Assembly (NCBI RefSeq): GCF_017592335.1
Contig: NZ_JACNMP010000005.1
Span: 1 to 64,000 of the forward strand
Direction: 5' to 3'
DNA length: 64,000 nt
Source of the DNA: Pseudaestuariivita rosea
GTDB lineage: Bacteria; Pseudomonadota; Alphaproteobacteria; Rhodobacterales; Rhodobacteraceae
Position 1 is the stretch's first letter. Every line of letters begins with the position of its first letter. The notes under the pieces are model-generated. The model was given only the letters and a program-made list of their open reading frames with translations, was not told the DNA's origin and did no database searches. Of this stretch, positions 1 through 64,000 are shown one piece after another. Both the position numbers and the translations under genes were made by a program.

Positions 1-1
1 T

Positions 2-163
2 CGCCTCCGATTACGTGGCCCATGCGGCGCAAACGGTTCGAACGGCTTACGCGGCCCCACTGGGGCCACGGTCCATTCTCACTCCATCCTCGCCGCCACC
101 GCCCAGAACCTCCGCAAACTCGCAAAGCTCATCCCGGCTTCACAAAAGATATCCGCCATATGA
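2..163 (+). pseudogene. C-terminal end of an IS transposase
   Basis: The frame is open from the window edge to a TGA at 161-163 and encodes about 53 residues. It contains ILAATAQNLRKLAKL, a C-terminal motif typical of DDE transposases of the IS1182/IS5 type (TAQNLrrLAKL). Only the end is visible, so it cannot be said whether the IS is intact upstream. The bases after the stop (164-235) include a GAGTTTTTCAACGGAAT-like stretch that fits an IS terminal repeat. The IS has replaced the upstream part of an integrase gene whose 3' end starts at about 236. Family assignment is by motif memory only. Confidence 0.65.
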
Positions 164-235
164 CCAAGATCTCGGCTGGGCAGATACCAAGGACAAACCC
201 AAGCATTCAAACCGTAGAGTTTTTCAACGGAATAA

Positions 236-379
236 GCCCAGACCGGATGTTCGCAGTATCATATCATGTCGATCCACGGACATACCCAGACACAGACCTC
301 GGAGGTCTACACAAAAGGAGTCGAACGCTGGAAAATGGTCGCCGATGCGATGCGGAAATTAGAGTCGATAGAGTGGTAA
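236..379 (+). pseudogene. 3' remnant of a tyrosine integrase
   Basis: The last 47 codons of a phage-type tyrosine recombinase, in frame to TAA at 377-379. 41 of 47 residues match the C-terminus of the intact integrase ending at 43154, including the HGH motif and the catalytic-tyrosine context EVYTKG. The 5' part has been replaced by an IS end, so the gene is dead. It is followed, as in the intact copy, by two hairpins and a copy of the tRNA-Gly 3' end. This makes it the relic of a related element integrated at the same tRNA. Confidence 0.85.
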
Positions 380-455
380 GTGTCCCACGGTCAATTATTA
401 CATGGGACAGGTTTAATAATAACCTATTGAATTACAAAAATAATATTTTTTAAAA

Positions 456-494
456 TGGAGCGGGCGATGAGATTCGAACTCACCACCCTTACCT
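456..494. repeat. att site copy 1 (tRNA-Gly 3' part)
   Basis: 39 bases match the 3' part of tRNA-Gly at 43231-43269 with a single mismatch (G to C at 484 relative to the tRNA). The match stops in the anticodon arm, so this is not a working tRNA. Its place directly after an integrase remnant marks it as a junction left by site-specific integration into the tRNA gene. Confidence 0.85.
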
Positions 495-505
495 GTCTCT
501 GAAAA

Positions 506-883
506 CTATTGGCTGACTTGCAAGGTTCCCGATGCAGCTTGTTGGCAGGCAGTTTGAGCTAGAAATTCAGTATGTGCCCTTTCGCCCTGACCATTTGCGT
601 TCAAGCGGACATAGTAAGGCTTGAAGCCAACATATGCGCCAAAGCTATTTTTACCGTTCACTTCGCCACAAACAACAGTGCCGCCTGTAGCCATACGATA
701 AACTCTTTCATTTCTGAATTGAGCGGCGGCAGGGTCTTTGAAGTTGAGGCCTACTGTCAATGTATTTCGCGCCGTTGCCAAAGTAGTTTCGTTTGCGACG
801 ATCGGAGTAACCTGCACAGGTGTTGGTGGTGGACCGCAGCTTGCAACAGTTCCAATTATTAGCAGAGCAAAAATTCGTTTCAT
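506..883 (-). CDS. small lipoprotein, unknown function
   Basis: 125 residues. The N-terminus is a lipoprotein signal: MKR, a hydrophobic stretch, then a lipobox (VASC) with the acylated cysteine at residue 16. The mature part has a FKDPAAAQFRN segment and a VCGEVNGKNSFGAY segment, a combination I have seen in small conserved proteobacterial hypotheticals, often on mobile elements. No catalytic motif is evident. It lies alone between att copies 1 and 2, in a stretch more AT-rich than the prophage. The product is probably anchored in the inner or outer membrane. The family is recognised only loosely and the role is unknown. Confidence 0.65.
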   Translation of the reverse strand: MKRIFALLIIGTVASCGPPPTPVQVTPIVANETTLATARNTLTVGLNFKDPAAAQFRNERVYRMATGGTVVCGEVNGKNSFGAYVGFKPYYVRLNANGQGERAHTEFLAQTACQQAASGTLQVSQ

Positions 884-1570
884 TGTATAAACCCAAGTTA
901 CTGTTCAAAGATTGGTTACGTATCAATCCTGACGAAAGTTTGGCCAATAAAAGGTATCGGTCCTTTTGCTTGCTAGACCTTAAGTGACTTCGATGGCCAT
1001 TGAACTGTCGGACCAGCCGTTATGGGGAGGGATTCGCGCCTATATTGTTTGTGATAAAAATACCGCAAAATTTCTACCCCATTGTACACCCCAGCACTCA
1101 GAAAAGCAAAAAGACCGCTGGAGCAGTCTCATGCTAACCAATTAGTTTTTCTGTATTTTTTGGAGCGGGCGATGAGATTAGAAAATCCTGATTTATTTAA
1201 TAATATCAATAGCTTTATGTCCCACAAGCGCACTATAATCGCTCTAATGAAATCAATAGGTTACAATGGAGCTGTCCCACGATAATCAGCTACATTTAGA
1301 CACTTGAACCATCCGACAACCAAGCTCTAGGCCGATCCATGCCACATATTTTTCAATCATTATGCCTTTATAACTGATACACTTTTTGCAGGTATAATTC
1401 AGGCGGAAATTCAGCTCATAGCTGACAAGCTCTTGGCAAGACTGATCTTATCAGAATAGATTAACTGAGTTGGTTATTTGCAGAGGACTTATTTGATGAA
1501 CACGCGTGAGGCTCTGACATAACCTTATCAGTTTAAGTTCCAAAAAAATTCTGAGAGATTTAACCAGTCC
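884..1570. other. non-coding stretch with att copy 2
   Basis: About 690 bases of AT-rich DNA with no convincing gene. The only ORF of note (1082-1285) crosses an att copy and has no recognisable protein pattern. The stretch holds the 19-base tRNA-Gly-like copy at 1161-1179. The promoter of the DUF4123 gene probably lies near its right end, but no clear -35/-10 pair stands out. Confidence 0.5.
1161..1179. repeat. att site copy 2 (short)
   Basis: 19 bases identical to the last bases of the tRNA-Gly gene (43231-43249) and to att copy 1 (456-474). The similarity ends abruptly. It may be the true left end of the element that ends at 43231, or the scar of an excised or degraded element between copies 1 and 2. 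Confidence 0.65.
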
Positions 1571-2677
1571 ATGATCGACTACGATGGCATAAACTTCAAC
1601 CAGTGGGATATGGCAACCGAGCCACAGACGGCACCCGACAGCCCCGGCCTAATCATCGAAACAATCGATGGCGTTGAACCGCTGGATGATCAGTTTGGGG
1701 TTGATCCCAAAAAGACCGTACCTGACGCGCTCTATGATTCCCTCTTCGGCCAGCCCACCCCAACCGCAGCCGAATTTCAGGCGGTCAGTGGCGGCCGACT
1801 GCTGCACACCTACGCCATTCTCGATGCCGCCAAAGTACCCAATCTGCCCGAATTGCTGGCCAGCTCTGACCTTGAGCATAGCTGCCTCTTCAAAGGCCAG
1901 GCCCAGGACGACCTCGGACATGCCGCTCCTTGGTTGGTCAGAATGCTGGAGGACAGAAGACTCACACGAAATTTATTCACCCATGACGAAAAAACAAACG
2001 ATGCTATGGGGTATCAATGGGCGCGGGAACCTGGTGTTTTTGTCCGTACAACTGCGGATTTTGAAGCTGTCTGGAAACATTTTCGTAGATTTACAAAAGT
2101 GCAGGCTGAAAACGGAAAGTGGCATTTCTTCCGGTTTTATGATCCCGCAGTGGCATCTCCATTTTTTGAACACAACCGCCTGGATACTTCGCTTTGCGAT
2201 ACGTTTTTCAAATCAAACGATATCACTATTCAAAGCTTGATCTCTGTGCGCGGGCTAACTGGTAAAGCGGATATTTTCAAACCAACGGCTTCAGAAACAT
2301 CCATAAAACGCCCACCTCATCTAACCCTAACGGATCAACAACTGATCCCATTCCGCATGACGCAAGCCGACAAAGACATAACCTCGATGGCTCAGAATTT
2401 GCGCCAGGACTTCCCGAACGAACTGCACACCCAATCCGATACACAGCTACACCAAGCAATTAAGACATCAATCAACCGCATGACGGCTTACGGCTTTCGT
2501 CAGAAAGAAAACCTTTATATTCTGGCTGCATGGGATCTGTTTCTTGGCAAAAACTTCGAAAGCCGTGAAGAAACTGGAACCCTTAAATCAATCTTGGAAA
2601 ACGACACGCCGGAAACGGTGAAGATGCAGAAACTCAAATCCCTTCTAGGTCAATCCCATTTGGAAAGAAGCTCATAA
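1571..2677 (+). CDS. DUF4123 type VI effector adaptor
   Basis: 368 residues. The N-terminal half fits the DUF4123 domain: a start such as PDALYDSLFG, then YAILDAAKVPNL, DDLGHAAPWLV, and after a WAREPGVFV segment the typical HFRRFTKVQ and FRFYDPAV. DUF4123 proteins (Tap-1/TEC) are adaptors that load a cargo effector onto the VgrG tip of the type VI secretion system. The C-terminal part (about 230-368) is less conserved and may bind the effector. The stop codon overlaps the ATG of the effector gene (TAATG at 2675-2679), which suggests coupled translation. No VgrG or other secretion gene is in the window, so the pair must use machinery encoded elsewhere. The start at 1571 has no strong ribosome site; 1610 is an alternative. 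Confidence 0.85.
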   Translation: MIDYDGINFNQWDMATEPQTAPDSPGLIIETIDGVEPLDDQFGVDPKKTVPDALYDSLFGQPTPTAAEFQAVSGGRLLHTYAILDAAKVPNLPELLASSDLEHSCLFKGQAQDDLGHAAPWLVRMLEDRRLTRNLFTHDEKTNDAMGYQWAREPGVFVRTTADFEAVWKHFRRFTKVQAENGKWHFFRFYDPAVASPFFEHNRLDTSLCDTFFKSNDITIQSLISVRGLTGKADIFKPTASETSIKRPPHLTLTDQQLIPFRMTQADKDITSMAQNLRQDFPNELHTQSDTQLHQAIKTSINRMTAYGFRQKENLYILAAWDLFLGKNFESREETGTLKSILENDTPETVKMQKLKSLLGQSHLERSS

Positions 2678-4566
2678 TGCAGCCCGGAGACATCCTGACA
2701 CGAACCGAGCACACAGCTATGCGCAACGCAGGCGAATTCGGTTGTCCAACACAGAAATGCGGCCGAGCGCTTGGCGTTCAGTTTTTCTATGACGATCCAC
2801 TTCAAACACCGATTGTCGGTTTGGAAATCGATCTTCAGGACGCACAGGGAAATGTCCTGATCCCGAGTATTCCGACTGAAACCCCTATGGCGCGGGGTAT
2901 GGAGGATGGCACACAACATGTTGCTGAGGTGCGACAGGACCTTGGCGGTGTAATTCACGGGGAGGTTCCTCTTTCAGCCGGAGCATCCGTTGCAACCACA
3001 AATCCGTCTCAAGACATCGAGAGTGCTGCTGATGAGGCATGGGAGATCGAAAAGCAGATTGTCGGCAATCTGTGGGACTTCGAGCAACAGATGAAAGCCG
3101 CTTTCGCTGAATACGTGCAGGAATGGGAAGAGGAAGGCTGGCTGGGTGCCGGCGGTGATTTTGTAAGCGGAATCGGCTCGGGCATCGCTGCATGGTGGAA
3201 CGGCGAGAAAGAATTCTGGGGATCGATCTGGGGTGCCCTGCGCAGTACAACAGCCGTTCCCGTGACACGACCGGTTGTCCCGGTCAGAACTGTTTCGTCA
3301 GCTCGCTTACCTGGACAGATGGGTGACATCCCGCGCGGTTATGAAACCAATATGTTGGATCATATGGCGCATATGGACCATTTCCATCGGACGGGTGAGA
3401 ATGCCGTGCCGGGGATCCATGGCGACTATCCAGGTCAACAACCGCCGCCACCCGAGACATCAGACGGTCGTAGCTGGGGCGATATCCTTGATGCCGGCGT
3501 CGAGATGGCCAAACCGTTGGTCGAACTGATGCGGGCCATGCTGACCGGCGATATCGATGAGATTATGGCGCGCATGCGCGATTTGCGGCCGCTTGAAAAA
3601 GTCGGTGGTGTTATTGGCGAATTTGCAGCTGCTCTGCGTGAGGCACTGGACAGAGGCGTCATCTGGCTCGGCAATATGATTGAAATGTTCCGCCGAACGC
3701 CGGTGTTAAACTTGATCTGCAACACGATGATGCGGGTCATCACCATGATGACACCCAATTTCTGGGCCAAAGCTATGGGGCAACTCGTGGGCTTTATCAT
3801 CCCGGAAGTGATCATCACAATTGTCTCAAAGATCATTGCAGCGCTTGCCAGTGTAACAATCGTTGGTGCCGCAGCGGGGGCCGCCCTTATCGCAGCGCGT
3901 TTTGCCCGGATCGCAGACATGGCCCGAAGTGGCATCAAAGCTGTACCACACGTCGCTAAGGTTGGCACATTTGTTGATGAACTTGGTAAAATTATCAAAG
4001 ACCTACCCAGACTGGCCGGTGCGCTTGGACGCAGCATCAAGGAACGTGCCGACGACATCTGGACAAACAGGCAACAGTTTTTTCGTACAAGTCGGTATTG
4101 GAACACCAAGTTGGATGACCTTGCACGACAAGGACATGGTCCACAGAAACATGAGGGCGATGTCACGGGCACACAATTATTCGACCGAGTTTATCGAGGT
4201 GTTGACCCTGAAACCGGCGCGATACGTCGAAATGCAAAAGGAAACATTATTGGTGTAGGCAAGCATTCAACCAAGTTTAATACACCTGCTGACTACGTTA
4301 GAGCATATGAAAAAGCGCTAAAACACCCTGATTATGATGCATTTGTTAAGTCTGCAGATGCTAGAGTTGAGATTACGGTTAAAATGTCAGATGTTTTTGG
4401 CTCGAGATTTCACTCAAGAATTTCAGGCTACTCGATTGTTTCAGGCAAAGTAGGGCAAAACCCAACTATAGCTAAAACAGCTTTTGGACCAGATACAAAT
4501 ATCATTGTACGATTTCGGCGCGAAAACGGTATCATAAAGTTAACAACTCTATATCCAAATCCATAG
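2677..4566 (+). CDS. putative type VI effector, polymorphic toxin
   Basis: 629 residues, coupled to the DUF4123 adaptor. The N-terminal 110 residues look like a delivery region. Residues 115-190 are charged and Trp-rich. Residues 250-260 hold a proline run. A long hydrophobic stretch spans about 365-410. The C-terminal part (about 470-629) resembles toxin tips of polymorphic toxins: HGPQKHEGDVTGTQLFDRV, GVDPETG, and an end of IIKLTTLYPNP that recalls nuclease toxins of the BECR type. The exact fold and activity are inference. The DNA becomes clearly more AT-rich from about 4180, which fits a swapped-in toxin tip. Three small paralogous genes follow, the first 15 bases downstream, as expected for immunity genes. 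Confidence 0.75.
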   Translation: MQPGDILTRTEHTAMRNAGEFGCPTQKCGRALGVQFFYDDPLQTPIVGLEIDLQDAQGNVLIPSIPTETPMARGMEDGTQHVAEVRQDLGGVIHGEVPLSAGASVATTNPSQDIESAADEAWEIEKQIVGNLWDFEQQMKAAFAEYVQEWEEEGWLGAGGDFVSGIGSGIAAWWNGEKEFWGSIWGALRSTTAVPVTRPVVPVRTVSSARLPGQMGDIPRGYETNMLDHMAHMDHFHRTGENAVPGIHGDYPGQQPPPPETSDGRSWGDILDAGVEMAKPLVELMRAMLTGDIDEIMARMRDLRPLEKVGGVIGEFAAALREALDRGVIWLGNMIEMFRRTPVLNLICNTMMRVITMMTPNFWAKAMGQLVGFIIPEVIITIVSKIIAALASVTIVGAAAGAALIAARFARIADMARSGIKAVPHVAKVGTFVDELGKIIKDLPRLAGALGRSIKERADDIWTNRQQFFRTSRYWNTKLDDLARQGHGPQKHEGDVTGTQLFDRVYRGVDPETGAIRRNAKGNIIGVGKHSTKFNTPADYVRAYEKALKHPDYDAFVKSADARVEITVKMSDVFGSRFHSRISGYSIVSGKVGQNPTIAKTAFGPDTNIIVRFRRENGIIKLTTLYPNP

Positions 4567-4581
4567 ATCTTGGAGCAAAAG

Positions 4582-4881
4582 ATGAGCTTGAATGTATCAG
4601 CACGTATGAAAACTTTACTTGGATCATACCGCCCCGAAGTTTGGGAGGTTGATGACATACCCGAAATAATTGCATCCTTTGGTGTCGAGGGTGTTTCGAA
4701 ATTGCATGAAGAAGCTGAAGAGCTTCTTCGTAAAAAAAGAATTAATACAGAATTTATAGAAGCAATGACGGCTTGGGAGCTACCAAACGACAAAAAAGCG
4801 CGTGATTTTTTCATACAGTTTAGCCAGTTATTAAGCGGAAACGCAGACATAGTGCCTGATATTGCTGATTTTACTGACTGA
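4582..4881 (+). CDS. putative immunity protein, copy 1
   Basis: 99 residues from the ATG at 4582, chosen because GGAG lies at 4572-4575. A TTG at 4570 is in frame but has no such site. The protein is acidic and mostly helical, with no signal peptide. It is paralogous to the genes at 5045 and 5344: all share an LLxxY start, a central EELLRKKRIN-like segment, a KKARDFF-like segment and a D-I-x end. Its position directly after the effector makes it the likely cognate immunity protein, neutralising the toxin in the cytoplasm. I do not recognise a named family. Confidence 0.7.
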   Translation: MSLNVSARMKTLLGSYRPEVWEVDDIPEIIASFGVEGVSKLHEEAEELLRKKRINTEFIEAMTAWELPNDKKARDFFIQFSQLLSGNADIVPDIADFTD

Positions 4882-4887
4882 TTTCAA

Positions 4888-5013
4888 ATGCTTTGCATGA
4901 TTACAATCTTATCGCGAACATTTTGTATCAGCGAGGTTGATGCAGCCACTGAACTCAAAGGCCGCGCTAAGGTAATCGACGGCGACACTCTTCAGGCAGT
5001 CCGTACTTGCTAA
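4888..5013 (+). pseudogene. thermonuclease (SNase-like) gene fragment
   Basis: A 41-codon frame starts with a hydrophobic, signal-like segment and continues ELKGRAKVIDGDTLQA. GRAxVIDGDTL is the N-terminal signature of staphylococcal-nuclease-like thermonucleases. The frame stops at 5013, right after the signature, so the catalytic Arg/Glu region is missing. The break coincides with a fragment of toxin tail (5004-5033), pointing to a recombination junction. It is unlikely to make an active protein. Confidence 0.6.
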
Positions 5014-5033
5014 CTACGTATCCAAATCCGTGA
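5004..5033 (+). pseudogene. remnant of a toxin C-terminus
   Basis: Read in the frame ending at TGA 5031-5033 this gives YLLTTYPNP-stop, close to the effector end KLTTLYPNP-stop at 4540-4566. The DNA is also alike around TATCCAAATCC. As in the intact pair, an immunity-like gene starts shortly after the stop (5045). It is best explained as the last codons of a displaced second toxin gene whose immunity gene has been kept. Confidence 0.55.
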
Positions 5034-5044
5034 AGAGAATTAAC

Positions 5045-5332
5045 ATGGCGAACAGTAATCAAATATCAAATAATCTGAAAAACCTACTCAGCTATTTCGA
5101 CTCTAACGCTTACTATCCAGATGAGGTGAAAGAATACATTATCGAGTGCTCAGATGATAAACGGCAAGAATTAGAGCTAGAGCTGAAGAGAATGATTTCT
5201 GGCTCGGGTGATGTCGCCAACATTTTAGAAACCAATACTGGTTTTGGTATAAAAGATCAGAAAACTGCAAAGAAATTTTTTGATGATTTAAGAATACACC
5301 TTTTTGATAACGGCCCCGTTCCTGAGATTTGA
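5045..5332 (+). CDS. putative immunity protein, copy 2 (orphan)
   Basis: 95 residues from the ATG at 5045, preceded by GAAGAGAA; a GTG at 5030 is in frame but would overlap the toxin-tail remnant. It is paralogous to the genes on either side (LKNLLSYFDSN start, KTAKKFFDDL segment, short acidic end) but clearly diverged from them. No intact toxin precedes it, only a toxin-tail remnant, so it probably protects against a toxin of related strains. It is AT-rich, unlike the phage genes. The function is inferred from context and paralogy. Confidence 0.65.
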   Translation: MANSNQISNNLKNLLSYFDSNAYYPDEVKEYIIECSDDKRQELELELKRMISGSGDVANILETNTGFGIKDQKTAKKFFDDLRIHLFDNGPVPEI

Positions 5333-5343
5333 GATGGCTTGCT

Positions 5344-5643
5344 ATGATATCAGTACATCTTCGCACACTATTGAGCAGCTATCACCCAAACTCCTTTGCC
5401 CCGAACGGCATTGGTGCTGACGTCGAGCCATATCTAGCCGCTTTGAGCCAAGACGATATAGATGCGCTTTATGAGGAAATGAATAAGCTCTTGAAGGATA
5501 AGAAGGTGGACAAAGAATTCATGGAGCGCGCTTTAGGTGAAAATCTTTTGGATGAGCAGTCTGCCATCAAATGCTTTAGTGAATTAAGAGATTTCTTTTG
5601 CGGTAAACGCTCTGAGCCTGACATTGCCGTGTACTTTGAATGA
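5344..5643 (+). CDS. putative immunity protein, copy 3 (orphan)
   Basis: 99 residues from the ATG at 5344. A TTG at 5329 would overlap the previous stop; the ATG start aligns best with the two paralogues (LRTLLSSYHPN against MKTLLGSYRPE in copy 1). It has the same layout: LLKDKKVDKEFME in the middle, a SAIKCFSELRDFF segment, and an EPDIAVYF end that matches VPDIADFTD of copy 1. It lies 11 bases after copy 2, in one transcription unit. It is closer to copy 1 than to copy 2. Confidence 0.65.
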   Translation: MISVHLRTLLSSYHPNSFAPNGIGADVEPYLAALSQDDIDALYEEMNKLLKDKKVDKEFMERALGENLLDEQSAIKCFSELRDFFCGKRSEPDIAVYFE

Positions 5644-6038
5644 CCAGAAAGTGCTGACTGTCTGTCAGAATGTAAACACTTCTTGGATCATGCTATGTCG
5701 ATGGAAACAAACTCGCGGCATCAGTAATTGCAAACAGTAATACCGTAGATTGCCCAAGATATTTGGGTGGTGGTATCGGCAGTTTGAAACGCCAGATTTA
5801 AGGCGGTTTATTCGACAGGCGCCATATTGTTAAATGTTCGGAAGACTGGCATTCACCGGCGACGCGAACGGAGTATCATTTTGCAACAAAAGCGGACTTT
5901 GGCTTCTAGTAGGAAAGCCAAGTTTAGACTTTAATCAAGCAATAAGGTTTTGGACGTCGTGACCACTTATGACGATAAGCGAAAAAAGCGAAATTGACGA
6001 CTGGACTGCTGAGCAAGAAAAAAAGAAGGGGAGCAAAA
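5644..6038. other. non-coding gap before the hsd operon
   Basis: About 395 bases without a convincing gene, between the immunity array and hsdM. It should hold the hsd promoter. I see no clear operator or terminator. A good ribosome site (GGGGAGC) lies at 6029-6034, just before the hsdM ATG. Confidence 0.5.
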
Positions 6039-7583
6039 ATGACAGGTCAGCAACGAGCCGAGGCTCTGCGCCGAGAAATCTGGCAAATTGCCAACAGGGT
6101 GCGAGGAGCGGTTGACGGCTGGGACTTCAAACAGTTTGTCCTGGGCGCACTGTTCTATCGCTTCATCAGCGAGAACTTCATCAGCTACATCGAAGGTGGT
6201 GACGACAGCATCAACTATACCGGTATGGCCGACACAGACATCCCCGATGAAGCCAAAATCGATGCGATCAAGACCAAAGGATACTTCATCTATCCAAGTC
6301 AGCTTTTTGAAAACGTGGTCAAAACAGCAAACCAAAACGACAGCCTGAACACAGACCTGGCCGAAATCTTTACAGCGATTGAGGCCTCGGCCAATGGCTA
6401 CCCATCCGAGCAGGACATCAATGGTCTCTTTGCCGACTTCGACACCACCAGCAATCGCCTTGGCAGCACGGTCAAGCAAAAGAACGAAAGGCTTGCAGAA
6501 GTCTTAAAAGGGGTGGCTGGCTTGCCGCTGACATTCGAGGAAAACAAAAACGACCTCTTCGGCGACGCTTACGAGTTCTTGATTTCAAACTACGCCGCCA
6601 ACGCTGGTAAGTCGGGTGGTGAGTTCTTCACGCCGACGCATGTGTCCAAGCTGATCGCGAAACTGGCCATGCACAAGCAGACCAACGTCAACAAGATCTA
6701 TGATCCAGCGGCGGGTTCCGGATCGCTGCTTTTGCAGGCCAAGGAGGAGTTCGACAACCACATCATCGAAGACGGCTTCTTTGGGCAGGAGATCAACTAC
6801 ACCACCTACAATCTCGCCCGCATGAACATGTTCCTGCACAATATCAACTACGACAAGTTCAACATCCAGTACGGCAACACGCTGGAAGATCCGCATTTTC
6901 AGGATGACAAGCCCTTTGACGCCATCGTATCGAACCCACCGTATTCAGTGAAATGGAAAGGCGCGGATGATCCAACCCTGATCAATGATGAGCGCTTTGC
7001 GCCCGCCGGTGTTCTTGCCCCAAAGTCGAAGGCGGATTTCGCCTTTGTCCTTCATGCGCTGCACTACCTGTCGGCCAAGGGCCGCGCTGCGATCGTTTGC
7101 TTCCCTGGTATATTCTACCGTGGCGGGGCAGAGCAGAAGATCCGCAAGTATCTGGTCGACAACAACTTTGTTGAAACGGTGATCGCGCTCGCGCCGAACT
7201 TGTTTTTTGGCACGACCATCGCGGTGAACATTCTTGTGCTGGCAAAGAACAAGACTGACACGGCCGTTCAGTTCATCGATGCCACGGGCGAAGAGTTCTT
7301 CCGCAAAGGCACGAACAACAACTTCATGGAAGACCGGCACATTGCCGAGATCATGAAGATGTTCGACAACAAAGAGAACGTGCCTCATGTAGCTGAAACC
7401 GTCCCCTACGATACGATTGTCGAGAAAGACTATAACCTGTCGGTCAGTGCCTATGTTGAACCCAAGGACACCCGCGAAGTTGTCAATATCAAGGAGTTGA
7501 ACGCGAAGCTGGTGTCCACTGTCGCCAAGATTGACCAGCTACGCGCAGACATCGACGCCATCGTTGCGGAGATCGAGGCATGA
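6039..7583 (+). CDS. hsdM: type I RM DNA methyltransferase subunit M
   Basis: 514 residues from the ATG at 6039, chosen for the GGGGAGC ribosome site; a TTG at 5994 is in frame but unsupported. It begins with the HsdM N-terminal helical domain ([14 protein letters not shown]). The SAM-binding motif I is DPAAGSGSL at about 222-230 and the catalytic motif IV is NPPY at 299-302, which marks N6-adenine methylation. With HsdS it forms the modification enzyme, and with HsdR the restriction complex. The stop overlaps the hsdS ATG (ATGA at 7580-7583). It is the first gene of an operon ending at 13096. All key motifs are present, so the enzyme looks functional. Confidence 0.95.
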
Positions 7584-8830
7584 GCGATCTAAGCTTTCTG
7601 GAAAAGCTTCTGGATGGGGCTGCGGTCGAGTGGAAATCTGTTTCTGATATCTTCCATGTCAAAAACGGGTATACGCCGAGCAAGAGTAACAAGGCGTTCT
7701 GGGAGCATGGCACGGTTCCTTGGTTCAGGATGGATGACATCCGTGAAAATGGCCGAGTGTTGAGCCAATCGCTCCAGAATATCACTGAAGATGCAGTGAA
7801 GGGGGGGAAGCTGTTCCCCGCGAATTCGATGATATTTGCCACCTCGGCAACCATCGGAGAGCACGCACTGGTCACTGTTCCATACTTGGCAAATCAGAGG
7901 TTTACCAACCTCGCTTTGAAAGATGAGTATACAGAAAGTTTTGACCGTAAATTCTTGTTCTACTATGGTTTTTTGCTGGCAGATTGGTCCAAGAACAATA
8001 CGACGAAATCCAGCTTCGCATCTGTAGATATGGACGGTTTTCGCAAGTTTCCTGTGCCCATCCCATGCCCTGAGGACCCAGAAAAATCGCTCGCGATCCA
8101 AGCGGAGATTGTTCGGATTTTGGACAGCTTCACCGAGCTGACAGCCGAGCTTAAGGCCCGTAAGCAGCAATACAACCACTATCGAGAGCAATTGCTAGAC
8201 TATGAGGGCCAAGACGTTGAGCATTTGCCGATGGGTGACGAGCGGGTGGGATCCTTTACGCGCGGCGGCGGCCTTCAAAAGAAAGACTTCGCAGAGTCTG
8301 GAGTGGGCTGCATTCACTACGGTCAGGTTTACACCCACTACGGGACCTATGCCCACACAACAAAAAGCTTTGTTTCAGAAGAGTTTGCGAAGAAAGCTCG
8401 CATGGCAAAGCCGGGCGACTTGGTGATTGCGACAACGAGCGAGAACGATGAAGACGTCTGCAAGGCCGTCGCTTGGCTCGGCGATGAAGATATCGCGGTT
8501 AGCAGCGACGCGTGCTTTTACTCGCACAAGTTAAACCCTAAGTTTGTCGCCTACTTCTTCCAAACGGAGCAGTTTCAAAAACAAAAACGGGTTCACATTA
8601 CTGGCGCAAAGGTCAGACGTGTGAATGCCGACAACCTAGCCAAGATCTTGATCCCTGTCCCTTCTGCCGAAGAGCAAGACCGTGTTGTCGAAATCCTCGA
8701 CACGTTCGACACGCTGACCACATCGCTAAGCGAGGGCTTGCCGCGTGAAATCAAGTTGCGTCAGCAGCAGTATGAATACTACCGCGACCTTCTCTTGAGC
8801 TTTCCCAAACCCGAGGAGGCCGCGTTGTGA
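7580..8830 (+). CDS. hsdS: type I RM specificity subunit S
   Basis: 416 residues, the usual HsdS length. It has two variable target-recognition domains (about 15-170 and 220-360), each followed by a conserved helical spacer: [20 protein letters not shown] near 177 and [15 protein letters not shown] near 370, both ending with QQY-YREQLL-type sequence. It reads the bipartite DNA target and bridges two M subunits. The target cannot be predicted from the sequence by eye. It overlaps both neighbours by four bases (ATGA before, GTGA after), so translation is coupled along the operon. Confidence 0.93.
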
Positions 8831-10002
8831 GCCAGACCCTCGAGCAGATCGCGGAGCATCTGCGAGATGCCAACAAAAAGGTGCAGTTGATCTACGCTTT
8901 CAATGGCACCGGCAAAACCCGTCTTTCCCGCGCCATGAAAGACCTGATTGCCCCCAAGCCTGAAGAAGGTGAGGATGGCGAACCGTCTCGCGAAAAGGTG
9001 CTGTATTACAACGCGTTCACGGAAGACTTGTTCTACTGGGACAATGACCTTTTGGGCGATGGTGAGCCCAAACTGATGATCCAGCCGAACACTTTCACTG
9101 ACTGGATTCTTGGGGAGCAAGGCAAGGGCAATGAGGTAATTGCGAACTTCCAGCACTATACGAACAAGAACCTGACACCCGTCTTTTTGGAGGAAGACGG
9201 GTCATCGGCGGGTGGAAAAACCTATCCGTCGGTGTCTTTCTCCATAGCGACCGGAGATGACGAAGCTTCGAGTGGGATCAAGATTTCAAAAGGTGAGGAA
9301 AGCAACTTTATCTGGAGCATCTTCTATACCCTGATCGACGAGGTGGTTTCGGTTCTAGCTGTTCCTGAGCCTGCCGACCGGAGCACCAATCAGTTCGATA
9401 ATTTGGAGTACGTGTTCATCGACGATCCAGTGAGCTCGCTGGATGACAATCATCTGATTGAGCTGGCTCAGAACTTGGCGACATTGATCAAGATGGCTCC
9501 GCAAGATGGGCCAAAGTTCATCATCACCACTCACAACCCGCTGTTTTTTAATGTTCTTTTCAACGCTCTTAAGAAGGGGCTGAAGTATCGGCTTTCCCAC
9601 AACGACGACGGAACCTTCTCGCTTGAACCGCTACGAACCGATAGCCCTTTTTCCTACCATCTTCATCTGATTGAGCGGTTGAAGTCGGCCTCAGATGCCG
9701 ACGCCTTTGAAAAATATCATTACAATTTCTTGCGAAATATCTTGGAGAAAACTTCGACCTTTCTGGGGTATGACGACTGGTCAGAGTTGCTGCCAAAGAC
9801 GGCAGACGGAACCAACGATGCATACTTGAAGCGCATCGTCGATATTTCGAGCCACTCAAAACACTCTGGTTATGAACTGGCGGAACTCTCACAAGACGAC
9901 AAGCGTGTCTTAGGCTTTCTTCTGGGTGCTACGGCCAACAAGAAATATGAGTTTCCTGACAGGTATCAGGTGCCTTTGAGGGACGACGCGCAAGATGATT
10001 GA
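8827..10002 (+). CDS. PrrC/RloC-like ATPase, candidate anticodon nuclease
   Basis: 391 residues, GTG start overlapping the hsdS stop. Walker A is FNGTGKT (25-31); an ABC-signature-like ISKGEESN lies at 153-160; Walker B is [15 protein letters not shown] (196-210); the H-loop region is IITTHNP. This ABC-type layout with DDPxSSLD is that of the PrrC/RloC family (AAA_13). E. coli PrrC (396 aa, between prrB/hsdS and prrD/hsdR) cuts tRNA-Lys when phage disables the restriction enzyme, using an Arg-x3-Glu and a distal His. Here R303-x3-E307 and H343 or H346 could match that triad. Length, gene order and motifs agree; nuclease activity is inference. It could instead be another ATPase accessory of type I systems. 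Confidence 0.7.
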
Positions 10003-13000
10003 GCAGACGAAAACTATAGCCGAAACGAAGAATTTCATCGTCCTCGACAAGTATACCAAGGAGTGGGACGCCGCTGATCGGTACCAGAGCGAAGACGATC
10101 TGGAGCGCGAGTTAGTGCAGGATTTGGTCAATCAGGGCTATGAGTTCCTGCCCGCCCTGACGAATCCAGACGCGATGCTTGCCAACGTCCGAGTGCAGCT
10201 GGAACAGCTGAACAACGTCACGTTTTCAGATGATGAGTGGAAGCGTTTTGTGGAGACCTACCTCGACAAGCCTAGCGACGGCATCGTCGACAAAACCCGC
10301 AAGATTCACGATGACCACATCCATGATTTCGTTTTTGACGACGGGCGCATCCAGAACATCTACCTCTTCGACAAGAAGAACATGGCCCGCAACAATCTGC
10401 AGGTGATCAAGCAGTTCGAGCAAGTCGGTACGCACGCCAATCGCTATGACGTGACGATCCTGGTCAACGGTTTGCCATTAGTGCAGATCGAGCTGAAGAA
10501 GCGCGGCGTTGCGATCCGCGAGGCGTTCAACCAAATCCACCGCTATAGCAAAGAAAGCTTCAACAGCGAGCATTCCCTGTTCAAGTTCCTGCAGCTCTTC
10601 GTGATTTCGAATGGCACGGATACCCGGTATTTCGCCAACACGACCAAGCGTAACAAGAACAGCTTCGACTTTACCATGAACTGGGCAAAGTCCGATAACA
10701 GCTTGATCAAAGACTTGAAGGATTTTACAGCGACCTTCCTCCAGAAGCGTACGCTGCTGAACGTTTTGTTGCAGTATTCGGTTTTTGATGCGAATGACAC
10801 CTTGCTGGTCATGCGCCCTTACCAGATTGCCGCGACAGAACGCATACTGTGGAAGATCAAAAGCTCATATGAAGCCAGGAAGTGGCGAAAGCCGGAGGGA
10901 GGAGGCTTCATCTGGCACACGACCGGCTCTGGCAAGACTCTAACAAGCTTCAAGGCCGCGCGGTTGGCGACCGAGCTGGATTTCATCGAAAAAGTGTTCT
11001 TCGTCGTGGACCGCAAGGACCTCGACTACCAGACCATGAAAGAATACCTGAGGTTTTCACCTGACAGCGTCAACGGCTCTGACAGCACGGCCGGGTTGAA
11101 GCGCAACTTGAGCAAGGACGATAACAAGATTATCGTCACAACGATCCAGAAGCTGAACAACTTAATGAAATCGGAGGCTGACCTGCCGGTCTATGGTGAG
11201 CAAGTGGTCTTCATTTTCGACGAATGTCACCGCAGTCAGTTCGGCGAGGCGCAGAAAAACCTGAAGAAGAAGTTCAAGCGGTTCTATCAGTTTGGCTTCA
11301 CCGGAACGCCGATCTTTCCCGAAAATGCCCTGGGGGCCGAAACGACCTCAAGCGTGTTTGGGCCTGAGTTGCATTCCTACGTGATCACTGACGCTATTCG
11401 CGATGAAAAGGTACTGAAGTTCAAGGTCGACTACAACGATGTGCGCCCAAAGTTCAAAGCCATCGAAACAGAGCAAGACGAGAAAAAGCTCGGCGCCGAT
11501 GAAAACAAGCAAGCGCTGCTTCATCCAGAACGTATTCGAGAAGTCTCTCAGTACATCCTGAACAACTTCCGTCAAAAAACACATCGGATGCAGGCAGGAG
11601 GTAATGGGTTCAATGCCATGTTCGCCGTCAGCAGTGTAGAGGCGGCAAAGCTCTATTATGAAACCTTGAACGCCCTGCAATCCGATAGCGAAAAACCGTT
11701 AAAGATCGCGACGATCTTCTCGTTTGCAGCTAACGAAGAGCAAGATGCGATCGGGGACATTCAGGATGAGAGTTTTGATGTGTCAGCGATGAATAGCAGC
11801 GCGAAGGAATTTTTGAGCGCCGCAGTCGAAGACTATAATGCCTTTTTCAAGACAAATTTCAGTGTCGATAGCAGTGGTTTCCAAAACTACTATCGCGACC
11901 TTGCTAATCGCGTTCAATCGAAGGATGTCGACCTACTCATTGTCGTTGGCATGTTCCTTACGGGCTTTGATGCTCCAACGCTAAACACCTTGTTCGTCGA
12001 TAAAAATCTCCGCTACCACGGATTGCTACAAGCGTTCTCGAGGACCAACCGAATCTTCGATGCGACTAAGAGGTTCGGCAATATCGTCGCGTTCAGGGAC
12101 CTTGAGCAAGCCACCGTTGATGCGATCACGTTGTTTGGTGACAAGAACACTAAGAACGTCGTACTGGAAAAAAGCTACGACGAGTACATGAATGGTTTCG
12201 TTGACGAGGAAACTGGCGCGGCGCGGCGCGGCTTCATTGATGTTGTGAACGAGCTAACCGAACGCTTTCCCAATCCGGATGAGATTATCAAAGAAGAAGA
12301 TAAGAAGGAGTTCGCGAAGCTTTTTGGTCACTATCTTAGGGTAGAGAACGTGCTTCGGAACTACGATGAGTTCTCTGCATTGAAAGCCTATCAAGGTCTG
12401 GATGTACAAGACGCTGATGCTGTCGAAGAATTTAAGCAAAGGTACTACTTGAGCGACGATGATCTCCGTGACCTAGAAGCAATATACCTGCCTTCAGATA
12501 GAGCAATTCAAGACTATAGATCGACGTACAATGACATTCGCGATTGGCTGCGACGTGAGAAGTCATCAGCTGGGCAAGAACAGAGCAATGTCGAGTGGGA
12601 TGACGTTGTTTTCGAGGTGGACCTTCTGAAATCTCAAGAGATCAACCTGGACTACATCCTAGAGCTGATCTTCGAGAAGAATAAAGAGGCGAAGAGCAAA
12701 GGAGATCTAATTGAAGATGCGCGCCGTGTAATTCGCGGTAGTCTTGGTCACCGAGCGAAAGAAAATTTGATCGTTGATTTTCTCAATCAGACTGACCTCG
12801 ACCAGGTTGATGACAAGTCGGGTGTGCTGGAAGCATTTTATTCCTATGCTCAAGCCGAGCAACATAAGGAGGTCCAGGAGCTTATAAAGTCAGAGAACTT
12901 AAATTCTGACGCCGCTAAGCGTTATATTTCAGCCTCTATCAGACGTGAATTTGCAAGTGAAAACGGTGCTGACCTAAATACCATACTTCCTAAAATGAGC

Positions 13001-13096
13001 CCATTAAATCCGGAGTTTCGCACTAAGAAGAAGAACGTCCTTGAAAAGATTTCATCCTTCGTCGAAAAGTTTAAAGGGGTGGGCGGACAAATCTAG
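9995..13096 (+). CDS. hsdR: type I restriction endonuclease subunit R
   Basis: 1033 residues. The N-terminal nuclease domain has D152 and the E166-L-K168 motif (PD-ExK type, context VQIELKKRG). A superfamily 2 translocase follows, with Walker A TTGSGKT at about 309-315, DECH at 409-412, a FTGTPIF motif III segment, and [20 protein letters not shown] with FSRTNRIFD in the second RecA domain. The C-terminal part is helical, for assembly with HsdM/S. It moves DNA with ATP and cuts away from unmodified sites. It overlaps the end of the PrrC-like gene by 8 bases. The length and motifs are complete, so it is probably active. Confidence 0.95.
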
Positions 13097-13156
13097 TAAG
13101 TTCGGGGAAGTGTTCAAACCTCACACACCATAACGCCTAAACTTGGATCCCTTTTG

Positions 13157-13564
13157 CTACGGTTTTGAAAAAAGATCATTACAAAACAGAAGAAGTAACG
13201 TTCCAACAGCACCATCGACAATTGCGAAGTAAGTATTAAGCCTTTGCCAATCCCAGTTCTCAGCACCTGTAATATATCTATATGGACCTAGTGCTAAAGC
13301 CGCACAATACACTATGAATAGTAGAACAACGGCAAATACATATACAAAGCCAACCTCATTTATAACATCTACGCGCCCTTGATTTGCTACTATCCAATTT
13401 GACACAGTCACTGCATAAGCCATTGTGATTGGTAAGCTTATTTCAGCGATAGCAACTTCTTCTTGAAATGCTTCGTCAAAATAGAAGAATAAAAGTCCGC
13501 TTAATGCACAGTGCATGATTAATAATGCACAAGCCAACGTACCTGAAACATATCCTTTTTTCAT
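13157..13564 (-). CDS. small integral membrane protein, unknown
   Basis: 135 residues with about four hydrophobic segments: near 7-29, 43-60, 70-93 and 110-128. There is no signal-peptide cleavage site and no recognisable motif. It lies 3 bases after the secreted protein at 13568-14806, on the same strand, so both are one operon. The DNA is AT-rich against the phage genes. The context (between a restriction operon and phage lysis genes) would suit a conversion or defence gene, but the sequence itself gives no function. Confidence 0.6.
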   Translation of the reverse strand: MKKGYVSGTLACALLIMHCALSGLLFFYFDEAFQEEVAIAEISLPITMAYAVTVSNWIVANQGRVDVINEVGFVYVFAVVLLFIVYCAALALGPYRYITGAENWDWQRLNTYFAIVDGAVGTLLLLFCNDLFSKP

Positions 13565-13567
13565 AAT

Positions 13568-14806
13568 TCACCCATTTGGTGATACATCATTCAACACTTC
13601 GTCAAACGTTTGAAAATGCTTCGCGATGTTACCGGCGCCTCTATCACTTAAGTTCACTATACCTGGTTGATCCAATGCGCGGACTGCATCATTAAATGCA
13701 GCCATCATCTCAAGTCCTCCTGCGGAAACTGCTAATGCTTGCGCGTTCAACCGTGCGCTGTTTGTATTCGATCCTGAAGCAATGCGAACTTTTGATGCAC
13801 ATTCAGTGGCTTGGGTAAGCGAATTTAATAGACTTGATCGCCCAAGTCGTCCTAAGTCAGAAAGTACGGTGCTATCGCCTCTTTTTTGACGTCCTGCAGC
13901 TGCAATAGCCCTCAGGACAGTTGTAGACAGACGTATGCAATGATCGTGAAGATCAAGGTCGTTAGCTGCGGCAATCGACTGATCCGCTTCCCTGAAGGAC
14001 TGTTCAAACAGTCTACCGCTGTAGATAAGAAGCAATTCTTCAATCGTTCTTTCATGCAATTGTCGTCCACGGATTGGACGGTCGCTAATATCTCTAAGTA
14101 TTTTATTGAGGATGCGTGCATGTTCCTCAACATATTGAGAATGTAAAGTTGAGTCTGACAAGCTTTCGCCAATACTACCCAGATATTCGAATACTCTAAG
14201 GACTACTGAGGGGTCTCCTTCAGCTACATAACTGATGTTCCTTTTAAATGTGAATACAAGAGCCTCAAACTGATCTGCAGTGATCTCATCGTTGGTCAAA
14301 AGGAAATCAATCTGCTTTTGCATCGCCCGAAGCCGAGCCATTTGATCATCACTTCGACTAGTTGAAGGAGTAAACGGAAAGCTTTCCCGAAAAAACCTAT
14401 TAAGATTGTTAACAACACGCAGATTTATGCGTTTTTCGTTACCCTGCACAACAACCCTAGAAATAGGAACATAGCGCAGCGGTTCGCCCTCTACACTTTT
14501 AATCACGCCCCAAACTAGTAAGTCATCAAACTCGAAGTTAAGGTTTTTTATTATTTCTGGTTTGAGATTCACCACAGACGTCTCACCGCGCCCGCTGGAT
14601 TTCGTATTCCAACTATGAAGAAACGGAGAGAATTCACTATCTGGTGGAAGATTTGATCCTACAAATAAGCTAAGATCGATAGTCACTTCTTGAAAACCCG
14701 AACCCACTCCTGCGACAGAACCCGTCAGCCGTAGATCACGATCTTCCGCAAAAAGTGGAGATGTAAGCATGAATACCAAACAATAAAGAAAGCTAATTCG
14801 AAGCAT
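13568..14806 (-). CDS. secreted protein, unknown
   Basis: 412 residues. The N-terminus (MLRISFLYCLVFMLTSPLFA) is a classical signal peptide with a cleavage site after A20. The first 130 mature residues look beta-rich, the rest (from about 150) mostly helical, with no repeats or catalytic motifs that I recognise. No clear membrane anchor is seen after the signal, so it is probably periplasmic. It is followed 3 bases later by a membrane protein gene. AT-rich, with codon use unlike the phage genes. It is an orphan to me; no family can be named. Confidence 0.65.
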   Translation of the reverse strand: MLRISFLYCLVFMLTSPLFAEDRDLRLTGSVAGVGSGFQEVTIDLSLFVGSNLPPDSEFSPFLHSWNTKSSGRGETSVVNLKPEIIKNLNFEFDDLLVWGVIKSVEGEPLRYVPISRVVVQGNEKRINLRVVNNLNRFFRESFPFTPSTSRSDDQMARLRAMQKQIDFLLTNDEITADQFEALVFTFKRNISYVAEGDPSVVLRVFEYLGSIGESLSDSTLHSQYVEEHARILNKILRDISDRPIRGRQLHERTIEELLLIYSGRLFEQSFREADQSIAAANDLDLHDHCIRLSTTVLRAIAAAGRQKRGDSTVLSDLGRLGRSSLLNSLTQATECASKVRIASGSNTNSARLNAQALAVSAGGLEMMAAFNDAVRALDQPGIVNLSDRGAGNIAKHFQTFDEVLNDVSPNG

Positions 14807-14889
14807 TATAAGACCTGAAAAGACACGAATTTACAATCTGTGATTGATATTATCAGCCATCACCCTGAAATTTCAAGTAATAAGTGTAT

Positions 14890-15126
14890 TTATCCGTTTT
14901 TTTCCAAACACTCCCTCTCATACGCCCTATTCGTCTTCACATCTTTCGCGAGGTTCTCGCGATCATGCTGGATGCGATACTGCAGCACATCCTCTGACGG
15001 AAAGACGCGGGGTTCTTCGATGTCGCAAAAGAACGGCCCGCCTTGGGGCGGGTTAATCCTGTCGCAGCCACTCACGAGCGGCGTCAAGAAGACTGTCGTC
15101 AGGCAGGCGATCCACTTGGCTGTCAC
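14890..15126 (-). CDS. Rz1-like outer membrane spanin
   Basis: 78 residues, GTG start. A short lipoprotein: positively charged start, hydrophobic core, lipobox LVSGC, then a proline and glycine-rich INPPQGGP segment and a charged helical tail. It starts inside the preceding gene in another frame (74-base overlap), the classic overlap of Rz1 with Rz. With its partner it would span the periplasm and fuse the two membranes in the last step of host lysis. It is the last gene of the phage late operon. It was assigned by architecture, not by close similarity. Confidence 0.65.
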   Translation of the reverse strand: MTAKWIACLTTVFLTPLVSGCDRINPPQGGPFFCDIEEPRVFPSEDVLQYRIQHDRENLAKDVKTNRAYERECLEKNG

Positions 15127-15277
15127 GGGCTTTGTCCTTTTCGATGTGGGTTTTGCGGGCGTCCTGGGCGGCGCGCTGGCAAGCCTGTTCCCCGGCGGTG
15201 TAGCGGGCGTTGCCGAAGGCCCAGAGGCCGCCCAAGAGGATAAGCGCCAGAACGAGGATGAGCTTGATCCGGGTCAT
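15053..15277 (-). CDS. Rz-like inner membrane spanin
   Basis: 74 residues from the ATG at 15277, chosen because it overlaps the endolysin stop (ATGA) and gives a proper N-terminal membrane segment (IKLILVLALILLGGLWAF). A charged helical periplasmic part follows (QRAAQDARKTHIEKDKARD), the usual make-up of an i-spanin. The longer frame upstream has no membrane start. It pairs with the overlapping lipoprotein at 14890-15126. Confidence 0.7.
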   Translation of the reverse strand: MTRIKLILVLALILLGGLWAFGNARYTAGEQACQRAAQDARKTHIEKDKARDSQVDRLPDDSLLDAAREWLRQD

Positions 15278-15840
15278 GACGTGGCCCCTTGCTTGGCCAG
15301 CAACGCTGCGATCTGATCGCGAATGTCCCGCTTGACCCCGCTGGCGAAGATCGGGCGATAATCTTCGGTCAATCGTGTGATCTCCAGCACGGTGCCGTCG
15401 TTCGACCACTCCCCATGGAAGAACAGATCGCGTTCCTTTTCCCGGCGGGGAAGGATCTCGGCCGGTCGTCGCCAGTTCATAAAAGCCTGGCGCGCGCCGT
15501 CGATGTTACCCTCGTTCCAGAGCCGCACCCAGGTGGCGCGATGAACGCCGCCGGTGTTGAAGTCAAAGGACAGCGCGGCCGCAAACTGCGCCTCATTTAA
15601 CGTGCACAAACGGAATTCTCGGCGTACGCGGTCTGCGTAGCGCTGCAGCGACCAGACATAGACTTCAAGACAGCGTTCCAGCGAGGCCGGGTTGTCCTTG
15701 TAGCGCGGATAAACCTGATGCCCCGAGGCATTGGTCAGACCGATGCTCCAGGTCCAGACACCAACGCTGTCGCGATAGGCTTGCCGCACAAGGGCTTCAT
15801 GATGCGCTATCTCTAGCGCAACTTTGGCAGTGATTTGCAT
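15274..15840 (-). CDS. phage endolysin, GH24 lysozyme
   Basis: 188 residues from the ATG at 15840, preceded by GAGGA. The catalytic triad of T4-type lysozymes is visible with exact spacing: E15, eight residues, D24, five residues, T30. The segment SFDFNTGG is also typical of the family. It cuts the glycan strands of peptidoglycan at lysis. No signal or membrane anchor is visible from this start, so it should need the holin for export. The in-frame longer version (to 15906) adds a stretch with no ribosome site. It sits in the lysis cassette between an antitoxin-like gene and the spanins. Confidence 0.9.
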   Translation of the reverse strand: MQITAKVALEIAHHEALVRQAYRDSVGVWTWSIGLTNASGHQVYPRYKDNPASLERCLEVYVWSLQRYADRVRREFRLCTLNEAQFAAALSFDFNTGGVHRATWVRLWNEGNIDGARQAFMNWRRPAEILPRREKERDLFFHGEWSNDGTVLEITRLTEDYRPIFASGVKRDIRDQIAALLAKQGATS

Positions 15841-15853
15841 GGGGGGAGATTCC

Positions 15854-16045
15854 TCAGAGGTAGGCGTCAGAATGCAGACGATCCATGATCGCCCAAAGCG
15901 GATCAAAATCGCCTTTAGCCATCAGTTCGGCAGGTGCTGTGCCCCTAAGTTGCGGGTGTGGGCTTGTCAGCCAAATGCGGGTTTCGTCTTCTGTGTAATA
16001 ATGGCCGAGTTCATACCAGAGGTTTCGATCACAATCTGTCTTCAT
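15854..16045 (-). CDS. antitoxin-like protein (Xre/MbcA/ParS toxin-binding type)
   Basis: 63 residues from the ATG at 16045, preceded by AGAAAGGA. The C-terminal half, WLTSPHPQLRGTAPAELMAKGDFDPLWAIMDRL, follows the pattern WLxxPxPxLxGxxPxxLxxxG of the toxin-binding domain of Xre/MbcA/ParS antitoxins that pair with RES toxins. The N-terminal DNA-binding helices of full antitoxins are missing, and no RES toxin lies nearby. It is placed in the lysis cassette between the holin genes and the endolysin. Its role there is unknown; it may bind a host toxin. Confidence 0.6.
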   Translation of the reverse strand: MKTDCDRNLWYELGHYYTEDETRIWLTSPHPQLRGTAPAELMAKGDFDPLWAIMDRLHSDAYL

Positions 16046-16061
16046 CTGCGTGTCCTTTCTG

Positions 16062-16205
16062 TCAGCCAACCCACATTTCCCAAAGCACCGTGATCAGCAC
16101 GAGGACCAGGATGGCGATGATCCAGGCGCGGCATTCTTCGCCCGCCAGCTGGCGCAGGCAGGCCCACAGGCTGCGGTGATGGTCATCGTCTGGTCTATCG
16201 CTCAT
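16062..16205 (-). CDS. small membrane protein in lysis cassette
   Basis: 47 residues. The ATG overlaps the stop of the holin-like gene (ATGA at 16202-16205). A charged N-terminal half (DRPDDDHHRS, CRQLAGEECR) is followed by one C-terminal membrane segment (WIIAILVLVLITVLWEMW). This tail-anchored layout and the position suggest a second holin, antiholin or lysis accessory protein. No family is recognised. Confidence 0.6.
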   Translation of the reverse strand: MSDRPDDDHHRSLWACLRQLAGEECRAWIIAILVLVLITVLWEMWVG

Positions 16206-16570
16206 TTCCCACCTCCGATGCGCTTGGCCTGGGCTTCGACGAGGGAGACGACCATGCGGGCGACGGACATGCCGACGAGGCCTGCCAGAAAGCCGCTGGT
16301 CATATAGAGATCGGGGCCGGTGTCGAGTTTGAGGCCCGCACTGGCGAGCAAGGCCAGCACGATAGGGCCGAGGTAACTGGCGGCAATGGCGCCCGAGATC
16401 ACCGAGATCACACCATCGCGCAGCTTGCGGCGCTCGGCCATGAACCAGCGATAGAGGCCACCGAAGGCGCCAGCCGAGACCGCGCGGCCGGTTTCTCCGG
16501 TGAGCCAGGTCAAGACCGCCAGCCCGCCCTGGACCAGCCGATCCCAAAGGGTCGGATCATTGAGGGACAT
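16202..16570 (-). CDS. holin-like phage protein
   Basis: 122 residues with a GAAAGGA ribosome site. Three hydrophobic segments are seen: about 11-25 (weak), 54-77 and 90-109, separated by a basic loop (FMAERRKLRD). Size, membrane layout and position just upstream of the endolysin fit a holin that forms lesions in the inner membrane to release or trigger the endolysin. Related proteins occur in rhodobacterial prophages. The assignment is mainly from context. Confidence 0.65.
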   Translation of the reverse strand: MSLNDPTLWDRLVQGGLAVLTWLTGETGRAVSAGAFGGLYRWFMAERRKLRDGVISVISGAIAASYLGPIVLALLASAGLKLDTGPDLYMTSGFLAGLVGMSVARMVVSLVEAQAKRIGGGK

Positions 16571-16587
16571 GTTTTCGGGATCCTTTC

Positions 16588-17622
16588 TCAGTATTCACGC
16601 CACCAGACATTCGGCGTCCGGTTGAGGCGGTAGTACCATCCAGGGGGCACCACATAGGGACCCTGGGCTATCATGTTGATATGCGAGTTTGAGCTGCGGT
16701 CTAAAGCGGACTGACCGATAATCGTGAACGTGACCCCGTCATGCGAGATGTAAAAGAAGTTGGGGCCATCATTGTCGATGCGGGATTCATAAATTGACAC
16801 ATATCGCGGCCGCGCCCAGGTGTTCTGGTAGACCGTCCCGCCCGTGCGTTGTGCTGTGACATCCTGCACGCCACCGGGATCGCCGGGCTGACGTGCGTCA
16901 AAGGCCGTCCCGACCAGATTGGCATCCATGATCCCCGGCCCGGTCAGCGCTTCGGCCTCGGCAACCGTCGCCTTCGGCCGATTGCCGTCATGCCAGACGT
17001 CATGGCCATTGCGCCGGAGAGTAGAGCCACCACTGACATTGATGACGCCATTGCCTTGCTGGTCGATCACCAAGGCCCCATCGGCCCCCTGATTGCGATT
17101 GATCGAGGCCGCCGGGGTCACACCCGCTGCGTTGGCCGAGTAAAACCGGATCGCCGTCCAGAGGTTCGTGGTCAGCGCGGTGCCGAGATCAAGGGTTTGC
17201 CGCGTGCCAAAGACGCCCGCCACCCGCGCCGCAATCGCCTGAGCCACGCGCAGGGGCGTCATCAGTTTGCTGCTGATCACGCCCGCCTCAGCCTCGGCCT
17301 GAGTGGCGCGCGGGATGCGTTCGGCGGCAAACTCACCGCTGGTGATCAAAGGGGCACTGCGCAGGAAGGGCGCGACATCGGTGATGCTGTTGGTCTGGGG
17401 GTTGTAGCTCACCAGCGGGATATCCCCGGACCCGGTGAAGACCATCAGCCGGTTTTGTGTGGGCGTCTGTTCCTGCACCCACAGCAAGCCAGGCACGGCA
17501 TAGCTGGGGCGCGTGGGGCCACTGTGCCGGGCGTGGATGGCATCGCGCAGCTGCATCAGCATATCGGCCAGCTCAATGCCCGAGGTGTCGGGATCGATGA
17601 CCCCAAAATCATATTGCGTCAT
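16588..17622 (-). CDS. tail fibre / distal tail protein
   Basis: 344 residues from the ATG at 17622, which overlaps the stop of the J-like gene (ATGA). The middle has RATQAEAEAGVISSKLMTPLRVAQAI, a pattern common in phage tail fibre proteins, and a repeat-like RPKATVAEAEALTG. The C-terminal part (about 255-344) is aromatic and glycine-rich and would bind the host receptor. It is the last structural gene before the lysis cassette, where fibres usually lie. No chaperone gene is seen. Confidence 0.75.
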   Translation of the reverse strand: MTQYDFGVIDPDTSGIELADMLMQLRDAIHARHSGPTRPSYAVPGLLWVQEQTPTQNRLMVFTGSGDIPLVSYNPQTNSITDVAPFLRSAPLITSGEFAAERIPRATQAEAEAGVISSKLMTPLRVAQAIAARVAGVFGTRQTLDLGTALTTNLWTAIRFYSANAAGVTPAASINRNQGADGALVIDQQGNGVINVSGGSTLRRNGHDVWHDGNRPKATVAEAEALTGPGIMDANLVGTAFDARQPGDPGGVQDVTAQRTGGTVYQNTWARPRYVSIYESRIDNDGPNFFYISHDGVTFTIIGQSALDRSSNSHINMIAQGPYVVPPGWYYRLNRTPNVWWREY

Positions 17623-20600
17623 GTTTGAACTCTCCCATAGCCTTTCGCGACCCAATCGAATGTGCAGCTCACCCCCTGACCGGTGTCATCGACAAAGCGT
17701 TGCGTGAAGCCCGCCCGGCTGACCCCGGACCTTTCACTGACCGCGCCCGAGGGCAGACCCTGGCCGGTCACAGTGATCGCAGGCTTTTCCCGGAAGGCGG
17801 GCGTGAAGGGCACAAAGACCCCGGCCGGGGGACAGGGCACATCATCGCCCGCCTCAATGCGGTCGGGCATGTCGATCTCAATGGCGGCACTGTCCACGCG
17901 CACGGTGGCCTGCGGACTTGTGGTGGCCATCAGGATCCGGAACTGGAACCCGCGCGCAGCATAATCGCCCACGTAGAAATCCGCCCACTCAGTCCAGACC
18001 GCGGCCAGATCGGCAGGATCATCGACGGTAGTGCGCAATTGCAGCCGGATCGACCAGGCGGTATCGGCGACCCCGGTCAGGCTGTCTACATCGCGCAAGC
18101 GTTCCCAACTGGAGATCGCATTGGTCTCGCTGAACCCGAACGCGCGCAGCCGGGCGGACAGACGCGAGGCATAGACCTCGGTCAGATCGACCCTCTCGGC
18201 AAAGCTGTAACTGCCTTCGGTGATATCGCCGCCATCGTGGCGCAAGATCAACGATCCTGCCTCGATGACGACAGGCCCGCTACGGGGGCCCGGAAAGGCT
18301 GGGGCCTCATCCAGGGTTTTGACGACATTCAGCGCTTGCACGCAGCAGATCGCATTCTCGGCCGTGATCGCACTGCGGCTTTGGAAGCCAAAGATCGACA
18401 CGGCCTTGACCAGATAGGTGCCCTGCAGGGCGGGCACCGACAGGCTGCGGCCGGGCACCAGGGGATCGACATCAACGGCCTGGGGCCAGCCACCGGGCAG
18501 CCCGCGCGCCAGGAATTTCACATGGTAATGGGCCACAGCGCCTGTGGCCTCAGGCCAGGCCAATTCGATCCGCTCGCCCACCGCCGTGATCCGCAGGTCC
18601 GGCACATCGCCCGGAAAGAGCAGATCGGGGCCGACGGAGAAGGTCTTTTGGGTCACGCCAGAAGCCACGCCCAGGGCGTTCTGCGCAGAGACAAAGACCT
18701 CGAAGGGGCCTGTCGCTGTCCCCTCCAGGGGAATGTCGATGGATTGCACACGGGTCTCGGCCACGAGCGCCCGCACCCCATCGGCCCCTTTGAACTCGAC
18801 CCGCCAGGATAGCACCGTCGTACCGCCCGGTTGCTCCCAGGAGACTGTGGCCACCAGACCCGCCGGTTGCCTGCGATAAAAGAGGCGCGTCGCCAGGGCC
18901 TGGGGTGCGAGCGGGGGCCCCGTCACATCGGGCAGGAGATAGGGCGGTGGGTCTTCAACGCGCAGACCCTCTTCGATGCGCGCATATTTGTTCGGATCAT
19001 CTTCGACAGCCACAATGGTAAAGAGATGCTTGTCTGGCGTGTTGCTGATCACGCGGAACAAGCGCGGCGGCAGATTTGTGGCCCAGAGAATAAAGACCGC
19101 GCCCGGCACCACGTCAGGCGGCAGAGGTGTGCTGAGTTGGAGCCTCTGATGCAGATTGCCCGGTCCGTCGAGGCCCAGAACCACATCCACGCGGGTGATG
19201 TCGCCAAGCGTTTTGGCGACCAGCAGTTCCTGAGAGGCGTTCGGGTCGACGAGCGCAGGCGCATCGAGTTCGACCTCTCGCCGGTCGGGGCTGATCGAGA
19301 CCAGACGCCCGGTCATCCGAAAGCCACTGCGATATCTGTCCGAGATCAGAACACGGTCGCCCGGCCGGATGGCGGCATGATCAAACCCCGCCTGATAGGT
19401 GACACCTTCCTGCTGATTGATGTTGGTGTCGACCAGCCATTTGGCCTCGCGCAATGCGCCGCCGCGGCTGGTTTGATAAGGCAGACTGATGTCCACCTGC
19501 CGACGGTCAAACCTCTGAATGGCTTCAATGTTCTCATGCACCAGATTGGCCTTCAGCCGGTAGTGATCCGTGGGATCGCGATAGCTGGCCACAACGGCGG
19601 TCTTATGCGCAGCCAGCGCCGCCCCGGAATAGGTGAACGCGCCATCGACGACATTGGCATTGCTCACGAGTTTCACCGGATCGGAGGGCGCGTCCTGGAC
19701 AGGCACAATCGCCCCCGCGCCCCAATAGGTCACGCCGCGGAAGGTCGCCGAGAGCTGTGTGACCACATCATAGGCCGCTTCCCGTGTCATCATCACACCA
19801 TTGATCGTAAAGCGCGGCTCCTGTCCGCCCTGACCGTCATCGACCAGCGCATCGCAATACTTACCGATCTGATAAATCCGCCATTTATCGACGAGCTGTG
19901 GATCGATCCGCTCGCCCAACCCCCACCGGTCTTCAATGTAGACGGTATAGGTGAAGAAGGCCGGGTTATTGCTATAGGCGAGCTTAAAGGTGCCATCCCA
20001 GATCGTGGTTTCATCGTAGGTCCGGGTTTCTGGATCGTAGTTAATCGGCACCCAGCATTTGATGCCCTTCAGCCGATAGGACCGCCGGGGGATGCGCCCG
20101 CCAAAGGCCTGCGCCGGGACTGCTAGGGCGACATAGGCGGTGTTGGGATAGGTCAGCTTGGCGTCGATGATCTCGGCATAGGACACAAAGAAGGTATCAT
20201 TCTGCAGCGCGGAGGACTCAGAGTCTGGCGTCTCGCGCACCAGGCGGATCGAGACTGGGCGGATGTCTGGCAGCTCAACGCGGTAGGCCCTCTGATAGCC
20301 CGAGGTGGTTTTGCCGCTGGTCGTATAGGTGCCAACGCGCTCCCAATTCCCGGCCCCGGCTTGCATATCAATGTGATAGGTGACCGAGGTGCCTTTCAGA
20401 TCGCCATCGTCTTCCTGTTTGGTCAGCACCGAGAACCCGACCTTGATCCGGACGGCATCGACATCGGCCGACGAGATCGTGCGGGTGACAGGCAGGTCTT
20501 TGGTGAACTGCACCCCGACGTTGATCTCGTTCTCGACCTGGGCAAAGCCCGGCACCGGCTCCTGATCCGGCAGCCCCGTGCGCAGAAAGAACTCAACGCC

Positions 20601-20825
20601 CTCGACGGTGAACGTCCCGTCTGCACTCTGCAGCGGTGTGTCGTCGAAGTAGATACATTTGGCGGGGTTTTCGGGGTCTGCCCAACCCTCAATCGGCCCC
20701 TCGGAAACGACATCGATGATATAGGCTGTTGAGTCCGTCAGAAGGTTATCGGGCGCTTCTTTCGGCGTGCGGCTGGACCCGCCGCCCTTACCGCCGCCCC
20801 CTGCGCCACGAAGGGGCTTGGTCAT
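17619..20825 (-). CDS. tail tip attachment protein (lambda J-like)
   Basis: 1068 residues. The glycine-rich N-terminus (GAGGGGKGGGSSRTPKEAPDNLLTDSTAYIID) leads into the host-specificity domain with EGPIEGW, typical of lambda gpJ. Later come a tail domain (about 330-600) and fibronectin-III-like parts (about 640-830), then a C-terminal beta-rich part. It forms the central fibre at the tail tip that contacts the host. It is ATGA-coupled to both neighbours, in the order K-I-J as in lambda. The C-terminal half usually decides host range. Confidence 0.9.
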   Translation of the reverse strand: MTKPLRGAGGGGKGGGSSRTPKEAPDNLLTDSTAYIIDVVSEGPIEGWADPENPAKCIYFDDTPLQSADGTFTVEGVEFFLRTGLPDQEPVPGFAQVENEINVGVQFTKDLPVTRTISSADVDAVRIKVGFSVLTKQEDDGDLKGTSVTYHIDMQAGAGNWERVGTYTTSGKTTSGYQRAYRVELPDIRPVSIRLVRETPDSESSALQNDTFFVSYAEIIDAKLTYPNTAYVALAVPAQAFGGRIPRRSYRLKGIKCWVPINYDPETRTYDETTIWDGTFKLAYSNNPAFFTYTVYIEDRWGLGERIDPQLVDKWRIYQIGKYCDALVDDGQGGQEPRFTINGVMMTREAAYDVVTQLSATFRGVTYWGAGAIVPVQDAPSDPVKLVSNANVVDGAFTYSGAALAAHKTAVVASYRDPTDHYRLKANLVHENIEAIQRFDRRQVDISLPYQTSRGGALREAKWLVDTNINQQEGVTYQAGFDHAAIRPGDRVLISDRYRSGFRMTGRLVSISPDRREVELDAPALVDPNASQELLVAKTLGDITRVDVVLGLDGPGNLHQRLQLSTPLPPDVVPGAVFILWATNLPPRLFRVISNTPDKHLFTIVAVEDDPNKYARIEEGLRVEDPPPYLLPDVTGPPLAPQALATRLFYRRQPAGLVATVSWEQPGGTTVLSWRVEFKGADGVRALVAETRVQSIDIPLEGTATGPFEVFVSAQNALGVASGVTQKTFSVGPDLLFPGDVPDLRITAVGERIELAWPEATGAVAHYHVKFLARGLPGGWPQAVDVDPLVPGRSLSVPALQGTYLVKAVSIFGFQSRSAITAENAICCVQALNVVKTLDEAPAFPGPRSGPVVIEAGSLILRHDGGDITEGSYSFAERVDLTEVYASRLSARLRAFGFSETNAISSWERLRDVDSLTGVADTAWSIRLQLRTTVDDPADLAAVWTEWADFYVGDYAARGFQFRILMATTSPQATVRVDSAAIEIDMPDRIEAGDDVPCPPAGVFVPFTPAFREKPAITVTGQGLPSGAVSERSGVSRAGFTQRFVDDTGQGVSCTFDWVAKGYGRVQT

Positions 20826-21397
20826 GCGCGATCCTCAATATGGATGGCGGCCGAGGCGACGACCGATCCCACCTCGCATTCGCCCACCAGCACCGGCACC
20901 GCGACCCCCGGCGTGGTGACATTCGTCGCGCTGTTGAAGAGTTGGGACTTGGGCTGTTCCCGGTCATCGTAATCCGCCTCAATCGGCGGTGGGGCCAGCA
21001 TCTGCGAGATGCCGCCCAGCACCATCGCCGCGCCCATTTGCGTGAGCGCCGCGGCAAAGGCCGGACCGACCCCTGGAATGAACGAGGCTGCAATCAGAAC
21101 CGCGCCAGTGATGATCTTGCCGAGACCGCCGTCTTTCGCGCCTTGCGCGCGCGGCACGATATGCAGCTCGGTCTCCTCCGGGGCAAAAGCGATATGCAGC
21201 TCCTGGGGTGACTGATCGCGCCCGTCGACCTCGGCCCCGCGAAAGACCTGATAGAGCCGGTCCCGCACATGGGCCTCAAACCCCTCAACCAGGGTGCAGA
21301 GTGCGCGCACCGCCTCGGCCGGGGTGTCGATGGCCAAGCGATGTTCGCGACCAAAGGCTTTGCCCAGGGCCCCGTGTAGGTAGATGGTGCGGATCAT
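20822..21397 (-). CDS. tail assembly protein (lambda I-like)
   Basis: 191 residues from the ATG at 21397; a longer frame runs through the divergent HicAB genes and is not used. The start MIRTIYLHGALGKAFG and the middle (PAEAVRALCTLVEGFEAHV) match tail assembly protein I of lambdoid phages. A hydrophobic, glycine-rich segment (ITGAVLIAASFIPGVGPAFA) follows, as in that family. It is needed for tail tip assembly. In lambda, K directly precedes I; here a HicAB pair lies between them. Confidence 0.85.
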   Translation of the reverse strand: MIRTIYLHGALGKAFGREHRLAIDTPAEAVRALCTLVEGFEAHVRDRLYQVFRGAEVDGRDQSPQELHIAFAPEETELHIVPRAQGAKDGGLGKIITGAVLIAASFIPGVGPAFAAALTQMGAAMVLGGISQMLAPPPIEADYDDREQPKSQLFNSATNVTTPGVAVPVLVGECEVGSVVASAAIHIEDRA

Positions 21398-21457
21398 CGG
21401 CAGAAAGCTTTGCACATTGTCTCTTGCGTTTTCATACTTATTTGTGCATAAAAAACC

Positions 21458-21643
21458 GTGACCAAGAGACGCGATATCATCAAGGCGCTGGAAGCGGCCG
21501 GGTTTGTCAGCAAAGGTGGCACCAACCACGAGAAGTGGCTCCACGCAGATGGGCGCAGCACCATTGTGGGACGCCACAAGGACATCCCGCTGCCAACCGC
21601 CCGGATGATCGCAAAGCAGGCTAAAATCAAACTGCCGAAGTAG
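21458..21643 (+). CDS. hicA: HicA-family mRNA interferase toxin
   Basis: 61 residues, GTG start. The fold is that of HicA: KRRDIIKALEAAGF, a glycine, then the catalytic-histidine segment GGTNHEKWLHADGR and an end of ARMIAKQAKIKLPK. HicA cuts mRNA and is blocked by HicB. It is read against the tail operon, with its partner 11 bases downstream. The HicAB pair was evidently inserted as its own cassette (moron) between tail genes K and I. The histidine is present, so the toxin should be active. Confidence 0.9.
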   Translation: MTKRRDIIKALEAAGFVSKGGTNHEKWLHADGRSTIVGRHKDIPLPTARMIAKQAKIKLPK

Positions 21644-21654
21644 GAAAGACCGAG

Positions 21655-22038
21655 ATGCCAAAGACGATCAGTAAGGAAGTCCGGCTCTACCCCGTGGTTC
21701 TGCACCGGGAGGGCGATATCTGGGGGTATTTCAGCCCGGAATTCGGCGGCGGCGGCGCGGCCACCGAGGCCGATGCCCTGCGTCTGGCCCAGGAGATGGT
21801 GGAGAGTGCCCTGGCAGAGCTCTCCGAAGAGGGCCAGGACCTGCCCGAGCCCACAGGACTTGAGCACCTTGAAACAGATGGCGGCAAACTGGTGTTCATT
21901 CCGGCGATGATCAGCAATGCGGCCGAGCGCATTTTTCTCACCTTGCCAAAATCCCTGATTGCCCGGATCGATGCGGTTACAAGCAATCGGTCTGCGTTTT
22001 TCGCGGAACTGGCGCGCGAACGTTTGGAGTCGCATTAA
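21655..22038 (+). CDS. hicB: HicB-family antitoxin
   Basis: 127 residues. The N-terminal part has the HicB pattern YPVVLHREGDIWGYFSPEFGG, GGAATEADALRLAQEMVESAL. The C-terminal part (LPKSLIARIDAVTSNRSAFFAEL) looks like a ribbon-helix-helix DNA-binding domain, so it should repress its own operon as well as neutralise HicA. Its stop overlaps that of the converging tail gene K by four bases, so the cassette is tightly fitted into the tail operon. Such pairs stabilise prophages or act against other phages. Confidence 0.9.
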   Translation: MPKTISKEVRLYPVVLHREGDIWGYFSPEFGGGGAATEADALRLAQEMVESALAELSEEGQDLPEPTGLEHLETDGGKLVFIPAMISNAAERIFLTLPKSLIARIDAVTSNRSAFFAELARERLESH

Positions 22039-22814
22039 GCCCCCTTAAACCTCAACCAATGGGTGATGTGTTTCAGCTTGCGGGCAATGGGTTCGCGATG
22101 GGACAGGTTGCCCTGCATGTGTTCCAGCAGTAGCCCGTCGCCCAGGTAAATCCCGCCGTGGTTCGGCACGCGGGACCGCACTGCCATCAGGTAGACATCG
22201 CCCGGTTGGGCGATGGCGGCATAGGTTTCCGGGGCCGTGGACAAGATTTCGAACCGCTGCCCATGCAGATTGTCCAGGTACATCCCGGTTTTGAGATCCT
22301 TCTCGGTCCACCATTCCCAGTCGCGTGGCATCTCGTCGAGGATCTCGCCGTAGACCTCGGCATAGAAATCCCGAATGAGCGTATAGCAATCGCTCACCCC
22401 ATGCAGAAAGGCGCGGGGCACATGCAGATCGCCCTGGAACACCGGCGGGCGTGTCCCGCCCCAATGGCAGGCGAGCGCCGCACTGTCCTCGCCCGGCACC
22501 AGGATCGCCCAGGGCACATCGGTCTCGATCTGGCCCAGCATATCGGCTTTCGACGGCCACCAGGGCCCGCCGGGATGGGAATGGATCACACCTTCCAGAT
22601 CGCCTGCCGCATAGGCTTCTGCAATGTCTTTTGGCGCGATCTCAAAAGCCGCTGTGGGATCCGCGGCCCGGTTTTCGCAGGGCACGAAGTTCCCCGCCCG
22701 AACCAGCCCACAGCGCTCGACCGTTGGGTCTTCACAGACCCAGGCCATGGCCTCCTTTAAAACCGCCTTCGTAAACGGGGCCACTGGCTGGCGAAAGAAA
22801 TCAGGACGGAGCAT
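22035..22814 (-). CDS. tail protein K-like, JAMM and NlpC/P60 domains
   Basis: 259 residues from the ATG at 22814. The N-terminal half is a JAB/MPN+ peptidase domain with the full JAMM motif: HSHPGG, then S and D (PSKADM), and an upstream acidic residue. The C-terminal half is NlpC/P60: catalytic Cys in SDCYTLIRDFY and His in NHGGIYLG. Lambda gpK has the same two domains and helps tail tip assembly and local peptidoglycan opening on entry. All catalytic residues seem to be present. It lies 5 bases after the L-like gene. Confidence 0.9.
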   Translation of the reverse strand: MLRPDFFRQPVAPFTKAVLKEAMAWVCEDPTVERCGLVRAGNFVPCENRAADPTAAFEIAPKDIAEAYAAGDLEGVIHSHPGGPWWPSKADMLGQIETDVPWAILVPGEDSAALACHWGGTRPPVFQGDLHVPRAFLHGVSDCYTLIRDFYAEVYGEILDEMPRDWEWWTEKDLKTGMYLDNLHGQRFEILSTAPETYAAIAQPGDVYLMAVRSRVPNHGGIYLGDGLLLEHMQGNLSHREPIARKLKHITHWLRFKGA

Positions 22815-22819
22815 TGTTC

Positions 22820-23581
22820 TTACGCCCGGAACTTTCCAGCGCCGGGGAACCCGCCGAAGGGCAGTCTGGCATTTTCCCCGAAGCGCAATTTGCAATCGGT
22901 GAGACTTTTGCCGCAGCGATCCTGGGTGACAGACTCCACCCTATTGCCATTGGCGTCAAAATACATCGGGCCGACATAGGGACAGGTGGCATTGGTGTAA
23001 TCGAAGGTCCCATCCGGATTGGCCCGCCGATAGGTCCACTGGCAATAGTTCAGCACCTGGCGGCGGGGCAGTATGACGTCTTCCAGATCCAGCGCGGCCT
23101 GCAGTTGGAATTCGACCATCACTGGCGTCTGGTTGGTCTTCTGCGCGACGATATAGATCTGCACGCCCAGATGCGCCTGCGGATTGGGATCGTCCCCATC
23201 GTCGAGGTGCTTGCGCAGGGTTTGCATGCGGGTGAGTGTCGCGCCCAGAAAGTCATTATAGACCTCGACCAGGGACAACAGGAAGGCCGCGGCCGAGGCC
23301 TGATCCCCATCCTCCCGCGCCATCAGAAAGCGCACCGTGGGCCTCGGCAAAGGTCCACCAGCCACCCAGTCCCAGCCCTCGGACTCAAACGGAATGACCG
23401 TATAGCTTTGACCCGCAAAGACGGGCACCTGCTGTTGTCCCGCCGCATTGACAACAGGCGTCGGCGCGAAGTGATAGACATCTCCGCCGATCTTGCGGGC
23501 ATCGACGGTAAAAAGATCAATGACCTCGCCCACCTCGAATGTTTCCAGTTCGGCCCGGACGCTGTCGACAAATTCATCCAT
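22820..23581 (-). CDS. minor tail protein L-like
   Basis: 253 residues; the start is at an ATGATG and the second ATG (23581) is chosen. The C-terminal part has four cysteines in the arrangement seen in lambda gpL (YCQWTYR, TCPYVG, DRCGKSLTDCKLRF), which in lambda hold an iron-sulfur cluster. The N-terminal part (VDLFTVDAR-like) fits the tail hub family. It sits between the M-like and K-like genes, as in lambda. Confidence 0.88.
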   Translation of the reverse strand: MDEFVDSVRAELETFEVGEVIDLFTVDARKIGGDVYHFAPTPVVNAAGQQQVPVFAGQSYTVIPFESEGWDWVAGGPLPRPTVRFLMAREDGDQASAAAFLLSLVEVYNDFLGATLTRMQTLRKHLDDGDDPNPQAHLGVQIYIVAQKTNQTPVMVEFQLQAALDLEDVILPRRQVLNYCQWTYRRANPDGTFDYTNATCPYVGPMYFDANGNRVESVTQDRCGKSLTDCKLRFGENARLPFGGFPGAGKFRA

Positions 23582-23943
23582 CACAGAATATCAAACTCCT
23601 GTCTGAAAGTGGCGCGCAGGCGCCAGAAAGGCGTTGTGCCACGCCAGCCGATCGGGGCCTGTGTCCAGGCCGCGCATGTCCAAAGCCGCGCGGTGCTTTG
23701 CCAGGGCAGCTGATAGAGAAAGGCCTCGGCCCCGCGGCGCGCGGCCAGGAACCGGGCGATGACGTCTTTGTCCGGCTCGGCCAGGTCCCAGACCAGGGCC
23801 GCGGTTTGGCGCAGCGCATTGGGACCGGTTGTCGAGCGCTGGCTGTAGCCGCCCTCGAACTCGGCCCGGCGCGTGCTTGTCTCGTAGCGCTCTTCATAGC
23901 CCTCGATCGTGGGCTGGACGGGCGGGGCAAAGACCAGAGCCAT
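23581..23943 (-). CDS. minor tail protein M-like
   Basis: 120 residues. The start PVQPTIEGYEERYETSTRRAEFEGGYSQR followed by VWDLAE and an end of FRQEFDIL fits the phage minor tail protein M family. It is part of the tail tip and connects the tape measure end with the hub. It overlaps the end of the tape measure gene by one base and is followed directly by the L-like gene. Confidence 0.85.
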   Translation of the reverse strand: MALVFAPPVQPTIEGYEERYETSTRRAEFEGGYSQRSTTGPNALRQTAALVWDLAEPDKDVIARFLAARRGAEAFLYQLPWQSTARLWTCAAWTQAPIGWRGTTPFWRLRATFRQEFDIL

Positions 23944-26900
23944 CAGGTACCCCTTTTGCGCTCATAGGTCTGATCCAGATACCCGCCGCCGCGGGATGCC
24001 CTCTGCAGGCTGCGGGCAAACATCTGCTCAAACATCCCCTCAAACTGACGGACCATTTCACCCGCCATCGCATCCGGTTCGTCAGATTGGGTGTGGATCA
24101 CAATATCGCCGGTAAAGCTGACACTGACATGCATGCCGCCCTCGGCAGACCCCGCACTGGATGTCATCCCCTCAGGGATCACCGGCACCTGGGCTGTGAC
24201 GCCAAGGCGCCCATCGGGCCCACGCTCCAGGGGTAGAATGGCCTCTGGTCCCGCTTCGCCCATCACCCCAAGCCGACCGCCGCCATACATAAACCCGGTC
24301 GGCCGGGTGACGACACCGCCGCGCGCAAAGGGCGTGACATCGCCGCGGTCAAAGACGTTACCGCGGGCGCTGAAGAGCGACACACCGAAGGAGGCCAGCG
24401 CTCCGCCCAGTCCGCCGCCACCTCCGCCGCCCAGGCCTGCAAAAGCACCGGCGATCCGCTCGGCAATGATGTCAAAGATCTGATCGGCTGCCAGATCGTA
24501 AAGCCGATCCGAGATCGAACCGATGGCATCGGCGACATCGCCGGTGCGGCGATAGGCTTCCAGGGCGCCTTTGACCACGCTTTCAGTGGCCCGTTCGCTG
24601 GCTGTTTTCACCTCGTCCAGCCGTTTCTTGTAGTCATCCAGCTGCGCATTAACAACGTCTTGGGCATCGGCTTCGCTCAAACCTGAAGAGATCAGCTGTG
24701 GCATCAACGCCAGCAAGCGTTCCTTTTCGCGGGTGATTTTTTCGGCGTCTGAAAGCGTTCGCGCTTCATACTCTGCAATAGCCGCGGCCGCCTCTCTTTC
24801 CTTATCGCGCGCCTCCTGGCGGGCCAATCGACCTGCATCCGACCCGGCAAAAGCCCCACCCTCGATCTGCTGTCGGCGCAAAAGATAAGCCTCCTCGGCC
24901 CGCGTCAGATCCTCTTGCGCCGCTCCGGCCGCTTTCAGTTCGGCCACAATGCCGCGATAGCGCGCCTCTTCCCGCGCCAGGGCTTGTTGGCGCCGATCGA
25001 GCTGACCGATTGCAGCTTCCGAGGCATAGTTTCGCGCGGCGTCCTGCGCGTCCTGCAGGGCCTCGGTGCGCTCGCGCTCGGCCGCGACCACGCCCAGGAT
25101 CTCGCGCGCGGCCTCGCGGTAGAGCGCGTTGATCTGCTCGACCTCAGACAAATCGGCGGCCCCCGCCAGCGCCTGATCGCGGGCCTGCCGCGCGGCCGCC
25201 AGATCCTCTTCAACGCGCAGACTTGAGCGCAATCGCGGGATCAGCCGGATCAGCCCATCCACCTGACCTGCGGCCGTGGCCGCCGCAGTGCCCAGGTTTT
25301 CTGCGGCCTCCGTACCGCTGTCCAGTCCACCTTCGAGCGCCGGCGTCCCATCAGTCAATATCCTGATCTGGTCGTCCAGGGCGGCCATTTTCAATTGCGC
25401 CTCATCGGTCTGAACCGCCAGGGCGATGACCTCTTTTTGCAGATCGGTCAGTGGCTCGCCCGCGGCCGCAGCGGTCTGGGCTGTTGCCAAAAACTCCTGT
25501 CGCATGGCTTGCATGTCCGCCTCAAAGCCGTCGCGATCGAGCAGGACCTCAAAGGCCATGCCGAGACCGGAGCCAGGCCCGCGCAGTCCGGTCTGTAGCG
25601 CAAGACTGCTGTCAGTGATCAGTTTTTCCAAATCCTGCTGCGCCTGTTGCCGCTGCACCTGCAATTGCGCGATGAGATTGCGGCTCATCTCTTCATTGGC
25701 CGCAATCCGACGCTTGATGTTGGCGACATCGGCGTCTGCGGCCTCTTTTGAGGCCTGTTCGCCGGCGCGGATGGCTGCTTCGACCCGCTGATTGGCCTTT
25801 TCAAGCAAGTCATAATCTTTCGCCAGGCTGCGATTGACATCACCGAGCCGCGACAGATCCGTCTCAAGGGTCTGCAAGGTGTCAGAGAGCCGATCGCCGG
25901 TGGACTGCATGGTGGCAAAATAGCCCACGGCCAGACTGAGCCCGGTCAGGGCCAACCCGAGCGGGCCGCCAAAAAAGGCCATCACCCCGCGCAGCGCGGT
26001 CATGGATCCGGTTGTGACACGCGCGGCCAGCGAGAGCCGCCGCAGGGCGGCCTCCTGCCGGGCTGTGGCGGTCAAAATGCCGGTGCTGGCGGCCAGTTGC
26101 TGACGGATTGCGGCATTGAGCGCCTTTTGCTCGCGGGTCAGCTGCGCTTTGCTGGCTCCTTCCTGGCGCATGAGCAGGAGATTGGTTTGCCGTTTGCGCA
26201 CTTCAGCATCGGCGGCGGCGCGAGCGAGTTTCGATTGCGTTAGCTGTGCCTGTGCTGCCTGGACATCCTGTTGCCGGGCCTGGGCGGCAGATTGGAACGA
26301 GCGCGTCAAAGCCCCCAGACCGCGTGCACCTGCAAGCCCCAGAGCTGCAGTCGTCACCAACGTGAAGGCCCGCGCCACAGTCTCCGCACCGCCGGCATTT
26401 TCCGACAGGATGCGCCCCAGACCCGCCATCGCGCCATTCATGGCCTCGGTCGCGCCGAGGCTCTCATCAAGTTGGCCCACATAGGCCACAAGTCCGGTGC
26501 GCAGGATGGCAAAGGCTTCTTCGCCCGACACGGCGAGCCGGTCAAAATTTGCATCGGCCGATGTGGCCAGACTGTCCAGGGCCTCCAGCACCACATCCGT
26601 GGTCAGTGCCTGGGCTTCGGCTGTCGCCCGCAATTCGGCCCGTGTGACGCCTGCCGCTTGCGCCAGCGCGTCCAGGAACTCCACCGGGGCGGTTTCCCGG
26701 ATCGACCGGAATTCGTCCCCCGAGAGCACACCCGATTGCAGGGCCTGACCGAGCTGCAGCGTCACCGAAGAGCGCTCGGCCCCGGTGGCCCCGCCTGCGG
26801 CCAGCAGTTTCTGCAGGGTTTCCACCCGCCGCACTGTGGTCTCTAGGTCGTCGCCCGTCGAGCGCGACAAACGCTGCACCGCCGCGGCCGTGCCTTCCAG

Positions 26901-27236
26901 CGAACTGCGGGTCCGCAGTGCGAGCCCCACCAGCGCCTCTTCGGCGGCCGTGCCGCTTTCGCCGATCGACAGCAACCGCCGTTCCACGCTGCGCCAGGCC
27001 TCGCCATATTGCCGCAATTGCGCCAGCGCCGCCCCAGAGAGAACCCCCGTCAGACCCGCCACCGCGGTCCGCATACCTGTGATCGCACGCGTGGACCGTT
27101 CCCATCGTTTGTCGATCCGATTGAGACGGGTGTTGGTCAGGCGTTCCTGACGCGCCAGGCTGCGATCATAGCGCGCGGCCCCCCGGTCATAGGATCGGGT
27201 ATCGGCCAGATATTCCGTCAGAATGACGTTTTTCAT
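23943..27236 (-). CDS. tail tape measure protein
   Basis: 1097 residues, the longest phage gene here. It has a TMP N-terminal domain (GTAAAVQRLSRSTGDDLETTVRRVETLQKLLAAGG, LRATAEAQALTTD), a hydrophobic region around 415-440 (MAFFGGPLGLALTGLSLAVGYF), long coiled-coil stretches (about 460-560 and 740-860, Ala/Glu/Arg-rich) and a Gly-rich C-terminus with GEAGPEAILPL, a tape measure hallmark. Its length should set the tail length (roughly 160 nm, using about 1.5 angstrom per residue). It is preceded by two chaperone genes. Confidence 0.92.
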   Translation of the reverse strand: MKNVILTEYLADTRSYDRGAARYDRSLARQERLTNTRLNRIDKRWERSTRAITGMRTAVAGLTGVLSGAALAQLRQYGEAWRSVERRLLSIGESGTAAEEALVGLALRTRSSLEGTAAAVQRLSRSTGDDLETTVRRVETLQKLLAAGGATGAERSSVTLQLGQALQSGVLSGDEFRSIRETAPVEFLDALAQAAGVTRAELRATAEAQALTTDVVLEALDSLATSADANFDRLAVSGEEAFAILRTGLVAYVGQLDESLGATEAMNGAMAGLGRILSENAGGAETVARAFTLVTTAALGLAGARGLGALTRSFQSAAQARQQDVQAAQAQLTQSKLARAAADAEVRKRQTNLLLMRQEGASKAQLTREQKALNAAIRQQLAASTGILTATARQEAALRRLSLAARVTTGSMTALRGVMAFFGGPLGLALTGLSLAVGYFATMQSTGDRLSDTLQTLETDLSRLGDVNRSLAKDYDLLEKANQRVEAAIRAGEQASKEAADADVANIKRRIAANEEMSRNLIAQLQVQRQQAQQDLEKLITDSSLALQTGLRGPGSGLGMAFEVLLDRDGFEADMQAMRQEFLATAQTAAAAGEPLTDLQKEVIALAVQTDEAQLKMAALDDQIRILTDGTPALEGGLDSGTEAAENLGTAAATAAGQVDGLIRLIPRLRSSLRVEEDLAAARQARDQALAGAADLSEVEQINALYREAAREILGVVAAERERTEALQDAQDAARNYASEAAIGQLDRRQQALAREEARYRGIVAELKAAGAAQEDLTRAEEAYLLRRQQIEGGAFAGSDAGRLARQEARDKEREAAAAIAEYEARTLSDAEKITREKERLLALMPQLISSGLSEADAQDVVNAQLDDYKKRLDEVKTASERATESVVKGALEAYRRTGDVADAIGSISDRLYDLAADQIFDIIAERIAGAFAGLGGGGGGGLGGALASFGVSLFSARGNVFDRGDVTPFARGGVVTRPTGFMYGGGRLGVMGEAGPEAILPLERGPDGRLGVTAQVPVIPEGMTSSAGSAEGGMHVSVSFTGDIVIHTQSDEPDAMAGEMVRQFEGMFEQMFARSLQRASRGGGYLDQTYERKRGT

Positions 27237-27376
27237 CGCCGCATTTCTTTCGGAGCCTGTGCCTCATAGAGACGCAGTTGCAGCTCCCAGGCCGCCCAGA
27301 ACTCCTGCGGGGTGGCCGCCCAGAATTCAGACGGGGGCCAGCGCAGCACCCCGGTGGCCGCAGCGCAATGCTGCAT
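27233..27376 (-). CDS. small tail assembly chaperone
   Basis: 47 residues. It starts MQHCAAATGVLRWPPSEFWAA and has the repeated EFWAA-W pattern of small phage tail chaperones (Phage_TAC_6-like, also found in gene transfer agents). It overlaps the tape measure start (ATGA at 27233-27236) and touches the upstream gene at 27376. Such genes sit between tail tube and tape measure and coat the tape measure during assembly. Confidence 0.75.
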   Translation of the reverse strand: MQHCAAATGVLRWPPSEFWAATPQEFWAAWELQLRLYEAQAPKEMRR

Positions 27377-27741
27377 CAGCCAGCCGCCTCGGTCGCCAGA
27401 TGCGGCAGCAGCTCTGTGTCGAGCTTTTTTTTTGCCTCTGCCGGCGCGTAAAGACAGTGCGTCAGATAGACCACAAGCGCCTCGCGCACCGGGGCGGCGG
27501 TCAGACGCAATTCAAAGATCGCCTTGCCAAGCGCCTCCATCGAGCTGAACCCGGCGCCACCCGCTTCACAGGCACACCAGAAGATGATCACCGCTTCCTC
27601 GATCTTCAGACGACCTGCCAGCGCCAGGTCCAGAAGCTCGGCGATCGTCAGATCGCTGCGCGCCTCAATATCGCGCATTGCCTGATAGCTGGGGCGCATG
27701 ACATAGCGCTCGCCCCCCAGCTCCAAAACCTGCAGGCTCAT
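27376..27741 (-). CDS. tail tube chaperone (TAC_11-like)
   Basis: 121 residues. The start LQVLELGGERYVMRPSYQAMRDIEARSDLTIAELLDLA fits the Phage_TAC_11 / gene-transfer-agent gp10 family: a short beta part followed by helices. It lies between the tail tube gene, with an ATGA overlap at 27738-27741, and the small chaperone. Together these two small genes occupy the place of lambda G and T. Confidence 0.75.
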   Translation of the reverse strand: MSLQVLELGGERYVMRPSYQAMRDIEARSDLTIAELLDLALAGRLKIEEAVIIFWCACEAGGAGFSSMEALGKAIFELRLTAAPVREALVVYLTHCLYAPAEAKKKLDTELLPHLATEAAG

Positions 27742-28166
27742 GGTCCGGCCGGAGGGGCGGGGGTGACGATATGGGTGGTGTTGTCCACAAAGGACAACGT
27801 CACCTCTGTGGTGACCACACCCTCGACATTAGTGGTCTCATTGCCGAGGGTGACCATGGCCTGGCCGCTCCGGCCCTCGCCGCCCTCTTTGGGGTCCTTG
27901 TATTCTGCAGCAATGATCTCACCACTCTCGGCCACCTGGCGCAATCGGTTATGGACGGCGAGTACGGGGCGTTCTTTCTCAAAACTGAAGGTCACGGTCT
28001 CACCGGCCTCGGTCTGATAGGGGTGCTTACCGTTCTTGGTCACCGAGATTTCGGCGGTGCGACCCGAGGCATAGGTGGCATCGCCCTGATAAGGCACCTC
28101 CACCATGGTCCTGGTCCCGTCGTCGATAAAGACCAGAACCTCTTTGCCGTTTACTGCTGTTGCCAT
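27738..28166 (-). CDS. major tail tube protein
   Basis: 142 residues. A compact beta-rich protein with GKEVLVFIDDGT, TYASGRTAEISVTKNGK and TEAGETVTFSFEKERP, as in the phage major tail protein (Phage_tail_2 / GTA gp9) family. It polymerises into the tail tube through which DNA passes. Its start overlaps the end of the tail completion gene by 16 bases. Confidence 0.85.
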   Translation of the reverse strand: MATAVNGKEVLVFIDDGTRTMVEVPYQGDATYASGRTAEISVTKNGKHPYQTEAGETVTFSFEKERPVLAVHNRLRQVAESGEIIAAEYKDPKEGGEGRSGQAMVTLGNETTNVEGVVTTEVTLSFVDNTTHIVTPAPPAGP

Positions 28167-28606
28167 CGTTTTTCTCCTAGGCTTGTGTTGAATTGACTGA
28201 GCCCGTGCATCTGACGGGCGGGGCGGCTGGTGGTTTCGGCCTCCTCTTCGGTCAGCGCCGATGAGAGGTGAGTGATCGGAGCGGCGCCCGGCAGCGGGGC
28301 CCAGTCCTCAAGTGCCGCGACGCAGAGCGCCTGCAGCTCCGGAACGAGGTGCACCGCTTCGGTGGACCGGTCGCTGCGGATGTCATCAAAGACATGTACG
28401 GCGAAACGACAGAGCCCATGGGTGGCACCTGGTCGCCGACCGGGCAAGAGAAAGAGCCCGTCCACGCGAACATGCAGGTGGTCCTCGCGCTTGGGCACAA
28501 AATCATAAACGGGCACCACCCGCCCTGACGGACCCGCCGTCTGCAAAGCTGCTTTCAGGCGCGCCACAAGAGCGGGCAGCAGATCCCCCAGGCTGACCGC
28601 GGTCAT
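28151..28606 (-). CDS. DUF3168 tail completion protein
   Basis: 151 residues. The N-terminal LPALVARLKAALQ, the middle VRVDGLFLLPGRRPGATHGLCRFAVHVFDDIRS and the following helix match the DUF3168 / tail terminator family that caps the tail tube. It overlaps the upstream gene by four bases (ATGA) and the tube gene by 16. Confidence 0.8.
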   Translation of the reverse strand: MTAVSLGDLLPALVARLKAALQTAGPSGRVVPVYDFVPKREDHLHVRVDGLFLLPGRRPGATHGLCRFAVHVFDDIRSDRSTEAVHLVPELQALCVAALEDWAPLPGAAPITHLSSALTEEEAETTSRPARQMHGLSQFNTSLGEKRWQQQ

Positions 28607-28983
28607 GACCGCAGCGCCTTCCGGACGGCCCGGCCCATGCGGCGCAGATGCGGGGCATCCTCCTGCGCCACCGCCTGGTCATGGAACGGACGGGCCTGCA
28701 GGCGGCGTGTGCCGTCATGGACAAAACGCGCGTAAAAGGCCTCCCGCCGGGCCCTGCGTGTCAGATAGCCCACCCGCCCGAGCTTACGGGCCCGACTGAT
28801 CGATTTGCGGTAAAACCGCGACAGACGCCCGCTGCGCCGTCGCACCATGGCCTGGATATTCTGCCGCCCGGCGCGGTGAACCGCATCGACGGTCTCGGCA
28901 AGCGCGTCCAGACTGGCCTCTTCCAGCGCAGAGACCGACCGCCGGACCCTCGCCCGGGCGCGTTTAAAGCCCTTTGCCCGCAT
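28603..28983 (-). CDS. HK97 gp10-like neck protein
   Basis: 126 residues, very Arg-rich. AETVDAVHRAGRQNIQAMVRRRSGRL and the later YARFVHDGTRRLQARPF follow the HK97 gp10-like pattern (FVEFGT-ARPF), a head-tail joining protein. It lies between connector and tail terminator as expected. Confidence 0.82.
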   Translation of the reverse strand: MRAKGFKRARARVRRSVSALEEASLDALAETVDAVHRAGRQNIQAMVRRRSGRLSRFYRKSISRARKLGRVGYLTRRARREAFYARFVHDGTRRLQARPFHDQAVAQEDAPHLRRMGRAVRKALRS

Positions 28984-28985
28984 CT

Positions 28986-29564
28986 TTACCCCCGCTCACA
29001 GATTTTCGGCCGACGGTAGCGGATCTGCTTGATCATCCGCGTGGCCCCCATCAGATACTGTGGTGCGCTCTTGCTCTCCGGGCTGACGCCTTCGTCAAAC
29101 CAGTCGCGCGTGATCAGGATGATTGCCTGCAGGAGCCCCGCCGGAGCCTCAGCCGGGGCGGCATAGCCAATCTCGGCCTCCAGGATCAGCTCCCGGGTCT
29201 CCGCAGGTACCAACCCCTCTGGCAGCGTGACCTGCGGTTCATCCCCCCCGCGCCAGAGCTGCACCGCGGACAGATCGAGGGCTGTCGCCGCCCCGCTCTC
29301 GGGGGCGGCCAGCAGCCCCGTGATCAGCCGCACCGGACGGACCGGCAGCCACCAGCGCCGCAGATCCGTGGCCGGCAGGGTAAATCGACAGGTCATCGGT
29401 ACCGCCGCATGATTGGTCGCCCGCAACACCACATCCTGCGCCGCCCGCAGATAAAGCGCGATCACATCATCCTCCTGGATTTGATCCGGCCGCAGATGCA
29501 CCGCTTTACGGAAGTCCTCGACCGTGACGGCCGAGGGCACCTGATCCGCATTGAGGATTTCCAT
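28986..29564 (-). CDS. head-tail connector protein
   Basis: 192 residues. EDFRKAVHLRPDQIQEDDVIALYLRAAQDVVLRAT is the N-terminal helical pattern of gp6/gp15-like DNA-packaging connectors, followed by a beta part and AGLLQAIILITRDWFDEG near the C-terminus, also typical. It docks on the portal and starts the neck. The similar gene at 59892 belongs to the second element but is clearly a different protein. Confidence 0.85.
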   Translation of the reverse strand: MEILNADQVPSAVTVEDFRKAVHLRPDQIQEDDVIALYLRAAQDVVLRATNHAAVPMTCRFTLPATDLRRWWLPVRPVRLITGLLAAPESGAATALDLSAVQLWRGGDEPQVTLPEGLVPAETRELILEAEIGYAAPAEAPAGLLQAIILITRDWFDEGVSPESKSAPQYLMGATRMIKQIRYRRPKICERG

Positions 29565-29577
29565 GCCGCCAGGCCCG

Positions 29578-29898
29578 TCAGCCTTTGGATTTTGCGGGCT
29601 GTTTCACCCCTTGAGGGGCTGGATCCTTGGGCGCAGGCTCTTTTGCAGCTGGCTTCGCGCCCTGCGGGACGGGCTCTTTTGGTGCTGGTTCTTTGACGGG
29701 GCCCGGTTCCGTCGCGGCTGCAGGCGCTGGCGCGGGGACAGGCTCTGGGGCCTGCAGAACACTCTCCGCGGCCTCCGGATCAATCTCAACAGCGACCTTG
29801 GCCAGCTGCGTCAGATTATAGGCCACATCGTCACTGAAGCTGGCCCGTTCGCCCTTGGTATAGACGCCGTGTTGCGTGGTGAATTGAACGATTTTCAT
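29578..29898 (-). CDS. small phage protein with Pro/Ala-rich tail
   Basis: 106 residues. The first 45 form a compact part (MKIVQFTTQHGVYTKGERASF, DVAYNLTQLAKV) seen in small proteins next to capsid genes. From about residue 50 it is a low-complexity Pro-Ala-Glu-Lys tail (PAPAPAAATEPGP, EPAPKEP), probably unfolded. It lies between capsid and connector genes. It could be a minor capsid or decoration protein; no function can be given. Confidence 0.65.
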   Translation of the reverse strand: MKIVQFTTQHGVYTKGERASFSDDVAYNLTQLAKVAVEIDPEAAESVLQAPEPVPAPAPAAATEPGPVKEPAPKEPVPQGAKPAAKEPAPKDPAPQGVKQPAKSKG

Positions 29899-29936
29899 CT
29901 GGATTTCCTTTTTGAGTTTGAAGGGGAGGGCGCGGG

Positions 29937-31253
29937 TCAGAGCGTCCAGTTCTTGACCCGCAGAATGCCGATGGCCTCATCATGCATTGGCGCGATATCG
30001 TGCTCGGCAATGGCGCGCATGACGGTCTGATCGGTGGCAAAGGCCGAGACCATCTGACCCCCGGTATCGACATATGCCGCGACGTCTGAAGTGGCCGCCG
30101 TGATCTGCAGCGTGTCCCCGATCATGATCTGGCTGAAATCGGCAAAGGTGATCTCGCTGTAATCGGTATCCACCCCGATGGTCAGATTGATCGGGATCTG
30201 GCTCGTCACCCGGATTGGATAGCCGCGCAATGTGCCCGAGGCCTCGATGCTGGGAAAGATATAGGCGCCGGAGTTCGGATCGCGCAGGCTGGCCAGGAAG
30301 TCCCTAACCGTGGCCCGCATGATCCAGCCGCAGCTCATCATCGGGACATTCTTGTCTTCAACCAGGCTGACAATCCGGCGGATGGCCTGCTCGGCGGCCA
30401 ACGGCGTGTTCAGTGCCATATCGATCAGCTGATCCGGCAAAACCCAGTGGCGCAGGCCCCTGGGAGCCTCATTTGAGCCATCAAATCGCAGAAACGCCAC
30501 ATCGTTTTTCAGGCCCATCTGCTCAATCATCAGATCCCGCACCACACGGCCTATTCCGATCGAGGACTGTCGCATCAGCGAATTGCCAATGGGCACAAGC
30601 GAGGTCAGTTTGCGGAACTTCTCGTCCACTGCATCGAAACTGGGCTCACTGGCCTGGATCGTCTGGTTTTCTCCGGCATAATTCGCCGTAGGCCCCGAGG
30701 CCACACGCGCATTGCGCAGCTGACCGGCCGGCATGTCATGCACCCGCGCCCCGGACGCCCGCACCGTCACCCGCGGGGTCAGCAAATCGATCAGTTCCTG
30801 TGACAGGGGCCGCGGGATCGTCACCCCGCCACCGGCATCGGTTACACCACTTAAGGCGGCAGAAATGCCACTGTGACCGGCTGCCTCGAGTTGCGCGGCC
30901 GCGCGCTCCACATCGTTGCGGTGATTGGCAAGCGCGCCGAACATCAGCCCGGCCGCCACACCTTTGTCCTCTTCGGTGAGCGCCACGGCCGGAACCGTTG
31001 GTGCAGTGGGGGGCGTGGCTGTCGCTTCCGGTTGCGCGCTCACAGCCCGGGCCGCCTCAACCGCCTCGGCCCGTTTGACCTGATCGTCCAGCCGCTTGAA
31101 CCGCGCCTCGGCCTCGTCAAAAGCCGCAACAGCGGCTGTCACCGCCTCTATATCGGCGTTCTCCTGGTCTTCCAGAGCCGCCAGCGCATCGGCGGCCGTC
31201 TGCATGGCCTCTGCGGCCGCCCTGCGGTCCCGCCGCAGGTCGTTGATATCGGG
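29937..31253 (-). CDS. HK97-type major capsid protein
   Basis: 438 residues from the ATG at 31253 (MPDINDLRRDRRAA); the longer frame has no support. Residues 1-75 form the coiled-coil scaffold (delta) domain, which the S49 protease should remove. Then comes a linker and the HK97 fold: VTIPRPLSQELIDLL, SLVPIGNSLMRQSS, DLMIEQMGLKNDVAFLRFDG, and a C-terminal MVSAFATDQTVMRAIAEHD. About 12 residues after the start of the fold lies the region that in HK97-like capsids follows the cleavage site. Confidence 0.92.
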   Translation of the reverse strand, partial: PDINDLRRDRRAAAEAMQTAADALAALEDQENADIEAVTAAVAAFDEAEARFKRLDDQVKRAEAVEAARAVSAQPEATATPPTAPTVPAVALTEEDKGVAAGLMFGALANHRNDVERAAAQLEAAGHSGISAALSGVTDAGGGVTIPRPLSQELIDLLTPRVTVRASGARVHDMPAGQLRNARVASGPTANYAGENQTIQASEPSFDAVDEKFRKLTSLVPIGNSLMRQSSIGIGRVVRDLMIEQMGLKNDVAFLRFDGSNEAPRGLRHWVLPDQLIDMALNTPLAAEQAIRRIVSLVEDKNVPMMSCGWIMRATVRDFLASLRDPNSGAYIFPSIEASGTLRGYPIRVTSQIPINLTIGVDTDYSEITFADFSQIMIGDTLQITAATSDVAAYVDTGGQMVSAFATDQTVMRAIAEHDIAPMHDEAIGILRVKNWTL

Positions 31254-31340
31254 CATCTCTTTTCTCCTTTTCAGCCTGACAGATTGCCCGGCCCCCATGG
31301 CCCGGACGGGATTTCAGATCATGGTCTGTGGGGTTGCGCG

Positions 31341-32261
31341 TCAGCCGGTCGCGGCGATGGCGCGGGCCGCCTGCGCCTTGGCCTGGCGGCCGCGGGCGGA
31401 TCGGATCTGTGGCCGCTGCGCAGATTTGGGCGGATAGCTCTCCATCATGCGATCATAAAAGACCTCGCGCGTGGCTGTTGCATCCGCAAACCCGCGGGTC
31501 TGCGCCACCGCGGGCGAGAAGGTCGCGCCGCCGTCGGTGACATCCTGACTGACCGCATTGGCCGCCAGAAACTGCTCCCGGGTCATTCCGCGGCCGCGCT
31601 GCACGGCTGCGGCAAACTCGGCCTCGACCTCATCGAGCGCGCGCTGCAGTTCCGTCTGGCCGCGGTCGGTCGAAGGATCGGGGGCCTTGGCCCTGGCATG
31701 GGATGAGGTCAGCACATAAAGCCGGTCGCCAAAGAGACTGGGCCCCACCGGAGCCGAGGCCATCTGCATCACTCCGATCGAACCCACCAAAGACCCAGGG
31801 GCCATGGTGATGTCCCGCGCCTGGCTGGCGAGCCAATAGCCGCCACTCGCTGCCAGCGGATCGACAAAGGCATGCACGGGCTTGACCCGGCCCGCGGCCG
31901 CAATGGCCTCGGCCGCCCCGGAGGCCCCAAGGGCCATACCGCCTGGCGTGTCGAGCTCCAGCACGATGGCCGTGACCGACGGGGCCGCTGCCAGATCCTG
32001 CACAGCCTGGGCAATCCCATGATAGGTCGACCAGCCAAACCAGCGCGCCAGACGGTCGTTGTTTGGCGTCAGGACCCCGCGCACCGGCACGATCCCCAGG
32101 CCCTGCGTGATCTGGATCCCGGAGGTTTCACCCGCGACTTGCCCATTGGGTGATGCCGCCGTTTGGTCGGGCAAGGTCTGTTGCAACTGACTGCGGGCAT
32201 GATCTGGAGCCAGCACCACCGGCGCATCGCTCACCAGGGTCGCCACTGTTCTAACCGTCAT
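31341..32261 (-). CDS. S49-family prohead protease
   Basis: 306 residues from the ATG at 32261, preceded by GGAGGACGAGG; this start lies inside the 3' end of the portal gene (11-base overlap). An SppA-like fold with the nucleophile in ASGGYWLASQA and GSIGVM after it; the upstream VLELDTPGG and FVDPLAASG segments are typical. The second catalytic residue (Lys) should be in the C-terminal half, around HARAKAPD-STDRG. It takes the place of the ClpP/U35 protease of other HK97-type phages and should process the capsid scaffold. Confidence 0.88.
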   Translation of the reverse strand: MTVRTVATLVSDAPVVLAPDHARSQLQQTLPDQTAASPNGQVAGETSGIQITQGLGIVPVRGVLTPNNDRLARWFGWSTYHGIAQAVQDLAAAPSVTAIVLELDTPGGMALGASGAAEAIAAAGRVKPVHAFVDPLAASGGYWLASQARDITMAPGSLVGSIGVMQMASAPVGPSLFGDRLYVLTSSHARAKAPDPSTDRGQTELQRALDEVEAEFAAAVQRGRGMTREQFLAANAVSQDVTDGGATFSPAVAQTRGFADATATREVFYDRMMESYPPKSAQRPQIRSARGRQAKAQAARAIAATG

Positions 32262-33537
32262 CCTCGTCCTCCACTTCGTCATCGTCAGGCCCCGCCGTCT
32301 CGCTGCGGGTCATGTTCGGCGGCGGGTTCAATGTATCATCGCCCGGCGTGATCGGCAGATTGGCAATCTGTTGCGCCGTATTAGGGCTCATGATCGGCCC
32401 GCCCGTGGCCAGGACCAGCGCCTCATATTGATCCCGCACCGTGGGCTGCATCAGCCGCCCGAAGTCGTGGCGGAAAAACAGCCCGCGCTCACGGCGCTCG
32501 CGCTCCGTCAGCAAGGTCAGATTGGCCTGCGCCTCCACCTGATCGGCCCAATGCAGCAGACAATCCGTGCGATAATCGATCGCCTGCTGTTCGCCGTTGG
32601 CCTTCACCCCATATTCGAGCATCTGTAGCTTCGAAGGCGGCATCCGATACATCGCCGCGATCTGTTCGCGGTCCATCTTGCGCGAGGCCAATAGCTCCTG
32701 ATCGGCCGCCGAGATGTCGAGGCTTTTGATATCCTCGGTGGCCGACAGCACCGGAAACCCTGCCGCTTCAGGGTTCAGGAGCGCCTCCCGCACGCGCTGC
32801 GCATTGCGCACCCGCGCCTCCTCATCCTCATAGGTCTCTTCCAGCTTGATCACCGCCTTGAACGTCCCGCCCTGGGCGGTGCGACCGGCCGCCTGTTGAC
32901 CTGCCAGCGCCAGGGCTACACTGTCGCTGGCCACCTGGATGGGCGAGCGGCCGCGCCAGCCGTCCTGCGGCAGATATCGCAGATGCACCATCGCGCGCGC
33001 CGGGACCCGCCGCGGGATATCCGCCCCATCGACAAAATCATAAAACCGGACGCGGTCGGTTTTCAGAAGACCCACCGAGGATTGCGGCACCAGCTCAATC
33101 ATCTCGATCTCGCCACCGCCATCACGCGGCGCATAGGCATAGCTGTTGCCCCGCAACGCCAGGGCATAGACCAGCACAAACCGCAGCACCTTGGCCGACA
33201 TCCCCGCGCCGCATTCGACATTGAGGAGATATTCCAGCGGATGCTCCCGCACCCGGACCTCTTCGCCGCCCGCTTTGCGCTCATAGACCTTCAACGGCAC
33301 CTTGCTCAGATCGCCCGCGATGATGTTGCAACAGGCAAAGACTGTCGCATGACGTTCGGCGAGCTCCGCCGAGACCCGTGGCAAACCCCGCATGGCGGGC
33401 GGGCTGCCCCATCCTACCTCCGTGAGCCAGGGTTTCGGGGTCGCCGTCCCCGACGGCTCTGCCGACACCAACGGCGGCTCAACCCGGACGGGCTCTTGGG
33501 AACCCGCGCGGCTGATCTCAAAGCCCAGAAGCCTCAT
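32251..33537 (-). CDS. HK97-type portal protein
   Basis: 428 residues. It has the portal pattern: ATVFACCNIIAGDLSKVPLKVYER, EHPLEYLL, FVLVYALALRGNSYAY, MVHLRYL, and in the C-terminal half MYRMPPSKLQMLEYG and TDCLLHWADQVEAQ. The tail (EVEDEDDG) is acidic. It forms the 12-fold ring at one capsid vertex that lets DNA in and out. ATGA overlap with the large terminase. Confidence 0.92.
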   Translation of the reverse strand: MRLLGFEISRAGSQEPVRVEPPLVSAEPSGTATPKPWLTEVGWGSPPAMRGLPRVSAELAERHATVFACCNIIAGDLSKVPLKVYERKAGGEEVRVREHPLEYLLNVECGAGMSAKVLRFVLVYALALRGNSYAYAPRDGGGEIEMIELVPQSSVGLLKTDRVRFYDFVDGADIPRRVPARAMVHLRYLPQDGWRGRSPIQVASDSVALALAGQQAAGRTAQGGTFKAVIKLEETYEDEEARVRNAQRVREALLNPEAAGFPVLSATEDIKSLDISAADQELLASRKMDREQIAAMYRMPPSKLQMLEYGVKANGEQQAIDYRTDCLLHWADQVEAQANLTLLTERERRERGLFFRHDFGRLMQPTVRDQYEALVLATGGPIMSPNTAQQIANLPITPGDDTLNPPPNMTRSETAGPDDDEVEDEDDG

Positions 33538-35195
33538 ACGATCGGCACATCCCGCGGTTTGCGTTTTTCGAGCGCCGCCTCGGCCCGTCCAAGCGCCATG
33601 ATTGCCGCCACTGCCGGATCAATCCGATGTTTCGACTTGCGCTTGTTGGGTTTGATATTTTCGGCCGCATCCATGTCCATCACCACATTGCCCACAGCCC
33701 AGGCCAGAAGCGGATTGCCCCCATGGCGCACCCGACCTTGCATCACGGCTGTTTCAAACCGTTTCGAGGGCGCAGACATCGAGGCATAACCCTGGCGATG
33801 TTCGGACAGTGGAAAACGCCGTTTGTCGAGTTCCTTGGCGACATATTTCATGCCCCAGGGGTCATAGGCCACCTCCTGCAGGTCAAACCGCGCCCGCAGC
33901 CACATCAACCGCTCGATCACCTGATCCTCATCGATCGAGCCGCCGCGATGCACCTCAAGCCAGCCCTCATCGCGCCAGGTCACATAGGCGCGGTTTTCGG
34001 TCTGTGCCCGCGCTACAAACCCCTTGGCCCCTTCGGCGATAAAGCTGTAGCAGATCAGGTAAATTTGGCCGTCCTTTGGCACCGCGACCGCAATCGCGGT
34101 CAGATCCGTGGTCCGCGACAGATCCACCCCCACATAGGCCCGGCGTCCGTAAAGGCTTTCACGCTCAAACGGTACTGCGCCGGTATCCCAGATGTCCCGC
34201 CCAATCCAGGTCTGATCGCCCTCGGTCCAGAGATTGAGATGCAACCGGCGGAAGTTCGGCATCTGCCCCTGAATGGCCAGCGCCCGAGTATAAATTGCCT
34301 CAAAATCCTCCTCCCGGAACGCAATGCCGAGGTTCGGATTGCCCATGCGCCAGGCCACGGGATCCCCAGGATCGCAGTCCTCGGGTGGTTCGGCCACATA
34401 GGCAAAAAATGTATCATCGCTGACATCCCCCCGCAGCACCTGTTCGGCATAGGTGCGGATTTCGCCACAGATCGACATCCGGTCCGCCCCGGCCGTCGTG
34501 ATCGCCCAATCAATGGGCTGCGCCCGACCCACCATCGAATTGACCACAACTTCGGCCAGTTCCCGATCCGTCCAGCGGTGCACCTCATCGCGGGCGGCAA
34601 AATGCGGGTTGATCCCGTCCGCGGCATTGCCGTCGCGGCTCAGACAGGCGATCATCCCATCGGTGGCCTCGGTCACGATACTGTTCTGATAGACCGCCAT
34701 CAGTTGCGACAGTGCGCCCGACCGGCGGATCATCCGTTTCATCTCCCGAAAGAGCAGCGAGGCCTGGTCCCGTGTTGTGGCCGCGCAATAGCCCTGCGGG
34801 GCCGCTTCTCCATCGAAAAGCTGCGTATAGAGCATCGGGATCGCCGTATCGGTCGTCTTGCCGTTTTTCTTGCCCACCTGATGATAAGTCAGACGAAACC
34901 GGCGGTGGCCGGTTTCCATATGCTTCCAACCGAAGATCGAACCATGCCGGAAGACCTGCCAGGGCTGCAGGTCCAGCGGTTTCCCGGCCAGCGGCCCGGT
35001 CGTATGACGAACGAGACCCGCAAAGCGCAAAACCCGATTGGCCGCAGCACAATCAAAGATCAGACCCCGCTCGGCGCCATTGTCCAGATCCCGCAGGTGC
35101 CGTTCGCAGGCCAGATGCACCAACCGGCCCGCCACCGCACGCCCCGAGACCACATCCAGTGCATAGCGCGAGACCGGATGATCAATCGGATCCAT
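33534..35195 (-). CDS. terminase large subunit
   Basis: 553 residues. ATPase: Walker A-like VGKKNGKT in YHQVGKKNGKTTDTAIP, Walker B with the acidic pair in HFAARDEVHRW. Nuclease: first Asp in VGVDLSRTTDLTAIAV, and a later acidic residue in EVAYDPWGM. This is the Terminase_1 layout found with P27-type small subunits. It drives DNA into the capsid and cuts it. Overlaps the small subunit gene by 14 bases. Confidence 0.93.
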   Translation of the reverse strand: MDPIDHPVSRYALDVVSGRAVAGRLVHLACERHLRDLDNGAERGLIFDCAAANRVLRFAGLVRHTTGPLAGKPLDLQPWQVFRHGSIFGWKHMETGHRRFRLTYHQVGKKNGKTTDTAIPMLYTQLFDGEAAPQGYCAATTRDQASLLFREMKRMIRRSGALSQLMAVYQNSIVTEATDGMIACLSRDGNAADGINPHFAARDEVHRWTDRELAEVVVNSMVGRAQPIDWAITTAGADRMSICGEIRTYAEQVLRGDVSDDTFFAYVAEPPEDCDPGDPVAWRMGNPNLGIAFREEDFEAIYTRALAIQGQMPNFRRLHLNLWTEGDQTWIGRDIWDTGAVPFERESLYGRRAYVGVDLSRTTDLTAIAVAVPKDGQIYLICYSFIAEGAKGFVARAQTENRAYVTWRDEGWLEVHRGGSIDEDQVIERLMWLRARFDLQEVAYDPWGMKYVAKELDKRRFPLSEHRQGYASMSAPSKRFETAVMQGRVRHGGNPLLAWAVGNVVMDMDAAENIKPNKRKSKHRIDPAVAAIMALGRAEAALEKRKPRDVPIV

Positions 35196-35619
35196 TCAAC
35201 TGCTCCATCAGATCGCGGAAGAGATCGCCCTGGTCGGTATTCTGCAGCCGTGCCTCATCGACCGGCGACATGCCAAAGAGCGCACCCACCTGACGCATGT
35301 TCGCCAGAGCGTCCTGCCGCAGCCCCCAGGCGGCGCGTTTCTTTTCCTGATGCCCGTTGCGGGTCTGCACGGTGTAATACATTCCCTCCAGCGCCAGGCA
35401 GGCCGTCGCCCGCACATAATCGGCCGCCGCCTCGCAATAAGCTGCAAAGAGATCCTCATGAGATGGCGCCAGCCGTCCCTTGGCTACGAGCCCCTCGGCC
35501 AGTCGCGCCCAGACCGCGCGGCCCTCATCGGTCATCCAATCGGGCGGCTGCGGCACCTGGGGCGTCTCATCGCCCTTCATCGGCACCACAACGGAAAGTT
35601 TCGGCTTTTGGCCTTTCAT
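35182..35619 (-). CDS. P27-family small terminase subunit
   Basis: 145 residues. PPDWMTDEGRAVWARLAEGLVAKGRL, AAYCEAAADYVRA and the end of DQGDLFRDLMEQL follow the P27 small terminase pattern. It binds the packaging start site and recruits the large subunit. It overlaps the large subunit start, as usual. Confidence 0.9.
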   Translation of the reverse strand: MKGQKPKLSVVVPMKGDETPQVPQPPDWMTDEGRAVWARLAEGLVAKGRLAPSHEDLFAAYCEAAADYVRATACLALEGMYYTVQTRNGHQEKKRAAWGLRQDALANMRQVGALFGMSPVDEARLQNTDQGDLFRDLMEQLNGSD

Positions 35620-35740
35620 CGGATCCTTCAGTTTCCCCTGTCAGGGTGGGCTTTTTTTCTCAATTCGGGCTGACCATACAGAACACTCCCACGTGCGGTC
35701 CCCGCCATGCGGCCAGAATTCCTGACCCACCCCCGGTCCC

Positions 35741-36118
35741 TCATTTTGAGTGCAACACCTCGCGCGCCGTCTTGCGCGCATGGCACCGGTGACACAGCGG
35801 CTGCCAGTTCGACCGGTCCCAGAACAGCTTGCGATCGCCGCGGTGCGGGACGATGTGATCCACCTCGACCGCTGGCTCGATCACCCCAAGCTCCAAACAA
35901 TCCACGCAATGGCAATGCCGCTGCAGATAAAGCTTCGAGACCCGATCCCACCGTTTGTCGTAGAGCGCTCGCCATCCGGCGACATCGTCCCGACCATGCA
36001 CCGCGCGGTCGCGCGCCCGCTTGCGGGTCGCCGCCTTCGCCAGATGCTCATCGCACAGCGCATGTCCCACCACCGCAAGCTCCTCACAGCCCGGGTGGAC
36101 GCAGATCAGTCGTTTCAA
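35741..36118 (-). CDS. HNH endonuclease
   Basis: 125 residues, TTG start; no in-frame ATG is nearby. The motif EVDHIVPHRGD with QPLCHRCHARKTAREV is a complete HNH site: the DH pair, the central N (SNWQPLC) and the closing H, with CxxC pairs that may bind zinc. HNH nucleases next to terminase genes help cut phage DNA during packaging in HK97-type phages. A second one, in another context, is at 63209. Confidence 0.88.
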   Translation of the reverse strand: MKRLICVHPGCEELAVVGHALCDEHLAKAATRKRARDRAVHGRDDVAGWRALYDKRWDRVSKLYLQRHCHCVDCLELGVIEPAVEVDHIVPHRGDRKLFWDRSNWQPLCHRCHARKTAREVLHSK

Positions 36119-36135
36119 TGATCAGATAACCCCAA

Positions 36136-36171
36136 ACAAAAACGCCCGTCAGGGGGTGATGTCCTGCGGGC
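36136..36171 (-). terminator. Rho-independent terminator of the early operon
   Basis: On the minus strand a GCCCG/CGGGC stem with extra AGG/CCT pairs (36144-36171) is followed by GTTTTTGTTT. It lies between the early operon (39140 to 36245) and the HNH-terminase genes, so it separates early from late transcription, perhaps as the target of an antiterminator. A second inverted repeat, CCGGATG/CATCCGG (36178-36206), lies just upstream without a T-run. Confidence 0.65.
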
Positions 36172-36244
36172 ACATTTCCGGATGATAGAGATATGGATGC
36201 ATCCGGCCGTCCTAACTGTCAACCATATTTTGTAGGATATCTGT

Positions 36245-36955
36245 TCAGATGCCATGCATACGCTCCAGAATGAGGCAGAAGGCCATGCGCAGACGCTTTA
36301 TGGTTTTTCCGGTGTTTTGCCAGTGATGCGCAGCCAGAACCTCGCTGAGCGATTGATCCTGCAAACACACCCGATCGACGAGCACCCGATCGAAGATGGC
36401 GCGCCGTGTGAGTGCCTCACCGGATGATTTGCGCAGGATGGGCAAGGCGATGCCATTCCCAATCGCGTTGTGGAACCGGCGCAGACGTTGACGATCAGTC
36501 ATATACGCCGTCAGGAAGTCCGTCTGGCCTGATCCACCGGTCTGAACATCGAAAGCCTGCGAGCACTTGACGCCTGCAGCCTCGACCCGTTCGGTGAGCG
36601 CGCCATAGGTACGGCCGGCGTCCACTTGTGCGGCGGTAAATGGAGCGGTCCCGCCACAACGCAAGGCCTGGTCAGTCATATCGTCAAAGACATCCCGCAC
36701 CATACCGGGTGTGCCAGCCTTGTAGCGCTCTTCCACCTCTTTGAAGTCGTCAGTGCCCACCGGCACCATGTGCACCTCGCGCATCGATTTGACCGACCCG
36801 CGCGCGGGCGCAGGAACGATCTCATCGCTGCAATCTGCATCCACATCCCCCCGCGCTTTGACACCCGCCAACCGTCGAGCTTCCTCTTTGGCCCGTTCGG
36901 CGCGACGATCCAGACGCCCGAGGGCGTCGGCGATGTTGCCACTGTTGCGTGTCAT
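36245..36955 (-). CDS. phage regulatory protein, DUF6456-like
   Basis: 236 residues. The C-terminal part (YGALTERVEAAGVKCS, then a region ending VDRVCLQDQSLSEVLAAHHW) resembles DUF6456-type helix-turn-helix proteins of Alphaproteobacteria. The N-terminal third is charged, with no motif. As the last gene of the early operon, just before a terminator and the late genes, it would be well placed to switch on late transcription. Both family and role are tentative. Confidence 0.55.
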   Translation of the reverse strand: MTRNSGNIADALGRLDRRAERAKEEARRLAGVKARGDVDADCSDEIVPAPARGSVKSMREVHMVPVGTDDFKEVEERYKAGTPGMVRDVFDDMTDQALRCGGTAPFTAAQVDAGRTYGALTERVEAAGVKCSQAFDVQTGGSGQTDFLTAYMTDRQRLRRFHNAIGNGIALPILRKSSGEALTRRAIFDRVLVDRVCLQDQSLSEVLAAHHWQNTGKTIKRLRMAFCLILERMHGI

Positions 36956-37536
36956 GACGCGGTGTCCTTCGTCGCCAGATCAGCGATCCAGCGGCATTTG
37001 TCGACATCGGCCAGGCGGTTCGCCCGCCAGGCCTGTTCATCGCGGGTGATCTCACCGCCGCGGGCCAGATGCTCTTCGATCCGCTGCAACCGACGGGCGG
37101 CCTCGCCGGCCCGATCCTTGACCGTCTTGATCACCCAGGCTGTGGGCCAGCGCCGGGTCTTGCGTACCTCGGCCAGCAGCTCAGGCCCCCAACCCTCCGC
37201 CAAGGCGGTCTGTCCGACGTCATGGGTAAAGACCGCCCGGATCAGCGGTGAGGCATCATCGGCGGGCGGCTGGATCTTCAAGCTGCGCTCGAGAATGCGG
37301 TTGGCAATGGGAAAGCGGTCCCGCTCTTTGCCGCCGGCCAATTGCGCCGCCTCTTCCTCAAGGGCGGCCAGCTTGTCCTCCGCCATATAGGCCAGTTTGG
37401 CACAGAGACCGTTCAGCATCTTTTCAAAGGCGGGTTTGGTCATGGTGCTGGGTTTCATCAAGCCCCGTTGCAATAGTGGATCGATCAGCACCTGTCTGAC
37501 CCGTGCTTCGCCCGCTGCCTGATCCTGCCTGTTCAT
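36952..37536 (-). CDS. phage early protein, unknown
   Basis: 194 residues, mostly helical. TKPAFEKMLNGLCAKLAYMAEDKLAALEEEAAQLAGG is a likely coiled coil (about 33-70). From about 115 on it is Arg-rich. Four-base overlaps with both neighbours show it is part of one operon. I do not recognise a family. The charge and helices would suit a DNA-binding or replication accessory protein, but this is only a guess. Confidence 0.6.
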   Translation of the reverse strand: MNRQDQAAGEARVRQVLIDPLLQRGLMKPSTMTKPAFEKMLNGLCAKLAYMAEDKLAALEEEAAQLAGGKERDRFPIANRILERSLKIQPPADDASPLIRAVFTHDVGQTALAEGWGPELLAEVRKTRRWPTAWVIKTVKDRAGEAARRLQRIEEHLARGGEITRDEQAWRANRLADVDKCRWIADLATKDTAS

Positions 37537-37736
37537 CTGCCGCTCTCCTCTCTTCTCAGTTCTGCCGCTCTCTCCGCACGCGCAGGCGTTAAAAGCGGCG
37601 CGCTGCGGAAGGTTTCTTTTCCTTTCATTTCTTCTCTTTTCCTTTCAGCCGCTCGGTTTTTGGACCAAATAAAAACCGCAAAAAACTTCCGGAAAATTTT
37701 TAAAACTTCCGGCGGAAGAATTTGGGAAGATTTCAC
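37533..37736 (-). CDS. small basic phage protein, unknown
   Basis: 67 residues, Arg/Lys-rich (KNRAAERKREEMKGKE). The ATG overlaps the upstream stop and its own stop overlaps the downstream ATG, both as ATGA; this tight coupling is the main reason to accept it. No family recognised. Confidence 0.45.
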   Translation of the reverse strand: MKSSQILPPEVLKIFRKFFAVFIWSKNRAAERKREEMKGKETFRSAPLLTPARAERAAELRREESGR

Positions 37737-38350
37737 GAGGCCGTTGAGAGTGCATTCAAGGCCTCCTTGATCCGCTTCAAGGTGGCGCTGCCGCCCGGAT
37801 AGGTCACATCGATCCAGTCGCTGATGGCATTGATCTTTTCGTCGTTCCCGGCGATGTGCTGGCCGCCAGGGATACTCTTGGTCAGATGCCCGGCAATCGT
37901 GCCAAGACGCTTGCGCATGCGGTCATCGGCGTTTTTGGCGTCATTCCGACGCTTGCCGTTCAATGCCTCAAGAGCGACCTCGGTGACCACCGGGTGTGCG
38001 AAGCGAACCTCACCGGTATCGCAGAGCACCTTATGCCAGTTATGGAGGGGCGAGACATCCCGTTTCAGCAGGCCTAGCCAGCGCTCGAGCGGCAGGTTCA
38101 ACGCAAAGGCCAGGCTTTGATCATTGCAGGGTAGCGTACCGATCGGGGTCTCATCCTGCGCAATGCAGAAGAGATTAAAGCCGTACCAGCCGACATCCGC
38201 ATCCACATTGCGACGGAACTCACTCGCCCGCCAGCGTTTGAGGTTCCACTGCAAAAAGTAATGGCTGTCCAACCGCGCGGTGGCCGAGATCGGGTATGCG
38301 GGTAGATCGCTACCATCGATCAGCTGGATATGCGGGCGCGGTCCGGTCAT
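37733..38350 (-). CDS. phage early protein, possible replication role
   Basis: 205 residues. The N-terminal half (YFLQWNLKRWRASEFRRNVDADVGWYGFNLFCIAQDETP, LALNLPLERWLGLL-like) recalls the DUF1376-type domain found in phage replication-initiator proteins, where a short helix-turn-helix processes colony- or early-type functions. The C-terminal half has a basic helix (NGKRRNDAKNADDRMRKRLG). It stands in the middle of the early operon, where replication genes usually lie. The assignment is tentative. Confidence 0.6.
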   Translation of the reverse strand: MTGPRPHIQLIDGSDLPAYPISATARLDSHYFLQWNLKRWRASEFRRNVDADVGWYGFNLFCIAQDETPIGTLPCNDQSLAFALNLPLERWLGLLKRDVSPLHNWHKVLCDTGEVRFAHPVVTEVALEALNGKRRNDAKNADDRMRKRLGTIAGHLTKSIPGGQHIAGNDEKINAISDWIDVTYPGGSATLKRIKEALNALSTAS

Positions 38351-38745
38351 GGCGCGGGGGCCCGTTGCAGCGCAGCCGCCCGTGCCTGGCGATCGGCCAG
38401 CCAGGCTGATTGCACATGGGTGACATGCCGCCGGGCGGCACGGGTCAGATCGCGGACCGCATCATCATCCTGCTCATATTTGCCCATCCGCCAGATCAGC
38501 GCTGAGAGCGCCAGGCGGTGGCCCCATTTGCGCAGCTCGGCCGTGCCAGCCCGCTCACAAGCGGTCGAGCAATAGATTTGCCAGGGGCGACGGGGAACGA
38601 AGTGCTGCCCACACTCGGGCAGAAAGCAGATGCCTTGCGTCCAGAGCGGCGCGGCCAGGAGTTCGGACTGCGCGTAGACCTGGAATTTCTCCGGTTCAAA
38701 ATGCCGTGCCACGGCATTCGCGCAAGGGGATGCCGGAAGGGTCAT
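38347..38745 (-). CDS. zinc-finger-like phage protein
   Basis: 132 residues. The sequence C-x4-C-x12-C-x3-C (CFLPECGQHFVPRRPWQIYCSTAC, split here by eye into two Cys pairs) looks like a small zinc-binding site. The C-terminal half is a charged helix with Arg and Ala repeats. It probably binds DNA or a protein partner. ATGA overlaps on both sides join it to the early operon. Confidence 0.6.
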   Translation of the reverse strand: MTLPASPCANAVARHFEPEKFQVYAQSELLAAPLWTQGICFLPECGQHFVPRRPWQIYCSTACERAGTAELRKWGHRLALSALIWRMGKYEQDDDAVRDLTRAARRHVTHVQSAWLADRQARAAALQRAPAP

Positions 38746-39140
38746 GGTGCCGAACGCCCCTTTGCGGTGCTCTGCGGGGCGCTGAGCGAGGACGCGCCAA
38801 AGCGCTCCAGATGGCGCGCATAGCGCATAGCCGCGCCCAGGATGCGTTCCTGCATGGCCAGAGAATTAGTCTTGTTTGCCCTGTTGATGTAATTCCGACC
38901 GAACCCAAGTGCGCGCGAGGCCTCGGCCAGTGAGGCAAAGCACAAAGGCCCAATCACAAAGGGCTTGGGTTGAAATTGTCCCGTTTTGCCCTCATTGCCC
39001 AGGCCACAGCGATCGAGCGTACCGGCGCGCGCATGATCCCTAACCGTGCTGGCGGTGATCCCAAAGGCCGCGGCCACCGCATGGGCATCAGCATAGATCA
39101 CCCCGCGGACGTCCAGATCGGTGTAGAGGCGCTGCGTCAT
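38742..39140 (-). CDS. phage DNA-binding protein, unknown
   Basis: 132 residues from the ATG at 39140. AHAVAAAFGITASTVRDHARAGTL looks like a helix-turn-helix, and a second one may lie in LAEASRALGFGRNYINRA. It is the first gene of the early operon, so it may be an early regulator. The ORF extends upstream to 39179, but that start (MALCDPYRF) lies in the leader. Confidence 0.6.
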   Translation of the reverse strand: MTQRLYTDLDVRGVIYADAHAVAAAFGITASTVRDHARAGTLDRCGLGNEGKTGQFQPKPFVIGPLCFASLAEASRALGFGRNYINRANKTNSLAMQERILGAAMRYARHLERFGASSLSAPQSTAKGRSAP

Positions 39141-39201
39141 GATGGTGCTCTGGAAACGATACGGATCGCATAGCGCCACATACTAATATGATTAAGAAAG
39201 T

Positions 39202-39258
39202 GGCCTCGTCCGAGAACTTGGGAGCACAGACGAGGCCAGATGGTCCGCCACTTGGACC
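39202..39258. other. two inverted repeats in the early-operon leader
   Basis: GGCCTCGTC (39202-39210) pairs perfectly with GACGAGGCC (39229-39237) and GGTCC (39242-39246) with GGACC (39254-39258). No T-run follows on either strand. They lie in the 257-base gap between the early operon (minus) and the gene at 39398 (plus). They may be a structured 5' leader or protein-binding sites. Confidence 0.45.
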
Positions 39259-39397
39259 CGCTAGGGCGACCAGGGATTGTTTCACGCCGCCCACAGCGAT
39301 GAGCATATAAAGAGGTAGTAAGAGCGACTTGTACTCGCAAGGGTGTCGTATAGGGTCTCAATGCAAAGCATACCGCCGAAACGAGAAAGGCAAATCG

Positions 39398-39751
39398 ATG
39401 AAAAGATACTGCTTTGGTTTGGTTTTGGGGTTTATAGTGATGCCTGCAAACATTTCTGCAGACAGTTTCGTTGATGAACTTATGAGTATCAAATGCAAAG
39501 CTGCCTATGATCAGATGAACGTACGCGATGATTTGGGGATGGTTATTTTCCATTATATCGTGGGTGCAACTGCAACAATAGCTGAAAAAGATCAAAGCGT
39601 TTGGGGCGAATTTACATATACTGCCACAGCGATGGATATATCCTGCACTGAAGACCCAACACTCACTCTTGGTGACTTTCTGCGTCGATTGGGGACTGGA
39701 GAATATAATGCGCTGTTGCGCAAAATGAGGCAGATTCATTCTCTGGATTGA
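39398..39751 (+). CDS. small exported protein, possible moron
   Basis: 117 residues from the ATG at 39398, preceded by GAGAAAGG. Signal peptide (RYCFGLVLGFIVMPANISA). The mature part has two cysteines (about 33 and 84) that could form a disulfide, in a small helical domain reminiscent of HdeA/Rap1a-type periplasmic proteins. It is read against the surrounding phage early genes and is AT-rich, the signature of a moron expressed in the lysogen. The function is unknown; acid-stress chaperone or immunity roles are only guesses from the layout. Confidence 0.6.
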   Translation: MKRYCFGLVLGFIVMPANISADSFVDELMSIKCKAAYDQMNVRDDLGMVIFHYIVGATATIAEKDQSVWGEFTYTATAMDISCTEDPTLTLGDFLRRLGTGEYNALLRKMRQIHSLD

Positions 39752-39759
39752 CAAAGTCA

Positions 39760-39888
39760 TTATTCGCCACGCCCCTTGACCCTGCGGAAAAACTTTTCCG
39801 ATTTGGCCTCGAACCCATCCGCCCGCCGCCGGTAGCGATGGGCCAGCCGGCGATAGAACCGGCCAAAGATCCGCCAGAGCCAGGTCAT
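39760..39888 (-). CDS. small basic phage protein
   Basis: 42 residues, 12 of them Arg, with an aromatic start (MTWLWRIFGRFYRRLAHRYR). The ATG overlaps the upstream stop (ATGA at 39885-39888). It is the last gene of the three-gene Cro-type operon. Possibly a membrane-active or nucleic-acid-binding peptide; no family. Confidence 0.45.
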   Translation of the reverse strand: MTWLWRIFGRFYRRLAHRYRRRADGFEAKSEKFFRRVKGRGE

Positions 39889-40235
39889 GAGACCTCCGGA
39901 TCAATGATCTCAAAGACCCGCTCGGCTCCCGCCAGTGCCAGGATCCGCAGCACATAGCGGAAATGCGGCGCATTCTGGCAGCGCAACCAGTTGCGCACGG
40001 TCTTCGGATGAATGGGTCGTTTGTCCGTGGTCAGAACCTCGGCCACCAGTTCAGAGAGATGGTTCTCCGACTGCGCTTCGGGAAAGGCTTGCCACAAAAC
40101 CCGGGCAAACCACTCCCGCTCGTTTTCTTCACTCAATGATGATTTTCGATAAGACTTTTCCAATGATCCAATCCTAGGCTGCTTACATGCAACGCGAGCA
40201 GCATCGGAAAGGGTGGAGGGCGTCGCATGTTTCAT
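39885..40235 (-). CDS. phage regulatory protein, unknown
   Basis: 116 residues. The C-terminal part (IHPKTVRNWLRCQNAPHFRYVLRILALAG) looks like a DNA-binding helical domain of the kind that follows Cro in rhodobacterial prophages. The N-terminal 40 residues are polar. It overlaps the Cro-like gene by four bases (ATGA). It is likely to be an early regulator of CII-like role, but the family is not recognised. Confidence 0.55.
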   Translation of the reverse strand: MKHATPSTLSDAARVACKQPRIGSLEKSYRKSSLSEENEREWFARVLWQAFPEAQSENHLSELVAEVLTTDKRPIHPKTVRNWLRCQNAPHFRYVLRILALAGAERVFEIIDPEVS

Positions 40236-40483
40236 GCGGCGTCCTCTTTTTGATCAACCGGCGTCAGTTGCTTGAACGAGAACAAATGCAAAGGAGGTTC
40301 ATCGACGGCACGATGCTCGGACAAGTCATAAAGCGCTTTATACCAACTCGCTGGAAAACGGCCGGCGCTGATATGCGAATGAACGGTTGTGTATCCAACG
40401 CCCAGTGCAACGGCGATGGTATGATTACCACCAAGCTGTTCAGCATATTCACGAATGCAAACCATACGATGAAATAAATCCAT
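40232..40483 (-). CDS. Cro-like repressor
   Basis: 83 residues. REYAEQLGGNHTIAVALGVGYTTVHSHISAGRFPASWYKAL fits a Cro/YdaS-type helix-turn-helix. It is divergent from the CI-like gene; 45 bases lie between the two starts. An operator-like palindrome covers its start codon (40479-40493), which would give autoregulation. First gene of a three-gene operon. Confidence 0.7.
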   Translation of the reverse strand: MDLFHRMVCIREYAEQLGGNHTIAVALGVGYTTVHSHISAGRFPASWYKALYDLSEHRAVDEPPLHLFSFKQLTPVDQKEDAA

Positions 40484-40493
40484 TATTTATGGA
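40479..40493. promoter_or_regulatory. operator-like palindrome O1
   Basis: TCCATTATTTATGGA, an inverted repeat of the form TCCA-N7-TGGA. It overlaps the start codon of the Cro-like gene and lies in the short region between the divergent regulators. The same pattern occurs at 41006 and 41037. Confidence 0.6.
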
Positions 40494-40528
40494 CTGTCAA
40501 TGATCAGTAAAAAGAGAATTCAAAAAAA

Positions 40529-40858
40529 GTGGATTTGATATACAAACCTCTCATGAGATTCGACGAGAAAGAAAAGCTTTTTCGGCTTGGAGATAGTAGC
40601 CGAGAAGCCATCGCCCGCCGCCTCAGAGCGGGAAGAATGGCCACTGGCCTGAGTCAACAAGATTTTGCCAAATCAGTTGAACTCAAGAAAACCACATACA
40701 GCGCCCAGGAAAATGGTGACTCTTCGCCCTCTATAGCTGTGATGAGAGCTCTTTATCGAGAATATCGCATAGATTTTAATTATGTTCTTCACGGCGATTT
40801 TTCTCAATTGCCTTCTGACGTTCAGGATAAATTGATAGAGGCTCTTTCCTCCTTTTAG
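40529..40858 (+). CDS. CI-like XRE-family repressor
   Basis: 109 residues, GTG start; an ATG at 40553 is an alternative. HTH_3 domain: EAIARRLRAGRMATGLSQQDFAKSVELKKTTYSAQENGDSSPSIAVMRALYREYRIDFNYVL. No peptidase (LexA/S24) domain follows, so it cannot cleave itself; release from repression must work in another way, for example through an antirepressor. It probably binds the TCCA-N7-TGGA sites on both sides of its gene. Confidence 0.8.
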   Translation: MDLIYKPLMRFDEKEKLFRLGDSSREAIARRLRAGRMATGLSQQDFAKSVELKKTTYSAQENGDSSPSIAVMRALYREYRIDFNYVLHGDFSQLPSDVQDKLIEALSSF

Positions 40859-41005
40859 CTTCTCGTGCGTCCAGCAACCAATTGACGTTTAAACCACACC
40901 GACGCAGGAGAACACTCAGCAAGATGATAGTTCTCATGTCTCCTCCTAATGGTCGAGTGATGAGTTACTTAATCATCTTATGGTTAAATAACATCTGACA
41001 ATGAG

Positions 41006-41020
41006 TCCAATATATTTGGA
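41006..41020. promoter_or_regulatory. operator-like palindrome O2
   Basis: TCCAATATATTTGGA, of the TCCA-N7-TGGA type. It lies 31 bases (about three helical turns) before O3, over the likely -35 region (TTGGAC at 41016) of the promoter for the gene at 41083. Confidence 0.6.
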
Positions 41021-41036
41021 CAAACACCTTTACAAG

Positions 41037-41051
41037 TCCAAAATAAATGGA
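41037..41051. promoter_or_regulatory. operator-like palindrome O3
   Basis: TCCAAAATAAATGGA, of the same type as O1 and O2. It covers the presumed -10 region (CAAAAT at 41039-41044) of the promoter for the 41083-43154 genes, so a bound repressor would block it. Confidence 0.6.
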
Positions 41052-41082
41052 TTATGGGTTATCCAACAAAAGGAGATCAGCC

Positions 41083-41373
41083 ATGTCCCTGCCGTTCCCG
41101 CCGCCACAGGTCGCACCGCGCCATGTCACGGCTCTGAAGTCATCTCGCGAGACACCCGCCAAAGCCAGGCCAGATGAGATCACCGACGACGGTTTGGGTA
41201 TCATCCGCCATTCTCGATCGACTGGATTGCGGACCTTTTTCATGACCGGTGGCGCGCAAGCACGTGGGTACTATGCTCGAGCTGATCTGCCGTCGCGCAT
41301 CTGGACTGGGCCGCATCCGACACGGCGGGCTGCGTTGCTGGCGGTTAAGGCGCAGCGCTTGGTGATTAAATGA
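41083..41373 (+). CDS. small phage protein, unknown
   Basis: 96 residues from the ATG at 41083, with the strong ribosome site AAAGGAGAT. Pro-rich start, then GIIRHSRSTGLRTFFMTGGAQARGYYARADLP with many Arg and aromatic residues, possibly nucleic-acid binding. It is the first gene of a plus-strand operon that ends with the integrase and is likely repressed through O2/O3. No family. Confidence 0.6.
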   Translation: MSLPFPPPQVAPRHVTALKSSRETPAKARPDEITDDGLGIIRHSRSTGLRTFFMTGGAQARGYYARADLPSRIWTGPHPTRRAALLAVKAQRLVIK

Positions 41374-41645
41374 CAGCGGCGCGCGATCTCCGTCATTTGG
41401 AAGCCGCTCTGGATCTAATGGCGCGGACTGACCCGTTAGAGCGGTTGCAGTGCCTCAAGGCGCTCTGTGTCACCTACGGCCTCTGGACCATCCCAGAGCC
41501 CCCGACGCTCTACTCGCCGGTCATCTATGAAATCCAACTGTTCGGTGTCGCGGCGATGGCCAGCGATATCGAAGCGCTGCCACGCAACTGGATGCGTGCT
41601 GCGCGCAATGTCTTGGACGGTCTCGACGAAGGCCAGGCCGCATGA
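41370..41645 (+). CDS. small phage protein, unknown
   Basis: 91 residues, helical (DLRHLEAALDLMARTDPLERLQCLKALC). ATGA overlap with the upstream gene and with the one downstream (41642-41645). Part of the pre-integrase operon. No family recognised. Confidence 0.55.
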   Translation: MTAARDLRHLEAALDLMARTDPLERLQCLKALCVTYGLWTIPEPPTLYSPVIYEIQLFGVAAMASDIEALPRNWMRAARNVLDGLDEGQAA

Positions 41646-41902
41646 CGTCACTTTTCCCCCTGATCCCACGTCCATCCCAAAACACTGCCTGGGATCGGGC
41701 ACCTGCCAGAGGGGCACGCCCCCACCCACGTCCCAGCCCCTCTGGCTCTTTCCTTATTCCATCACTAAAACTGCTTCGGTTCGCTTCCGACAGGGCGTGC
41801 GTCACTGCCTCCACTCACGGTATCAGCACATGGCGCACGCCCATATCCACGATTTTTCAGCCTCAAATGAATAGCCCGTTTCGCCGTGTGCAGGATGGGT
41901 GA
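41642..41902 (+). CDS. doubtful small phage ORF
   Basis: 86 residues, rich in Pro, Ser and Arg, without a clear protein-like pattern. It is accepted only because it is joined by an ATGA overlap upstream and a TGATG overlap downstream, leaving no gap in the operon. It may be a spacer. Confidence 0.3.
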   Translation: MTSLFPLIPRPSQNTAWDRAPARGARPHPRPSPSGSFLIPSLKLLRFASDRACVTASTHGISTWRTPISTIFQPQMNSPFRRVQDG

Positions 41903-42084
41903 TGGCTAAGACCGCATCTGTCACGGAAGCCGATATGAAGCGCGTCGTGAAGGTCGCACAGGATCAAGGCTTGCGCGTACAACGATGCATAATGACGCCA
42001 AAACGCGTGGAGTGGATCTTTAGCGATGTTGACGGCACACTGGATGCTGACGATAGTCCCAAGCCAAAGGAATGGCCCAGGTGA
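41902..42084 (+). CDS. small excisionase-position protein
   Basis: 60 residues from the ATG at 41902 (GTG at 41899 also in frame). TEADMKRVVKVAQDQGLRVQRCIMTPKRVEWIFSD is a small alpha/beta unit that I associate with genes just before phage integrases in Rhodobacterales. It overlaps the integrase start. The place is that of an excisionase, but the fold does not clearly show a winged helix. Confidence 0.6.
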   Translation: MAKTASVTEADMKRVVKVAQDQGLRVQRCIMTPKRVEWIFSDVDGTLDADDSPKPKEWPR

Positions 42085-43154
42085 CGGATGTGAAGGTCAA
42101 TTATCCCGGCTTGTTGAAAGAACGACTGCCATCTGGCAATTATAGGTATCGCGTCCGGGTCGAGGGTAAACCCGGCAAACGGATCCGTTTGCACATCGGT
42201 CCAGATCATAAAGACTTTGCAGAACACTATCGCGCTGGCCGCGCAGGCGTAGAGATCAAGCTAGACGCCGAACCAGTCGACAACACCATCCGAGGGTCCA
42301 TTGCCTGGTTGTGCCGCAAATACCTGGCTGATCTGGAAAGACAGACATTAGCCGGACTCGCATCGTCGCTGACGCTGAAAAAGAAAACGATGTATCTCAA
42401 GCGGCTTGAAAAACATTATGGCGACTATGCGATGGTGATGCCGCAAACCGAAGTTGTGGCTATCCGCGATGCATACGCCGAAACGCCCGCAGGTGCCGAT
42501 AGCTTAGTTGAGTCTATTCGTTCAATGTACCGATGGGCCTGCGAGCGCGGCATCTGCGATATCAATCCCGCCATTGGCGTGGCCAAGATCGACAGAGGAA
42601 AGGGCGGGGCGAAGCCTTGGACCGTTGATGATCTTAAAAAGTACCGCGAGCACCACTGTGAAGGAACAACGCCACATCTGTGTCTGACACTGTTCATGTT
42701 CACAGCCTGTCGGATCAGTGACGCGGTTCGGTTAGGCCGTACCAATGAATTTGAACGCAACGGTATTCGCGGTTTGGGATGGCAGCCCAGTAAGAAGGGG
42801 TCGGCCTATGTGGAAATCCCGATGTTGCCACCGCTTTACAAAGCGACACGGGCCGCAACAGTTCAGGGACCAACTTACCTTTTGACCGAGCATGGCAGGC
42901 CCTTCAAAACGCCGGATTCACTCGGGCAACTCTTTCGGCGATGGTGCCGGGATGCAGGTTTGGAGGGTCGTTCTAGCCACGGCATCCGTAAAGCGGCCGG
43001 GCACCTTTTGGCCCAGGCTGGATGTTCGCAATATCAGATCATGTCGATCCACGGACACACCCAGGCGCAGACATCCGAGGTCTACACAAAAGGAGTCGAA
43101 CGCTGGAAAATGGCAGCCGATGCGATGCGAACATTAGAATCGATGGAGTGGTAA
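42072..43154 (+). CDS. int: tyrosine recombinase (phage integrase)
   Basis: 360 residues. Catalytic residues of the family are present: R214 (ACRISDAVRL), H303 and R306 (SHGIRKA), H329 (HGH) and the nucleophile Y338 (EVYTKG). The N-terminal part (to about 170) holds the arm- and core-binding domains. It ends 76 bases before the tRNA-Gly gene, its most likely target. A relic of a near-identical integrase is at 236-379. It should catalyse integration and excision between copies of the tRNA 3' part. Confidence 0.95.
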   Translation: MAQVTDVKVNYPGLLKERLPSGNYRYRVRVEGKPGKRIRLHIGPDHKDFAEHYRAGRAGVEIKLDAEPVDNTIRGSIAWLCRKYLADLERQTLAGLASSLTLKKKTMYLKRLEKHYGDYAMVMPQTEVVAIRDAYAETPAGADSLVESIRSMYRWACERGICDINPAIGVAKIDRGKGGAKPWTVDDLKKYREHHCEGTTPHLCLTLFMFTACRISDAVRLGRTNEFERNGIRGLGWQPSKKGSAYVEIPMLPPLYKATRAATVQGPTYLLTEHGRPFKTPDSLGQLFRRWCRDAGLEGRSSHGIRKAAGHLLAQAGCSQYQIMSIHGHTQAQTSEVYTKGVERWKMAADAMRTLESMEW

Positions 43155-43156
43155 GT

Positions 43157-43202
43157 GTCCCACGTACTATTTTTGCGTGGGACAGGTTCAGTAATAACCT
43201 GT
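43157..43202. promoter_or_regulatory. paired hairpins between int and att
   Basis: GTCCCACG pairs with CGTGGGAC (43157-43183), and ACAGGTT with AACCTGT (43182-43202), seven and eight base arms. The same two structures, slightly worn, occur after the integrase relic (about 383-430). The first may end int transcription (there is no clear T-run); both may be arm sites for the recombinase. Confidence 0.5.
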
Positions 43203-43230
43203 TGAATTGCAAAAATAATATTTTTGAAAA

Positions 43231-43305
43231 TGGAGCGGGCGATGAGATTCGAACTCACGACCCTTACCTTGGCAAGGTAATGCTCTACCCCTGAGCTACG
43301 CCCGC
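43231..43305 (-). tRNA. tRNA-Gly (anticodon GCC)
   Basis: 75 bases with encoded CCA. The acceptor stem GCGGGCG/CGCCCGC, D arm (GCTC-GAGC), anticodon loop TTGCCAA between TTACC/GGTAA, and T arm with GTTCGAAT-type loop all fold. It reads GGC and GGU codons. Its 3' half is the attachment site of the element at 1-43230; the full gene is kept at this side of the element. Confidence 0.96.
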
Positions 43306-43393
43306 GTCCGTGGGTGAGCTGTCAGATATAAACAATGCGCGTGCACTGCAAGTGGAAAATTGCAATACCCGCGAAAATCTGATCGTGCGGCGG

Positions 43394-44032
43394 TCACATG
43401 GACAATTGACGCGTCCGGGGATCCCATGTCAGGCCGATATTCATGCTAAGTTTTCTTTGAAAGGTTTTGTTCAGCTTGTGATTGTTTATCGTCTTGCTCC
43501 AGACGTGAACCGGGACCACCGTGCGTTCGCCAAATCCGTCTATGGCGACGAAACTGTCGGTTTTGTGATCCCACACGATATTATTCGGGTGCAGATCGCC
43601 CGCAACGATGCGCAGCTGAAAAATCAGTCTGACAAAATCATTCAGTCGCTCAAGGTGATGATCGGTGAACAGACCCTTGCTTTGCAGTTGGCTCAGTTGC
43701 GGTGCAAGTGACCCGTCATCCGCCGTGATTTTTTCGACGGACAGTCCCAGTCCCTTGGTTGTGCGCACCAATCCGGCTGTCTGAACCAGCGGCAGCCGGG
43801 CCAGGTTGACAGGCGCCATTCTGGCCGCGCGATAGATCGTCGAAATCTCACGCATGTATTCCCAGGTGTAGGGCGGTTTATAGATGCGTTCCCAGAAACT
43901 GCGATCGCGTTCCTTTTGCTGGCGGCGTGGCAGGATGACCTTGATGATCTGAGTCGGATCATTCGGGTGATTATAAATCTCCCGCTTACCCCCTTGGGAA
44001 ATGGGGGGGGCGTTGTCCAGATCGATCAGCAT
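43394..44032 (-). CDS. YrbL-like (PhoP-network) protein
   Basis: 212 residues. GGKREIYNHPNDPTQIIKV, then later YMREISTIYRAAR and IVAGDLHPNNIVWD with VAIDGFGE, is the pattern of the YrbL-PhoP_reg family, a kinase-like fold: the K in IIKV, the HPNN loop in place of the HRDxxxxN loop, and D in place of DFG. In enterobacteria yrbL is a PhoP target; its role here is not known. It may phosphorylate or bind a small molecule. Single gene next to the tRNA, in the chromosome. Confidence 0.8.
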   Translation of the reverse strand: MLIDLDNAPPISQGGKREIYNHPNDPTQIIKVILPRRQQKERDRSFWERIYKPPYTWEYMREISTIYRAARMAPVNLARLPLVQTAGLVRTTKGLGLSVEKITADDGSLAPQLSQLQSKGLFTDHHLERLNDFVRLIFQLRIVAGDLHPNNIVWDHKTDSFVAIDGFGERTVVPVHVWSKTINNHKLNKTFQRKLSMNIGLTWDPRTRQLSM

Positions 44033-44197
44033 TATCTCAAGCTCGCGAAAATCACAAAAGTTACATTAATCTGTTACATTAAGGTTGTTCTGAAAGAATT
44101 TAAAGCGTGCTTGTTAATGATCCATCAGGGCCACAGGCCAGTATGTGACACCCTTAATGCATTAACGTGACGTTTGGGTAAGGTCCGCGGCAGGCTT

Positions 44198-44986
44198 TTA
44201 GGGCAAAACGACGTGGCGGTCGATATAGTCATCAAAGTGGATAACGACCTGATCCGCATCGGCCAGAACGACCGCCATCTGCGCAGGGCCCTCGCGCCGT
44301 TCAAGTTTTGTCGGATCACGGTGCAGTTTGATATTATAGTGACTTCCCGCCAGTGACGAACAGGGAATACCGCGCCGAATAGAGGTCGTTGTCGAATGCA
44401 CGTGCCCTGTGATGATGTGGTGAACTTGCGCATGGGTGGTTAAAACATCCAGCAAGGCATCGCTGTTTTGCAGCAGGTAACGGTCCATGAAGTTATGCAG
44501 CCGGTTGATATGGTGATGGGTCACGACAATGACGGGGCGATCCGCGGCCTCAGCCAGCCGGTCCCTGATCCAGTCCAACTGCTGTGGTTCGATCCGCCCG
44601 GTCACTTCGCCATCCAGCAGGCTGTCGATCAGCAAAATGCGATAGCCGCCAGCATCTATCACCTTATCGACAAAGCCCGTTGGCGCGGCAAGATCGTCGC
44701 CAAAGACCTGCAGAAAGGTATCCCGGTTGTCATGATTGCCCAAAGTCATATGGACAGGGACGGTCAGATCGGCCAGCAGGTCCTCAAGACGCTCATAGGA
44801 TGGGCGGTCACCCAGATCGACCAGATCACCGGCCAGAACGCAAAAATCTGCATCTGAATGCCGATCATTGATCTGATCAATCGCGCGACGCAGACGGTCG
44901 GCCGGATCAAGGCCTGCATAGGTCTGGCCCTCTTGCAGCAGATGCAGATCGCTTAGAACAATAAATTTCAGCATATCAATACCCAT
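44198..44986 (-). CDS. metallophosphoesterase, CpdA-like
   Basis: 262 residues (ATG at 44974 is an alternative start). Two-metal motifs are complete: SDLHL (D-x-H), AGDLVDLGD, LGNHDNRD, VVTHHH, and TGHVHS. This set and the length fit CpdA-type 3',5'-cyclic-AMP phosphodiesterases (class III), though other small phosphodiesters cannot be excluded. Cytosolic, no signal. It lies 3 bases before the end of the BaiN-like gene on the same strand, so both may be co-transcribed. Confidence 0.85.
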   Translation of the reverse strand: MGIDMLKFIVLSDLHLLQEGQTYAGLDPADRLRRAIDQINDRHSDADFCVLAGDLVDLGDRPSYERLEDLLADLTVPVHMTLGNHDNRDTFLQVFGDDLAAPTGFVDKVIDAGGYRILLIDSLLDGEVTGRIEPQQLDWIRDRLAEAADRPVIVVTHHHINRLHNFMDRYLLQNSDALLDVLTTHAQVHHIITGHVHSTTTSIRRGIPCSSLAGSHYNIKLHRDPTKLERREGPAQMAVVLADADQVVIHFDDYIDRHVVLP

Positions 44987-44989
44987 GGT

Positions 44990-46177
44990 TCAAAGGCTTT
45001 CTGCAATGGCCTGCCCCGCGGCCCAACCCGACGACCAGGCCCATTGAAAGTTGTATCCCCCAAGCCAGCCGGTGACGTCAACGACCTCGCCAATGAAGTA
45101 AAGGCCGGGCACCTCTTTCGCCTGCATCGTTTGCGACGATAGCGCATCGGTGCCGACACCGCCCAATGTGACCTCGGCGGTGCGATAGCCCTCGGATCCG
45201 GTTGGGGTCAGTTCCCAATGTGTCAGCAGATCGGCCAGCGCCGCCAAGGCACGATCCGACTGATCCGCCAGATTGCCGTTCAGCATCGACAGATCGACCA
45301 TGTGCTGGGCCAGTCGGGCCGGCAGAATATCGGCCAGCGCCGTCGACAGATTGCGGCGCCCGGCCGTGCTGCGGCGGGTTTTCAGGGCGCTTAAAATATC
45401 CTGGTCCGGCTCCAGATGAACAGAAACCGCATTGGTTTCGCGCCAATAGGAACTGATCTGCAGGATTGACGGCCCGGATAGCCCGCGGTGGGTAAACAGC
45501 AGCCCTTCATCAAAACTGGTTCCGTTACAGGACACGCGCGCAGGTACCGAAAGGCCCGCCAGCGGCTTCAGATCGGCCATGATATCCTGCCCAAAGGTCA
45601 GCGGCACAAGGGCAGGGCGGGTATCGGTCACGGGCAAACCAAATTGCCGCGCAATCTGATAGCCGAAGCCGGTCGCCCCCATCTTGGGAATCGATTTGCC
45701 GCCGCAGGCAATGACCAGATTGCGGCATGTAAGTGTCTGCTGCCCACCGCGTTCAACCACAAGGTCGAAACCACCATCCCGCTGGTGAATGTCCTGAACG
45801 CTGGTCTGCAGCCAAAGTTCGGCCCTGGCCTGCGTCATCTCATCCAGCAGCATCCGGATGATGTCCTTGGCCGAGGTGTCGCAAAACAGCTGCCCCAACG
45901 TCTTTTCGTGATACGGAATGCCATACCGCGCGACCTGATCGATAAAATCCCACTGGGTGTAGCGGCTGAGAGCAGATTTGCAGAAATGCGGGTTTTCAGA
46001 CTGAAAATTCTCAGGCGCGGCATAAAGATTGGTAAAGTTGCACCGTCCGCCACCTGAAATACGTATCTTTTGACCGGCCGCCTTGGCGTGATCAATGACC
46101 AGCGTCCGACCGCCCGAATGCGCGGCACACATCATGCCCGCGGCCCCTGCGCCAATGATCACCGTATCCCAGTCCAT
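44990..46177 (-). CDS. BaiN/HI0933-type flavoprotein
   Basis: 395 residues from the ATG at 46177; the longer frame has no support. N-terminal FAD-binding VIIGAGAAGMMCA, then GQKIRISGGGRCNFTN, which is the signature of the HI0933/BaiN (YhiN) family, and a C-terminal YFIGEVVDVTGWLGGYNFQWAWSSGWAAGQ. The family reduces unsaturated substrates; the native substrate in most bacteria is unknown. Divergent from ftsW with 133 bases between. Confidence 0.9.
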   Translation of the reverse strand: MDWDTVIIGAGAAGMMCAAHSGGRTLVIDHAKAAGQKIRISGGGRCNFTNLYAAPENFQSENPHFCKSALSRYTQWDFIDQVARYGIPYHEKTLGQLFCDTSAKDIIRMLLDEMTQARAELWLQTSVQDIHQRDGGFDLVVERGGQQTLTCRNLVIACGGKSIPKMGATGFGYQIARQFGLPVTDTRPALVPLTFGQDIMADLKPLAGLSVPARVSCNGTSFDEGLLFTHRGLSGPSILQISSYWRETNAVSVHLEPDQDILSALKTRRSTAGRRNLSTALADILPARLAQHMVDLSMLNGNLADQSDRALAALADLLTHWELTPTGSEGYRTAEVTLGGVGTDALSSQTMQAKEVPGLYFIGEVVDVTGWLGGYNFQWAWSSGWAAGQAIAESL

Positions 46178-46310
46178 AGCCCCCGATTGGCGTGAAATGG
46201 CGGTTTTGGCAAGTGCTGCGCTATTTCTCTGGAATCGCAGAAGATTTGCGGGTAATGTCCCAATCAGACCTCGAAAAGAGGCGATATATGAGGCAGTTGA
46301 GCGGTAATCC

Positions 46311-47477
46311 ATGACGGAAATGGTCTATGGCGCGGTTCCCGCGCGGGCAGGGGATCCTATTCTTCCACGCTGGTGGAGGACAATCGATAAGTTGTCGATG
46401 TCCTGTATTCTGATCCTGTTTGGCATCGGCATGTTGCTGGGTCTGGCGGCGTCGCCTCCGCTGGCGGCGAAAAACGGATTTGCACCCTTTCACTATGTCG
46501 AACGTCAGGCGTTTTTCGGCGGGCTGGCGCTGGCCGCGATGTTCTTTACCTCGATGATGACACCCAGCCTTGTGCGGCGACTGGCCGTGCTGGGGTTCAT
46601 CGTGGCGCTGATCGCGGTGATGCTGCTGCCGGTCTTCGGCACGGATTTCGGCAAAGGCGCTGTGCGATGGTATTCGCTAGGCTTTGCGGCACTGCAACCG
46701 TCGGAATTTCTGAAACCCGGCTTTGTAGTCGTCGCCGCCTGGATGATTGCGGCCAGTCAGGAAATCAACGGCCCGCCGGGCAAGATGATGTCCTTTGTCA
46801 TGGCCGTTATCATCGTCGCCTTTCTGGCGATGCAGCCCGATTTTGGCCAGGCCGCACTGGTGCTTTTTGCCTGGGGTATCATGTGGTTTGTTGCAGGTGC
46901 GCCGATGCTGCTTCTGGTTGGTATGGCCCTGCTGGTTCTGTTTGCAGGAACAATCGCCTATAACAACTCGGACCACTTTGCGCGGCGGATCGATGGTTTT
47001 CTGGCGCCCGATGTCGACCCGAACACCCAGCTTGGCTACGCCACCAACGCAATCCGCGAAGGTGGCTTTCTGGGCGTCGGCGTGGGTGAAGGTCAGGTGA
47101 AACAATCGCTGCCCGATGCGCATACCGATTTCATCGTCGCCGTCGCGGCCGAAGAATACGGGCTGATCATGGTTCTTTGCATTATTGCACTTTATGCCAC
47201 GGTTGTCGTGCGGTCTCTGGTTCGGCTGATGCGCGAACGTGATCCCTTTATCCGCCTGGCGGGCACCGGGCTGGTCTGCATGTTCGGCGTTCAGGCGATG
47301 ATCAATATGGGCGTCGCAGTCCGAATGCTGCCGGCCAAGGGCATGACGCTGCCCTTTGTCAGCTATGGCGGATCATCGCTGATTGCAGGCGGAATTGCGG
47401 TCGGTATGCTGCTGGCGTTCACACGCACGCGACCGCAGGGCGAAATCGGTGATATCCTTCTTAGACGAACGCGGTAG
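46311..47477 (+). CDS. ftsW: peptidoglycan glycosyltransferase FtsW
   Basis: 388 residues, about ten membrane segments. SEDS-family signature near the C-terminus: NMGVAVRMLPAKGMTLPFVSYGGSS. Also LGFAALQPSEFLK, MQPDFGQAALV and LPDAHTDFIVAVAAEE, the latter holding the catalytic aspartate. FtsW polymerises septal glycan from lipid II with its partner PBP3. It is followed by murG with a 9-base gap. Upstream one would expect murD in this class; a divergent flavoprotein gene stands there instead. Confidence 0.96.
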   Translation: MTEMVYGAVPARAGDPILPRWWRTIDKLSMSCILILFGIGMLLGLAASPPLAAKNGFAPFHYVERQAFFGGLALAAMFFTSMMTPSLVRRLAVLGFIVALIAVMLLPVFGTDFGKGAVRWYSLGFAALQPSEFLKPGFVVVAAWMIAASQEINGPPGKMMSFVMAVIIVAFLAMQPDFGQAALVLFAWGIMWFVAGAPMLLLVGMALLVLFAGTIAYNNSDHFARRIDGFLAPDVDPNTQLGYATNAIREGGFLGVGVGEGQVKQSLPDAHTDFIVAVAAEEYGLIMVLCIIALYATVVVRSLVRLMRERDPFIRLAGTGLVCMFGVQAMINMGVAVRMLPAKGMTLPFVSYGGSSLIAGGIAVGMLLAFTRTRPQGEIGDILLRRTR

Positions 47478-47486
47478 GGGGATATC

Positions 47487-48593
47487 ATGAATAACAAGCC
47501 ACTTCTGGTGATGGCCGCAGGTGGAACGGGCGGTCATATGTTCCCGGCGCAGGCCCTGGCCGAACAGATGCTGGCGCGGGGCTGGCGGGTGAAATTGTCG
47601 ACCGATGCCCGCGGCGCGCGCTATATCGGCGGCTTTCCTGACGCGGTTGAGATCGAACAGATTTCCAGCGCTACCTTTGCCCGCGGCGGCATTTTCGCGA
47701 AACTGCTGGTGCCTTTTCGAATTTTCGGTGGTGTGATCAGCGCCACAGTGCAAATGATGACGGATCGCCCGACCGTGGTGGTCGGCTTTGGCGGTTACCC
47801 CAGCATCCCTGCGCTATCGGCGGCCTTGCTTCTGCGGCGCCCCCGGATGATCCATGAACAAAACGGTGTTCTGGGCCGCGTCAACCAATTGTTTGCCAAG
47901 CGCGTCGATGCGGTGGCCTGCGGCACCTGGCCCACGAAAATGCCAGCGGGTGTGCGGGCCTTTCACACCGGCAATCCTGTTCGCGGTGCTGTGCTGGATC
48001 GGGCCGAAGCGCCTTATATTCCGCCCGGTGACTACCCGATCAGCCTGCTGGTCATTGGTGGATCGCAGGGCGCGCGGATCCTGTCTGATATCGTGCCCGA
48101 GGCGATTGCCAGTCTGCCGGGCGATATCCTGGGCAACCTGCGTGTCTCGCATCAGGCGCGGGACGAAGACGGCGAACGCGTCACGCAATTCTATGCAAAT
48201 CAGGGCATCAGCGCCGACGTTCAGCCCTTTTTCACCGATGTGCCAAGCCGCATGGCGGACGCGCAACTTGTGATCAGCCGCGCAGGCGCGTCATCTGTTG
48301 CCGATATCAGCGTGATCGGGCGGCCTTCGATCCTCATACCACTGGCCTCAGCCATCCGTGACGAACAAACCGCAAACGCCCGCGCATTGGTCGATGCGCA
48401 AGCGGCGGTTCTGATCCCGGAAAGCAAGCTGACGGTTGAAACACTGGCCGAAAATATCACAGCCATCCTGACCCAGGGCAAGGCCGCTGTTGCCATGGCG
48501 CACGGGGCTGTTTCGGTCTCGAAACCTGACGCAACGGGTGCCCTTGTGGACATTGTCGAAGAACTGGCACAAAAGACAGGATACGAAAAATGA
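47487..48593 (+). CDS. murG: MurG N-acetylglucosaminyltransferase
   Basis: 368 residues. [19 protein letters not shown] is the N-terminal G-loop; [16 protein letters not shown] and [15 protein letters not shown] are family motifs; [23 protein letters not shown] is the UDP-GlcNAc-binding part. It turns lipid I into lipid II on the inner face of the membrane. Its stop lies just before murC (frame overlap at 48590-48593 with a possible early start). Confidence 0.96.
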
Positions 48594-48610
48594 TGGACGG
48601 CGGGGCACTG

Positions 48611-50008
48611 ATGAACGCGGCGACGAAACTTCCAACCGAGATGGGGCCGATCCACTTTGTGGGCATCGGCGGCATCGGCATGTCGGGCATCGCCGAGGTG
48701 CTGTTGAACCACGGCTACCGCGTTCAGGGTTCTGACCTAAAAGCTACGAAGATCACCGAACGGCTGACGGCCCTTGGGGCGAGGGTTTTCGAAGGCCAAC
48801 GGGCGGAAAATCTGGACGGCGCTGAGGTTGTCGTGATCTCAAGCGCGATCAAGTCGGGCAACGCCGAACTGGATGAAGCACGCCTGAAGGGCCTGCCTGT
48901 CGTCCGCCGGGCCGAGATGCTGGCCGAACTGATGCGCCTGAAATCGAACATCGCCGTCGCCGGCACCCACGGCAAAACGACGACCACAACAATGGTCGCA
49001 ACCCTGCTGGATCACGGCGGGATCGATCCTACGGTGATCAACGGCGGCATCATCCACGCCTATGGCTCGAACGCGCGGATGGGGCAGGGCGAATGGATGG
49101 TGGTTGAGGCCGACGAAAGCGACGGTACCTTCAACCGCCTGCCCGCGACGATTGCGATTGTCACCAATATCGACCCTGAACATATGGAACACTGGGGCGA
49201 TTTCGACACGCTGCGTCAGGGGTTTCTGGATTTTGTCTCAAACATTCCGTTTTACGGGCTGGCGATCTGCTGCACCGATCACCCTGAGGTCCAGTCGCTG
49301 GTCGGCAAGATCACTGACCGCCGTGTCGTGACCTTTGGATTTAACGCGCAGGCCGATGTCCGGGCTGTGAACCTGACCTATAAGGCCGGTGTGGCCCATT
49401 TCGACATTGCACTGCAGGGCGAAGATAAGGTGATCGAGGGCTGCAGCCTGCCGATGCCCGGTGACCATAATGTGTCCAATGCCCTGGCCGCTGTCGCCGT
49501 GGCGCGGCATCTGGGCATGAAAACTTCTGAGATCCGCGAAGCGCTGGCCCATTTCAAAGGCGTCAATCGCCGCTTTACCAAGGTGGGCGAGGTCGACGGT
49601 GTGACGATCATCGACGACTATGGCCACCACCCGGTTGAGATCGCCGCCGTCCTGAAAGCGGCCCGTCAGGCCAGCGAAGGCCGCGTGATTGCGGTGCACC
49701 AACCGCATCGCTACAGCCGGTTGTCATCGCTGTTCGAAGATTTCTGCGCCTGTTTCAACGACGCCGATGTCGTGGCCATTGCCGAGGTCTTTGCCGCCGG
49801 TGAAGACCCCATCGAAGGCGCCAGCCGCGATGACCTTGTCTCGGGCCTGATCCGCCACGGCCACCGCCACGCCCGCGCCATCGTCAGCGAAGACGATCTG
49901 GAACGCCTTGTCCGCGAACAGGCCCGCCCGGGTGACATCGTCGTCTGCCTGGGTGCCGGCACGATCAGCGCATGGGCGAATGGGCTGCCAGAGCGGTTAA
50001 AGGTATAG
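48611..50008 (+). CDS. murC: UDP-MurNAc--L-alanine ligase
   Basis: 465 residues from the ATG at 48611 (MNAATKLP); an ATG at 48590 overlapping the murG stop is in frame, but the shorter form fits the family better. [19 protein letters not shown] is the N-terminal UDP-binding loop, [12 protein letters not shown] the ATP loop, [10 protein letters not shown] and [10 protein letters not shown] the Mur ligase central motifs, and [19 protein letters not shown] the C-terminal ones. It adds L-Ala to UDP-MurNAc. In relatives murB, ddl and ftsQAZ follow; here the cluster stops. Confidence 0.96.
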
Positions 50009-50093
50009 GTCTATCGCCTGGCCAGGTCATTAATTGATCTTAGCCAGACGTTTTCCGCGTCTCAGTGGATAGACAATGGCTGGATGCAGACCA

Positions 50094-50942
50094 TTAAACG
50101 CTGAAGCCCTTCTTAATCTTTTTATTTTCAATCACCCACTGCTGGCCTGTCGCATCAACAGCTGCAAATCTCGATAGCATGTCACTATTATTGGGATAAA
50201 CATCCAAAGCAGCTGTCAACCACGCCTCTACGATTTCATTATGCGGCATACGTGCGTTATCCACTTTTGCGAAAAAACCCTTATCACCCTTTAAAACGTT
50301 GTCGACGATCCCTAGGTCTGTCATTCTGCGAAAACCGATCATTGCAGTTGAGTAAATTGCCGAAGAGGTGGCAGGAATAATAGGCGGTTCTTCAAGTGCA
50401 AATTGTGGCTTCTCTGTACTGTTTGTTCGTACCGTAGGAGGCTGGATAATAAATTTCCCAATGCTTCTTTTAGGGGCTAAGTCCGCAATCTTTGTACCAT
50501 TAAAAAGACTCATCAGCTTTCTAGCGCGACTCTCATCCACGAGTGTGTTGCATCCACCCCAAAGTATAACCTTGGCAGTTGTGTAAAGGTTGAAGTCTTT
50601 AGAGTATTTGCGAAAATTATAGCTATCTAGCCCTACAACGATTTTGGTTTTATCATCACTGGTAAAATAAACACCGGCATCGTTATAAAGGGACCTCTTA
50701 TACATGGCATGATTGTATAATACGTCTTCATGCCACGGGCTTCCATTGGCAAACTGATAATCTGAAAAGTGACCACCGAAATAAAGCCAATTGCCTTGGG
50801 ATGTGAAAAAAGACTTCATCGCTTTCATGGACGGTTTGGGAAGACGTATCGATACACTGCATGTCATGCCAAGTTTTTGGCAACCCTCTTCCCATGTTAC
50901 TGCATCGCGGCGTGTGCCAAGACATAAAGTTGAATATTTCAT
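50094..50942 (-). CDS. unknown protein, possible caspase-like fold
   Basis: 282 residues from the ATG at 50942 (GGGAT nearby); a TTG at 51011 with AGGAA is also possible. The pattern NWLYFGGHFSD (H58) and, 73 residues later, KVILWGGCNTLVDESRA (C131) recalls the His and Cys of clan CD (caspase-like) peptidases, where each follows a hydrophobic strand. The C-terminal half is unlike anything I know. The gene is far more AT-rich than its neighbours and stands where murB would be expected, so it was probably acquired. Peptidase activity is inference. Confidence 0.6.
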   Translation of the reverse strand: MKYSTLCLGTRRDAVTWEEGCQKLGMTCSVSIRLPKPSMKAMKSFFTSQGNWLYFGGHFSDYQFANGSPWHEDVLYNHAMYKRSLYNDAGVYFTSDDKTKIVVGLDSYNFRKYSKDFNLYTTAKVILWGGCNTLVDESRARKLMSLFNGTKIADLAPKRSIGKFIIQPPTVRTNSTEKPQFALEEPPIIPATSSAIYSTAMIGFRRMTDLGIVDNVLKGDKGFFAKVDNARMPHNEIVEAWLTAALDVYPNNSDMLSRFAAVDATGQQWVIENKKIKKGFSV

Positions 50943-51131
50943 TTGGCTAATCCCATGATTTATTTTCGATTTAGATGTTTGTATAAAAACTTGGTATTTT
51001 GTTATTTTCAAAATTCCTGAATTGCAAATCGTATCTATGGAAATGCGAACTAGCTTATGTTTGATTTTTCAGTGTAGAGACGGATAGTGCCGAAGTATTC
51101 ATCTTAGCGTTAAGGAAACTGTGCAAAAAGA

Positions 51132-52037
51132 TCACGCCCGCTGCAGTTTCACCGCCTCAGTACGTGCCAGTCGGATCAGATGCGCCATGAAGGGCTTCGT
51201 CGTCTCATCCGTTCGTGTTGCTGCGTACAGCCGGCGGGTGATACCATCAGCAGTCAGTGGGCGGGTCACATAATCTGAATTATACTTCACCTCGCGCACC
51301 ACCCAGTCGGGCAGAACCGCCACGCCGCGGTTCGAAGCCACCAGCAACAAAATCACCGCCGTCAATTCAACCTGACGGATCGCAGCCGGTTCGATCCGCG
51401 CGGGCATCAGAAGCTGACTGAACACATCCAGCCGCGCCCGATCTACCGGATAAGTGATCAATGTCTGACCGATAAAGTCCCGTGCCTCGACATGGCTCTT
51501 CTGCGCCAGAGGGTGCTGGCTGGAGGCGACAAAAACCGGCGAGTAATCAAAAAGGGGTGTGAAATCCACCCCCTGCAAATCCTCGGGGTCCGAGGATACA
51601 ACCAGATCGACCTTTTCCCGTTGCAGCGCGGGCAGGGCATCAAAGGCCAGACCGGGCAGAATATCCACGTCGACATCCGGCCAGGCCTTGCGGAATTCCT
51701 CCAAAACCGGAAACAGCCATTCAAAGCAGGCGTGGCATTCAATCGCGATATGCAGCCGTCCTGATTTGCCCGACTGAAGCCCCGCAAAGTCGGCCTCAAG
51801 TGCGGCCATCTCGGGCAGGATCCGCTCGGCTGCGGCCAACAGCTTCATGCCTGCCGCCGACAGTTTCAGCGGCTTTGACCGGCGCACGAAAAGCTCAACG
51901 CCCGCCTGTTCCTCAATCCCCTTCACCTGATGGCTCAGCGCCGACTGCGTGATGTTCAACTGTTCGGCCGCCTTGGCCAGACCGCCCGTGTCATGAATGG
52001 CCTTTATTGTGCGCAGGTGACGGAACTCAATATGCAT
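51132..52037 (-). CDS. metR: LysR-family regulator, MetR-like
   Basis: 301 residues from the ATG at 52037. HTH: IKAIHDTGGLAKAAEQLNITQSALSHQVKGIEEQ. Effector domain with HIAIECHACFEWLFPVLEEF, a segment that is characteristic of MetR, which senses homocysteine. It is divergent from metF with 98 bases between. MetR activates methionine genes in this setting. The upstream extension of the ORF lies in metF and is not coding. Confidence 0.9.
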   Translation of the reverse strand: MHIEFRHLRTIKAIHDTGGLAKAAEQLNITQSALSHQVKGIEEQAGVELFVRRSKPLKLSAAGMKLLAAAERILPEMAALEADFAGLQSGKSGRLHIAIECHACFEWLFPVLEEFRKAWPDVDVDILPGLAFDALPALQREKVDLVVSSDPEDLQGVDFTPLFDYSPVFVASSQHPLAQKSHVEARDFIGQTLITYPVDRARLDVFSQLLMPARIEPAAIRQVELTAVILLLVASNRGVAVLPDWVVREVKYNSDYVTRPLTADGITRRLYAATRTDETTKPFMAHLIRLARTEAVKLQRA

Positions 52038-52071
52038 ATCTGCGTTCGACTCATAGTTATCTTGAGAATTA

Positions 52072-52084
52072 TGAGGTTGTTTCA
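52072..52084. promoter_or_regulatory. candidate MetR site
   Basis: TGAGGTTGTTTCA resembles the MetR consensus TGAA-N5-TTCA (one mismatch). It lies between the divergent metR and metF. A longer inverted repeat, CTCATA to TATGAG (52050-52075), overlaps it. Position supports dual control of both genes. Confidence 0.45.
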
Positions 52085-52135
52085 TCTTTGCCCAGATGCG
52101 ACAAGAGCGAAACCAAAAACGACTGGATCCAGCAG

Positions 52136-52999
52136 ATGCGCCCGCAGATATCGTTCGAATTCTTCCCGCCGAAATCGCTTGAGGCCTCATTCCGGCTTTG
52201 GGATACCGTGCAAACCTTGTCGCCCTTACAGCCTGAGTTTGTATCGGTGACCTACGGCGCCGGGGGCACGACCCGCAAACTGACGCATGAAGCGGTGGAT
52301 GCCATTCACAAAACCAGCGGCCTGAATGTGGCGGCACACTTGACCTGTGTTGATGCAACACGCGCTGAAACCCTTGAAATCGCTGAAAGTTATGCCGCAT
52401 CCGGTGTCACCGATCTGGTGGCGTTGCGGGGCGATCCGCCCAAGGGCAGCGGGCAGTTTACGGCACATCCGGAAGGCTTTGCTAATTCCTGTGAACTGAT
52501 CGAGGCCCTGGCCCAGACCGGAAAATTCAACATCCGTGTCGGTGCCTATCCCGAAGCCCACCCCGAGGCCGCCAGCACCCAGGCCGATGTCGATTGGCTG
52601 AAGCGCAAGGTCGACGCGGGTGCCCATTCGGCCATCACGCAGTTTTTCTTTGAGGCCGACACATTCTTCCGATTCCGCGATGCCTGCGACAAGGCGGGCA
52701 TCACCGCGCCAATCCTGCCGGGCATTCTGCCCATTGAAAACTGGAAAGGTGCGCGAAAATTTGCCCAGTCCTGCGGCACCAGTATCCCGCAGTGGTTGGA
52801 TGAAGCCTTTGAAAAGGCTGAACGCGATGACAGGCAAGATTTGCTGGCCACGGCCATCTGCACGGAACTGTGCAGCGACCTGTTGGACGGCGGTGTGGAA
52901 CATCTGCATTTCTACACGCTCAATCGTCCCGAGCTGACGCGCGATGTCTGTCACGCCCTGGGTGTCACACCGGAAGTGCGTCTGGAAAACGTCGCATAA
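52136..52999 (+). CDS. metF: methylenetetrahydrofolate reductase
   Basis: 287 residues from the ATG at 52136. ISFEFFPPKS is the N-terminal signature; FVSVTYGAGGTTR, THLTCV-like AHLTCVDATR, DLVALRGDPPKG and GAHSAITQFFFEADTFFRFRD are all conserved, as is GILPI. FAD enzyme that makes 5-methyl-THF for methionine synthesis. No regulatory C-terminal domain, as in bacteria. Under MetR, the divergent neighbour. Confidence 0.95.
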   Translation: MRPQISFEFFPPKSLEASFRLWDTVQTLSPLQPEFVSVTYGAGGTTRKLTHEAVDAIHKTSGLNVAAHLTCVDATRAETLEIAESYAASGVTDLVALRGDPPKGSGQFTAHPEGFANSCELIEALAQTGKFNIRVGAYPEAHPEAASTQADVDWLKRKVDAGAHSAITQFFFEADTFFRFRDACDKAGITAPILPGILPIENWKGARKFAQSCGTSIPQWLDEAFEKAERDDRQDLLATAICTELCSDLLDGGVEHLHFYTLNRPELTRDVCHALGVTPEVRLENVA

Positions 53000-53038
53000 G
53001 GCACATAGTCTCTGCCTGAAACCAAGGCGGAGACACCC

Positions 53039-53527
53039 ATGCTGAAAGCCCAAACACCCCAGGACCTTGCCAGTCGCGAAACGCTTTTGTCTATGTCGGG
53101 GCTTGAGGCGATGCAGGCCTTTCGTGACGGCACGCTGCCCGGCCCGCCGATTGCCCATCTGATGGGCTATGCCATCCACACTGTTGAACCGGGCCACGTC
53201 ACCTTTCGCGGGACACCTGGCTTCGATGTGTTGAACCCGATGGGCACCGTTCACGGTGGCTGGTACGGCACGCTTCTTGACAGTTCCATGGCCTGCGCCG
53301 TGATGACGACGGTGCCCAAGGGGTCGATCTACACAACCATGGAATACAAGATCAACATCGTCCGCAGCATCCCCTTGGGCACGGAAATCGAAAGCAGCGG
53401 GGTCGTCAGCCACGCAGGCCGTTCCAGCGGTATCGCCACAGGCGAAATTCGTGGAGTTGAGGATGGAAAGCTTTATGCCACAGGGTCAACCACTTGTATT
53501 ATAATGAAGATAGATGAGGGCAGCTAG
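53039..53527 (+). CDS. PaaI-type hotdog thioesterase
   Basis: 162 residues. Hotdog fold: NPMGTVHGGWYGTLLDSSMACAVMT holds the usual Asn-x-x-Gly-x-x-HGG motif and the acidic residue, and YTTMEYKINIVRSIP the following strand. PaaI-type enzymes hydrolyse acyl- or aryl-CoA. It begins 39 bases after metF on the same strand; co-transcription is possible, with no evident functional link. Confidence 0.88.
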   Translation: MLKAQTPQDLASRETLLSMSGLEAMQAFRDGTLPGPPIAHLMGYAIHTVEPGHVTFRGTPGFDVLNPMGTVHGGWYGTLLDSSMACAVMTTVPKGSIYTTMEYKINIVRSIPLGTEIESSGVVSHAGRSSGIATGEIRGVEDGKLYATGSTTCIIMKIDEGS

Positions 53528-53551
53528 CGCTGGCGACCTTACTGTAAATGA

Positions 53552-53631
53552 GGGCAGCGACCGTCCGCGGGTGGGCGTGAAGCGCCCGCCCATGGGGGGC
53601 GGTCGGGCGCTGCCCGGTGCTACTCACCGGG
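53552..53631. repeat. GC-rich palindromic repeat element
   Basis: GGGCAGCG (53552-53559) pairs with CGCTGCCC (53608-53615); within lies a GC-rich imperfect stem around GTGGGCG-TGAAG-CGCCCGCCC. Directly next is CCCGGTG/CACCGGG (53613-53631), a perfect hairpin. The whole looks like a REP-like dispersed palindrome of Rhodobacterales. It lies between two plus-strand genes. Confidence 0.55.
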
Positions 53632-53766
53632 CGGGATGGTTGGGCAGAGCGTCTCGAAATTTCAGGATTATGCGCCAGATGTGTTTTCAATAATCAACCT
53701 CACACTGGCTTTTCCAGCCATCGCCGATTACCCTGATCCCCGTAACGATCAGGCCATAAGATTTAA

Positions 53767-55341
53767 ATGAATATCCTCAAAGATTTTGCCCCCCTATCGC
53801 CCGCCGAAGAAAAGCTGCTGGCCGAATGCGCCAGCCCGTCGCGCATCACCATCGGCGACGGCGAACAGCCCATTGAAAACACGCCCGACCTGACCATCCG
53901 CGCCGATCTGATCCGCGCACTGATCCTGGGCGAAGACCCCAAGCAGAAATTGCACGACAAGGGTATGCGCCTGCGCGGCGCCTGGATCACCGGCCCGCTG
54001 GACCTGCAGGGGTGCGACCTTACCCAGGATATCACCCTGACGCAGTGCACGCTGGACGCCGATATCTCGCTCATCAATACACGCCTGCGGGGGCTGCACC
54101 TGACGGGCACAGGGGTCAAGGGCATCTCGGCCGATAATGCCAGCTTTGGCGGGTCGCTTTATCTGCGCGCAGACACCCGTGTCGATGGCGAAATCAGTCT
54201 GGCGGGCGCGCGTATCGCCGGTGACCTGCAGCTTTGCGGGGCTCAGATCAACTCACCCGATCAGGATGCGGTCTTTGCCCCGTCGCTGCGCGTCGAAGGG
54301 TCTGTCTTTCTGGGCAACTACCCCTATTCCGACGGCCAATCGACGCTGGCTGTGACGGGCACATTGTTTTTCGCGTCAGCCCATGTGGCCCACGACTTTT
54401 TCATCACCAACACCAGCATCACCCTGACCGAAGGCATCCTGGGCGAAGGCGTCTTTGACGGAACCGAGGAACACGGCCGCGACATCGCCCTTAGCCTGGC
54501 CCGCGCCCAGATCGGCGGTATACTTTATTTCAAAGACAATCAGATCAGCCAGGGCATCGTGAACCTGGCCGGGGCCTCGGCCGACAAGCTGAAAGACGAA
54601 CCCGAAGGGCCCGGCGTGGGCTATCCCATCCGCCTGGACGGATTTCGTTATAGCGACTTTTCCCGCCACACCGATACGGGCGTGCAGGCGCGTCTGCACT
54701 GGCTGGACAGACGGCCCGAGGGCATGCCCTTTACCGCCCAACCCTATGAACAACTGGCCAGCGTGTTGCAGCAGTTGGGCCACCGCAACGATGCCCGCAT
54801 GGTGCTGATGCGCAAGGAACGCTTGCTGCGGCGCGAAGATCGCATTCTGTTTCGTGACAAGAACGGGCGGGGTGTGCGTTGGGCCATGATGTGGCTGTCC
54901 GACACGATCCTGCGCGTCATTGTCGGTTATGGCTACAAACCCGGTCGTGCCGTATTGTTTGCGGCCCTCCTGATCATGGGGCTGGGTCTGTTTTTCCAGA
55001 AAACATGGGATGCGGGCGACATGACGCCCAATGCGGCACCCATCCTGGTGTCACGCGACTGGATCGCCGCCACCGAAATCGCGCCGGGCAACCCGGGCGC
55101 CTATTGGTCACAGCCGGGGCAGGCGGGTCAGGATTGGGAAACCTTCAACGCCTTTGCCTATGCCGCCGATCTTGTGATCCCGCTGATCACCTTCGGCCAG
55201 GAAAATGCCTGGGCGCCCTCGACCTCTCGCAGCCCATGGGGCCGTGCGGGCTGGTGGATCAGATGGTTCGCCAAGGCCATCGGCTGGATCGTCACCGCCC
55301 TAGCCGCCGCAGCCCTGACCGGTTTGATCCGGCAAGAGTAG
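53767..55341 (+). CDS. large membrane protein with pentapeptide-like repeats
   Basis: 524 residues. Residues about 60-280 form short beta-like repeats (LRGAWITGPLDLQGCDL, LHLTGTGVKGISADNASFGG, AGARIAGDLQLCGAQI), similar to pentapeptide-repeat or right-handed beta-helix proteins. Residues 330-365 are a basic helix. Membrane segments follow at about 398-415 and 500-520. The repeats are probably cytoplasmic. No enzyme motif is seen; the family is widespread in Rhodobacterales as a hypothetical protein. The ORF is long and well conserved in codon use, so it is a real gene. Confidence 0.75.
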   Translation: MNILKDFAPLSPAEEKLLAECASPSRITIGDGEQPIENTPDLTIRADLIRALILGEDPKQKLHDKGMRLRGAWITGPLDLQGCDLTQDITLTQCTLDADISLINTRLRGLHLTGTGVKGISADNASFGGSLYLRADTRVDGEISLAGARIAGDLQLCGAQINSPDQDAVFAPSLRVEGSVFLGNYPYSDGQSTLAVTGTLFFASAHVAHDFFITNTSITLTEGILGEGVFDGTEEHGRDIALSLARAQIGGILYFKDNQISQGIVNLAGASADKLKDEPEGPGVGYPIRLDGFRYSDFSRHTDTGVQARLHWLDRRPEGMPFTAQPYEQLASVLQQLGHRNDARMVLMRKERLLRREDRILFRDKNGRGVRWAMMWLSDTILRVIVGYGYKPGRAVLFAALLIMGLGLFFQKTWDAGDMTPNAAPILVSRDWIAATEIAPGNPGAYWSQPGQAGQDWETFNAFAYAADLVIPLITFGQENAWAPSTSRSPWGRAGWWIRWFAKAIGWIVTALAAAALTGLIRQE

Positions 55342-55351
55342 CGGCATAAAC

Positions 55352-55404
55352 TGGACCAGAAATCTGGCTATTCCTGTCATAATCAATCATGGTAGTCTGG
55401 TCCA
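55352..55404. promoter_or_regulatory. inverted repeat before the YdcZ-type gene
   Basis: TGGACCAGA (55352-55360) and TCTGGTCCA (55396-55404) are perfect inverted copies 35 bases apart, and the first is part of a small palindrome (CCAGAAATCTGG). A -10-like CATAAT lies between. This suits a dimeric repressor (GntR type, TGGTC-like half-sites) acting at the promoter of the gene at 55426. Confidence 0.5.
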
Positions 55405-55425
55405 TAAAACATCAGGATCAGCACC

Positions 55426-55860
55426 ATGCCATATTACGCCCTGACCATGCTGGCCGCCGGGATCGGCATCCCCGTGTTGGCCGCGTTGAACGCGGCCCTT
55501 GGCACCCGCATCGGTTCCCCCGCCGCAGCCGCTTTCGTTCTGTTCATCGTCGCGCTACTGGCCACAACTGCTGTCATGGTCATCACCGGGCCTCAGGCTT
55601 TGACGCGTCTTTCCGGTACGCCCAAACATCTGCTTCTGGCGGGCCTGCTGGTGGCGTTTTATGTCTTGTCGATCACCTACATCGCGCCGCACTTCGGGGT
55701 CGGCAATGCGGTGTTTTTCGTCTTGCTGGGCCAGTTGGTATCCGCCGCCGTCATCGACCACTTTGGACTTTTCACGGCGGTTCAGACGCCGCTTAGCCCG
55801 ACCCGCGCATTGGGCATCGCGGTCATGGCGTTGGGTGTTTTCATCACGCAAAAGGTGTGA
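55426..55860 (+). CDS. YdcZ/DMT-family transporter
   Basis: 144 residues with five hydrophobic segments (LTMLAAGIGIPVLAALNAALG, AAAFVLFIVALLATTAVMVI, LLLAGLLVAFYVLSITYIAP, AVFFVLLGQLVSAAVID, ALGIAVMALGVFI). The pattern and length fit the DUF606/YdcZ half-size drug/metabolite transporters, which work as dimers. The substrate is unknown. Its likely operator is just upstream. Confidence 0.85.
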   Translation: MPYYALTMLAAGIGIPVLAALNAALGTRIGSPAAAAFVLFIVALLATTAVMVITGPQALTRLSGTPKHLLLAGLLVAFYVLSITYIAPHFGVGNAVFFVLLGQLVSAAVIDHFGLFTAVQTPLSPTRALGIAVMALGVFITQKV

Positions 55861-55865
55861 TGCAT

Positions 55866-55978
55866 AAATGTGCAAATTACACATTTATTTTGGATCGTTT
55901 TGGCAAAAATGTGCATATTACACATTTATTTTACCTAAAAATCGCGAATTTGAAGAGAAATGTGCAAATTGCACATCT
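55866..55978. repeat. three palindromic repeats in a convergent gap
   Basis: AAATGTG-N7-CACATTT at 55866-55886 and 55907-55927, and AAATGTG-N7-CACATCT at 55958-55978. The inner bases are CAAATTA, CATATTA and CAAATTG, so the third contains ATGTGCAA-A-TTGCACAT. The first two are followed by ATTTT. The array fills the gap between converging genes (55860 and 56008). Confidence 0.6.
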
Positions 55979-56007
55979 TTCTTGTGTTCGTAAAAACTAC
56001 AATAAAA

Positions 56008-56727
56008 TCAAACCGCTAAGCGCTGGCGCCCGTTGGCCGTAAGCATCCAGCTTTCATCGCCTTCAAACACCACGGGTACCAATGGCCGACCGTACCCCGC
56101 ACCCCCGTCCAGATCGATGCGATTGCCAAAATGTTGTGGAAAATCAAGGGCCGTATGCCCGTGGATAATCAGTTTTTCATGGCGTCCCTCATGATCGACA
56201 AAGCCTTGCCGGATCCACAGCAGGTCTTCCTCTTTCTGCTGTTCCATCGCCACGCCCGGGCGGATGCCCGCATGGACAAACCGTAGATTTTTATAGTCTT
56301 TCCAAAGCGTTAGGCTTTCCAGGAACGCAATATGATCTGCGGGAACGGCCTCCAACGCCTCGGCATGCAGATCGCCCAACCGCCGACGCTCGGTCGTTTC
56401 AATCCCGTAAGACGCCAGCGTCGCCAAACCACCCAACCGTTCATGCAACCAATGCAGATCAATGAACAGATGCGGGTCCTGTCGCGGGTGATCCTGCAGG
56501 AACCATTCGAACATGCGATCATGATTGCCTTTTAGGCAAACCCATGATTTTCCAGCATTAATTCCGTCGGACAGCAGTTGCAAAACACCCCTGCTGTCCG
56601 CGCCGCGATCCACATAATCCCCCAGAAAGACAACCTGAGCGTCCGAGCCGCCATCGGCGTAGATCAGTTCCAGGGCCTGTTCCAGCATGCCCAACTGACC
56701 ATGAATGTCGCCGACAGCGTAGATCAT
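56008..56727 (-). CDS. PPP-type metallophosphatase
   Basis: 239 residues. GDIHG, GDYVDRG, KGNHDRM and the later HGHT are the PPP-family metal and phosphate motifs. Bacterial members are Ser/Thr (or broad) protein phosphatases or Ap4A hydrolases. It starts directly after the serA stop with no gap, so it belongs to the serC-serA operon; this link to serine synthesis is unexplained. Confidence 0.88.
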   Translation of the reverse strand: MIYAVGDIHGQLGMLEQALELIYADGGSDAQVVFLGDYVDRGADSRGVLQLLSDGINAGKSWVCLKGNHDRMFEWFLQDHPRQDPHLFIDLHWLHERLGGLATLASYGIETTERRRLGDLHAEALEAVPADHIAFLESLTLWKDYKNLRFVHAGIRPGVAMEQQKEEDLLWIRQGFVDHEGRHEKLIIHGHTALDFPQHFGNRIDLDGGAGYGRPLVPVVFEGDESWMLTANGRQRLAV

Positions 56728-58323
56728 CTAATTTACCTCAAATTGCAGCGGTTTGACCTGCCGAAACTTGCCCGTCGCGCTGAGTTTGTCCAGTACGTCC
56801 TGCGGTACGGCCTCATCCACATAAAGCAGCGCAATCGCCTCGCCGCCCACAGCTGACCGACCCAGGGTAAAGTTCGCGATATTCACACCGTTCTCGCCCA
56901 GGGTCTGCCCCAAAAGTCCAATGATTCCAGGAGTATCCTCGTTCGTGGTATACAGCATATGCGCGCCCACTTCGGCGTCGATATTGATGCCCTTGATCTG
57001 GATAAAGCGCGGTTTGCCGTCGCTAAAGACCGTTCCGCCGATGGACCGTTCGCGCTTATCCGTGACGACGGTGACCTTGATATAACCCTCAAACGCGCCC
57101 GACTGATCCTGACTGGTGGTCGAGATCTGAATGCCGCGTTCCTTTGCGATCACGGGGGCCGACACCATGTTCACATCCGGATTGGACTTTTTCATGATTC
57201 CCGCAACGACAGCGCAATTCAGCGCCTCAAGGTTCATTCCAGACACTTCACCGTCATACAAAATATTGATCGCCTTGATCGGTTCGTCCGTCATCTGCCC
57301 GATGAACGATCCCAGATGCCCGGCCAGTTTGACCCAGGGGCCCATGATCTTGGCCTCTTCGGCGGTCACCGATGGCATATTTAGTGCGTTGGTCACAGCC
57401 CCGGTCAGCAGATAATCCGACATCTGTTCGGCCACTTGCAGCGCGACATTTTCCTGCGCCTCGGTCGTGGCCGCGCCCAAGTGCGGGGTCACAACGACAT
57501 TCGGCAGGTTGAACAGGGGGCTTTCGGTGGCGGGCTCAACCGCGAAGACGTCGAAGGCGGCACCCGCCACGTGGCCGGATTTCAGGGCTTGGGCCAGGGC
57601 CTCTTCATCGACCAGACCGCCGCGGGCGCAGTTGATGATCCGCACACCGGGCTTGGTTTTGGCGATATTCTTAGCCGATATAATATTTTTTGTCTGATCC
57701 GTCAGCGGCACATGCAGCGTGATAAAGTCAGCTTTTTCAAGCAGTTCGTCCAGTTCGACCTTTTGCACACCCATCTTGTCGGCCTTTTCCTGACCCAGAT
57801 AGGGATCATAGGCCATGACCTTCATTTTCAGACCGTGGGCGCGATCACACACGATCCCGCCGATGTTACCAGCCCCAATGACACCCAGGGTTTTACCGGT
57901 CAGCTCTACCCCCATAAAACGGGATTTTTCCCATTTACCGGCGTGGGTTGAGGCATTGGCCTCAGGAATTTGCCGCGCCACGGCCATCATCATGGAAATC
58001 GCGTGTTCGGCGGTGGTGATCATGTTGCCGAAGGGGGTGTTCATGACGATCACACCCTTTTTGCTGGCGGCTTCCCGATCAACGTTGTCCACACCGATCC
58101 CGGCACGACCGATGACCTTCAGATTATCGGCCGCGGCCAGGATTTTTTCGGTGACTTTTGTGGCGGATCGAATGGCAAGGCCGTCATATTGGCCGATGAC
58201 TTCCAGCAGTTTTTCCTTGTCTTTACCAAGGTCTGGCTGGAAATCCACATCGATCCCGCGGTCACGGAAAATTTGTACAGCGGCATCGCTGAGTTTGTCG
58301 GAAATAAGAACTTTGGGGGCCAT
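56728..58323 (-). CDS. serA: D-3-phosphoglycerate dehydrogenase
   Basis: 531 residues, the long form with an intervening domain and a C-terminal ACT domain. NAD-binding GVIGAGNIGGIV, the acidic residue in AYDPYLG, catalytic R in NCARGGLVDEEAL, E in the DVFAVEPA segment, and H in TPHLGAATTEAQ. The ACT domain (about 455-531, TPGIIGLLGQTLGENGVNIANFTLGR) may bind serine for feedback. First step of serine synthesis from 3-phosphoglycerate. 85 bases after serC, same strand. Confidence 0.95.
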   Translation of the reverse strand: MAPKVLISDKLSDAAVQIFRDRGIDVDFQPDLGKDKEKLLEVIGQYDGLAIRSATKVTEKILAAADNLKVIGRAGIGVDNVDREAASKKGVIVMNTPFGNMITTAEHAISMMMAVARQIPEANASTHAGKWEKSRFMGVELTGKTLGVIGAGNIGGIVCDRAHGLKMKVMAYDPYLGQEKADKMGVQKVELDELLEKADFITLHVPLTDQTKNIISAKNIAKTKPGVRIINCARGGLVDEEALAQALKSGHVAGAAFDVFAVEPATESPLFNLPNVVVTPHLGAATTEAQENVALQVAEQMSDYLLTGAVTNALNMPSVTAEEAKIMGPWVKLAGHLGSFIGQMTDEPIKAINILYDGEVSGMNLEALNCAVVAGIMKKSNPDVNMVSAPVIAKERGIQISTTSQDQSGAFEGYIKVTVVTDKRERSIGGTVFSDGKPRFIQIKGINIDAEVGAHMLYTTNEDTPGIIGLLGQTLGENGVNIANFTLGRSAVGGEAIALLYVDEAVPQDVLDKLSATGKFRQVKPLQFEVN

Positions 58324-58408
58324 TTGGGGCTCCTATCTTTGAAAGTGGGCGCATCCGGACCGCTTTGGACCCGTCTTTAGATCGGGGTCCGCAACGGTCG
58401 GCATGCGA

Positions 58409-59563
58409 TCAGGCTGCTTGAGAGTGTGCTTCGATTTCGGTGGCAAAGGCCCATTCGAGCCAGGGCAACATCGCCTGGATATCTGCGGTCTCAACCGTGC
58501 CGCCGCACCAGATCCGCAGACCGGCGGGTGCATCGCGATAGGCGCCGATGTCCAGCGCGATGCCTTCCACCTCAAGCCGTTTGGCCACGGCTTTCGCGAA
58601 GGCGGCGCCATCAGTGATCCGGTCATCGGTGAACTTCAGGCAGACCGAGGTATTGGACCGGGTCGCGGGATCGACCGCCAGATTATCAATCCAGTCGTGC
58701 CTGTCACAAAAATCCCAGATGGCCTGCGCATTGGCGTTGGCGCGTTTGATCAGCCCAGGCACACCGCCCACGGATTTCGCCCAATCGAGGGCAAATAGGT
58801 AATCCTCAACACACAGCATCGAGGGTGTGTTGATTGTTGCACCCTCAAAAATACCGTCGATCAGTTTGCCACCCTTGGTCAGGCGGAAAATCTTGGGCAG
58901 GGGCCACGCGGGCGTATAGATTTCCAGCCGCGTGACGGCGCGGGGCGACAGGATCAGGATGCCATGGGCCGCTTCACCGCCCAGCACTTTTTGCCAGCTA
59001 AAGGTCGTCACATCCAGCTTATCCCACGGCAGATCCATCGCAAAAGCGGCCGAGGTCGCATCGCAAAGCGTAAGACCCGCGCGATTTGCAGGGATCGCAT
59101 CGCCATTCGGCATTCGCACACCCGAGGTCGTGCCGTTCCATGTAAAACACACGTCCTGATCATAATTCAGCGCCGCCATATCGACGATTTCGCCGTATTC
59201 GGCCGTGTGAACGGTATGTTCGATTTTCAACTGCTTGACGGCATCGGTGACCCAACCGGCGCCAAAGCTTTCCCAAGCGACCATCTGCACAGGCCGTTCG
59301 CCCAGCAGTGTCCACATCGCCATTTCATAGGCGCCGGTGTCCGAGGCAGGCACGATCCCGATCTTGTAATCCGCAGGCACGCCCAGAACCGCGCGCGTTG
59401 TCTCAATCGCGTCTTTCAGCTTGGTCTTGCCCACAGCGGCGCGGTGGCTGCGGCCAAGGGCAGCATCCTGTAAGGCGTCCAGAGTCCATGTGGGGGGTTT
59501 GGCACAGGGGCCAGAGGAAAAACGCGGATTTACCGGCCGCGTCGCCGGTTTTTGCATAGCCAT
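58409..59563 (-). CDS. serC: phosphoserine aminotransferase
   Basis: 384 residues from the ATG at 59563, preceded by GGAAGGA. Alphaproteobacterial Ser[23 protein letters not shown] is its usual start (shown only in part), [10 protein letters not shown] follows, and [13 protein letters not shown] holds the PLP-binding lysine. [11 protein letters not shown] binds the phosphate of PLP. It makes phosphoserine from 3-phosphohydroxypyruvate; serA is next in the operon. A serC-leader-like RNA precedes it. Confidence 0.94.
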
Positions 59564-59570
59564 GTCTGCT

Positions 59571-59640
59571 ATCCTTCCAGATAAGCGCCCTTCGTTGGGG
59601 AAGGGTGTCCCACGGACGCCTCTACGGAAAACCAATAAAA
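59571..59640 (-). ncRNA. serC-leader-like RNA element
   Basis: In the 5' leader of serC two hairpins follow each other: GGCGTCC-GT-GGGACACC-type (59604-59620) and CCCTTC/GAAGGG (59588-59605), then CGCTTATCT and the ribosome site. A putative attenuator called the serC leader is known upstream of serCA in Alphaproteobacteria, and position and hairpins agree. The exact consensus could not be checked. Confidence 0.6.
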
Positions 59641-59769
59641 AAAGCAATAAATAAAAGGGCCTGTTGTGCAGATTTCTGCGAATCAATGCAGAACAATGCA
59701 AGAACGATCACCCCTGATCCGTGCAAAATCCGTGCAATTTGTTCTGCAGACGTTCCAGTGGTTTACCCA

Positions 59770-59870
59770 AAAGAAAACCCCGGCGCAGCGGACACTGCGA
59801 CCGGGGCCAATAGTGATAGCGAAGCCGTCAAACTTCGTCGTCACCATACCACCCCTGGTCGCATTATCAA
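59770..59870 (-). ncRNA. possible short transcript with strong terminator
   Basis: On the minus strand a TTGATA box (59865-59870), 16 bases, then TATGGT (59843-59848) looks like a sigma-70 promoter. About 65 bases later a strong hairpin, CCCCGG plus CGCAG stem (59778-59806), is followed by TTTTCTTTT, a Rho-independent terminator. No gene lies between, so a short RNA or an attenuated leader would result. Prediction by eye only. Confidence 0.4.
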
Positions 59871-59891
59871 GCTGCATTGGGGGGTCGCGTC

Positions 59892-60443
59892 ATGAAAATG
59901 TCCGTTCATCGCACCCCGATCAGCGCCGAATTGCCGTTTGTCCTGGCAGACGTGAAAGACCATATCCGCATCGATGGCGACACGAGCGAGGATGCAGCGA
60001 TCGCGCGGATGGCTCAGACGGCCGCAGCTGAGATCGAGCATTTTGCGCAGATCGCGCTGCTCACCCAGACGATCACGGTGACGATTCTGAACCCGTCACG
60101 GGGGCACACACTGGCCCTGCCCATTGGCCCGGCTCAAACGACCGACAGGCCGGTGGTTACCATCAACGGGGATCCGTTCAGCGCCTTTGGCTTTGTGGCC
60201 GGGTTTCGCCCGATCATCCATTGGACCGCTGACTTTCAGGCCATGGCGCCCGTTGAGCCGGTCATCGAATACACCGCCGGTTTCGGCCTGACCGCCGCAG
60301 AAATCCCGCATGACCTGGCCCAGGCGCTGCTGGATCAGGCTGCCTTGCACTATGACGGCCGGTCGCCGATGGACGCCAAATCGCTCACCACATCGCCCCA
60401 TATGGCCCGCGTCGGGGCGCGCTACCGGGGGGTGTCGCTATGA
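59892..60443 (+). CDS. head-tail connector protein, second element
   Basis: 183 residues from the ATG at 59892. LADVKDHIRIDGDTSEDAAIARMAQTAAAEIEHFA is the gp6-like connector pattern, followed by a beta-rich middle and a C-terminal helix (DLAQALLDQAALHYDG). It stands first, before terminase, which is unusual for a phage head operon, where connectors follow the capsid gene. ATGA overlap with the next gene. Confidence 0.85.
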   Translation: MKMSVHRTPISAELPFVLADVKDHIRIDGDTSEDAAIARMAQTAAAEIEHFAQIALLTQTITVTILNPSRGHTLALPIGPAQTTDRPVVTINGDPFSAFGFVAGFRPIIHWTADFQAMAPVEPVIEYTAGFGLTAAEIPHDLAQALLDQAALHYDGRSPMDAKSLTTSPHMARVGARYRGVSL

Positions 60444-61162
60444 CCGTCCAAACCCTCAATCGCCACGATTGGTTCCGCGCTGTGATGCAGGTCGAGGGCC
60501 TGTCGGCCACCGCCAAGAACGTTGCAGGCGCTCTGTCCATCCAATTCGCCAACGATGAAACCGGTCGGCTGGACCCCTCCCAGGAGACGCTGGCCGATTA
60601 CTTGAAGGTCCACAAGGACACGATCAGGCGTGGCCTGCGCGAGCTGCGCAATGCTGGCTGGTTGCTTTCTTTGGGGGATGGCGGGCGCGGCCGCACGCTC
60701 ATGATGCGCCTGATTTCCCCGTCCAAGATCATCCCGTTTCGTGCCCGTAAAGGGGTGCAAAATGACCCGGAAAACCGCGCAGAAAGGGGTGCAGATATGC
60801 ACACCCAAGCCCGTAAAAAGGTGTGCAGTTCTGCTGCGAAAGGGGTGCAGAATTGCACACCGCTATTAAAGGAAGAACAGGCTTATAAACAGGATACGCG
60901 CGCGAGCGGACCACCGCCTTGCCCTGTGGACCAGTGCGCTGTCATCCTGGCAGGTTCGCACAACGAGCAAGCCTGGGACGAATGGCTGACCAAGCACCGT
61001 TGGCCGACCGTCCGCGAGATTGGCATCCGTCTGAATGACGGGTGGCGAATGACGTTCCCAACCCCACCCAGTGATCCCCATGGCATCCAACGGAATATCA
61101 CTGAGAAGTTTCTCAGTTGGGCTGTCTCACGGATGCGGGAACGTCAGGAGAAATCGGCATGA
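60440..61162 (+). CDS. helix-turn-helix phage protein
   Basis: 240 residues. The N-terminal winged-helix (SATAKNVAGALSIQFANDETGRLDPSQETLADYLKVHKDTIRRGLRELRNAGWLLSL) is of the type seen in phage and plasmid replication initiators. The middle is polar, and the C-terminal part (AWDEWLTKHRWPTV, EKFLSWAVSRMRER) is helical. It stands directly before the large terminase, where a small terminase would be expected, and overlaps it by four bases; it may do that job. Confidence 0.75.
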   Translation: MTVQTLNRHDWFRAVMQVEGLSATAKNVAGALSIQFANDETGRLDPSQETLADYLKVHKDTIRRGLRELRNAGWLLSLGDGGRGRTLMMRLISPSKIIPFRARKGVQNDPENRAERGADMHTQARKKVCSSAAKGVQNCTPLLKEEQAYKQDTRASGPPPCPVDQCAVILAGSHNEQAWDEWLTKHRWPTVREIGIRLNDGWRMTFPTPPSDPHGIQRNITEKFLSWAVSRMRERQEKSA

Positions 61163-62868
61163 CCAAGGCAGAGAAGAAAGCAAGGAAGTGGGTCAAGGCT
61201 GACGGGTCACCGATGCCCCCTGTCATGCCACCGCCTGCGCTGTCGGATAATCAACCTGACCTCTTTGGAAGCGGTCCCAATGCCGCAACTTTGACAGGCC
61301 TGAGAGACCGAGAGAGAGAGTTTTCAATTTTCGCGCCCGGCGGGGAATTGGCCGACGCGGCGCCTGCCGTGAAAGCTTTGCATTTTATGCATACCCTGGC
61401 AATCCCGGAAGGAGAGAACGCGGGCAAGCTGATCACCTTGGCGCCTTTCCAGCGCCAGTTCATCGAGGGCGCGATGGGTGACGGCATCGCCAACGCCGTC
61501 CTGAGCATCGGGCGCGGCAATGGCAAGTCTGCGATTACCGCCGGGTTGGCGCTTGGCGGTCTCTTGGGCGTTTGGGATCGTCAGCCCCGCCGGGAAATCA
61601 TTGCGGCCGCGAACACGCGTGAACAAGGGCAGATCATCTGGAACTTTGTGAAGGGTTTCGCAGCCAGCTTACCTCTGGAAATCCAGCGGCAGCTGCACTA
61701 CCGCCGCGCCCCGCGACTTGAGATTGAGTACGAGGGCGACGGCGGCCAGCACGTCTTGAGGGTCATCGCTTCGGATGCGAAATCCGCCCTGGGCGGGGCG
61801 CCCACCATGGCCATTCTGGACGAAAGGGGTCATTGGGCATTGGATCGCGGGGATGATCTGGAACACGCCCTGTTGTCCGGCCTGGGCAAGCGGGGTGGGC
61901 GCGCCTTCCTGATCAGCACCTCGGCTAGCAATGACACCCACCCGTTCTCAAAGTGGATCGATGATCAGATCCCCGGAACCTACGTCCAGGAACACCGCCC
62001 TGCGCCTGGTCTGCCCGCCGATGATCTCGAAAGCCTGCTGATCGCCAACCCGGGCGCCGAACATGGTATCGGCAATGCGCCAGATTGGCTGGAAGGCCAG
62101 GCCAAACGGGCTATCGCGCGCGGTGGCTCGGCTCTCTCGAGCTTCCGTTTGTACAACAGAAACGAACGTGTGTCCGGCGAAACGCGGGATCTTTTGATCA
62201 CCGTCGACGAGTGGCTCAGCTGCGAAACCGACACACTGCCACCCCGTGAGGGCGGTGTGGTCATCGGCATCGATCTGGGCGGCTCGGCCTCGATGTCAGC
62301 GGCAGCGTTTTACTGGCCCGAAACGGGCCGTCTTGAAGCATTGGCGACGTTTCCATCAAACCCCAGTCTTCTGGATCGTGGCCAGCGGGACGGTGTCGCA
62401 GGCCGCTACGTCGAAATGCGCGACCGGCGGGAATTGACCACACTCGGCGACCGGACCGTACCAATCGCACCATGGCTTATCGAGGTGATGCGCCATGTCG
62501 AAGGTGAACAGATCCTTTGTCTTATTGCAGATCGTTACAAAGAGGCCGAATTGGCCGAGGCCTATGCCAAGACAGGTATCAAATCGCCGCTTTTGTGGCG
62601 TGCTACAGTTTGGAAACAAAGCAATGAGGATTGTGAGCGTTTCCGCCGTGCTGTGTTCGATGGAAAAATCAAATCAAAGCCATCCTTGTTGCTGAGGTCG
62701 GCCTTTGCCGATGCTGTCTGCAAGCGCGATGATTCCAACAATCTCAAATTGGCCAAAGCGCGCAGCAAGGGCAGAATCGATGCAGTCCAAGCGGCCGTTA
62801 TCGCTGTCGCCCAGGGCGCGCGGATCGTGGCGCAATCAAAATCCAAAGCAAAGGTGTATTTCGCATGA
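61159..62868 (+). CDS. terminase large subunit, second element
   Basis: 569 residues from the ATG at 61159. Walker A SIGRGNGKSA, Walker B PTMAILDERGHW, and the nuclease Asp in VIGIDLGGSASMSAAAFYW. It is only distantly like the one at 33534, so the two elements are of different lineages. It packages DNA of the second element. Overlaps the neighbours by four bases on both sides. Confidence 0.92.
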   Translation: MTKAEKKARKWVKADGSPMPPVMPPPALSDNQPDLFGSGPNAATLTGLRDREREFSIFAPGGELADAAPAVKALHFMHTLAIPEGENAGKLITLAPFQRQFIEGAMGDGIANAVLSIGRGNGKSAITAGLALGGLLGVWDRQPRREIIAAANTREQGQIIWNFVKGFAASLPLEIQRQLHYRRAPRLEIEYEGDGGQHVLRVIASDAKSALGGAPTMAILDERGHWALDRGDDLEHALLSGLGKRGGRAFLISTSASNDTHPFSKWIDDQIPGTYVQEHRPAPGLPADDLESLLIANPGAEHGIGNAPDWLEGQAKRAIARGGSALSSFRLYNRNERVSGETRDLLITVDEWLSCETDTLPPREGGVVIGIDLGGSASMSAAAFYWPETGRLEALATFPSNPSLLDRGQRDGVAGRYVEMRDRRELTTLGDRTVPIAPWLIEVMRHVEGEQILCLIADRYKEAELAEAYAKTGIKSPLLWRATVWKQSNEDCERFRRAVFDGKIKSKPSLLLRSAFADAVCKRDDSNNLKLAKARSKGRIDAVQAAVIAVAQGARIVAQSKSKAKVYFA

Positions 62869-63212
62869 TCAGCGCAGGGCAGCTCAATCGTCGTATTCAG
62901 GTTCAAAGGGCAACCAGAATTCCTAATGGTGCGGGCGGTTTCACTCTCGAATGGAGCGATTACGGCGCGCCCATCTTTGCGATGCGGCGGGATGTGTCAG
63001 ATCGAGAGCTGTTTGAAGGCGGGCGTTTGGGAAGTGTTCTTATGACGCGCTTCACTGTTAGATCGACCGCTTTTACGAAGACAATCCGGCGCACGGATCG
63101 CATTGTTCACGAAGGGATGTTTTTCGGGATCGAGGGCATCAAGGAAGTGCCCCCTGGCAAAGCGTTTTTTGAAATCACCGCGCAGACCGGGCTTGCGGGG
63201 TTCAGCGAATGA
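62865..63212 (+). CDS. head-tail joining protein
   Basis: 115 residues. The SPP1 gp16 / Phage_H_T_join pattern: QLNRRIQVQRATRIPNGAGGFTLEWSDYG, later FTVRSTAFTKTIRRTDRIVHEG and FGIEGIKEVP. It stops up the portal after packaging. ATGA overlap with terminase and HNH genes. Confidence 0.88.
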   Translation: MISAGQLNRRIQVQRATRIPNGAGGFTLEWSDYGAPIFAMRRDVSDRELFEGGRLGSVLMTRFTVRSTAFTKTIRRTDRIVHEGMFFGIEGIKEVPPGKAFFEITAQTGLAGFSE

Positions 63213-63541
63213 GTATCCGGCAGACCCATCACCGCCATTCGAAAAAGGTCACGCGGGGCGCCCGTTGGACGGTCCTGCGCGCTGCCATTCTGGAGCGGGA
63301 TGGCTACCGTTGTAGGGAATGCGGCGCACGCGGGCGGTTGGAAGTGGATCACATCAAGCCAGTTCGGACGCACCCACAGCTGTCTTACGACCCCGATAAC
63401 CTACAGTCGCTTTGCCCGTCTTGTCACACCAAGAAAACCAGACTTGAATGCGGGCATCCCCCGCTTTCGCCACAGCGCCAGGCCTGGCGCGATCTGCTGC
63501 AAAAACCGCAGCCCAAACCCGTCGAGCAGAAAGGGAAATAA
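63209..63541 (+). CDS. HNH endonuclease, second element
   Basis: 110 residues. CRECGARGRLEVDHIKPVRTH with NLQSLCPSCHTKKTR is a full HNH site with two CxxC pairs. It is a different branch from the one at 35741. Such nucleases help the terminase in HK97-type phages and in capsid-forming satellites. Confidence 0.9.
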   Translation: MSIRQTHHRHSKKVTRGARWTVLRAAILERDGYRCRECGARGRLEVDHIKPVRTHPQLSYDPDNLQSLCPSCHTKKTRLECGHPPLSPQRQAWRDLLQKPQPKPVEQKGK

Positions 63542-63542
63542 T

Positions 63543-64000
63543 ATGCTTGAATCTGTCGTTATCACCCGTCGTCAGTCGGAAATTCGCCAGCAGCTGTCAG
63601 AACTGGCCGCCAAGCCGGAACCGACTGAGGATGAACTGCGCTCCATGGATGACATGGACCGCGAATATCGCACCAACGAAACCCGCTATCGCGCGGCCTT
63701 GATTGCCGAGGATGAAGAGCGCCAAGAGGCTGGGGCAGAACTCGAAACCCGCTCGGCGCAGGAATGGTCGGACATGCTGGCCGGTTTCGAAATGCGCCAG
63801 GTGGCCCTGGCCCTGGATGAGGGGCGGCAGCTGGACGGTCAGACGGCCGAGATCGTCACCGAGTTGCGCAGCGCCGGTGGATTCCGGGGTATCCCGGTGC
63901 CTTGGGAGGCGCTGGAATTGCGGGCGGGGGAAACCACGGCGCCAGGCACACCGAACCCGATCCAGACCCGGCCGATCATCGACCGCTTGTTCCCGCAGTC
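63543..64000 (+). CDS. major capsid protein, 5' part
   Basis: The first 152 codons; the gene runs past the window end. Residues 1-90 are a charged coiled coil (scaffold or delta domain: RQQLSELAAKPEPTEDELRSMDD, RYRAALIAEDEERQEAGAEL, in part). After that, LELRAGETTAPGTPNPIQTRPIIDRLFPQ looks like the start of an HK97-type capsid domain. No separate protease gene has been seen so far. Confidence 0.75.
   Translation, partial: MLESVVITRRQSEIRQQLSELAAKPEPTEDELRSMDDMDREYRTNETRYRAALIAEDEERQEAGAELETRSAQEWSDMLAGFEMRQVALALDEGRQLDGQTAEIVTELRSAGGFRGIPVPWEALELRAGETTAPGTPNPIQTRPIIDRLFPQ

Follow-up and report, generated by a model that had tools for sequence, protein, structure and literature searches.

The four-gene operon at positions 6039-13096 of the window, the 64,000-nucleotide stretch of Pseudaestuariivita rosea DNA analysed here, is best read as a type IC restriction-modification enzyme coupled to a PrrC guard, which the Hsd proteins would keep silent until phage inhibition of restriction frees it, a reading to which we assign a probability of roughly 90%. 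The PrrC family has been known since the 1980s, and taken singly the locus is one more PrrC with a clear triad and a likely prophage home. More weight falls on the comparative result, namely that the tRNase domain of PrrC seems, from sequence comparison of its relatives, to have been swapped among conserved operons.

The hsdM-hsdS-prrC-hsdR operon was confirmed and is of an ordinary kind, consisting of four intact + strand genes with successive overlaps. Their order equals that of the E. coli prr locus, as the original prediction had stated, and each gene matched its family. hsdM (6039..7583, 514 aa), encoding a type IC DNA methyltransferase subunit (TIGR00497, E=1e-184; N6_Mtase, E=2e-113; NPPY at 299), starts at the ATG at 6039, preceded by AAGAAGGGGAG. 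It is followed by hsdS (7580..8830, 416 aa), encoding the DNA specificity subunit (Methylase_S in two stretches, E=5e-39; PADLOC Specificity_I, E=3e-170), and by prrC (8827..10002, 391 aa, GTG start), encoding a latent anticodon nuclease recognised by its triad, its NTPase motifs and a PADLOC PrrC match over residues 3-379 (E=6.1e-137). prrC overlaps hsdS by 4 nt and hsdR by 8 nt. hsdR (9995..13096, 1033 aa) encodes a type IC restriction/translocase subunit (EcoR124_C, E=1.5e-67; TIGR00348, E=2.7e-201) with the motifs IELKK, GSGKT and DECH; EcoR124_C corresponds to the type I HsdR C terminus. Among the 80 nearest genomic relatives, prrC was flanked by hsdS upstream and hsdR downstream in all 80, with hsdM present in 75. 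Promoter and terminator scans returned matches at chance level, and Rfam at gathering thresholds returned zero matches in 5600-13600.

An AlphaFold2 model of the entire PrrC protein (mean pLDDT 81.7) and its comparison by VIA-align, in which the top matches were Rad50/SMC heads (Z 12.7), suggest that residues 1-246 (8827..9564, + strand) form a Rad50/SMC-head-like ABC ATPase, the NTPase domain. The ABC-type motifs previously ascribed to the 391-residue protein were found, namely Walker A (AFNGTGKT, 24-31), the signature (SKGEE, 154-158), Walker B/D-loop (197-206) and the H-switch (TTHNP, 234-238), without a long coiled-coil insert. In addition, residues 60-74 form a nearly invariant 15-residue stretch, 14 positions of which were identical in 81/81 aligned sequences and position 62 in 76, making it a candidate for the 15-residue 'PrrC box' that PMC3014915 describes in the N-terminal domain of the family.

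The C-terminal domain (residues 271-371; 9637..9939, + strand) aligned with the nuclease domain of E. coli PrrC and was assigned by nuclease-only trees to a type with a DS-PFSY motif. Alignment placed R303 (9733..9735), E307 (9745..9747) and H343 (9853..9855), all on the + strand, at the positions of E. coli R320, E324 and H356, and these predicted catalytic residues were identical in 81/81 aligned sequences. The proposed triad of R303, E307 and either H343 or H346 thus stands with H343; H346 was rejected, since its column falls below 90% conservation and the corresponding position of E. coli PrrC is not a histidine. The outcomes set to refute the original prediction, a C-terminal domain that fails to align or a triad that varies, were both absent. 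The putative tRNA-recognition motif D272-S-P-F-S-Y277 (9640..9657, + strand) equals E. coli D287-S-N-K-S-F-S-Y294 minus N-K, with D at the D272 position in 80/81 aligned sequences. According to PMC3014915, E. coli residues 284-294 and D287 serve tRNA recognition, with a contact between D287 and the modified wobble base. PrrC/RloC nuclease domains have been assigned to the HEPN superfamily (PMC3710099), and the nuclease-domain model was predicted helical (mean pLDDT 83.5). Its matches to HEPN structures (2hsb, Z 5.7, r.m.s.d. 4.0, 101 aligned; 1wol, Z 5.2, r.m.s.d. 3.8, 99 aligned) differed little or not at all in score from those to unrelated bundles (top Z 6.5). Foldseek with this domain model alone gave no match at E<=0.001. 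The model thus has no decisive HEPN match, an absence from which we draw no conclusion, and a sequence search for a PrrC relative with a solved structure found none.

Overall, the window protein shares 50% identity with the 396-aa E. coli PrrC of the type IC EcoprrI system, as well as the gene order, the 8-nt prrC/hsdR overlap, the NTPase motifs and the triad. It differs in lacking a 16-residue N-terminal insert and the N-K of DSNKSFSY, and in its E-to-H spacing (X35 versus X31). Nuclease-only trees separated the PrrC nuclease domains into two types, PF (window) and NK (E. coli). A family-model search covered 295 + 398 + 385 genomes, some of them shared, and the 28 loci at E <=1e-40 were classified, weaker matches being left out. 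They comprised 11 NK loci (9 by pattern; L114 and L170 by eye), 4 PF loci (one being the window and one a fragment), 12 group III loci (7 by pattern, 5 by eye) and one unassigned locus, L160. This census (NK 11 versus PF 4) ruled out PF as the majority type, which it had appeared to be because a PF query had been used to select the initial relatives by similarity. A different C-terminal domain, considered for E. coli strains such as L084, L085 and L087, in which the DNA match stops near base 791, was likewise rejected, as a PF-type nuclease domain was found there. Group III proteins also lack N-K. Two of them, L143 and L144, are plasmid-encoded and resemble the window protein as R-M linked ABC-tRNases with a triad, but differ in gene order (hsdR, two extra genes, hsdS, prrC, hsdM), in sequence (35% identity to the window) and in having SHG rather than SHS.

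By analogy with E. coli PrrC, from which we infer silencing, trigger, cleavage and target, the Hsd complex would bind PrrC in the resting cell and hold its nuclease silent. Upon inhibition of restriction by a phage, the Rad50-like NTPase domain would change state and the C-terminal domain, through the triad R303-E307-H343, would cleave a host tRNA within its anticodon loop, the likeliest substrate being tRNA-Lys(UUU), cut on the 5' side of the wobble base. Translation would then halt, blocking phage spread. To our knowledge, PARIS (AriAB) is not embedded in an hsd operon. PARIS resembles PrrC as a guard responding to anti-restriction, an analogy drawn in PMC9122126, but its AriB is described as a Toprim nuclease (PMC12409363).

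The host genome contains tRNA-Lys(UUU), which includes GACTTTTAATC, and by the E. coli precedent this is most likely the target of the window PrrC. Because the recognition peptide is not conserved exactly (DS-PFSY versus DSNKSFSY), the target could differ, and we regard cleavage of a tRNA other than tRNA-Lys as rather unlikely. Such a shift would fit a recognition motif of the PF rather than the E. coli (NK) type, the X35 versus X31 spacing, and the identity to the E. coli nuclease domain, which was 39-50% for PF-type and 61-94% for other NK-type domains, with no overlap. The review PMC3014915 likewise describes the peptide 284-294 as conserved only in a subset of PrrC proteins and notes that substrates may vary as this sequence varies. 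However, the triad and the D287 equivalent, D272, are kept, and the absence of N-K is shared with group III. This group probably includes PrrC170 of Klebsiella quasipneumoniae, which we placed there by 35% identity and gene order only. PrrC170, like the window protein an R-M linked ABC-tRNase with a triad, has 35% identity to EcoPrrC and is experimentally antiphage, blocking T1/T7, and tRNA sequencing identified tRNA-Lys as its target (PMC11555353). Activity of the PrrC proteins of H. influenzae and S. mutans is mentioned in PMC2610378, as unpublished results.

The operon lies between a tRNA-Gly(GCC) gene (43231..43305, - strand; ARAGORN), the putative integration site, which is also present in a congener, and a 39-bp copy of the 3' part of this tRNA with 1 mismatch (456..494) at the distal end of the element; the two are putative att sites. 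The same interval holds prophage genes (15274..43154; PHROGs) for endolysin, tail fibre J, tape measure, major head protein, protease, portal, terminase and integrase, the last being a tyrosine integrase adjoining the tRNA (42072..43154, + strand; phrog_1, E=3e-31; PF00589, E=4.9e-9). In the PHROGs scan, 8/10 proteins were matched, and one of the two without a match (13568-14806) lies outside 15274..43154. The 'prophage-associated island' of the original prediction is thereby made specific, and from repeats and synteny we consider the operon a likely cargo of the prophage next to it. The window starts at contig base 1 and so does not show the left flank. Inspection by eye of the ORFs listed beside the same tRNA-Gly in the congener revealed no phage gene. 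A left-neighbour search matched the HisF-like gene beyond the congener tRNA to contig C81 at 96%, and the small gene nearest the tRNA to other contigs at 59% and 56%.

It is rather unlikely that the operon belongs instead to a chromosomal or accreted island that only adjoins the prophage, without being packaged together with it. Repeated insertions at tRNA-Gly are suggested by a third, imperfect att-like copy (1161-1183) and by a degenerate integrase tail (236-455) just before the 39-bp copy. The 2.3-9 kb flanks available for the close relatives L002-L009 showed none of the window phage proteins used as queries, and no phage-collection record matched PrrC at E 1e-5. Against such accretion, no further att copy is listed between 1183 and 43231. 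In addition, terminase-bearing virus records contain PrrC relatives (4/20 at E below 1e-30, of which one has stops inside the match and one is a distant group III protein), as does a plasmid carrying terminase and late-promoter genes. A search for tail-fibre relatives, aimed at the cargo of sister phages, yielded one fragment only, and Pfam and PADLOC on those non-phage genes around the operon that were scanned gave nothing firm except DUF4123.

In a full-length tree of 103 rows, one branch (support 100) separated NK from PF. This tree left out L095 and L097 (near copies of L094 and L098), L086 (identical to L082) and the distant L107, and its NK-like row L106 fell in no group and was later counted as NK. 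Two old clades were nevertheless rejected, since an NTPase-only tree, a quick tree from which a motif filter had removed five rows (L035, L062, L063, L088 and L104), did not separate the types, which led to the exchange reading. Domain trees and a first AU test used 65/103 hand-chosen rows (all 17 NK-like, 48/86 PF); larger domain trees and a second AU test added 11 NK and 2 PF rows. Alignment A1 held 59 of the 80 relative loci and alignment A2 held 63 loci. The first AU test rejected a single NK clade in the NTPase data (p=2.3e-4), as did the second with its 13 more rows (p=1.6e-10, quick tree), indicating that the NTPase domains do not follow the nuclease types.

A single pair of loci illustrates the pattern. 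L009, with a PF nuclease, and L022, with an NK nuclease, share 86% identity in the NTPase domain but 42% in the nuclease domain, whereas nuclease identity was at least 62% in the 27 same-type pairs of the 80-90% NTPase band, pairs that are not independent of one another. Between L009 and L022, DNA identity dropped to 47-61% where prrC encodes the nuclease domain and recovered to 75-87% within the first half of hsdR; a separate drop to 47-61% covered the opening part of hsdS. A rate or alignment artefact in place of recombination could draw on the quick trees with their many open forks, the short NTPase domain and the long branches, and the type label was still clustered on the NTPase trees relative to shuffles (2/500 as low; 0/500 in the larger set), so that the domains are not independent. 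Nevertheless, both AU tests, the gap between this pair and the same-type pairs, and the dip and recovery of DNA identity make such an artefact improbable. A literature search of incomplete coverage returned no report of PrrC tRNase-domain exchange.

We tentatively propose, at somewhat less than even odds, that PrrC is a two-cartridge device. The NTPase sensor would stay with the guarded hsd genes while the tRNase domain is repeatedly exchanged at a fixed boundary (~residue 235-246), reminiscent of the exchange of target-recognition domains in hsdS, and the tRNase types would differ in the tRNA, the tRNA modification or the phage decoy coped with. If so, changing the tRNase would help to stay ahead of phage tRNA repair and of tRNAs carried by phages. 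If the exchange is real, the natural chimaeras could be used to ask which part of PrrC reads the state of the restriction enzyme, which part determines the choice of tRNA, and whether the exchange is driven by phage tRNA repair or by decoy tRNAs.

The guard had been predicted as PrrC/RloC-like; the PADLOC match and the type IC R-M linkage uphold PrrC, and by its sequence the operon ATPase is PrrC, not RloC. The RloC proteins of Geobacillus and Acinetobacter resemble it in combining an ABC ATPase with an anticodon-nuclease triad, and differ, according to PMC2610378, in a coiled-coil zinc-hook insert, in wobble excision and in being mostly without R-M linkage. An RloC-type nuclease with wobble excision and a DNA-damage trigger could point to the ABC motifs common to both families and to a window spacing, R-X3-E-X35-H, near the R-X3-E-X36-52-H of RloC (PMC2610378), but this is extremely improbable and RloC identity was ruled out, as the window protein has no zinc-hook insert and no cysteine in its 391 aa, while the RloC proteins described in PMC2610378 span 658-897 aa with R-M linkage in 8/73. 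In agreement, the family search set 8 strong PrrC matches (E <=5.2e-127) apart from weak ones (E >=9.4e-15), most of the latter lying in longer open frames.

The four-gene hsdM-hsdS-ATPase-hsdR layout of the original prediction was recovered at exactly the positions proposed, with open frames and the expected motifs: hsdM at 6039–7583 (TIGR00497, 1e-184), hsdS at 7580–8830, prrC at 8827–10002 (391 codons, GTG start) and hsdR at 9995–13096 (EcoR124-type C-terminal domain, 1.5e-67), all on the + strand with neighbouring genes overlapping. The prrC/hsdR overlap is 8 nt, as in E. coli prr; EcoR124 itself belongs to type IC (PMC3014915). The PADLOC PrrC model covered residues 3–379 of the 391-aa protein at 6.1e-137, with runner-up models at 3e-17 or worse. 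A zinc-hook coiled coil is the defining feature of RloC (PMC2610378), and the 391-aa sequence contained neither a cysteine nor a long insert, so that of the proposed PrrC/RloC-like identity PrrC stood and RloC was ruled out.

The key residues of E. coli PrrC (EcoPrrC) are R320, E324, H356 and D287 (PMC3014915). Two E. coli records annotated as anticodon nuclease (L082 and L086) encode a 396-aa protein that carries these residues exactly at the positions given in the literature, and because of this agreement we used it as the canonical PrrC, equating the two by these positions. The window PrrC shared 50% identity with it across 399 columns, and R303, E307 and H343 aligned with the E. coli triad and were identical in all 81 aligned sequences, placing the C-terminal domain with the anticodon nucleases. 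The histidine, left as H343 or H346 in the original prediction, is thereby settled as H343, as the E. coli protein has no counterpart of H346. The first reading of the operon was thus supported and refined.

That prrC orthologues are invariably tied to a type IC system was already reported (PMC2610378). Among the best 80 genomic relatives of the window prrC, hsdS lay upstream and hsdR downstream on the same strand in 80 of 80, with an hsdS-prrC gap above 100 nt in four and a prrC-hsdR gap above 300 nt in four, measured by aligned ends (two loci have both gaps). Upstream hsdM was found in 75 of the 80, and in four of the other five at most 1.4 kb separates the prrC start from the end of the contig.

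The main interest of the family lies in an apparent exchange of the tRNase domain, which emerged from comparing sequences across PrrC proteins. Closer relatives carried one of two nuclease types, NK (DSNKSFSY-like, as in E. coli) or PF (DS-PFSY, as in the window); types were set from the motif, ahead of the NTPase tree, and the more distant group III was kept out of this comparison. Over 102 rows, nuclease identity to E. coli PrrC was 61–94% in the 16 NK rows besides E. coli itself, against 39–50% in the 85 PF rows, whereas NTPase identity overlapped widely (60–75% versus 58–73%). On quick trees without bootstraps, built from partly hand-picked rows, a single branch (support 100) parted NK from PF in the nuclease-only trees, while the NTPase-only trees needed 11–14 changes of type, at least three of them forced by starred branches (12 for NK on a separate NTPase tree). 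An AU test on the NTPase data rejected a single NK clade (p=2.3e-4 for 65 rows, p=1.6e-10 for 78 rows). The type label was nevertheless more clustered on the NTPase trees than in shuffles, of which 2 of 500 (65 rows) and 0 of 500 (78 rows) were as low, suggesting that exchange is occasional rather than free.

The clearest pair was L009 (Tateyamaria, PF) and L022 (Ruegeria, NK), with 86% identity in the NTPase domain and 42% in the nuclease domain; in 27 same-type pairs at 80–90% NTPase identity, nuclease identity was at least 62%. Along the DNA of this pair, identity was 77–95% across most of hsdM, 42–58% from the end of hsdM to the first part of hsdS, 77–94% over the remaining hsdS and most of the NTPase domain, 47–61% across the nuclease domain, and 75–87% in the first half of hsdR, with 70–79% after it. 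In 200-base steps, the window operon matched L009 and another relative, L094, at 72–94% in hsdM and hsdR but at 47–70% in prrC (roughly 9040–10040). With L002 (Litoreibacter), similarly distant in hsdR, prrC identity was 77–88%; the window operon is thus consistent with replacement of a larger part of prrC than in the L009/L022 pair. From these profiles, prrC, as with hsdS, looks like a variable cassette within a conserved operon. The direction of exchange we infer from the flanking genes of one pair. A literature search, with most subscription papers outside its reach, showed no report of PrrC tRNase-domain exchange in the titles, abstracts and passages that it covered.

EcoPrrC peptide 284–294 crosslinks to the tRNA anticodon stem-loop, D287 is thought to contact the modified wobble base, and the recognition sequence is kept only in a subset of PrrCs, so that substrates may vary (PMC3014915). 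Aligned with E. coli, the window PrrC retains D272-S273 without the following N-K, and its E-to-H spacing is 35 residues versus 31. Klebsiella quasipneumoniae PrrC170, 35% identical to EcoPrrC, is reported to target tRNA-Lys and to block T1 and T7, in an operon ordered HsdR, HsdS, PrrC, HsdM (PMC11555353). Two plasmid proteins, L143 and L144, have a PrrC170-like gene order, are 33–34% identical to EcoPrrC and likewise lack N-K; PrrC170 would belong to their group. Our best guess for the window PrrC is tRNA-Lys(UUU), which the host genome encodes (core GACTTTTAATC). L143 (5980–7095) and L144 (5935–7050) come from conjugative Klebsiella plasmids, of which one is pNDM-KN, and represent a divergent group within PrrC, with the gene order hsdR, TrlF-like, RNA-binding/RecG-like, hsdS, prrC, hsdM; this group III, assigned by motif, made up 12 of 28 strong family-model loci.

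The AlphaFold2 model of the window PrrC (alignment of 60) had a mean pLDDT of 81.7, and its residues 1–272 resembled Rad50/SMC heads (Z 12.7, rmsd 4.1, 230 aligned). Modelled alone, the nuclease domain (mean pLDDT 83.5) was predicted to be helical with four long helices. PrrC nuclease domains have been assigned to HEPN (PMC3710099); HEPN entries scored Z 5.7 and 5.2 against the model, no higher than unrelated bundles, a result that speaks neither for nor against that assignment.

Phage genes occupy 15–43 kb (endolysin, tail fibre J, tape measure, major head protein, protease, portal, terminase and integrase), and a phage-protein scan around this region matched 8 of 10 proteins. Beyond the end of the integrase, at a distance of 76 bp, lies a tRNA-Gly gene (43231–43305), the 3′ part of which recurs as a 39-bp att-like copy with one mismatch at 456–494, in a window that begins at base 1 of its contig. 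The operon, proposed to lie on a prophage-associated island, thus sits with phage genes between tRNA-Gly and this copy, and is most simply read as putative prophage cargo; carriage by the prophage is likely. In G221, the sole congener compared, tRNA-Gly adjoins the same chromosomal genes that lie to its right in the window (77% identity over 5 kb), no phage genes were recognised by eye among the ORFs listed beside it, and a family-model search of that genome found no PrrC match. A gene from beyond tRNA-Gly in G221 matches a different contig of the window's genome at 96%, as expected if the element splits the two flanks; the small gene closest to tRNA-Gly has weak matches on other contigs.

A degenerate integrase tail (236–455) directly before the 39-bp copy and a shorter, imperfect tRNA-Gly copy (1161–1183) are signs of successive insertions at one tRNA. 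Such insertions were probably repeated, which argues against cargo, as do the absence of the searched window phage proteins from the flanks of the operon's close relatives and of any PrrC match at E 1e-5 in a phage collection. Supporting cargo, of 20 virus records that contain a PrrC relative, 4 also showed a terminase match below 1e-30 (with internal stops in one case and next to a distant group III protein in another). Also in favour, an E. coli prr locus (L082, 6001–7191) resides on a plasmid, presumably a P1-like phage-plasmid, that encodes a terminase, a late-promoter activator, PdcA and a death-on-curing/Phd toxin-antitoxin pair.

On the minus strand, two ORFs that separate hsdR from the lysis genes (13157–14806) matched nothing in Pfam or PADLOC at E 0.01, and the longer one nothing in PHROGs either. 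Region 1571–5643, which lies between the operon and the distal att copy, encodes a DUF4123 protein (PF13503, E=1.4e-25), a 629-aa protein with no family match and three ORFs of ~100 aa similar by eye, a layout that looks like a type VI secretion effector gene accompanied by its adaptor and by repeated immunity genes. In L002, the closest relative, a DUF4123 protein 37% identical to that of the window lies downstream of the hsd-prrC operon (14889–15788), and its presence near both operons may reflect either chance or a common cargo neighbourhood.
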